A stretch of 32,115 nucleotides of DNA from Sterolibacterium sp. (GTDB lineage Bacteria > Pseudomonadota > Gammaproteobacteria > Burkholderiales > Rhodocyclaceae), in contig JAHFRE010000022.1 of NCBI GenBank assembly GCA_023258955.1, forward strand, positions 1 through 32,115, given 5' to 3'. Both the position numbers and the translations under genes were made by a program. The notes beneath the pieces are model-generated. The model saw only the letters and a program-made list of their open reading frames with translations. It had not been told where the DNA came from and made no database searches. This document shows, piece by piece, positions 1 to 32,115 of this stretch (the stretch's first letter is position 1; every line of letters begins with the position of its first letter).

Positions 1-2005
<2,005 letters not shown>

Positions 2006-2197
2006 CCCCACGCGGCGCGCGAGGCGTCGATAGCGCCGGCAACGCGCCTGCCGAGGCGATCCACGACGACCGATGTGCGCAAGCCGCTGACGCCGTGCAC
2101 GCGCACCTCACGTAACAGGTTGCGCGATCGTCGGCGCTGACTTCCATTCGGCCTCAGAGGAACCATTCAAGCCGAGGCGAATAGTCGCGCAGAAGAC

Positions 2198-3130
2198 CTA
2201 TCGGATCACCTCTTCTGCCAACCCATCCTGCGTCCCAGCTGGAAGGGTCGTGACGATCGCTACATCGCCAAGCACAACGACGGTGGCAAATCGCGGCGGA
2301 TCCTCTAGCCCATGCTTCGGGTACAACACCTTGGTGCTCGAACTGGCGCACGCCTGCGCATTGATCCTGGGCTCGGAAAATGCCACGGTGACCCGCGGAA
2401 TTCTCGATCTTCCGTACACCTCCACGAAGGCTGCCATAGACATGTCAATGTAAAATTGTGAGCCGTCGAGTCGCAACGCCCCGATGGGTGTCTCGGCGCC
2501 GGATGTCTTGTCGATGACGGAGGCGGCAAACCAGGCGTGGGTCACGGGCAGACTCGAGTCATGCATTGCCCGGCGAACGCGATAGGTATAGTCGCCCTCG
2601 CCCCATTTCACCTTCCTGCGAACGCTGACGAAATTGCCTTCATAGGCTGCAGCCTCGTAGTGGGTTCCAGGTAACCCATCGGCGTAGCTGAGAGGTATGG
2701 GTTGATTGTCGCTCGACCAGCGGGAAAATATGCCGCCACGTCCGAGAGCTACCTTTGTCTCGAGCTTCTTCGACGGCCAGCCGCCGCTCTTGGTTTGCAC
2801 TCCACCATAGAACTGGGTTCCGTTCACGCGGAAGAGGCCAAGGGGTGCGATAAAGAGGGCAACAGAATCGTCTACCCGACCGATTATCCGGAAGTCGACC
2901 GCGACCTCTGTGACGTCGTCGACCGTGGTGGTGCACACCCACCATATGTCCGCAGCATGCCAAGGATGCCGCGGTGGGTAATAGGCGCGATCCGCGTGCG
3001 CGATCAATGGCAGCGCGATCAGCGCAACGCCCACGACGCGTGCCAACGTCCTGGTCACACGGCGAGCCGATCGACCTAGCGCCAACTGCAATTTGCTGGA
3101 TATCGTTCGACCGCTATCGGCACCCATCAT
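2198..3130 (-). CDS. Secreted protein of unknown function, DUF3472-like
   Basis: A 310-residue protein. I chose the ATG at 3130 (a second ATG follows directly) because the longer reading overlaps the upstream dioxygenase gene, which ends at 3144. Residues 31-46 form a hydrophobic segment ending in AHA before D47, consistent with a Sec signal peptide, but the basic stretch before it is unusually long. A GTG at 3058 (residue 25) would give a more ordinary signal peptide. The mature part has the pattern FYGGVQT (107-113), GIFSRW (133-138) and EGNFVSVR (164-171), which reminds me of DUF3472, an all-beta domain of secreted bacterial proteins. That match is from memory and moderate. The gene follows the dioxygenase with a 13-bp gap, so the two are probably co-transcribed. 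Both lie in DNA poorer in G+C than the flanks. Confidence 0.7.
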   Translation of the reverse strand: MMGADSGRTISSKLQLALGRSARRVTRTLARVVGVALIALPLIAHADRAYYPPRHPWHAADIWWVCTTTVDDVTEVAVDFRIIGRVDDSVALFIAPLGLFRVNGTQFYGGVQTKSGGWPSKKLETKVALGRGGIFSRWSSDNQPIPLSYADGLPGTHYEAAAYEGNFVSVRRKVKWGEGDYTYRVRRAMHDSSLPVTHAWFAASVIDKTSGAETPIGALRLDGSQFYIDMSMAAFVEVYGRSRIPRVTVAFSEPRINAQACASSSTKVLYPKHGLEDPPRFATVVVLGDVAIVTTLPAGTQDGLAEEVIR

Positions 3131-3143
3131 GCTCTGCGACACA

Positions 3144-3764
3144 CTAGGTCTGTTCTGACTGCTCAACCAGGGGAATGCTCGATATCCAGCCGACGAGAAC
3201 CTTGCGGCTTCCAGAAGCCAGAGGCAAGGCACGGTGGATGCGGTTGGATGGGAAGATGATCAAGGTGCCCTTCCTGCCCAGCAATTCCTGCTCCTCATGC
3301 TCCAGGGAGAGCATGCTCGAATAGACATTGCCGGGATTGGGATCCTGGCTGTGTCCACAGTGGTCAGACAGCTCAAAGCCGCCCCCAGTGTATTCATTCG
3401 AGTCCGACAGGCTCACCGTGATGGTAAGGCGCCGCCTTGCTAGATAGTCGGCGCTCGGCCCGCTGTCAGCGTGCCACCCGTAGGCGTCGCCGGGCTCATG
3501 GTAATCGGTGTATTGGTACTGGCTGCACATGGGCTCGAGATCAGGTACGCGAAAACGATTCGCGTTATGAAAGTTCACGACCGATGTCAAGCTGTCGGTC
3601 AGGGCCTGAAAGCCCGGGTGGTCATGGTTGATCCAGGCCACCGTGCAATACGCATCTCCACCGCGGTGCGTGCGGTACTCTGACTTGGCCTCTTTGGCGT
3701 GGCCGATCAGCGCGTCTGCCTCGCTCGGCGAGAGAAAGTTGGGGATGATGACGTGCTGTTTCAT
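3144..3764 (-). CDS. 2-oxoglutarate/Fe(II) dioxygenase, prolyl-4-hydroxylase superfamily
   Basis: A 206-residue single-domain protein. The double-stranded beta-helix iron site is visible: HxD at H98 and D100 (YGWHADS), the distal histidine H177 (PSNRIHRALPL) and the 2-oxoglutarate-binding arginine R187 ten residues later (SGSRKVLVGW). The start of strand II reads RRLTITVSLSD and is followed by GGGFEL, typical of the P4Hc fold. Such enzymes hydroxylate protein side chains or small molecules using O2, 2-oxoglutarate and Fe(II); the substrate cannot be told from sequence. No signal peptide is seen, so it should be cytoplasmic. The start ATG has a GGGA four to five bases upstream. It is the first gene of a two-gene unit with the DUF3472-like protein and faces away from the methyltransferase at 4098. 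Confidence 0.9.
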   Translation of the reverse strand: MKQHVIIPNFLSPSEADALIGHAKEAKSEYRTHRGGDAYCTVAWINHDHPGFQALTDSLTSVVNFHNANRFRVPDLEPMCSQYQYTDYHEPGDAYGWHADSGPSADYLARRRLTITVSLSDSNEYTGGGFELSDHCGHSQDPNPGNVYSSMLSLEHEEQELLGRKGTLIIFPSNRIHRALPLASGSRKVLVGWISSIPLVEQSEQT

Positions 3765-4097
3765 GTGTCCCGAACCTCGTAGAGAACCTTCGCTGCGAGT
3801 GATTATAGCGATGGTGGTGCCGATCGCCGTTCGCGCACAGCTCAGCTTGCAGGTGCCAGCGCAATTGTGGTGTAGGCCGAAGCGAGCCCATCGATGTCGC
3901 TCTGCATGGTGGCCGGCGCGACATCATCGAACTCCGGCCGCGTCGGTTTCGCACAAGTTCCACCTTGCTCAGGCGATCGCGTTTAGAATCGAGAAGAGTC
4001 ACAAACATCAGCCGACGACCGAACTTGGCTTGGTCCAACCCAATGGCTGTCAAGATGCTCGGAAGCACCACAAACAGCAATTTGCCGACCCACACCG
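3765..4097. other. 333-bp non-coding divergent spacer
   Basis: This lies between the divergently read dioxygenase and methyltransferase genes. Open frames cross it on both strands but they continue as antisense shadows into the dioxygenase gene and show no family signature. The stretch from about 3955 to 4090 is AT-richer than the chromosome average. It should hold promoters for both directions, but I see no convincing paired -35/-10 set and no clear dyad. Confidence 0.5.
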
Positions 4098-5456
4098 ATG
4101 ACATACTTTGATCAGGCTGACTTGACTAGGTTGGATTCGATCCTCCATCGTGTGGAGCATGAGGCGCGCGACAACGATGACCTTGTCAATTCGCTCGCCA
4201 AGTTCTCGCTCCGGCTGACCGGCGACGTTTCGGAGATTCTTCGGACAGATCCCTATTCGGACCTATATATCGAAAGAATAAGGAGCGTTCATCGCGAAAT
4301 AATTGGCAAGGAACATTCTTCACAATTCGAGGGACTTCCCGAACTAAATCTGGAATATGAGTTGCAATGGCCCTACCCCTGGGGCACAAAGTCTCCCGAA
4401 ACGGTTGGCAGGCTCTTGATAGCCTATGGCTATTTGATCAGAGCCGCCAACCTTCCTTCATCGGCAAGAGTCCTGGAAGTTGGCTGTGGTTTAGGGTCTC
4501 TGACGTGGAATTTGGCGCGCATGGGCTACCGTGTCGATGCCATCGATCCGAATCCGCGGCAGTGCGAGTCGGTTTCCGCCTTCACCAAGGACTTTCCTGT
4601 CAGGCCCAACGTCATCGCGGCAACACTTGACCAGTGGCTGTCGGATAAAAGCGAGAGCTACAAGTACGATGCGGTCATCTTTTTTGAATCCTTCCATCAT
4701 TTGACCGATCACCAAAAGTGCCTAGAGACGTTGCTGTCGGCGCACATGGAACCGGATGGAAAGGTAGTTCTCGCAGCCGAGCCCGTATTTGAAAAGACGG
4801 GCCCATTATTGCCCTATCCGTGGGGCCCTCGACTTGATGGCGAATCGCTGAGGGCAATGAGACGGTGGGGGTGGATTGAACTTGGATTTACCAAGGCGTA
4901 TCTGGAAGGGCTGCTCAGGAAGTGCGGACTGCAATTCGAATGGTTCAGGAGCGATGTGGCCTTCCCGCACTCTCATGTGTTGATCGGCTCTCGACCACCG
5001 GGGCAGCCGGATGCTGGCATGGCGGCGTTCCGGCATTTCAAGAGCCGATTCTCGGATGGCATCGACTTTTCGAAGGATGGATTGCCTGACTTTGTCGCAG
5101 ACTGTTCGGGGCTATCGCACGTGGAGCCCTGGGGCCGCTGGTCGGAGGGTGACCAGGTCCGAATCATGTATGCGAGAAAGTTGCCTAGCAGATTCATTCT
5201 CGAGATAAGGCTGGCCAGTGTATTTGGGCCAAACACGCACGAGAAAATGAAAATAAAGGTCGGCGATGAGGAATGCGAAGCGGTCCTCGAAACAATCGAG
5301 TCACGCTCACTGTATCGATTCAGCTTACGATCGGTTGATGCGGACTCAATACTGATTGTCGTTCCAAACCCATTTCGGCCCAAGGACATACCCGAGTTGC
5401 AAAACGAAGACGCCAGACAATTGGGGATAGGCATACGTTCAATAGTGATTGTCTGA
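4098..5456 (+). CDS. Class I SAM-dependent methyltransferase with extra C-terminal beta domain
   Basis: A 452-residue protein. Residues 100-300 are a Rossmann methyltransferase: motif I VLEVGCGLGS at 125-134, the acidic residue ending strand 2 at D150 (AIDPN), and a motif IV-like DAVIFFESFHHL at 191-202. Residues 1-95 are a helical N-terminal extension. Residues about 325-452 form a separate domain beginning GLSHVEPWGRWSEG, rich in alternating hydrophobic strands. I have seen similar WGRWS-type modules attached to cell-envelope glycan enzymes, but the assignment is tentative. The acceptor is unknown; a surface glycan is a guess. No strong Shine-Dalgarno precedes the ATG. Codons are markedly A/T-richer than in neighbouring genes (for example around 4255-4320), pointing to recent transfer together with the two genes upstream. 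Its stop lies 26 bases from the convergent permease gene. Confidence 0.88.
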   Translation: MTYFDQADLTRLDSILHRVEHEARDNDDLVNSLAKFSLRLTGDVSEILRTDPYSDLYIERIRSVHREIIGKEHSSQFEGLPELNLEYELQWPYPWGTKSPETVGRLLIAYGYLIRAANLPSSARVLEVGCGLGSLTWNLARMGYRVDAIDPNPRQCESVSAFTKDFPVRPNVIAATLDQWLSDKSESYKYDAVIFFESFHHLTDHQKCLETLLSAHMEPDGKVVLAAEPVFEKTGPLLPYPWGPRLDGESLRAMRRWGWIELGFTKAYLEGLLRKCGLQFEWFRSDVAFPHSHVLIGSRPPGQPDAGMAAFRHFKSRFSDGIDFSKDGLPDFVADCSGLSHVEPWGRWSEGDQVRIMYARKLPSRFILEIRLASVFGPNTHEKMKIKVGDEECEAVLETIESRSLYRFSLRSVDADSILIVVPNPFRPKDIPELQNEDARQLGIGIRSIVIV

Positions 5457-5482
5457 GTTGATGGGGATCGCCGCCCTCAGAC

Positions 5483-6649
5483 TCACGCCGCGCGCAGGGC
5501 GTCGACGATCTCCAGACGCGCCGCGCGCAACGCCGGCAGAAAGCCGCCGACCAGGCCCATGGCCAGGGCGAAGGCCAGGCTCTTGGCGATGATGGCCGGG
5601 TTGAGGGAGAAGGAAAAGGCCAGCTCGTTGAACGATTGCCAGTTCAGCGTGGACACGCTGAAGAACTGCATGAAGGAGGCCAGGCCCAGGCCGACGACGC
5701 CCCCGGCCAGGGCCAGCAGCATCGACTCGAACAGGAAGGCGGCCAGCACCCCCGCCCGGCGGAAACCCAGGGCGCGCAGGGTGCCTATCTCTGCGGTGCG
5801 CGACGCCACCGCCGCGTACATGGTGATCATGGCACCGATCACGGCGCCGATGGAAAAGATCACCGACAGGGTCAGGCCGAGGATGGTGATGAAGGCCGAC
5901 AGCGCCGCCGACTGGTCGGCGTAGTACTGGGACTCGCGCTTGGCTTCGAGCTTCAGGCGCGGATCGTCGTCGATCGCCTGGTGCAGGCTGGCGTAGGCCT
6001 CGGCGTCGGTCAGGCGGAACAGCATCGAGGAATACACCGGGCGGCGAAAGGCCGGCATCAATTGGTCGATGTCGCCCCACATCTCCGAATCGTAGGCGCT
6101 GCGGCCGGCGTCGAATACGCCGACCACGCTCCACTCGCGACCGCCGAAGCGCACCCGCTCGCCCAGCCCGGCGCCGACAAAGCGCTCGGCGATGGCGCGC
6201 CCGGCGACGACCTCGTTGGCGCCGGGCCGGAACATGCGCCCGGCGATCAGCTGCGCCTGCGGCCGCAGTTCCAGTCCCATCGGGCCAAGACCGCGGATCA
6301 CCACGTTGGCCGGCCGCACCGTGTCGCGCTTCATGAGCGAGATCAGCACCACGCTCTCTTTCGACACCAGGCGCGCGCCGCCCGCGCCGATGGCGACCTC
6401 CGGCCGGCTCTCCACGATCGCCGCCTTGTCGCGTTCCAGGCCGCTCATCACCTCGCTCTCCGAGCCGCGGCGGATCACCACCGCGTTGTCGGCCGAGCCC
6501 GTCTCGACCAGGGTCTTTTTCAATCCGGCGTCGAGCATCAGCACCGCGGCGAAGACGAACACCACCAGCGCCATGCCGCCGGCGGTGAGCAACGTGGTCA
6601 GGCGGCGCGCCCACAGATTGCGCAGGCTGTAGCGGAAGGGGATGATCAC
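5483..6649 (-). CDS. ABC transporter permease, FtsX/MacB type (second permease)
   Basis: I chose the GTG at 6649 (388 residues), which begins seven bases after the upstream permease's last coding base, giving an N-terminus VIIPFRYSLRNLWARR that fits the family. An ATG at 6676 would overlap the upstream gene by 23 bases and add nine residues; it has a GGGTGA nine bases ahead and cannot be excluded. Topology is that of FtsX-type permeases: one membrane helix near the N-terminus (GGMALVVFVFAAVLML), a long periplasmic region, then three C-terminal helices, the first near AFITILGLTLSVIFSIGAVI. The sequence TAEIGTLRALGFRR is the cytoplasmic coupling segment of this family. It is the last gene of the export operon and presumably pairs with the permease encoded just upstream. 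Confidence 0.9.
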   Translation of the reverse strand: MIIPFRYSLRNLWARRLTTLLTAGGMALVVFVFAAVLMLDAGLKKTLVETGSADNAVVIRRGSESEVMSGLERDKAAIVESRPEVAIGAGGARLVSKESVVLISLMKRDTVRPANVVIRGLGPMGLELRPQAQLIAGRMFRPGANEVVAGRAIAERFVGAGLGERVRFGGREWSVVGVFDAGRSAYDSEMWGDIDQLMPAFRRPVYSSMLFRLTDAEAYASLHQAIDDDPRLKLEAKRESQYYADQSAALSAFITILGLTLSVIFSIGAVIGAMITMYAAVASRTAEIGTLRALGFRRAGVLAAFLFESMLLALAGGVVGLGLASFMQFFSVSTLNWQSFNELAFSFSLNPAIIAKSLAFALAMGLVGGFLPALRAARLEIVDALRAA

Positions 6650-6653
6650 GGCT

Positions 6654-7811
6654 TCAAGCGATCGCGCGCAGGCCATCGACGATATTCACCCGCGCCGCGT
6701 AGCGGCCGGGCCAGGCCGCTGCCACCAGGCCGACGCCGAGGGTGCACGCGGCCTGCAAGGCGACGGTCTCGATCGACACGGTGAACACCGGGAACAGCGA
6801 ACCGGTGGCGCGGCCGAAGGCGGCGGCCACGGGAAAGGTCAGGGCGATACCCAGGCAACCGCCGACGGCCGCGATTGCCAGCGATTCGCCGACGATCAGG
6901 CCGACCACGAAGCGCGGTGGAAAGCCGAGCGCCTTCAGCGTCGCGTACTCGGCGGAGCGCTCGCGCGCCGTCATCGCCATGGTGTTGGCCATGACCGCCA
7001 GGATGATGAAGATCACCAGGAAGGAGACCAGGCGGATGGCGACGACAATGGCCTCGATCATCGAGACGAAGGAGAGCTGGAATGCCTTCTCGGTCTCGGT
7101 CAGGGTCTCGGCCAGGGAATTGGCGAATTGGGTGTCGATCTCGCGGCTGATCTCGGCCGCCCTGCCGGGATTGGACAGCTCGACGACGTAGATGCCGACC
7201 TGGTTGGCACGGCGCGGCGCCGTCCGCTTCATGGTTTCGTTGAGGTAGTCCCAGTGGAAGAAGAACTGCGAGGTATCGACGCTCTGGTCGCGGCCATCGT
7301 AGATCGCCCGCACCACGAAATCCCAGTTACCGGGAAAGATGGTGCCCTTCAGGGTCACGCCGTCGCCGACCTTGAAGCCGTAGGTCTCGGCCAGCTTGCG
7401 CCCGACCACAGCGCCCTTGCGGTCGCGCTGGAAGTCGCGCCGCGCCGAGGGATCGATGACGAATTCGGGAAAGAGGTCGAAGTAATTGTGGGCGTCGACG
7501 GCGAATTGCGGAAAGAAGTTCTTCGGCTCCTTGTAGATACCACCGAACCAGTTGGCGATCGAGACCTGGCTCACCCCCTCCACCTGGCGAATCTTCTGCT
7601 CGTAGCTGGGCGGCAGCGAGAACACCAGCGAGATGGCGTTGCGGGTGATCAGCCGCGCCGTCGACGCCGCCTTGGCACCGGCGTACCAGGCGTCGACCAC
7701 CGTCGACAGCAGGCCGAAGGCCAGTATCGCCACCACCAAGCCGAGCAGGGTCAGGGCCGTCCTCAGCTTGTGGCGCAGGGCGTTCCTGAGGATCAGCTTG
7801 GCGGTCTGCAT
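6654..7811 (-). CDS. ABC transporter permease, FtsX/MacB type (first permease)
   Basis: A 385-residue protein from the ATG at 7811 (MQTAKLILRNALRHKLRT). A longer reading to 7859 adds 16 residues without family character and runs into the GC-rich repeat-like element, so I rejected it. It has an N-terminal helix (LTLLGLVVAILAFGLL), a periplasmic MacB-like core domain, and three C-terminal helices, with the coupling motif RSAEYATLKALGFPPR. These permeases do not move substrate through a classical channel; in MacB they transmit ATP-driven motion to the periplasm (family knowledge). Its stop is four bases ahead of the GTG of the next permease, so translation is probably coupled. A 113-bp gap separates it from the ATPase gene, unusual inside this otherwise tight operon. 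Confidence 0.9.
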   Translation of the reverse strand: MQTAKLILRNALRHKLRTALTLLGLVVAILAFGLLSTVVDAWYAGAKAASTARLITRNAISLVFSLPPSYEQKIRQVEGVSQVSIANWFGGIYKEPKNFFPQFAVDAHNYFDLFPEFVIDPSARRDFQRDRKGAVVGRKLAETYGFKVGDGVTLKGTIFPGNWDFVVRAIYDGRDQSVDTSQFFFHWDYLNETMKRTAPRRANQVGIYVVELSNPGRAAEISREIDTQFANSLAETLTETEKAFQLSFVSMIEAIVVAIRLVSFLVIFIILAVMANTMAMTARERSAEYATLKALGFPPRFVVGLIVGESLAIAAVGGCLGIALTFPVAAAFGRATGSLFPVFTVSIETVALQAACTLGVGLVAAAWPGRYAARVNIVDGLRAIA

Positions 7812-7870
7812 GTCAGTATGGCCGGGCCGCGACCGAAGGAAGTCCCCGCGGGGCCCCAACGTACTGACCC

Positions 7871-7909
7871 GCCCCCTCGGGGGGCAGCGAACAAAGTGAG
7901 CGTGGGGGC
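7871..7909. repeat. GC-rich intergenic element, possible dispersed repeat
   Basis: Inside the 113-bp gap between ATPase and permease genes lies a 39-bp element with a perfect hairpin half (CCCCC-TC-GGGGG core near 7872-7883), followed by GCAGCGAACAAAGTGAGCG and a final GGGGGC that can alternatively pair with the first GCCCCC at 7871-7876. I recall very similar elements scattered between genes in betaproteobacterial genomes. Within this window I see only one copy. The two mutually exclusive pairings could affect read-through to the permeases, but this is inference. Confidence 0.5.
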
Positions 7910-7924
7910 AGTTTCATATTCGCC

Positions 7925-8614
7925 TCAGGCGCGCAGCTCCTCGCGCCGCGACAGCTCGCCCTTGTCCAGGTGCATCACGGCGCGGGCGTGGGCGGCGGCA
8001 CGGCTGTCGTGGGTGACCATGACGATGGTCTTGCCCATCTCCTCGTTGAGGCGGCAGAGCAGGCTCATCACCTCGGCGGCGGAGTCGCGGTCGAGGTCGC
8101 CGGTCGGTTCGTCGGCGACGATCAGGGTCGGATCGACCACCAGGGCGCGGGCGACGGCGACCCGTTGCTGCTGGCCGCCCGACAGTTCGTTGGGCCGGTG
8201 TTCGAGGCGGTCGCTGAGACCCACCAGCTGCAAGGCCAGGGTCGCGCGCTGGCGCCGCTCGGCGCGCGACAGCGAAGTCAGCAGCAGCGGCAGCTCGACG
8301 TTCTCCAGCGCCGAGAGCACCGGCATCAGGTTGTAGAACTGAAAGATGAAACCGATGTGGGCGGCGCGCCAGTCGGCCAGGGCGCGCTCGCCGAGGCCGA
8401 CGATGTCCACCCCCGCGACCACGATGTGGCCTTCGTCGGGCCGGTCGATGCCGGCGAGCAGATTGAGCAATGTGCTCTTGCCGGAGCCGCTGGGTCCCAT
8501 CAGCGCCAGGAACTCGCCGGCGCCGATGTCCAGGCTGACCCCCGAGAGCACGGCCACGGTCTGCTCGCCGCGGCGATAGCTCTTCACCACGCCATCGAGC
8601 GAGATCAGATTCAT
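7925..8614 (-). CDS. ABC transporter ATP-binding protein, MacB/LolD type
   Basis: A 229-residue nucleotide-binding domain, the usual length for a stand-alone LolD-type ATPase. All motifs are intact: Walker [10 protein letters not shown] from residue 40, Q-loop Q92 (FIFQFYN), signature LSGGQQQR from 144, Walker B LIVADEP from 164 with catalytic E169, D-loop GDLD and switch histidine H202. The start ATG overlaps the stop of the membrane-fusion gene by four bases (ATGA at 8611-8614), so translation is coupled. It powers the two FtsX-type permeases encoded downstream. The substrate is not evident. Lipoprotein release is less likely than export because the operon encodes a membrane-fusion protein. 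Confidence 0.95.
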
Positions 8615-9840
8615 TGCTTGGCGGCCAGCTTCACCGCCATGCCATCGACCAGCTTGTCGTCGGGCTTCAGCACCAGCTTGTCGCCGGCGCGCAGGGGCAC
8701 ACCGACACCGCTGACGACCAGCGCCTCGCCGAGCGTCTCGGCGCTCGCCACCTCCACCATCTTGAGCCTGCCCTCGTTGACCACGAAGACCACGCTCTTG
8801 CCGTCACGCTTGGCCAGCGCCAGCGGGTTGACGACGGTGCGCGGGCGGCGCTGCTCCGGCGCCACCGCCTGGGAGAGGAAAGCCACTTTGGCGCTCATCT
8901 CCGGCAGGATGCGCGCCCCCTGCCCCGGGTCACGATCGACGAAGCGCACCTTGGTCATCACCGTCGCCTTGGCCCGATCGACGGTCGGCACCAGGCGTGA
9001 GACGACGCCGCGAAAGCGCCGCTCGGGAAAAGCATCGAGCTGGATCTCGCAGGGTTGGTCGACCCTTATCTTCTGCAGATTGGCCTCGGACACGTCGGCC
9101 TCGACCTCCAGCGTGTCCATGTCGGCGACCGTCACCACGGCGCCCTTGGTGTCGAGCGAGGAGGAAAACGGCGTCACGGTATCGCCGACGTTGGCGTTCT
9201 TGGTCAGCACGACGCCATCGAAAGGGGCGCGGATCAGCGTCTGCGCCAGCGCCACCTCGGCGACGTTGGCGTTGGCCTGGGCCGCCGCCAGCGCGGCGCG
9301 GGCGCTGGTCTCGGCGGCGCTGGCCTTCAGGTAGCGGGCCTGGGCGGCGTCGACCGCCGACGCCGAGAGATATTTCTGCGCCGCCAGATCCTGGGTGCGG
9401 CGATTGGCCGCCGCCGCGTCGGTCATCTCCGCCTGGGCCTGATTGATGCCGGCGCGCGCCACCGCCACGTTGGCGCGCGCCTGGGCCAGGCTGGCCGTGA
9501 CGTCCTGGTTTTCGATGCGCGCGATCACCTCGCCGCGTTTGACCACGCTGCCTTCGACCACGCCCAGCCACTCGAGCCGGCCGCTGGCCTTGGACGCGAT
9601 CGCCGCCTTGCGCTGCGCCACCACGTAGCCAGCGGCGTTGAGCAGGGTGAGCCCCTGGTAGGGATAGGCGCTGCCCACCGTCACCGTCTCGACGTTGGGC
9701 TCGCCGAAGCCGCGCCCGACGAGCGCTGCGACGATCAGGAGCAGCGCCGCGGCGAGCAGCCAGCGGCGCCAGCGGCGTGTCTTGGAGCGACCGCCGGCAG
9801 CACGATCGATCCGTAGAGCTTGGAGGCCGGGACTGGACAT
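8611..9840 (-). CDS. Periplasmic adaptor (membrane-fusion) protein, HlyD/MacA-like
   Basis: A 409-residue protein from the ATG at 9840 ([13 protein letters not shown]). The frame extends to 9966, but that stretch crosses the promoter and the divergent hydrolase start, so I shortened it. An N-terminal signal anchor spans about residues 26-44 after an Arg-rich stretch. Next come a barrel-sandwich (lipoyl-like) half ending near [13 protein letters not shown], a long Ala/Gln-rich coiled-coil hairpin (about 110-195), the second lipoyl half ([19 protein letters not shown]), then beta-barrel and membrane-proximal domains. It links the inner-membrane transporter to an outer-membrane channel, which is not encoded here. 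It is the first gene of the operon. The 5' leader is about 22 bases with no clear Shine-Dalgarno. Confidence 0.92.
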
Positions 9841-9861
9841 GGTGACAAGCGTCTGGGGAAA

Positions 9862-9899
9862 AGGGAAAATTATAGGGCCTGGCGCAGGCGCCAGAATAG
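9862..9899 (-). promoter_or_regulatory. Predicted promoter of the export operon with a perfect dyad
   Basis: On the minus strand a consensus -10 box TATAAT lies at 9874-9869, predicting a start near 9862 and a 22-base leader. Just upstream, where the spacer and -35 should be, is a perfect inverted repeat CTGGCGC-AG-GCGCCAG at 9879-9894. No good -35 hexamer is seen at 16-18 bp spacing. A dyad in this place suggests an operator for a repressor or for a MerR-type activator. No regulator gene is adjacent. The same region must also serve the divergent hydrolase gene at 9923. Confidence 0.5.
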
Positions 9900-9922
9900 C
9901 GGCATAGACGAGGAGATGCACC

Positions 9923-10597
9923 ATGGGCGAGATGATCAAGTTCCAGCGACCGGATGGGCAGCGCATCGACGGCTACTTCGCCGACGCCGGCTCGGGCCGG
10001 CCGGGCGTCGTCGTGATCCAGGAATGGTGGGGGCTCAACCAGCACATTTGTTCGATCGCCGATCGGCTATCCGCCGCCGGCTACAACGCCCTCGCGCCCG
10101 ACCTCTATCGCGGCCGCGTCACCCAGCAACCCGACGAGGCCCAGCACATGATGACCGGCCTCGACTTCCCCGGCGCCACCCACCAGGACATCCGCGGCGC
10201 TGTGCAACACCTCGCCGCTATGGGCGCTCAGTTGGGTAGCAAGGTGGGGGTGATGGGCTATTGCATGGGCGGCGCCCTGACCATCGCCGCCGCGGTACAC
10301 TTGCCGGAGATCGCTGCGGCGGTCTGCTTCTACGGCATCCCCGACCAGGGCTTCGCCGATCCGGCCAAGATCGCCTGTCCCTTCCAGGCGCACTTCGCCA
10401 GCCGCGACAACTGGTGCACGCCGCAAGCGGTCGATGCGCTGGAGCGCGCGATGATCGCCGCCGGCAAGCTGCCCGAGATCCATCGCTACGAGGCCGACCA
10501 CGCCTTCTGCAACCTGACCCGGCCCGAGGTCTACGATGCGCGCTGCGCCAGCCTCGCCTGGGATCGCACGCTCGCCTTCTGGAAGAAGAATCTGTAG
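9923..10597 (+). CDS. Dienelactone hydrolase family protein
   Basis: A 224-residue alpha/beta hydrolase. The Cys-Asp-His triad of dienelactone hydrolases can be placed at C114 (GYCMGG), D162 (SRDNWC) and H193 (ADHAFCN). The conserved glutamate that activates the cysteine is in QEWWGLN (E34). Length agrees with the family (about 230). The start is supported by AGGAG at 9911-9915, seven bases before the ATG. True dienelactone hydrolases act in chlorocatechol degradation, but many family members sit elsewhere and are general carboxyl-ester or lactone hydrolases. With no catechol genes nearby the substrate is open. It is read divergently from the export operon and converges on the dehydrogenase, with the two stop codons directly abutting at 10597/10598. 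Confidence 0.93.
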   Translation: MGEMIKFQRPDGQRIDGYFADAGSGRPGVVVIQEWWGLNQHICSIADRLSAAGYNALAPDLYRGRVTQQPDEAQHMMTGLDFPGATHQDIRGAVQHLAAMGAQLGSKVGVMGYCMGGALTIAAAVHLPEIAAAVCFYGIPDQGFADPAKIACPFQAHFASRDNWCTPQAVDALERAMIAAGKLPEIHRYEADHAFCNLTRPEVYDARCASLAWDRTLAFWKKNL

Positions 10598-11557
10598 CTA
10601 GAACCGCACCGGGCTGGGCGGCGCCTGGCCGCCCAGGACGGCGATCAGGTTATCCACCGCCAGCATCGCCATCTTCAGCCGCGTCGCCTGCGAAGCGGAG
10701 CCGATGTGCGGCGTCAGCAGCACGTTGTCCAGCGCCAGGAAGCGCGGGTCGAGCGCCGGTTCGTTCTCGAACACGTCGAGCGCGGCGCCGGCGATGCGCC
10801 GTTCCTGCAACGCTGCGATCAGCGCCGCATCATCGACGATGCCGCCGCGGGCGACGTTGACGAGCCGCGCCGTCGGCTTGAGCAGCGCCAGTTCCGGGGC
10901 ACCGATGATGTGGTGCACGGCCGCAGAATAGGGCAGCATCGGCAGCAGGAAGTCGGCCTCGGCGAACAGCGTCTCGCGCTCCACCCAGGTGGCGTTGCAA
11001 CGCCGCTCCAGCGCCGCGTCGCAGCGATTGCGGTTGTGGTAGAGCACGCGCATCGAGAAACCCGCAGCGCGCCGGGCGATGGCCTGGCCGATGCGCCCCA
11101 TGCCGAGTATCGACAGGGTCGCGTGGTGCACGTCGGCACCCAGCCAGGCGTCGAACTTCCAGGCCCGCCAGCGGCCCTCGCGCAACCAGCGCTCGGCCGG
11201 GACGATGGCTCGCGCCGAGGCCAGCAGCAGCGCAAAAGCCAGATCGGCGGTGGTCTCGTCGAGCACCTCCGGCGTGTTGGTGACGACGATGCCGGCGCGT
11301 TTGCAAGCAGCCAAATCGATGTTGTTGTAGCCGACGGCGATGGTGCACAGGGCGCGCAGCCGCGACGCCCGTTCGATGACGCTGGCGTCGAGCGGATCGA
11401 CCGCCGAGGACAGCGCGCCGTCCTTGTCGGCCAGGTGCTGCGCCAGTTCTTCGGCCGTCCAGATCCTGTCTTCCTGGTTGGCCTCGACCGCGAAATGGCG
11501 GCCGAGACGCTCCAGCACTTCGTCGAACACACGCCTGGTCACCAGGATCTTATGCAT
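10598..11557 (-). CDS. D-2-hydroxyacid dehydrogenase (glyoxylate/hydroxypyruvate reductase type)
   Basis: A 319-residue protein of the D-isomer-specific 2-hydroxyacid dehydrogenase family, normal length. The Rossmann motif GMGRIGQ is at 152-158. Catalytic residues are placed at R237 (NVARGGIVDD), E266 (DVFENEP) and H284 (LTPHIGSAS). The N-terminal substrate domain carries the VGYNNID motif at 75-81. It reduces a 2-oxoacid to the D-hydroxyacid with NAD(P)H; the GhrB/hydroxypyruvate-reductase type is my best guess. An alternative is reduction of an arylpyruvate, which would link loosely to the aromatic operon further along, but there is no proximity argument. The ATG at 11557 is preceded by only a weak AAAGA. 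It is divergent from the lipoprotein gene at 11683. Confidence 0.92.
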   Translation of the reverse strand: MHKILVTRRVFDEVLERLGRHFAVEANQEDRIWTAEELAQHLADKDGALSSAVDPLDASVIERASRLRALCTIAVGYNNIDLAACKRAGIVVTNTPEVLDETTADLAFALLLASARAIVPAERWLREGRWRAWKFDAWLGADVHHATLSILGMGRIGQAIARRAAGFSMRVLYHNRNRCDAALERRCNATWVERETLFAEADFLLPMLPYSAAVHHIIGAPELALLKPTARLVNVARGGIVDDAALIAALQERRIAGAALDVFENEPALDPRFLALDNVLLTPHIGSASQATRLKMAMLAVDNLIAVLGGQAPPSPVRF

Positions 11558-11682
11558 GGTCTTTACTCGCGGCTGCTGCTATGGGCGGGGGTTTTCGGGC
11601 ATAATTGGGCGGATTTCGCACGCGATCCGGGCGCGACAAACGCCGGACCGGCCGTGCACTCTACCATTCGACGGAAAACAAC

Positions 11683-12963
11683 ATGAATCGCATCCTCGCC
11701 GGCCTCATGACCTGTGTTGCCGCATTGCTCGTCGGCGCCTGCGGCGGCGGCGGCTACAGCCTCGGCAGCTCGGCGGCGGCACCGACCGACGTGGTCGTCG
11801 CGGCCGGAGACTCGAGTGCCACCGTGTCCTGGACCATGGCGCCGGGCGTCGACTACTGGATCTTCCTCGCACCGACCGACAGCATCAACACCTCGAACTG
11901 GACCAGCTTCCTCGGCGCGCGCAGCGTCATCCGGGCCACTTCGCCGCAGCTGGTGACCCAGTTGAGCAACGGCACCACCTACGCCTTCACCGTCAACGCC
12001 CGCGTTGGCAACGGCCCGGGCGGACCCGGCACGCCGTCGCAGGCCATCATCCCGCGCATCGCCGGCGGCGTCTGGGTGCCGGCAACGCCGTTGGGCACAG
12101 CGGACCTGCTCGGCGCGGCCTTCGGCGTCATCGGCACCACCACCATCAGCCCGGTGTCCTCCTTCCTCGCCGTAGGCAAGGGCGGCGCCATCTACACCAG
12201 CGCCGACGGCAAATCGTTCGCGCCGCAGCAATCGACCGTCAGCGCCGATCTGCGCTGCGCCGTCTTCGGCGGCACCTATCTGGCGGCGGGCGCCAACGGC
12301 ACGGTGGTCTCCAGCGCCGACGCCATCACCTGGGCGGCCAAGACCTCGGGCACCAGCGCTGCCCTGAACGGCCTGACCACCAACGGCGCCGGTACCTACG
12401 TCGCGGTCGGTGCCGGCGGTGCGATCGTCACCAGCGGTGACAGCGGCGCCACCTGGACGCTGGCCAACTCGGGCACGACCAAGGATCTCTACGCGGTCAC
12501 CTACGGCCTGTCCGGCAGCGCCAACGCCTTCGTCGCCGTCGGCAGCGGCGGCACCATGGTGGCCAGCATCGACGGCGTCACCTGGACGCCGGCGGCGAGC
12601 GCCTCGACCAGCGCCGACCTGCGCGGCATCACCTACGCCTCGGTGCTGACCTTGGTGTCGGGCGCGGTCACCAGCGCACCCGTGTGGGTGGCCGTCGGCA
12701 GCGGCGGCGTCATCCTCACCAGCGCCGACGCCGTCACCTGGAGCGCGCCGGCCTCGGGCACCGGCGCCAGCCTCAACGCCATCACCTACAACACGCGCTT
12801 CGTCGCGGTGGGCAACGGCGGCACCGTGCTGACCAGCGACGACGCCGGGGTCAGCTGGCAGGCGCAGAACTCACGCAGCAGCGCCAACCTCGCCGCCATC
12901 ACCCACAACCCCTACGGTTACCTCGCGGTCGGCGCCGCCGGCGCCAACCTGACGGCTTTCTGA
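11683..12963 (+). CDS. Lipoprotein with FN3-like domain and predicted seven-bladed beta-propeller
   Basis: A 426-residue protein starting at ATG 11683; an upstream in-frame GTG region lacks signal character. Residues 1-20 are a lipoprotein signal peptide with lipobox VGAC, Cys at 20. Residues about 32-125 resemble a fibronectin type III fold (PTDVVVAAGDSSATVSW ... GTTYAFTVNA). The rest is built from repeats of about 40 residues with the core xVAVGxGGxxxTSxDGxxW, beginning at residues 161, 199, 239, 283, 335, 373 and 413. The last copy stops after the first half, and the missing half (W, GT, L, AF pattern) is found before the first copy at 131-147. The chain can thus close as a ring of seven blades. 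No catalytic residues are recognised. It is probably a periplasmic or surface binding or scaffold protein. A CATAAT at 11600 may be its -10 box. Confidence 0.85.
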   Translation: MNRILAGLMTCVAALLVGACGGGGYSLGSSAAAPTDVVVAAGDSSATVSWTMAPGVDYWIFLAPTDSINTSNWTSFLGARSVIRATSPQLVTQLSNGTTYAFTVNARVGNGPGGPGTPSQAIIPRIAGGVWVPATPLGTADLLGAAFGVIGTTTISPVSSFLAVGKGGAIYTSADGKSFAPQQSTVSADLRCAVFGGTYLAAGANGTVVSSADAITWAAKTSGTSAALNGLTTNGAGTYVAVGAGGAIVTSGDSGATWTLANSGTTKDLYAVTYGLSGSANAFVAVGSGGTMVASIDGVTWTPAASASTSADLRGITYASVLTLVSGAVTSAPVWVAVGSGGVILTSADAVTWSAPASGTGASLNAITYNTRFVAVGNGGTVLTSDDAGVSWQAQNSRSSANLAAITHNPYGYLAVGAAGANLTAF

Positions 12964-12964
12964 T

Positions 12965-13867
12965 TCAGAGCGCGCCGACGCAAAGCGCGATCGCCAGGGT
13001 GTGGCTCTGCCCCGGCGCGAGCAGCAGGCGGTCGTCGAGCGCGTTGCCGCTCTCGACGCAGACCATGGTGCGCCAGGCATCGGCGCCGAGGTCGGCCATC
13101 CGGCCCGCCTTGTCCGCCCCGGGCGACCAGACGACGGTGCTGGCGCTGCCCGACTTGTCGATGCGGATCCACCGCCGCAGTTGGGCGTCTTCGACGACGC
13201 AGCTCGCCCGCGTGTCGACGTAGACGCGATCGAGCTCGCCAGCGAAGGCGATCGGCCCGCGCTGCTCGCGCCGGCCGCCGTCGTGCTTGTCCACGTAGCT
13301 GGCGGCCTCGAGGCCGCAGACGCGCACGGCGCCGATGTCGCCGATGCGAAAATAGCTGTGCAGCGCTTCGCTGATCGCGCACTCGTGCTCGCCGTCGTTC
13401 ACCGTGGTCAAGGCGAGATGCAGCGTCTGGCCCACGCCTATCGTCAGCGTCGCGCCCAGGCCCGGCGGCAGCAGAGCGCGGGTCGGCGCGTCGGCGTCGA
13501 GGGCGAGGACGATCTCGGTGCCGCCGACGTTGGCGGCGGTCGCAACGACGCGCCAGGGGCTGGTGCGGGCGAGGCCGTGCGCCGGCAGCCGCCCGTCCTC
13601 GGGATGGGCACCGAACCACGGCCAGCACAGCGGGATGCCGCCGCGAATCGCCGTGGCCGGCGCGAAACGGGCGCGCGGCGACAGCCAGAGCACCGGCTGC
13701 GCCTGGTCCTTGGGCTGCCACTCGAGCAACTGGCCGCCCTGCAGGCTGACACGGGCGGTGCACTGGGCGTTGTCCACCACCGCCTCGATCAGCCCCGCGG
13801 CCAGGGACTGAAAACGCAGTTCGCCGGCAAGCGCGAAGCGGTGGTTCAACTCGGCGAGCTCATCCAT
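12965..13867 (-). CDS. D-hexose-6-phosphate mutarotase (YeaD-type aldose 1-epimerase)
   Basis: A 300-residue protein. Translation starts at ATG 13867, supported by AAGGA six bases upstream and by the N-terminus. The longer frame to 14248 only overlaps the upstream gene. Family motifs are present: RGGIPLCWPWFG at 75-86, HGLAR at 97-101, the catalytic histidine H170 (EALHSYF), D213 (ELDRVY) and the catalytic glutamate E272 (CVESGN). YeaD-like enzymes interconvert alpha and beta anomers of hexose-6-phosphates in the cytoplasm. The gene follows the unknown 318-residue protein with an 11-bp gap, so the two are likely co-transcribed. It converges on the lipoprotein gene with one base between stop codons, leaving no room for a terminator. 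Confidence 0.93.
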   Translation of the reverse strand: MDELAELNHRFALAGELRFQSLAAGLIEAVVDNAQCTARVSLQGGQLLEWQPKDQAQPVLWLSPRARFAPATAIRGGIPLCWPWFGAHPEDGRLPAHGLARTSPWRVVATAANVGGTEIVLALDADAPTRALLPPGLGATLTIGVGQTLHLALTTVNDGEHECAISEALHSYFRIGDIGAVRVCGLEAASYVDKHDGGRREQRGPIAFAGELDRVYVDTRASCVVEDAQLRRWIRIDKSGSASTVVWSPGADKAGRMADLGADAWRTMVCVESGNALDDRLLLAPGQSHTLAIALCVGAL

Positions 13868-13878
13868 GGCGGCGTCCT

Positions 13879-14835
13879 TCAGATCAGGAGGTAGCGGCTG
13901 GCCTGCTGCGCGGCGGCGAGCGCTCGCTGTGCCTCGGCGCGGCGGATGCGCACCAGGACCAGGATCCAATGGCGACGATCGCGGGCGTAGAGCTCGGGAA
14001 AGCGGATGGTATCGCCGTCGGCGGCCGGCGCCATGGCCGGATCGAGCAGCACGCCCAGGCGGTCCACCATCAGCGTCACCGGATCCAGGCGCAGATTTGC
14101 CGCGGGGCTGGCCAGCCAGGCCCGGTAGTCTTCGAGCACCCGCGCCGGCTCCAACGCCGCGGCGGCCTCGCGCAGGCGCCGCTCCAGGGCACGCAGGGCC
14201 TCGGCCCGCGCGCGCGGCTCGCCGCCGCCCGCCCGCGCCATCTCCCATTCGGTGTGCAGCGCCTGGCGCGCACCGCGCGTCTGTTCGAGTCTCCCGGCGA
14301 AGCTCTTGGCCAGGCTGTCGAAGGCCAGCTCGCCGATGCGCGAGCGCGTTTGCGCTAGTTCCGCGCTCAGCTCCAGCAGGGTATGGTCGGAGAAATAGAG
14401 CAGGGTTTGCGGCACCTCGCGGCGCACCCGGTCGCCGTGCAGTCCGGCGCCCATCACCTTGCGCTCGTGGCGACGCATGCCCAGCAGGGCGAAGAATTCC
14501 TCCGCCGCCGACGCCGCTGGGCCGCCGAGGAAATCGCGCACGGCCTGGCTGCGGCCGAGCATCTCGGCGATCTGCTCGGTGCCGGAGAAGAAGGCGTGGA
14601 CCAGCGGATCATCGCCAAACACATGGCCGTTGATATCTACCGGCCCGGGAATGTCTTCGACCAACTGCGCGCAATAGTCCAGGGCCCCGCGCACGCTGGC
14701 CGCCAGCTTCCGCTCGTAGCGCGGCACGGCCATCATCAGCGGATCGGCCAGGGCGACGCCGCGGTCGATGGCGCGGCGCAGGTCCTCGTCCAGCGGCGCG
14801 GCGAGCAGCGATCTCAGTGGCGCGAACAGTTCCAT
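13879..14835 (-). CDS. Conserved protein of unknown function (318 aa)
   Basis: I do not recognise the family. The product is a soluble, mostly helical 318-residue protein without signal peptide or membrane segments. Notable stretches are VDINGHVFGDDPLVHAFFS (about 66-84), EEFFALLGMRRHERKVMG (about 111-128), a segment PQTLLYFSDHTLLELS, and a helical Arg/Ala/Glu-rich region near 205-245. Coding potential is convincing: GC-rich third positions and compact fit between neighbours. It is followed after 11 bp by the mutarotase gene and is divergent from the RlmN-like gene at 14910. No conserved metal- or nucleotide-binding motif is visible. Confidence 0.8.
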   Translation of the reverse strand: MELFAPLRSLLAAPLDEDLRRAIDRGVALADPLMMAVPRYERKLAASVRGALDYCAQLVEDIPGPVDINGHVFGDDPLVHAFFSGTEQIAEMLGRSQAVRDFLGGPAASAAEEFFALLGMRRHERKVMGAGLHGDRVRREVPQTLLYFSDHTLLELSAELAQTRSRIGELAFDSLAKSFAGRLEQTRGARQALHTEWEMARAGGGEPRARAEALRALERRLREAAAALEPARVLEDYRAWLASPAANLRLDPVTLMVDRLGVLLDPAMAPAADGDTIRFPELYARDRRHWILVLVRIRRAEAQRALAAAQQASRYLLI

Positions 14836-14909
14836 CGGCTGCGAGTATCCCCAAATTCGGCGGCTGCCGCCACCTGGTCTTGGCGCGATGCTAGCATTCG
14901 CCTCCGCCC

Positions 14910-15917
14910 ATGCGCATCGAACACATCCGTCAGCGGTTGCGCGCCCTCGGCGCCAAAGCCTGTCACGAGGAGGCGCTGCTGCGCACCTGGTTGCAGGCGC
15001 AAGCGCAAAACCAGCGGCGCCGGCCCGATCCGCCGCAGCGATTGGCGCAGGCCTGGCCCGGCTTGGCCCTGGAGCTGGCGGCGCTGGCGCGCCTGGTCTC
15101 GGAACACCCCGGCGAGGATGCCTGCTCGCGCCTGCTGATCGGACTTTCCGACGGCCACAGCGTCGAGAGCGTGCTGCTGCCGCGCCACGGCCTGTGCGTG
15201 TCCACCCAGGTGGGCTGCGCCGTCGGCTGCCTGTTCTGCATGACCGGCAGAAGCGGTCTGCTGCGCCAGCTCGAAGCCGCCGAGATCGTCGCCCAGGTGG
15301 TGCTCGCCCGCTCGCTGCGCGAGGTGCGCAAGGTGGTATTCATGGGCATGGGCGAGCCCGCCCACAACATCGACAACGTGCTCGAAGCGATCGAATTGCT
15401 CGGCACCCTGGGCGGGATCGGGCACAAGAATCTGGTCTTCTCGACCGTCGGCGACCGGCGCGTCTTCGCGCGCCTGCCGGCGGGCCGGGTGAAGCCGGCG
15501 CTGGCGCTGTCGCTGCACACCACCCGCGCCGACTTGCGCGCCCGCCTGCTGCCGCGCGCCGCAGCCATCGCGCCGGCGGAACTGGCCGAACTCGCCGAAG
15601 ACTACGCGCGCGCCACCGGCTATCCGATCCAGTACCAGTGGGTGCTGCTCGCCGGCGTCAATGACGGCGACGACGAAGTCGATGCCATCGCCCGCCTGCT
15701 CGCGGGCAAGTACGCGGTGATGAACTTCATTCCCTACAACGCCGTGGCCGGGCTTGAGTTTCACCGGCCGAGCTGGGCGCGCGCCGCGGAGATGGCCAGA
15801 CAGTTGCAAGGTCGCGGCGTGCTGACCAAGCTGCGCCAGTCGGCGGGGCAGGACATCGACGGCGGCTGCGGCCAGCTGCGCGCGCGGCTGGCTGTCAATA
15901 CAAGCCCTTGTCGTTGA
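14910..15917 (+). CDS. RlmN/Cfr-family radical SAM RNA methyltransferase (short paralogue)
   Basis: A 335-residue protein of the RlmN/Cfr family. The cluster motif CAVGCLFC supplies C103, C107 and C110. GMGEP at 146-150 is the SAM-binding motif, SLHTT is at 201-205, and the methyl-carrying cysteine is C320 in DIDGGCGQLR. Both cysteines needed for the ping-pong C-methylation are therefore present. Compared with E. coli RlmN (about 384 residues) the N-terminal helical domain is shorter. This is probably a paralogue; the housekeeping rlmN of such genomes usually sits next to ndk and ispG, which are not here. A2503 of 23S rRNA or a tRNA is the plausible target but unproven. The stop overlaps the convergent hemerythrin-fusion gene by 23 bp. 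No Shine-Dalgarno is obvious. Confidence 0.9.
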   Translation: MRIEHIRQRLRALGAKACHEEALLRTWLQAQAQNQRRRPDPPQRLAQAWPGLALELAALARLVSEHPGEDACSRLLIGLSDGHSVESVLLPRHGLCVSTQVGCAVGCLFCMTGRSGLLRQLEAAEIVAQVVLARSLREVRKVVFMGMGEPAHNIDNVLEAIELLGTLGGIGHKNLVFSTVGDRRVFARLPAGRVKPALALSLHTTRADLRARLLPRAAAIAPAELAELAEDYARATGYPIQYQWVLLAGVNDGDDEVDAIARLLAGKYAVMNFIPYNAVAGLEFHRPSWARAAEMARQLQGRGVLTKLRQSAGQDIDGGCGQLRARLAVNTSPCR

Positions 15918-18510
15918 GGAAGGCGCTGTACTTGCGATCCTCGTCGAGGACGTGGCGCACGATCCAGTCTTCCATGAATTTCATGAAGCCGGCCTGGTCG
16001 GGAACGGCGCCGCCCAGCACCCGCTCCCGGTACTCGCTGACCTGGGTCATCAGCTGGCCGTGCTTCTTGGCGTGGCTCTCGGCCTCCTCATAGCCGTAGA
16101 GCCGCATCAGCTTCTCCTCGGCGGCGAAGTGGTAGCCGGTGTAGTCGACCAACGCCTCCAGGGCTCCGGACAGCGCCGCACCGTCGCAGCCCATCTGCAC
16201 CTGCTGCGCGATGGTGTTGGCGATGGCGATCAGTCGTTTATGGTGGGCGTCGAACTGCGCCACGTTCACGCCGTAGCTCTCGTTCCAGACGAACAAGCCG
16301 TCCGCCTGCTCGTTGCTATGCACCATGCGCGCCGCCCGCTGCTGGTAGCTCTCGAGGATCTTCCAGCGCAGTATCGGCACGTTGCGGAACAGGTCGCCGT
16401 GGATCTGCACCGTGGTCGTCTCTTCCAAGGCGCGCAGGCGAAACAGGTCGTGCATGTTGAGGACGGCCTCTTCCTCGCCAAAGAAGTCGCGCGGCCCGAG
16501 AACGTCGAGCACCTTGGTGCCGAGGACGCGTTCGACGCGGCCGCTGCGGATGATGTTGATCAGCGTCACGTCCTTGCCGCTGATGAATTCGCCGGCGGCA
16601 AAATGCCGCTCCGTGGCACCGTCGATGATGCGGCCGAGCACCGCCACCGGCAGGCCTTCGGAGAACAGGCTGGTGGTGTTGAGGAAGCTGCGCATCGCCG
16701 ACATGCGCAGCAGGCGGATCAAGAGGCCGTTACGGCGGATGACGGCGGCGTAGAGGCCGATCGGGATGCGTAGCAGGCGCACGAAGGAGGAGGCGCGGTA
16801 GGTGTGTTGAAACGGCCTCTTGTCGAGGATCGCGTCGTCGCCGATCAGCGAGCCGACCGACAGGCTGCCCAGCATCTTGTCGCTGGTGCGGATCTTCTCC
16901 ACCTGGCCTGAGAGCAGCAGCAGGATCTCCTGCGGCATCTCGCCGTCCTTGATGAAGATCGCACCCGGATTGATTTCGCTGATCGGCAGGTTGACCAGCA
17001 TGCGCAGGTCGTGCAGCGCCACCCCCGGCAGATTGGCGTCGAGGTAGGCGAATGCCTGGCGGCGCAAGCCGTCGGCCACACCCTCGACCAGCACGTCGAC
17101 GGTGCCGAAGGAGGCGGAGGAGCCGATCTCCCTCTCCTCCGGCGTCAACTCCGAGGCGCGGTGGGCGAGCAGGATGCGCGCCGACTTGTCTTCCTTGAAA
17201 TCCTTGGCCTCGCCGTGGATCAAGCCGCCGCCGATGTCGATCTTCTTCAGATCGTAGGCCGCCAGATAGGCGGCGCGGGTGCGCTCGAAGCCGGCCTGGT
17301 CGATTCCCGGTTGGTCGGCCTGGCTGGTGACCATGCCGCGCAAGACGTCGAGGGCGACGATGTCGGCAAAGTGGGCGTAGCTCTTGTAGCCTTCGCCCCA
17401 GAGGGCGCGGAACACCAAGATGTTGGTCTCGACCGGATGCGGCGAAAATATCGGCATCACCTCCAGCCCCTCGACGTCGTTCCAGGTGTCGAAGGCCAGG
17501 TCCTTGACCTCGAAGAAATCGCCGAACTGCTCGTCCTCGATGCCGAGCAGGGCGCCCAGCTTCTTCGCCGCCGAAGCGCGCACCAGCGGCGTGGCGAAGT
17601 AGCGGATGCGGCGGCCGGCGCGCATCAGCGCCGTCAGGCCGGCGAAGTGATCGTCGTGGGCGTGGGTGTGGAAGATGCCGTCGACCTGATCGATGCCGAT
17701 GCCCAGCGCCGACAGGATGTTGACCAGGTGCGGTCCAGCGTCGATCAGGTAGAGGCTGCCCTGATAGGTGATGATGCTGGACATGGTCGGGCGGTTGATG
17801 TCCCAGCCGTCGCCCTCGCCCGAGTGGATCACCGAAAAATATTCCGAGTCGAACCTGCGGTAACCGAGCGGATAGGCGCACTCGTAGTTGAGTCCGGCGG
17901 CCAGGTTGAGATCGACCGTCACCGCCTCGCCGGCGTGGGAGAACTCGAACACGTTGGGCTTGAGCCGGCGCAGCTGCACGCCGGGGACGATCTCCACCGC
18001 AGTTTCGCCGACGATCCGGGTGTCGACGAACTCGCTGGTCGGCTTGATCCGGCCGAAGGCGAACTTCAGCTTGAGCCGCATCATCTGCTCGGCCTGGGCC
18101 TCCGGCACCCCCGCCTCCATGATCTCTTCGCGCGACACCAGGCCGTAATTGCCGCGGTAGATGTAGCGCAGCTGCGACTCGACCTGATCGGCCGAACCGA
18201 TCAACAGCGGCTTCTTGCCGGTGTTGTTGGGATGACCGGGCAGCAGCATGCCCTGCTTGTAGAGCATCTGCAACACGGGAAACTCGGCGAGGTTGGCGAA
18301 TTCGGCGTTTTGCAGCGAAACGTCGGAGAGCAGGATGGCGTTCGGTCCCGTCTCGCAAGCTACACCCTTGACCTCCTGCGGCAGGATCAGGCCGCGCTTG
18401 ATCAGGTGCTTGACCGCGTCGGCGGGGCAGCCGCAGAGCACACGCAGATTGGCTTCGGGAACCTCCACCCACTGGATCCCGCGCGTGACATCGATCTTGT
18501 GAATTCCCAT
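15895..18510 (-). CDS. Multidomain sensor: MBL fold + two cyclic-nucleotide-binding domains + hemerythrin
   Basis: An 871-residue fusion. Residues 1-235 are an unassigned N-terminal region. Residues about 236-440 are a metallo-beta-lactamase fold with HTHAHDDH at 281-288, H358, D383 and H432 as likely further ligands. Residues about 505-600 and 620-725 each resemble a cyclic-nucleotide-binding beta-roll (GEMPQEILLLLSGQVEKI; AGEFISGKDVTLINIIRSG). Residues about 738-868 are a bacteriohemerythrin with a full ligand set: H756 or H757, HxxxE at 794-798, HxxxH at 813-817 and HxxxxD at 853-858, which binds O2 at a di-iron site in known members. The whole reads as an oxygen- or NO-linked sensor controlling a hydrolase or oxidoreductase. 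No membrane segment is present. GAGG lies directly ahead of the ATG, and a TAAAAT at 18553-18548 (minus) may be its own -10 box after iorB. Confidence 0.92.
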   Translation of the reverse strand: MGIHKIDVTRGIQWVEVPEANLRVLCGCPADAVKHLIKRGLILPQEVKGVACETGPNAILLSDVSLQNAEFANLAEFPVLQMLYKQGMLLPGHPNNTGKKPLLIGSADQVESQLRYIYRGNYGLVSREEIMEAGVPEAQAEQMMRLKLKFAFGRIKPTSEFVDTRIVGETAVEIVPGVQLRRLKPNVFEFSHAGEAVTVDLNLAAGLNYECAYPLGYRRFDSEYFSVIHSGEGDGWDINRPTMSSIITYQGSLYLIDAGPHLVNILSALGIGIDQVDGIFHTHAHDDHFAGLTALMRAGRRIRYFATPLVRASAAKKLGALLGIEDEQFGDFFEVKDLAFDTWNDVEGLEVMPIFSPHPVETNILVFRALWGEGYKSYAHFADIVALDVLRGMVTSQADQPGIDQAGFERTRAAYLAAYDLKKIDIGGGLIHGEAKDFKEDKSARILLAHRASELTPEEREIGSSASFGTVDVLVEGVADGLRRQAFAYLDANLPGVALHDLRMLVNLPISEINPGAIFIKDGEMPQEILLLLSGQVEKIRTSDKMLGSLSVGSLIGDDAILDKRPFQHTYRASSFVRLLRIPIGLYAAVIRRNGLLIRLLRMSAMRSFLNTTSLFSEGLPVAVLGRIIDGATERHFAAGEFISGKDVTLINIIRSGRVERVLGTKVLDVLGPRDFFGEEEAVLNMHDLFRLRALEETTTVQIHGDLFRNVPILRWKILESYQQRAARMVHSNEQADGLFVWNESYGVNVAQFDAHHKRLIAIANTIAQQVQMGCDGAALSGALEALVDYTGYHFAAEEKLMRLYGYEEAESHAKKHGQLMTQVSEYRERVLGGAVPDQAGFMKFMEDWIVRHVLDEDRKYSAFLNDKGLY

Positions 18511-18581
18511 CCTCGGCCCTCGCCCGACAGCGTCGCTAGCGCGTCACATTTTACGCTGGCGAGGCCGGCAACGACGAGAGT

Positions 18582-19172
18582 CTAGCTGCAGACGCTCGTC
18601 GCCGGCAAGCGCAACGCCCAGCCACGCGCCAGGGCCTCGAGATTGGCCTGGCGCTGGCGCTCGCCGCTCAGCGCCGCGGTCGCTGCGCAAAGCTCGTCGT
18701 AGGTGAAAGGGAAGTCGTCGTGGCTGGCACCGAAGCCCATCAGCACCAGATTCGCGACCAGCGGATTACCCATCGCCAGCGCCACCGCGTCGGCGTCGCA
18801 GCGGTGGATGCTCACCCCCATCTCGGCGAGCGGGCCGGCCAAGCGTTGGTCGGGAAAGGCCGTCGCCGCCGCGACGTTGACCACGCAGACGGCGCCGGCG
18901 CCGCCGTTGGCGCGGCGCAGATAGGTGAGGTTGCGATGCGCCTCCATGCAGTCCAGGCCCAGCAGCAGGTCGGCGTCGCCCTCGCAGACCAGCGGGCCGG
19001 AAAAATCGCCGATCTTGACGTGGGTCATGACCGAGCCGCCGCGCTGGGCCATGCCGAAGGTCTGCGAGCCGAGCACCGCAACCTGGTTGCGCCGCGCCAC
19101 CTCGGTGAGCACCTTCGCCGCGAACAGCACACCCTGGCCGCCGACGCCGGCGACGATCGCCTGGCACCTCAT
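18582..19172 (-). CDS. iorB: Indolepyruvate:ferredoxin oxidoreductase beta subunit
   Basis: A 196-residue protein, normal for IorB. The N-terminus MRCQAIVAGVGGQGVLFAAK carries the GVGGQG motif of the gamma-domain of 2-oxoacid oxidoreductases, followed by TFGMAQRGGSV, a family hallmark. The ATG overlaps the iorA stop (ATGA at 19169-19172), so subunits are made in stoichiometric coupling. A much longer frame continues upstream to 21893 on the same strand, but it runs out of frame through iorA and is an artefact. Together with IorA it oxidatively decarboxylates aryl-pyruvates (indolepyruvate, phenylpyruvate, hydroxyphenylpyruvate) to aryl-acetyl-CoA with reduction of ferredoxin. It is the last gene of the operon. 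Confidence 0.96.
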   Translation of the reverse strand: MRCQAIVAGVGGQGVLFAAKVLTEVARRNQVAVLGSQTFGMAQRGGSVMTHVKIGDFSGPLVCEGDADLLLGLDCMEAHRNLTYLRRANGGAGAVCVVNVAAATAFPDQRLAGPLAEMGVSIHRCDADAVALAMGNPLVANLVLMGFGASHDDFPFTYDELCAATAALSGERQRQANLEALARGWALRLPATSVCS

Positions 19173-22100
19173 GCGCGCACCTCCGCGCCTGGCAGCGGCT
19201 GGATGGCGCCCTGGGCGCAAACCTGCACGCACATGCCGCAATCGATGCAGGTGCGCCGGTCGATGTCCACCAGTCCGTCCGGGCCGGCGGTCAGCGATGG
19301 GCATTCGAACCAGGTGGTGCAGTAGCCGCAGCCGATGCACACGCCGGTAGCCGGCATGGCGATGGCGCTGCGCGGACACTGCTCGGCGCAAACGCGGCAG
19401 GCCGTGCATTTGGCCGGGTCGATCCGGTAGGCGCCATCGACCGCGGTGATGGCACCGGTCGGACAGACATCGACGCAGATGTCGCAATGGGTGCATACCC
19501 CGCAGTGGAAGCAGCGCTCGCGCGCTTCGCGCGCGGCCGCGGCGGAGCCCAAACCGAAGTTGACCTCCTCGAAGTTCCAGATCGAATCGGCAGGGGCGCG
19601 ATGGCGCGCCTGCGCGCGCGCGACCTTGCGAAAGAAGTTGAGCTTGATCTCGCTCGCCAGCGCCGCCGGTCCCGCCTGGCGCGCCCGCGCCGACTCGCCG
19701 GCGGCGGCGAGGGCGATGCCCGGGCCGCGCGCCAGGGCCAGCGCCTCGGCGTCGATCGCCGCGCCGCCAAGGCGCTCGGCGATGGCCAGGGCGGCGCGCT
19801 TGCCGGCGTTCACCGCACCGACCACCGTGCCCGAGCCGCGTGACGACGCGTCGCCACCGGCGAAGATACGCGCCGAGCTGGTCCGGCCCCAGGCGTCGAT
19901 GGGCAGCCGGCCCTGGTCGCCGAGGTTCGGGCCGCCGGGCTGTTGTCCTTCGAGGTAGGCCAGCTCCGCGTCGCCGCCGATGCAGACCAACACGCTGTCC
20001 ACCTCGCTCGTCCGCGTCACGCTGGTGAGCGGTGCGGCGAGCTCGCGCAGCTTCAGCAGCAAACCGCCGGCAGCGGGCTCGAAAGCCACCGGCACCAGTT
20101 GCTGGTGGAAGACGATCCCTTCCTCGCGCGCGACCTCGACCTCCTCGGCGATGGCCAGCAGGAAGTCGTAATAGACATCGACCGCGGCGCCGCGACGGCG
20201 CGCACTGCGCGCGGCATCGACGGCGGTGTTGCCGCCGCCGATCACCGCCACCCGGCTGCCCAGCTCGGGCGCCTGCCCTGCCCGCAGGCGCGCCAGATAG
20301 TCGAGCCCGGAGAGGACCCCGGGGTTGTCTTCGCCGGGGAGGGCGAGCCGCCGCTGCTTCCAGGCGCCGGTCGCCAGATACACAGCGTCGAAGCGCTCCA
20401 GCGCCGACCAGGCGAGATTTTCGCCCAGACGCACGCCGGTGTGCAGCGTCACGCCGAGCGCGGCGAAGACCTCGAGTTCGCGGGCGAGCACGGCGACCGG
20501 CAGGCGATACTCGGTGATCGCCCAGCGCAGCATGCCGCCGACCTCCGGTAGCGCCTCGAACACTTCGACGGCGTGACCGAGGCGGGCGAGCTGGTAGGCG
20601 CAGGTGAGCCCCGAGGGACCGCCGCCGACGATGGCCACGCGTTTGCCGGTAGCCGGCGCCGCCGCGGCCGGCGCGGCGCGGCCGCGGTCGCCGGCCAGGC
20701 GTTCGATGGCGTTGATCGACAGGGCGCCGTCGTAGCCGCTGCGGTTGCAGGCGCTCTCGCAGGGATGGGGGCAGACCCGTCCCAGGGTCGAGGGAAAGGG
20801 ATGCTCGGCGTAGAGCGTGGCGGCCGCCTCCTCCCAGCGGTCCTCTGCCGCCAGGCTCATCAGCCGTTCGATGTCGTTGCCCGCCGGACAAGCCTCGGCG
20901 CAGGGCGACAGGCGGTCCTGGTGGCGCGGCAGCCAGTCCGCCTGGAGTGCCGCGCCGGCGGCCGCGCGCGGCACCGGACCGTGCTTCACCTCCACCGGCA
21001 TCGCCGTCCTGCCCGGGCCCAGCCCCTTGACCTGCGTGACGCAGGCGTAGCGCGCGACGATCACGGCGATGCCGCCGTCCGCGGCGCGGCTGTGCTCGAG
21101 CGCGTCGAGCAGGGCGCGCTGGAATGCGCCCTGCTCGTGCGGATCGGCGTGCGCCAGGTAGGTGACGCCGCAGCCCTTGATCAGGCCCTCGAGATCGATC
21201 CGGCCGCCGGGGTGACCGTCGGCGGTGAGGCCGCATTCGGGTGTCGGCTGCATGCCGGTCATGCCGGTGGTGCCGTTGTCCAGAACCAGCAGCACGAAGC
21301 GGGCGCCGTTGTAGACGGCGTTCTCCAGCCCGGCGGCACCGGAGTGGAAGAAGGTGCCGTCGCCGATGGTGGCGAAGATCGGCGGCGACTTTCCGTCCTG
21401 GGCGTAGGCGTGGTAGAAGCCGGCGGCCATGGTGACCGAAGCGCCCATGTCGTGCACCGTGTCTACCGCGCCCTGGTTGATGCCCAACGTGTAGCAACCG
21501 ATGTCGCCGGGGAAGATCGCATCGGGAAAGTTGCGCTTGAGCGAGTAGAAGGCGGCGCGATGGCCGCAGCCGGGGCAAAAGGTCGGGCGGCGGATCGGCA
21601 GTTCGAGTCCGGTCACCAGAGCGGCCAGGGTGCTGGGCGCGCGCGCCGTGGCTTGCAGACCGGACTGGTGCGCCGCCGCAACCAGGATGTTCTCGATGAC
21701 GCCCGGCGTCAGCTCGCCGTGCGACGGTACGTGATTGGTCAGCCGCCCCCACACCGGGATGGCCAGCCTGATCTGCAGTTCGATCGCGGCGTCGGTCTCC
21801 TCGAGGACGATCAGGGTGTCGCAGCGGCCGGCAAAATCGGCGACCAGCTGCTGCGGCAGGGGGAAGGCGGTGGCGATCTTCAGCACCGGACAAAGATCGG
21901 CGAGGCCCATGGTCGGCAACAGATCGTTCAGATAGGCGTAGCAGACGCCCGCGGCGACGATGCCCAGCTGCGCCCGCTCGAGGCCGGCGGGAAAGTGGGC
22001 GCGGTTGCCGGGAAAGGTCTCGAACTCGGCGGCGATGGCCGAGAGCTTCTGGTTCAACTGGGCGTGCAGCTGCATCCTGGCGCGCGGGCCGGCCGCCCAG

Positions 22101-22699
22101 CGCCGCGGATTCTTCTCGAAGTCGGCGCAGCTATAGGGAGCCGCCACCGGCTTGCATTCGATCGCCTGCTCGGAGTGGCAGACGCGTACCGTCGGCCGCA
22201 GCAGCACCGGGATCTGGTGGCGCTCGGACAATTCGAAGGCCAGGGCCACCATGTCCCGCGCTTCCTGCGGGCTCGACGGATCGAGGGCGGGAATCTTGGA
22301 GAACAGCGAGAACAGGCGGGAATCCTGCTCGGTCTGCGAGGAGTGCAGGCCGGGATCGTCGGCGACGATCAGGATCAGGCCGCCGACCACCCCGATGTAG
22401 GCCGAGGACAGCGCCGGATCGGCCGCCACGTTGAGGCCCACCTGCTTCATCGCGACGGCAGCGCGCTTGCCCGAATAGGCGGCGGCCAGCGCCGTCTCCA
22501 GCGCCACCTTCTCGTTGGTCGACCACTCGGCGTAGAGCGACAGCCCGAGCTCCTTGCGGAACTCGACCACGGCCGGCAGGATCTCCGAACTGGGCGTGCC
22601 CGGATAGGCGGTCATGAACTGGCAGCCGGCTTCGACCAGGCCGCGCGATATGGCCTCGTTGCCCAGCAGAATGCGATGGTCTCCCGCCTTCATGTCCAT
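19169..22699 (-). CDS. iorA: Indolepyruvate:ferredoxin oxidoreductase alpha subunit fused to a GltD-like NAD(P)H/FAD oxidoreductase
   Basis: A 1176-residue protein, about twice a normal IorA. Residues 1-565 are the pyrimidine- and pyrophosphate-binding parts, with AYPGTPSSEI (31-40), CPGCGHR (375-381) and the thiamine-diphosphate motif starting GDGTFFHSG (446). Residues about 590-980 are GltD-like: an N-terminal cluster site (C600, C604, C643, C647, C651), the FAD motif VGGGPSGL (691-698), the NAD(P)H motif IGGGNTAVDAA (820-830) and IFAGGD (945-950). Residues 1063-1165 hold a six-Cys motif (CFHCGVCTHCDIC...CP) and three further four-Cys ferredoxin-like groups beginning at 1098, 1121 and 1151. 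Start ATG 22699 has AGGAGA six bases upstream. The architecture implies direct electron transfer between 2-oxoacid oxidation, Fe-S clusters and NAD(P). Both halves are complete and in one frame, so it is not a sequencing join. Confidence 0.93.
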   Translation of the reverse strand: MDMKAGDHRILLGNEAISRGLVEAGCQFMTAYPGTPSSEILPAVVEFRKELGLSLYAEWSTNEKVALETALAAAYSGKRAAVAMKQVGLNVAADPALSSAYIGVVGGLILIVADDPGLHSSQTEQDSRLFSLFSKIPALDPSSPQEARDMVALAFELSERHQIPVLLRPTVRVCHSEQAIECKPVAAPYSCADFEKNPRRWAAGPRARMQLHAQLNQKLSAIAAEFETFPGNRAHFPAGLERAQLGIVAAGVCYAYLNDLLPTMGLADLCPVLKIATAFPLPQQLVADFAGRCDTLIVLEETDAAIELQIRLAIPVWGRLTNHVPSHGELTPGVIENILVAAAHQSGLQATARAPSTLAALVTGLELPIRRPTFCPGCGHRAAFYSLKRNFPDAIFPGDIGCYTLGINQGAVDTVHDMGASVTMAAGFYHAYAQDGKSPPIFATIGDGTFFHSGAAGLENAVYNGARFVLLVLDNGTTGMTGMQPTPECGLTADGHPGGRIDLEGLIKGCGVTYLAHADPHEQGAFQRALLDALEHSRAADGGIAVIVARYACVTQVKGLGPGRTAMPVEVKHGPVPRAAAGAALQADWLPRHQDRLSPCAEACPAGNDIERLMSLAAEDRWEEAAATLYAEHPFPSTLGRVCPHPCESACNRSGYDGALSINAIERLAGDRGRAAPAAAAPATGKRVAIVGGGPSGLTCAYQLARLGHAVEVFEALPEVGGMLRWAITEYRLPVAVLARELEVFAALGVTLHTGVRLGENLAWSALERFDAVYLATGAWKQRRLALPGEDNPGVLSGLDYLARLRAGQAPELGSRVAVIGGGNTAVDAARSARRRGAAVDVYYDFLLAIAEEVEVAREEGIVFHQQLVPVAFEPAAGGLLLKLRELAAPLTSVTRTSEVDSVLVCIGGDAELAYLEGQQPGGPNLGDQGRLPIDAWGRTSSARIFAGGDASSRGSGTVVGAVNAGKRAALAIAERLGGAAIDAEALALARGPGIALAAAGESARARQAGPAALASEIKLNFFRKVARAQARHRAPADSIWNFEEVNFGLGSAAAAREARERCFHCGVCTHCDICVDVCPTGAITAVDGAYRIDPAKCTACRVCAEQCPRSAIAMPATGVCIGCGYCTTWFECPSLTAGPDGLVDIDRRTCIDCGMCVQVCAQGAIQPLPGAEVRA

Positions 22700-22740
22700 G
22701 CTCGGTCTCCTCGGTCGCCGCTGCGGCGTCCGTCGTTGTG

Positions 22741-22760
22741 GGTTCGTCTGAGCGCGAACC
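22741..22760 (-). other. Intercistronic hairpin between hisC-like and iorA genes
   Basis: The 84-bp gap holds an inverted repeat GGTTCG, 8-base loop, CGAACC (one extra G-T pair possible). No T-run follows on the transcribed strand, so it is not a standard terminator. It could stabilise or process the operon mRNA. Confidence 0.3.
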
Positions 22761-22783
22761 TCGGTGTTCGTTGCCGCTGGGTG

Positions 22784-23872
22784 CTACATGGCCTGCGCCA
22801 GCGCCTCGAGGAAGCGCTGGTTGTCGTGCTCCAGGCCGATGGTGACGCGCAGGTGTTCGGGCATCGCGTAGTTGGCCAGGGGCCGCACGATGACGCCCTG
22901 CTTGAGCAGCTTCAGATTGACGCCGGCGGCGTCACCGGCGTGGAAGGTGATGAAATTGCCTTCGCCGGGAATGTGGCCCAGGCCCAGCCGCTTGAGGCCG
23001 GCGAGGATCTGCTCCATGCCGCGACGATTGGCGGCGAAGCTCTCGGCGAGGAAGGCGTGGTCGTTCAAGGCGCCGATGGCGCCGGCCAGGCCCAGATTGC
23101 CGACGTTGAAGGGCTGGCGCACCCGGTGCAGCAGGTCGATCAGTTCGGCCGAGCCGATGCCGAAGCCGACGCGCAGGCCGGCCAGGCCATAGACCTTGGA
23201 GAAGGTGCGGGTGATCAGCAGGTTGGGAAATTCCTTGAGCCAGGCCGTGGTGTCGGCGCGCAGCGACGGCGGCAGATATTCGTTGTAGGCCTCGTCCAGC
23301 ACCACCACCACTTCCCGGGGCACGGCGGCGATGAAGCGCTTCAGCGCTGGGTAGGGCAGGAAAGTTCCGGTCGGATTGTTCGGATTGGCGATCCACACCA
23401 GGCGCGTGTCGGCGCGGATCGCCGCGGCCATGGCGTCCAGATCGTGACCGAAGTCCTTGGCCTTCACCTCGATGCATTCGGCACCGGTGGACATGGTGGC
23501 CAGCGGGTAGACGGCGAAGGCGTGACGCGAGAACACCGCCGAGCGACCGGGAGCGAGAAAGGCGCGCGCCACCAGGTCGAGCACGTCGTTGGAACCGTTG
23601 CCCAGGACGATGCATTCTTGGCCGAGGCCGAGCCGCTGCGCCAGTGCGTCGGTCAGCTCGAACTGGTCGGGATAGCGCTCGCAACCGGAGAGCGCCGCAT
23701 CGACCGCGGCGCGCGCCCCCGGGCTCATGCCCAGGGGGTTCTCGTTGGAGGCGAGCTTGACGATGCCGGCCGGGTCGAGGCCCATCTCTCTTGCCAGCGC
23801 GGTGATCGGCTTGCCCGGCTGGTAGGGTGAAATGGCCCGGATGTAGGCCGGCGCTTGGCTCGCTATCGTCAT
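22784..23872 (-). CDS. Class I/II PLP aminotransferase, HisC-like
   Basis: A 362-residue protein of the histidinol-phosphate aminotransferase type. The PLP lysine is K226 in TRTFSKVYGLAGLR. ANPNNPTGT (162-170) gives the cofactor-ring asparagine, and D193 and Y196 (VLDEAYNEY) complete the site. LASNENPLG (40-48) is the HisC N-terminal signature. HisC-like enzymes often accept aromatic amino acids, and the position directly ahead of iorAB suggests it makes the aryl-pyruvate for IorAB from Phe, Tyr or Trp. A true histidine-biosynthetic role is the alternative, but no other his gene is near. AGGAGA lies about nine bases before the ATG. It follows trpB2 with a 21-bp gap. Confidence 0.93.
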   Translation of the reverse strand: MTIASQAPAYIRAISPYQPGKPITALAREMGLDPAGIVKLASNENPLGMSPGARAAVDAALSGCERYPDQFELTDALAQRLGLGQECIVLGNGSNDVLDLVARAFLAPGRSAVFSRHAFAVYPLATMSTGAECIEVKAKDFGHDLDAMAAAIRADTRLVWIANPNNPTGTFLPYPALKRFIAAVPREVVVVLDEAYNEYLPPSLRADTTAWLKEFPNLLITRTFSKVYGLAGLRVGFGIGSAELIDLLHRVRQPFNVGNLGLAGAIGALNDHAFLAESFAANRRGMEQILAGLKRLGLGHIPGEGNFITFHAGDAAGVNLKLLKQGVIVRPLANYAMPEHLRVTIGLEHDNQRFLEALAQAM

Positions 23873-23893
23873 GTGCTGCTTCTCCTATCCGTT

Positions 23894-25246
23894 TCAGCCG
23901 ACCTTGGGCAGGTTGTGCAGCGCTGCAGCGATCGCCTCTTCCGGATAGTCGTAGTCTTCGAGCTTGCCCGCCAGGAAGCGGTCGTAGGAGGCCATATCGA
24001 AGTGGCCGTGGCCGGACAGGTTGAAGAACAGCACCTTCGGCTCGCCGGTCTTCTTGCAGTTCAGCGCCTCGTCGATCACGGCGCGGATGGCGTGGTTCGA
24101 TTCCGGCGCCGGGATGATGCCTTCGGCGCGGGCGAATTGCACGCCGGCGGCGAAGGTCGCCACCTGCGGTACGGACACCGCCTCCAGCACGCCCTCCTTG
24201 AGCAGCTGCGAGACCAGGGGGCTGGCGCCGTGATAGCGCAAGCCGCCGGCGTGGATCGACGGCGGCATGAAGTCGTGGCCCAGGGTGAACATCAGGGACA
24301 GCGGCGTGTAGCCGGACTCGTCGCCGTAGTCGTAGGCGTAGTGGCCCTTGGTCAGGGTCGGACAGGAGGTCGGCTCGACCGCCACCAGGCGCACCTTCTT
24401 GCCGGCGGCCTTGTCGGCGAGGAAGGGGAAGGCGACGCCGGCGAAGTTGGAACCGCCGCCGTGCGGCGCGAACACCATGTCGGGATAGACACCGATCTTT
24501 TCGAACTGCTTCTTCGCCTCGAGGCCGATCACCGTCTGGTGCAGCAGCACGTGGTTCAGCACCGAGCCCAGGCCGTACTTGGTGTCCTCGCGTCCGGCCG
24601 CCTCTTCAACCGCCTCGGAGATCGCCAGTCCCAGCGAACCGGGGTTGTTCGGATCGCGCGCCAGCGCGTTGCGCCCCGACTGGGTGAGGTTGGTCGGGCT
24701 GGCCAGCACCTCGGCGCCCCAGGTCTGCATCATCGAGCGGCGGAAGGGCTTCTGTTCGTAGCTGACCTTGACCATGTAGATGCGCAGCTCGATGCCGAAC
24801 ATCTGCGCCGCGAAGGACAGCGAAGAACCCCACTGGCCGGCGCCGGTCTCGGTGGTCATGCGCTTGATCCCGGCCTGCTTGTTGTAGTAGGCCTGGGCCA
24901 CGGCCGAGTTCGGCTTGTGCGAACCGGCGGGCGAGACGGCCTCGTTCTTGTAGTAGATCTTCGCCGGCGTACCCAACGCCTGCTCCAGTCTCGTGGCGCG
25001 GCACAGCGGGCTCGGACGCCACAGCGCGTAGATCTCGCGCACCGGCTCGGGGATGGCGATCCAGCGCTCGGCCGACATCTCCTGCTCGAGGATGGGCATG
25101 GAGAAAATCTGCAGCATCTGCTCCGGGCCGACCGGCTTGCCGTCCGGTCCCAGCGGCGGCGCCGGCGGATTGGGCATGTCGGCGACGACGTTGTACCAAT
25201 GGGTCGGCATCTCGGATTCTTCGAGCAATATCTTGTGTGCGGTCAT
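23894..25246 (-). CDS. trpB2: TrpB-like PLP enzyme (tryptophan synthase beta, TrpB2 type)
   Basis: A 450-residue protein, longer than housekeeping TrpB (about 400) and matching the TrpB2 class. The PLP lysine is K111 in AGSHKPNSA; TrpB2 members have this form where TrpB1 has HK-T/L-N. The catalytic glutamate is E133 in TETGAGQWG. The phosphate-binding glycine loop is HGGGSNFAG. An N-terminal extension (residues 1-60, [20 protein letters not shown]) is typical of TrpB2. No trpA is adjacent, as usual for TrpB2, which can work without TrpA on indole and serine or phosphoserine. As first gene of the aminotransferase-iorAB operon it may salvage indole or supply tryptophan. A very strong Shine-Dalgarno (AAGGAGGA, seven bases ahead) precedes ATG 25246. 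Confidence 0.93.
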
Positions 25247-25284
25247 TTTGTCTCCTCCTTTATGAACTTCGTCCGGAACGTCTC

Positions 25285-25333
25285 AGGGGTATGTATACAG
25301 AATACAGCAACCCCATTCATTGACCTAGGTCAA
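25285..25333 (-). promoter_or_regulatory. FNR/CRP-family site and predicted class II promoter of the trpB2-hisC-iorAB operon
   Basis: A perfect 14-bp palindrome TTGACCTAGGTCAA at 25320-25333 matches the FNR/ANR/DNR consensus TTGAT-N4-ATCAA except for the T-to-C change in each half, a common variant. On the minus strand a -10-like TATACA lies at 25297-25292, predicting transcription from about 25285. The palindrome centre (25326.5) is then exactly 41.5 bp upstream, the class II activator position. This argues for activation under oxygen limitation. The leader would be about 38 bases. Confidence 0.65.
25292..25306. promoter_or_regulatory. Inverted repeat overlapping the predicted -10 box
   Basis: TGTAT-ACAGA-ATACA is a perfect dyad with 5-bp arms and 5-bp spacer, lying over the predicted -10 region of the trpB2 promoter. 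It is in the position of a repressor operator. TGTATACA-type sites are typical of GntR-family regulators, but the owner is unknown and no regulator gene of that kind is adjacent. Confidence 0.4.
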
Positions 25334-25348
25334 CGGTTTTGTCGCGTT

Positions 25349-25366
25349 CGCGGCGGTTTCGCCGCG
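25349..25366. other. GC hairpin between divergent promoters
   Basis: CGCGGCG-GTTT-CGCCGCG forms a 7-bp stem with a 4-base loop and no T-run. It lies between the FNR-type site and the histidine kinase gene. It may be an operator or a structural insulator; nothing more can be said. Confidence 0.3.
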
Positions 25367-25484
25367 GCTGCAGCGTTTGCCCCGGGAAGCGCCGCCGGCA
25401 CCCTGCCCTATAGCTTACTTGATATGGCTAGAGCGTTAGGATAGGTGCATAATCGGAGCTACACCGCCTTGGCCAAGAACAACG

Positions 25485-26981
25485 ATGAACACTGAGCAAC
25501 TGGATAAGTTCGGCGCCGAGATCTCCGGCGTTCTCTATCAGTTCATCGTGCGGCCGTCCGGCATCTGGAAATTCATCTACGTCAGCCCGGGCATCACCGC
25601 GCTCTACGGCATCTCGCCGGAAGAGGCCTGCGCCGACCACACGGCGCTGACCCGCTGCATCATCGACGACGATCTCGAGGCCTACAAGGCGTCGCGCGAG
25701 CACGCGACGCAGACCCTGTCCTTCTGGCAGCACGAGCACCGCATGCGCTCCAAGAGCGGCGATCAGAAGTGGGTGCGCGCCCAGGCGGTGCCGGAGCAAC
25801 AGCCCGACGGCAGCGTGCTCTGGAGCGGCATGCTGAGCGACATCACCGCCAACAAGGAGGCCGAGGAGCAGCTGCGCCTGGCCAAGGCCGAGGCCGACCG
25901 CGCCAACAGCGCCAAGTCGCGTTTTCTCGCGGCGGCCAGCCACGACCTGCGCCAGCCGCTGGCGGCGCTGTCGCTCTACGTCGGTCTGCTGAAGAAGAAG
26001 GTGGCGCCGGCCCAGGGCAAGCTGGTCGCCGACATCGAGAGCTGCGCCGCCAGCCTCTCCGAGCTCCTGAACGACCTGCTCGACGTGAGCAAGCTGGAGG
26101 CGGGCGTGGTCGTGCCCAAGCCGACCGATTTCGCGCTCGACGAAATGCTCAACGCGCTCACCTCGGTGCACGCCGCCGAGGCCAGGGTCAAAGGCTTGCA
26201 GCTGCGCGCCCGCTGCTCCAGCATCGCCGTGCGCACCGACCGGCAACTGCTGCAGCGGATCGTCGGCAATCTGCTGGCCAACGCCATCGCCTACACCGAC
26301 GCCGGCGGTGTCCTGGTGGCCTGCAGGCGCCATCAAGGCAGATTCTGGGTGGAGATATGGGACACCGGCATCGGCATCGCCGCCGACAAGACCGAGCTGA
26401 TCTTCGAGGAATTCCGCCAGCTCGACGACGGCGCGCGCAACCGCGGCAGCGGCCTCGGACTAGCCATCGTCGCCAAGACCGCAGCGCTGCTGGGTCTGAA
26501 GGTCCGCCTGCGTTCGCGTCCGGGTCGCGGCTCGATGTTCGCCGTCGAGCTGCCGCTGGGGCAGGCGCCGCAAACGGAGGCGACGCCGAAAGCAGCGGCC
26601 GCCGCGGCGATGCTGCGCATCGCGCTGGTCGAAGACAACGCCAGGCTGCTCGCCGTGCTCGCCACGTCGCTCGGTGAGAGCGGCCACGCGGTGGTCGCCG
26701 CCAGCAGCGGCAAGGAGCTGATCGAACGCCTGGATGGGCTGGCGCCGGACATCGTCGTCTCCGACTACCGCCTCGCGGCGAAGGAGACCGGCTTCGAGGT
26801 GATCTCGGCGGTGAGAAAAACTTTCGGCAAAGCGGTCCCGGCGCTGCTCATCACCGGCGACACCGACCCGGCGCTGGTGCGCAGCATGGCCAGTCGCGGC
26901 ATCGCGGTGCACTTCAAGCCGATGCAAATCGACGCGCTGCTGGGCTACATCAGCGCCGCCACCGCGCCGACCGGACCCTGA
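25485..26981 (+). CDS. PAS-domain hybrid histidine kinase with C-terminal receiver
   Basis: A 498-residue soluble hybrid kinase. Residues about 10-125 are a PAS domain with PAC-like end (WSGMLSDITANKEAEEQL), joined by a short helix to the HisKA domain with phospho-acceptor H153 (AASHDLRQPLAAL). The HATPase domain follows with N262/N266, DTGIG (293-297) and GSGLGL (321-326). After an Ala-rich linker the receiver has E383/D384, phosphate acceptor D427 (VVSDYRL), T457 and K478. There is no membrane segment, so the signal is intracellular; the PAS domain could hold a cofactor but no haem or flavin residue is diagnostic. No output domain or separate response regulator is adjacent. It is divergent from the FNR-type-site operon and could share its control region. 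The Shine-Dalgarno is weak. Confidence 0.93.
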   Translation: MNTEQLDKFGAEISGVLYQFIVRPSGIWKFIYVSPGITALYGISPEEACADHTALTRCIIDDDLEAYKASREHATQTLSFWQHEHRMRSKSGDQKWVRAQAVPEQQPDGSVLWSGMLSDITANKEAEEQLRLAKAEADRANSAKSRFLAAASHDLRQPLAALSLYVGLLKKKVAPAQGKLVADIESCAASLSELLNDLLDVSKLEAGVVVPKPTDFALDEMLNALTSVHAAEARVKGLQLRARCSSIAVRTDRQLLQRIVGNLLANAIAYTDAGGVLVACRRHQGRFWVEIWDTGIGIAADKTELIFEEFRQLDDGARNRGSGLGLAIVAKTAALLGLKVRLRSRPGRGSMFAVELPLGQAPQTEATPKAAAAAAMLRIALVEDNARLLAVLATSLGESGHAVVAASSGKELIERLDGLAPDIVVSDYRLAAKETGFEVISAVRKTFGKAVPALLITGDTDPALVRSMASRGIAVHFKPMQIDALLGYISAATAPTGP

Positions 26982-27024
26982 GCGCGACCTTTGCGATCGG
27001 CGCGTCCGGCGCCGGAGTCGCAGT

Positions 27025-27729
27025 CTAGCCGGCGTTGCCCGCCGCTGCCTGGGCGCTGGCCGCGCGCGCCGGCACGGTGCAGCGGTCCCGCGTCGGGCAA
27101 TGGTCGCAGCGCGACCACTGGGCGGCGGGAAGATCCACGCCGACGCCGAGCACCATCGAGGTCGATTTCAGCGGCAACATCAGGTGCGAGGCATTCACGC
27201 TGACGCCGACGGTCTCCGCCTGCGCCAGGCGCAGCACCGCCGCCTGCGCTTCCAGCGCCAGACCGGGGTCGCCGGCGCGCAGCTCGCCGGCCATGGTCAG
27301 GCCGCGCCGCGCCACGTCCGCAGCGATGCGGTCCTGGGCGCGGCGGCCGACCGCCATCAAGGCTTCGTTGCCCAATTGATCGAGCGCGACGGCGAGCGAT
27401 GCGCGGCGCTCGGCGAACAGCTCGGCGACGCGCCGCTCGAGCAACGGGCCGAGGGTGCACGCGCCGCAGGCGATGGCGGTCAAGCGACCCGCGGCGGGCA
27501 GCAGCCAGGGTGCGTGCAGGCGCTCTGTCCCGGCGCAGAGCCACTCCGTCACCGGCTCCTCGAGCGCGACGATGCAGTAGCTGTAGGCGGCTTCCACCAG
27601 CGCTTCGCTGCGCGCCAGCGCCAGTGCCTGGCTCCGCAGGCGGGAGCGCGCCGGCGACGCCCGCCCGGCGAGCGGCTCCTCGGCGAGCGCCGCCAGCGGA
27701 TCGAAGCCACGGCCCACGCGCAGACTCAT
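27025..27729 (-). CDS. Stand-alone protein resembling the B12-dependent methionine synthase activation domain
   Basis: A 234-residue protein starting at ATG 27729, overlapping the YihY-family stop by four bases (ATGA at 27726-27729). The upstream extension to 28497 in this frame is antisense-like noise through the YihY gene. The pattern ACTLGPLLERRVAELF (about 90-105), GVSVNASHLMLPLKSTSMVLG (175-195, conserved Leu/Met/Pro/Lys) and the terminal CDHCPTRDRC (C208, C211, C217) agrees with small proteins annotated as MetH activation-domain-like. These usually sit with corrinoid or vitamin B12 functions. The three cysteines suggest a metal or Fe-S site. No corrinoid protein is near. Function unknown; family assignment fairly good. 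Confidence 0.78.
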   Translation of the reverse strand: MSLRVGRGFDPLAALAEEPLAGRASPARSRLRSQALALARSEALVEAAYSYCIVALEEPVTEWLCAGTERLHAPWLLPAAGRLTAIACGACTLGPLLERRVAELFAERRASLAVALDQLGNEALMAVGRRAQDRIAADVARRGLTMAGELRAGDPGLALEAQAAVLRLAQAETVGVSVNASHLMLPLKSTSMVLGVGVDLPAAQWSRCDHCPTRDRCTVPARAASAQAAAGNAG

Positions 27730-28550
27730 GCGCCCACCGCCTTGCCGCGGCTCGGCTTCGCGGCGAGCTCGGCGACCACCAGGGCGCCGACCAGGATCAC
27801 GCCCCAGGACAGGTAGAGCCACAGCAGGAAGATCGGAATCGCGGCGAAGGCGCCGTAGATCACGGCGTAGGTCGGCAGCCGGGCGAGATAGAGGGCGAAC
27901 AGCTTTTGCATCAGGCCGAAGCCGAACGCCGCCAGCAGGCCGCCGCAGGCGGCGTGCCAGGCGACGATGCGGCGATTGGGCACGGCCCAGTAGAGCAACG
28001 CAAACAACGTCGCCATGAAGGAGAAGGTCACCAGGCGCAGCAGATCCGCCTCTGCCCAGCGCGGGTCTTCCACCAGGCCGAAGGAGGCGCTGGCGACGAA
28101 GGTGGTCAGGGCCAGGCTGCCACCGAAGAGCAGCGGCCCGAGCAGCAGGGTCAGCAGATACATGGCGATGCGCCGCAGCAGGGGTCGATTCTCGCGCACC
28201 CGCCAGATGCCGTTGAAGGCGTGCTCGATGGTGAGCAGTTGCACCAGCGCCGTCGCCGCCAGCGCCAGACCGCCGATCAGGGTCAGCTGCTCGCTCTGGT
28301 GGGCGAACTGGCCGATGTACTTGGCGATGATGGCACCCGCCCGCTCGGGCAACAGATTGTTGAGCAGAAAGCGCTCCAGCGCTTTGGAGAGCCCCTCGCC
28401 GAACGGCAGGCGGGCGATGATCGCGACCGCCATCGCGATCATCGGCACCAGCGACAGCAGCGTCGAAAAGGACAGCGCGGCGGCGGTCTGCGCGCAACGC
28501 TCGGCGACGAAGCGCGCATAGACGCGCAGCGGCAGCGACAGGAGGCTCAG
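27726..28550 (-). CDS. YihY/BrkB family inner-membrane protein, probable CTG start
   Basis: The obvious start codon, a GTG at 28448, cuts off a conserved part. The frame upstream encodes RVYARFVAERCAQTAAALSF, the typical YihY N-terminus before its first helix (TLLSLVPMIAMAVAII). No ATG, GTG or TTG exists in this frame between 28448 and at least 28600. The best candidate is CTG at 28550-28548, two bases after the stop of the upstream gene (28552), giving 274 residues. GGGA lies about seven bases ahead. About six membrane helices are seen, ending with AIPIFLLWLYLSWGVILVGAL. YihY proteins (once miscalled RNase BN) have unknown function. The stop overlaps the next gene's ATG, so the three genes 29742-27025 form one unit. 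Confidence 0.85.
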   Translation of the reverse strand: MSLLSLPLRVYARFVAERCAQTAAALSFSTLLSLVPMIAMAVAIIARLPFGEGLSKALERFLLNNLLPERAGAIIAKYIGQFAHQSEQLTLIGGLALAATALVQLLTIEHAFNGIWRVRENRPLLRRIAMYLLTLLLGPLLFGGSLALTTFVASASFGLVEDPRWAEADLLRLVTFSFMATLFALLYWAVPNRRIVAWHAACGGLLAAFGFGLMQKLFALYLARLPTYAVIYGAFAAIPIFLLWLYLSWGVILVGALVVAELAAKPSRGKAVGA

Positions 28551-28551
28551 G

Positions 28552-29742
28552 CTATTTTCCCGGGTCCTTGAAGTTGGGCACCTGGTCGAATTCGACGTTG
28601 TAGAGCTTGCCGTCCTTCAGTTTTTCGACGCGGCGAACGTAGACCGTCTGCACCGGATCGCGCGTCGCCGGATCGATCGTCAGCGGCCCGCGCGGACTGT
28701 CGATCTTCATGCCCTTCAACACTTCCATCGCGCGGTCGCCGTCCATCTTGCCACCCAACTTGGCCACGACCTGGTAGATCGCCGCCATGCCGTCCCAGCC
28801 GCCCACCGCCATAAAGTTCGGCCGGCCGGGACCAATTTCGGCGTAGGCCTTGAGGAACTCACGGTTCTCGGCGCTGTCGTGGGCGACCGAGTAGTGGTGG
28901 GTGGTCACCACGCCGAGGGGAGCGTTGCCCATCGCCTCGATCAGGCTGTCCTCGGTGACGTCGCCGGTGGCGATCAGCTTGATCCCGGCCTTGTCCAGTT
29001 CGCGCTCGGCGAAGCCCTTCATGAAGGCCACCGGCTGTCCGCCCTGCGGCAGGAAGATGAACACCGCCTGCGGCTTTTCGTCCTTGATGTGGCGCAGCGC
29101 CGGCCCGAAGTCGGGGCTGTTCGCCGGCGTCCGCACCGAGCCGACGATCTGCCCCCCGCCGGCGGTGAAGGTCTTCTTGAACTGGGTTTCGGCGTCGATC
29201 CCCGGACCGTAGTCGGCGACCAGGGTATAGACCTGTTTGATGCCGTTGGCGAGCGCCCAGGTGGCCAGCGGTGCGGTGACCTGCGGCAGGGTCATCGAGA
29301 CCCGGGCGATGTAGGGCGAGCGCGAGCTGATGATGGTGGTCGCCGCATTCATCACGATCATCGGCTTCTTGGCCTCGGTGGCCAGCGGCGCGACCGACAG
29401 CGCGTTGGGGGTCAGGCCGAAGCCGGCCAGGAAATCCACCTCGTTGATGGTGAGCAGTTCCTGGGCCTGCCGCTTTGCCACTTCCGGCGCCATGCCGGTG
29501 GTATCTTTGACGATCAGTTCGATCTTGCGTCCGGCCACGACATCGCCGTGGGCCTTCATGTAGGCGCGCGCACCGTTCAAGATCTGGCGGCCGATGTCGG
29601 CGAACGGTCCGCTCATTTCCAGGACCACGCCGACCTTGATCGGCTCAGCGGCAAGCACCGGGCTTGGAAGTCCGCCCGCGGCCAGCATGCAGGCGGCGGC
29701 CGCGATCCAGGCGCGGCGCTGGGAATCGACTGGTTTGCTCAT
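28552..29742 (-). CDS. ABC transporter substrate-binding protein, branched-chain amino acid (LivJ/LivK) type
   Basis: A 396-residue periplasmic binding protein. The N-terminus has a Sec signal peptide ending near VLA before AEPIKVG. The mature start IKVGVVLEMSGPFADIGRQ is typical of the Peripla_BP_6 family, as are the paired lobes. The start ATG at 29742 has AGGAG six to seven bases ahead. Related proteins in aromatic-degrading bacteria bind aromatic acids or amides as often as leucine, so the ligand is open. No permease or ATPase genes for the LivHMGF system are adjacent, so it is an orphan that must borrow a transporter or act in sensing. It heads a unit with the YihY and MetH-activation-like genes. 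Confidence 0.93.
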   Translation of the reverse strand: MSKPVDSQRRAWIAAAACMLAAGGLPSPVLAAEPIKVGVVLEMSGPFADIGRQILNGARAYMKAHGDVVAGRKIELIVKDTTGMAPEVAKRQAQELLTINEVDFLAGFGLTPNALSVAPLATEAKKPMIVMNAATTIISSRSPYIARVSMTLPQVTAPLATWALANGIKQVYTLVADYGPGIDAETQFKKTFTAGGGQIVGSVRTPANSPDFGPALRHIKDEKPQAVFIFLPQGGQPVAFMKGFAERELDKAGIKLIATGDVTEDSLIEAMGNAPLGVVTTHHYSVAHDSAENREFLKAYAEIGPGRPNFMAVGGWDGMAAIYQVVAKLGGKMDGDRAMEVLKGMKIDSPRGPLTIDPATRDPVQTVYVRRVEKLKDGKLYNVEFDQVPNFKDPGK

Positions 29743-29906
29743 CGTGTCTCCTGGGGGTGTTGTGGTTGGATCGGCGAATAGTAATCCACCGCGGCCGCGA
29801 TCGGCCAGGAAAACCGATGTTGCAGCGCTCAGGATCAGCCGCCAACGCGCCAGCCGCTACCCGCTGGTAGGCCCGCCCTAGGCCCGGCCGGCGTGCGGCG
29901 CGCTCG

Positions 29907-30044
29907 TCATGAGCCTCCATCCAAAGTCCGCGCACCCATGCCGCTGGCACGCCAGAGGGCCTTTACCAGGGGGATGAGCAGAAACAGCAATCCTCCCGGC
30001 AAGAGCAGGGCCGCAAGAATCAGGAGTTTGGTTTGAGGCTTCAT
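29907..30044 (-). CDS. Small single-pass membrane protein (45 aa)
   Basis: From the ATG at 30044 the product is a 45-residue peptide with Lys-containing start, one hydrophobic helix (LLILAALLLPGGLLFLLIPL) and a basic/polar tail. This is a typical layout for a small inner-membrane protein with the tail in the cytoplasm. A longer reading from 30092 adds 16 unlikely residues. No good Shine-Dalgarno is seen. Composition supports coding, but I recognise no family. Confidence 0.5.
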   Translation of the reverse strand: MKPQTKLLILAALLLPGGLLFLLIPLVKALWRASGMGARTLDGGS

Positions 30045-30077
30045 GGCTGCATCTTGGTGCCGCGCTGCCGGCGCGAT

Positions 30078-30093
30078 AGTGACGGCGATCACA
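30078..30093. promoter_or_regulatory. CRP/Vfr-like site
   Basis: AGTGA-CGGCGA-TCACA matches the CRP consensus TGTGA-N6-TCACA at nine of ten positions. It lies between the divergent small membrane protein and the zinc-ribbon gene, about 175 bp before the latter's ATG. Prediction from the motif alone. Confidence 0.35.
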
Positions 30094-30266
30094 CAAACCC
30101 CAAGATCGGTACAAGATACAACACTCGGTCAGAGCGCCTTGAATTCCCGCCCGGCGCCGCAGCGCCGGCCGCCCGCCGGAGCCGCCGTCTCGCAGCGGAG
30201 CTCGCTTGCCGAAAGAATCCCGGCGGCGTAAATTATCACTTTCGTCGGCGATCCGAGGGTTCAGAC

Positions 30267-30851
30267 ATGTTTTGCACCGATTGTGGTCAGGAGTTGGCCG
30301 CCGAAGCAAAATTCTGCGGCAACTGCGGCTCGAAGACCTTTCGCGCCGACGCTGCCGACGCCCCGGCAGCGGTAGCGGCGCCAACTCCGGTTCGTGCCGC
30401 CGCGGCTGCCCCGACCGCCTCCCCTGCGCCTGCCGCCTCCCCCGCCGCTGCCGCTGTCCCGGCGCCGCGCAAGGCGATGCCGGCACCAGCCATCCTCGGC
30501 ATCGTCTTGGTGGCGTTGCTCGCCGTCGGCGGTGGTGGCTACTGGGCGCTGGTGGGCAGCGGCCAGGCCAAGCACGAGAGCGCCGAAAACAAAATCATTG
30601 CCGAGCCGAGCAAGGAGGCGGCGCCGGCTCGCCCGAGCGAGCGCGAAGAGATCGCTGCGGCCAATGCGGCGTTGGACCAGCGCATCGCCGCGGAAGAAGC
30701 CGAGGCCAACGAAAGGATGCGGCAAAAACCGCTGGCAGCCGCGTCCCCCGCCGCCGCCGCGGTGCAACGCGCGCCGGCGCCAGCACCGCGGCGCGAGCCG
30801 CCGCGGCCGAGCGCCGGCTTCAATCTCGAGGGCGAGAGGCTGCAGCGCTAG
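30267..30851 (+). CDS. Zinc-ribbon membrane protein
   Basis: A 194-residue protein from ATG 30267, with GAGGG about eight bases ahead. Residues 3-20 are a zinc ribbon (C3, C6, C17, C20; FCTDCGQEL and FCGNCGSK). A long Ala/Pro-rich linker (about 25-72) leads to one membrane helix (AILGIVLVALLAVGGGGYWAL, about 75-95). The rest is a charged, Ala/Glu-rich and then Pro/Arg-rich tail. Without a signal peptide the ribbon should be cytoplasmic and the tail periplasmic. The domain class is clear; the role is unknown. The downstream Sel1 gene begins one base after the stop, so the pair is co-translated. Confidence 0.88.
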   Translation: MFCTDCGQELAAEAKFCGNCGSKTFRADAADAPAAVAAPTPVRAAAAAPTASPAPAASPAAAAVPAPRKAMPAPAILGIVLVALLAVGGGGYWALVGSGQAKHESAENKIIAEPSKEAAPARPSEREEIAAANAALDQRIAAEEAEANERMRQKPLAAASPAAAAVQRAPAPAPRREPPRPSAGFNLEGERLQR

Positions 30852-30852
30852 C

Positions 30853-31836
30853 ATGATGCGCCGAGTCATGACGAGCGCGGTGGCGACGCTGGCCATCTTT
30901 GGTGCTGCCACCGCCCAGGCGCAATTCGACCCGATGGGCGGTGCGCAGAAGAACCGGCTCAGCGGCGCCCGTCTGGAGTCTTCCCAGCTGCGTCTCGGCG
31001 TAGACGGCAGCGCGGTCGGCATTCTGACGCTCGCGGGCGACGCCAATTCCTACTGCGGCCTGCTGGTCGACTTCGGCGACGGCAGCAGCGAGAACGTCAA
31101 GATCGAAATGGGCCAGGGCTTTCCGCGGCTGTTGCGCCACGGCTACAGTCGACCGGGTGTCTACGAGATCCGGGTGCGCGGCGAGAAGGTAACCACCCAT
31201 TATCCCTGCGAAGGCAACGCCAGCCTGCGCCTCGAGGTCATCGGCCAACCGCGGATGGCGGGGATCGATCGCGAGGCGCCGCGCAACCCGATGCCGCCGG
31301 CGCGCGCTTCTGCCCCCCTCGCCGAGCGCGCACCCAACGCCGCCGACCCGATCGATGAACTGTTGCGTCGGGCGAACGAAGGCCGGATCAGCGCGATGAA
31401 CGAATTGGGTCTCGCCTACGCCTCGGGCAAGGGCGGCAAGCAGTCCTACACGGAAGCGGCGAAGTGGTATCGGCAGGCCGCCGAACGCAACGATGCGAAG
31501 GGCATGTTCAATCTCGGCTTCCTGCTCAACCAAGGCTACGGCGCGCCGCAGGATTACGCCGAAGCGCGCCGCCTCTACCAGGCCGCCGCCGACCTCGGCT
31601 TCGCCCCGGCGATGAGCGGCCTGGGCCGGATGTACGCTTTGGGCAACGGTGTCGCCGTCGATCTGATTCGAGCCCACGCCTGGTTCAGCCTGGCGACCGC
31701 GCTCGCCGAAGACGACGAAACTCGCGAAACGGCGGCGCAGAATCGCGACAAACTGGCGAAAGCCTTGGGCAAGGCCGACCTGGCGAAGGCGCAGGCGCTG
31801 GCGAAGAAGCTGCAGCCCGCGGCTGGCCCAAAATGA
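30853..31836 (+). CDS. Secreted protein with PKD-like domain and Sel1 repeats
   Basis: A 327-residue protein starting at tandem ATGs (30853 and 30856). A signal peptide of 23 residues ends in AQA before Q24. Residues about 45-130 look like a PKD-type beta-sandwich (CGLLVDFGDGSS ... GYSRPGVYEIRV), with C68 and C119 able to form a disulfide. After a Pro/Ala linker come about three Sel1 repeats (181-285), including AMNELGLAYASGKGG, GMFNLGFLLNQGYG and AMSGLGRMYALGNG. The C-terminus is a Lys/Ala-rich helix. Such proteins serve as periplasmic protein-protein adaptors. With the zinc-ribbon protein it may form a membrane-spanning pair. Confidence 0.9.
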   Translation: MMRRVMTSAVATLAIFGAATAQAQFDPMGGAQKNRLSGARLESSQLRLGVDGSAVGILTLAGDANSYCGLLVDFGDGSSENVKIEMGQGFPRLLRHGYSRPGVYEIRVRGEKVTTHYPCEGNASLRLEVIGQPRMAGIDREAPRNPMPPARASAPLAERAPNAADPIDELLRRANEGRISAMNELGLAYASGKGGKQSYTEAAKWYRQAAERNDAKGMFNLGFLLNQGYGAPQDYAEARRLYQAAADLGFAPAMSGLGRMYALGNGVAVDLIRAHAWFSLATALAEDDETRETAAQNRDKLAKALGKADLAKAQALAKKLQPAAGPK

Positions 31837-31874
31837 GGGGGATGACGCGCTGAGCGGGTCGGCGACGCTAGCCG

Positions 31875-32115
31875 ATGCCGATATTCGAATTGACCAGCCT
31901 GCTCGTCCTGGGCGCCCTCACCTGGTTGTGGTTCGACAGTCTCAGAGCGCGCGATCTTTGCATCGCAGCGGCGAAGTCGCTCTGCGCCGCCGAAGGCCTG
32001 CAACTGCTCGACGACACGGTGGCGATCGCTAGCCTCAAGCCGGTCCGCGGCGACGGCGGGCAGCTCGTGCTGCGCCGCGTCTATGGCTTCGAGTACAGCG
32101 ACACTGGCGACAATC
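31875..32115 (+). CDS. DUF3301 family protein, 3' end outside window
   Basis: The ATG at 31875 opens a frame that runs off the end. The visible 80 residues start with a short hydrophobic segment (LTSLLVLGALTWLWFDSL), then RARDLCIAAAKSLCAAEGLQLLDDTVA and LVLRRVYGFEYSDTGD. This is the pattern of DUF3301 proteins of beta- and gammaproteobacteria: N-terminal membrane helix, WFDSLRARE-like motif, QLLDDTV and RRVYxFEYS. These are about 100-130 residues long, so most of it is present. Function unknown. Confidence 0.85.
   Translation, partial: MPIFELTSLLVLGALTWLWFDSLRARDLCIAAAKSLCAAEGLQLLDDTVAIASLKPVRGDGGQLVLRRVYGFEYSDTGDN

Follow-up and report, generated by a model that had tools for sequence, protein, structure and literature searches.

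A gene pair on the minus strand of the 32,115-nucleotide stretch of Sterolibacterium sp. DNA analysed here (the window) probably encodes an NAD+-linked indolepyruvate (arylpyruvate) oxidoreductase (IOR) which would make NADH directly, with no soluble ferredoxin. The larger gene is a fusion, confirmed in this work, of iorA with a gene for a PRK12771/DsrL-type protein, and the smaller one is iorB (Table 1). The first-pass annotation, made from the sequence alone, had described an IorA fused to a GltD-like NAD(P)H/FAD oxidoreductase at this place, and this was borne out by the open reading frame, by the NCBIfam and Pfam matches and by a junction that recurs in other genomes.

Table 1. Features of the fusion gene and its operon in the window
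Feature	Position	Strand	Details
TrpB-like PLP enzyme (trpB2 type), at the head of the probable operon	23894..25246	minus	NF009057, 722 bits
hisC-like aminotransferase, directly upstream of iorA	22784..23872	minus	TIGR01141, 333 bits
iorA fusion ORF	19169-22699	minus	1176 aa, without internal stop
IorA catalytic half (aa 1-560)	21020..22699	minus	POR_N + TPP_enzyme_C; TIGR03336 at aa 9-560, 585 bits
Variable linker (aa 561-588)	20936..21019	minus	50-64% identity to five fusions
PRK12771-type NAD(P)H/FAD module (aa 589-1058)	19526..20935	minus	partial Fer4_20; PRK12771 at aa 590-1116, 435 bits
YYD (aa 843-845) at the NADP phosphate-binding YRR position, then four-residue deletion	20165..20173	minus	48-row alignment
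Module's own two-cluster tail (aa 1059-1116)	19352..19525	minus	C1063/C1066 and Cys 1069-1108 for two [4Fe-4S]
IorA's own ferredoxin tail (aa 1117-1170)	19190..19351	minus	Cys 1121-1161, two [4Fe-4S]
iorB (196 aa, POR gamma domain)	18582..19172	minus	4-bp overlap of its start with the iorA stop

The Pfam domains found in the fusion are POR_N, TPP_enzyme_C, Fer4_20, Pyr_redox_2 and two Fer4 diclusters. The inserted unit is a whole flavoprotein with its own dicluster tail, placed between the thiamine half and the ferredoxin tail of IorA. The IorA half and the module are 59-81% identical to those of five other fusions, the linker being less conserved. With 585.4 bits the TIGR03336 (IorA) score lies below the curated NCBIfam cut-off of 650.9, as do the scores of six of the seven unfused IorA proteins scanned (604-632 bits), and only L033 exceeds it (662.5 bits). 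The PRK12771 (NF009410) score of 435.4 bits, or 437.2 for the module alone, is likewise below its curated cut-off of 516, with positions 40-563 of the 566 in the profile covered. The module does show the PRK12771 order of GltD-like clusters, FAD, NAD(P) site and dicluster tail, and the remainder has the POR_N and TPP domains, the TPP and cluster residues, the two-cluster tail and the adjoining IorB that are expected of IorA. A plain GltD was ruled out for the module, as the GltD-type models score 176-207 bits versus 435 for PRK12771. Matches of the module in the PDB are NfnL, StnC and NfnABC. AlphaFold models of the full-length protein and of the module were poor (mean pLDDT 58.8 and 54.8); in the module model only the Rossmann core is fair, and its best matches are NfnABC, NfnL, StnC, GltD and DPD (Z 23-29, rmsd about 5).

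A chance event or a chimeric assembly is very unlikely and was ruled out as the source of the fusion, because an identical junction is found across many separately assembled genomes and the module is under purifying selection (dN/dS 0.17-0.46 in five pairs). The Cys-rich C-terminal region had previously been regarded as an enlarged IorA tail with 18 Cys. All 18 (aa 1063-1161) are present and invariant in the 15 fusion rows aligned, but the enlargement is the module's own tail: aa 1060-1116 match five stand-alone modules with 47.8-61.6 bits versus at most 38.5 bits for 12 IorA tails, whereas for aa 1117-1170 the scores are 36.6-55.1 bits against the seven unfused IorA tails that are nearest and at most 35.4 bits against the stand-alone modules. 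Five more distant IorA tails reach 33.1-35.4 bits with this last segment, no better than the top value of the modules. Since the first half of the Cys-rich region thus belongs to the inserted protein and the second to IorA, an enlarged IorA tail could be ruled out.

Conservation of the cofactor and cluster residues was assessed in 15 aligned full-length fusion rows, 13 of them distinct. Invariant throughout are Gly446, Asp447 and Asn475 of the TPP motif (G446-D447 ... N475), Cys 600, 604, 643, 647 and 651 together with Glu666 in the module, and Cys 375, 378, 402 and 553 in the IorA half; by analogy with other oxoacid oxidoreductases we take the latter four to be the probable ligands of the catalytic [4Fe-4S] cluster. 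The FAD and NAD(P) motifs that had been noted earlier are also kept on alignment, with small swaps at residues 691, 693 and 696 in the FAD motif at aa 691 and invariant positions 821-824 in the NAD(P) motif at aa 820. The Cys of the IorA tail are at least 90% conserved in 24 rows, 10 of which are unfused IorA.

The module had furthermore been credited with its own N-terminal Fe-S cysteines. Five such Cys are present, but the set is incomplete: the CxxC with which NfnB and GltD start is missing there and is found instead at 1063/1066 on the C-terminal side, within the segment aa 1030-1069, and the same holds for PRK12771-type relatives. An earlier single match between NfnL and the tail was weak (i-Evalue 14), but an HMM built from 45 tail segments matched 3/3 GltD N-termini with 22-31 bits (best of 150 shuffles 5.0); these three are all that a motif search recovered from 12 stretches, one of them of only 2 bases, the other nine giving none. 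The relocated CxxC implies that one cluster would be held from both ends of the module. According to the ligand list for NfnB (PMC7596348, excerpt), Cys604, Cys643, Cys647 and Glu666 would bind the proximal cluster and Cys600 and Cys651 would provide half of the ligands of the distal one, the correspondence being our own; set against PRK12771/DsrL, two probable distal ligands of the fusion come from the C-terminal side. From the GltD-type pair, the two diclusters and the catalytic cluster, the fusion probably contains seven [4Fe-4S] clusters with both diclusters counted, and all cofactor sites are presumably occupied.

In the mechanism that we infer, the thiamine half of IorA and IorB would decarboxylate the 2-oxoacid to the aryl-acetyl-CoA, and the two low-potential electrons would pass from the catalytic [4Fe-4S] cluster to the two-cluster tail of IorA, next to the cluster pair in the adjoining module tail, and finally through the GltD-type clusters, distal before proximal, and FAD to NADH. 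The net reaction would be indolepyruvate + CoA + NAD+ -> indoleacetyl-CoA + CO2 + NADH. Because the FAD/NAD(P) motifs and the cluster ligands are retained, electrons are likely to reach a pyridine nucleotide directly in this way; the earlier proposal that electrons of aryl-pyruvate oxidation go straight to NAD(P)+ is upheld to this extent, with YYD pointing to NAD as the acceptor. IOR is normally tied to ferredoxin and is therefore near-reversible. From general potentials we assume that the electron step to NAD+ in this fusion is about 0.18 V downhill, which would make the reaction effectively one-way. If this is true, the wired-in NAD+ outlet would render the IOR step strongly downhill and free the owner from the ferredoxin pool at this point.

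The IorA ferredoxin tail itself is fully conserved, so ferredoxin may still act as an acceptor. The enzyme could then serve ferredoxin through this tail and use NAD+ as a second outlet, the module acting as a ferredoxin:NAD+ oxidoreductase as well, in line with the tungsten AOR of Aromatoleum aromaticum, which uses NAD+ through its FAD subunit and also accepts viologen (PMC9295118, excerpt). The two module clusters directly in front of the IorA tail could, however, occupy the docking path of ferredoxin, and we regard such a dual-acceptor enzyme as unlikely. The first-pass annotation had also suggested that ferredoxin and NAD(P)H might be combined as in NfnB. The module is homologous to NfnL, and Arg732, aligning with NfnB R201, is kept in 15/15 rows, but StnC retains this Arg as well (R239), and its FAD is reported to be non-bifurcating (PMC10482914, excerpt). 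Among the subset of window genes scanned, moreover, no NfnA-like, HydBC-like or ETF-type partner was found. Nothing in the sequence evidence would seem to favour bifurcation, and we give hardly any credence to a bifurcating or confurcating enzyme that would couple ferredoxin to NAD(P) in the manner of NfnB.

The choice between NAD and NADP was analyzed in a motif alignment of 48 rows, comprising 19 fusions, 19 stand-alone modules assigned to PRK12771 by motif (one of which, L126, is without a visible tail) and 10 other GltD-like types that were set aside. The YRR that serves the 2'-phosphate in NADP-type GltD/NfnB proteins is absent from the window protein, which carries YYD. It is replaced by YYD or FYD with a four-residue deletion in 18/19 fusion rows, the sole exception being the fusion from Deferrisomatales (L032), and it is present in 17/19 stand-alone modules. 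As the two remaining ones (L127 and L003) are without YRR, the motif also varies without fusion. Among DsrL enzymes, those with YRR use NADP(H) and those without it NAD(H), as reported with the kinetics of three of them (PMC7596348, excerpt). On the basis of this rule, extrapolated from DsrL, and of the replacement of YRR by YYD/FYD, the fusion is predicted to prefer NAD+ over NADP+.

In the window trpB-like, hisC-like, iorA and iorB genes follow each other in one orientation, separated by 21, 84 and -4 bp. The hisC-like product is a candidate indolepyruvate/aromatic aminotransferase. A second hisC-like gene and a second trpB-like gene, each 35% identical, are present elsewhere in the genome. 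Within the stretches available, a trpB-like gene was found at 6 of 14 fused loci of the collection scan described below (L020, L023, L025 and L028 on the other strand; L030; L032), and a close hisC only at L030 (79%). These upstream genes would also suit an enzyme working in the reductive direction, in which NADH or NADPH drives the conversion of arylacetyl-CoA and CO2 to arylpyruvate for the synthesis of aromatic amino acids with the TrpB-like and HisC partners, and such reductive running of IOR is thought to occur in methanogens. The NAD-type motif and the location of the copies from the genus g2 in a catabolic operon argue against it, and starting from NADH this direction would, by general potentials, presumably be about 0.18 V uphill, so that we consider it highly improbable.

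For an oxidative, NAD+-linked enzyme, indolepyruvate is suggested as the substrate by the trpB-like and hisC genes upstream in the window and by the iaa-type operon of the g2 relatives. In 7/9 g2 fusion genomes (G340, G279, G383, G265, G427, G421 and G205) the fusion sits inside such an operon or closes it, on its single-chain IOR/CaiB side; the G205 contig carries only the single-chain IOR, the 417-aa gene and part of CaiB beside the fusion, and in the other two genomes (G409 and G362) the contig stops inside the fusion. Gene clusters were called with a home-made gene caller, and nine were common to the four g2 genomes compared (G340, G279, G383 and G265): a GntR regulator, hydantoinase A and B, an acyl-CoA dehydrogenase, a mutase, a Mo subunit, an unnamed 417-aa protein, the single-chain IOR and the fusion. 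CoA ligase, the FAD subunit of the Mo-hydroxylase and CaiB were matched in 3/4 and the B12-binding protein in 2/4. By these assignments the g2 genes correspond to those of the iaa operon, which encodes a pathway starting from indoleacetyl-CoA (PMC8360864, excerpt). The context in g2 would thus link IOR genes to anaerobic indoleacetate breakdown. Phenylpyruvate is a further possible substrate of the fusion, as IorAB of Aromatoleum is said to convert phenylpyruvate to phenylacetyl-CoA (PMC9765128, excerpt).

Orthologues of iaaF are present in 24/31 g2 genomes, including 8/9 of those with the fusion; in the ninth, G421, the contig with the fusion also bears genes for the mutase, Mo and CaiB. Sixteen of the 24 are without the fusion. 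Eight of these were examined by stretch, and all six stretches that are long enough (two were too short) carry the single-chain IOR and no fusion. By these counts the fusion is an optional extra IOR in the g2 iaa operon. At E 1e-90 no iaaF orthologue was found in the window genome (91% complete) or in G157, so that for the window protein the link to iaa comes from its relatives only. The single-chain IOR (PRK13029 type, about 1170 aa) was observed in the iaa-type operon in 13/13 g2 stretches long enough, with or without the fusion (L089-L092, L107-L109, L111-L113, L115, L116 and L155), which suggests that indolepyruvate enters the iaa pathway directly.

The collection was scanned with short exact peptide patterns of the window protein (P0001), from which distant fusions would escape, and 25 loci were obtained: 14 fusions, 10 unfused IorA and one other. 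Ten of the fusion loci are full length in one frame, three end at contig ends and one is broken into two frames. The fusion occurs in 9/395 genomes of the window's own family (five full-length copies, three partial ones and one in two frames) and in 9/31 genomes of g2 (six full length, three partial); these counts overlap, several copies from the numbered genomes being the same contigs as scan loci. Even samples of 369 genomes of the class and 398 of the phylum, outside of which the phylum of Deferrisomatales lies, yielded only the window's own genome, and on plasmids the fusion was found in none of 365 matching records when one place had to cover 80% of the query.

In the module tree the fused rows are on one side of a branch (14/33 rows, support 100/100), as they are in the IorA tree (15/59 rows, support 100/99), with long-branch warnings for both trees. 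Since each half forms one clade, a single origin of the fusion is favoured. Its IorA half falls together with unfused IorA proteins from deltaproteobacterial and Methylomirabilota MAGs, L033 being nearest, and stands apart from the bulk of the IorA of its own family; at least two more IorA genes, which lack the module, are present in the window genome. Tentatively, and as a whole slightly doubtful, the following history may be put forward: the module was inserted once, switched from NADP to NAD after the split from the Deferrisomatales relative, and the fusion was taken up into operons for anaerobic auxin (indoleacetate) use that already hold another IOR, of the single-chain kind. As a single-chain, ferredoxin-independent and NAD+-linked enzyme it would connect tryptophan breakdown to NADH for respiration at a committed step.

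When the fusion is compared with known systems, the expectation that it would change the energetics of anaerobic aromatic breakdown is tempered by its kin, since related oxidoreductases are already known that are NAD-linked through a separate flavoprotein subunit. PadEFGHI of Azoarcus evansii is, as we take it, a phenylglyoxylate:NAD+ oxidoreductase, i.e. a 2-oxoacid enzyme reducing NAD+ via a flavoprotein; unlike the fusion it presumably has PorA/PorB-type subunits and a separate flavoprotein gene and is not fused to IorA. PadG and PadI models were named by NCBIfam in comparison stretches, and none was found among the 25 listed of the 91 NCBIfam families matching the whole fusion protein, in which the IorA-type half appears instead. 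The pyruvate:NADP+ oxidoreductase of Euglena and Cryptosporidium is an oxoacid:ferredoxin oxidoreductase that became linked to pyridine nucleotides by gene fusion; in contrast to our fusion, PFOR is joined there to a P450-reductase-like module and NADP+ is used. The AOR of Aromatoleum aromaticum is likewise a ferredoxin-type enzyme with a FAD subunit and NADH (PMC9295118, excerpt), but it belongs to a different catalytic family and its FAD subunit is separate.

IorAB (TIGR03336/TIGR03334) shares the catalytic half, the IorB partner and the two-cluster tail, with 46-52% identity to ten unfused IorA, whereas in the fusion an NAD(P)H/FAD iron-sulfur protein of 530 aa precedes the tail as an insertion. 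PRK12771/NF009410 and DsrL have in common with the module the GltD-like clusters, FAD, the NAD(P) site and the two-cluster C-terminus, and DsrL-1 enzymes are also of the NAD(H) type (PMC7596348, excerpt); unlike these, our module is fused to an oxoacid oxidoreductase, and the fusions form their own branch. In StnC of Sporomusa ovata a GltD-like module is also fused to a cluster-rich partner with a linear electron path (PMC10482914, excerpt), but the partner is NuoG/FdhF and NADPH is used. The fusion would thus be a compact case of one GltD-like module plugged into unrelated low-potential enzymes. Searches of titles and starts of abstracts, outside of which most subscription papers fall, found no published description of it.

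A PRK12771-type gene beside PorA/PorB-like genes, adjoining iorA or within 5 kb of it, was found in 3/19 family stretches with ordinary IorA (L044, L084 and L088), a precedent for the pairing of such modules with oxoacid oxidoreductases. These stand-alone modules are probably part of NADP-linked oxoacid oxidoreductases with a separate flavoprotein. Near the other 16/19 and near the 10 unfused IorA (L033-L042) no module gene was found, which counts against a general link. The DsrL paper mentions, and sets aside, genes linked to those of pyruvate/ketoisovalerate:ferredoxin oxidoreductase (PMC7596348, excerpt).

The L030 copy (trpB2-hisC-iorA-iorB in genome G157, apparently the same gene as L057 and L077) changes frame near aa 340-364, so that it is in two pieces, and, outside the 15-row set, has Gly in place of Cys604; it is either a decaying gene or an assembly fault. 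In the window, the next gene after iorB in the same orientation (15895-18510, minus) encodes an 871-aa protein that combines a metallo-beta-lactamase fold with two cyclic-nucleotide-binding stretches and a bacteriohemerythrin. A hybrid histidine kinase gene (25485-26981, plus), whose best NCBIfam match, NahK/ErcS, is below the cut-off, is transcribed divergently to the trpB-like gene. Farther away, a Peripla_BP_6 (Liv-type) periplasmic binding protein (28552-29742, minus) and a MacB/FtsX, ABC and HlyD export set (5483-9966, minus) are encoded.
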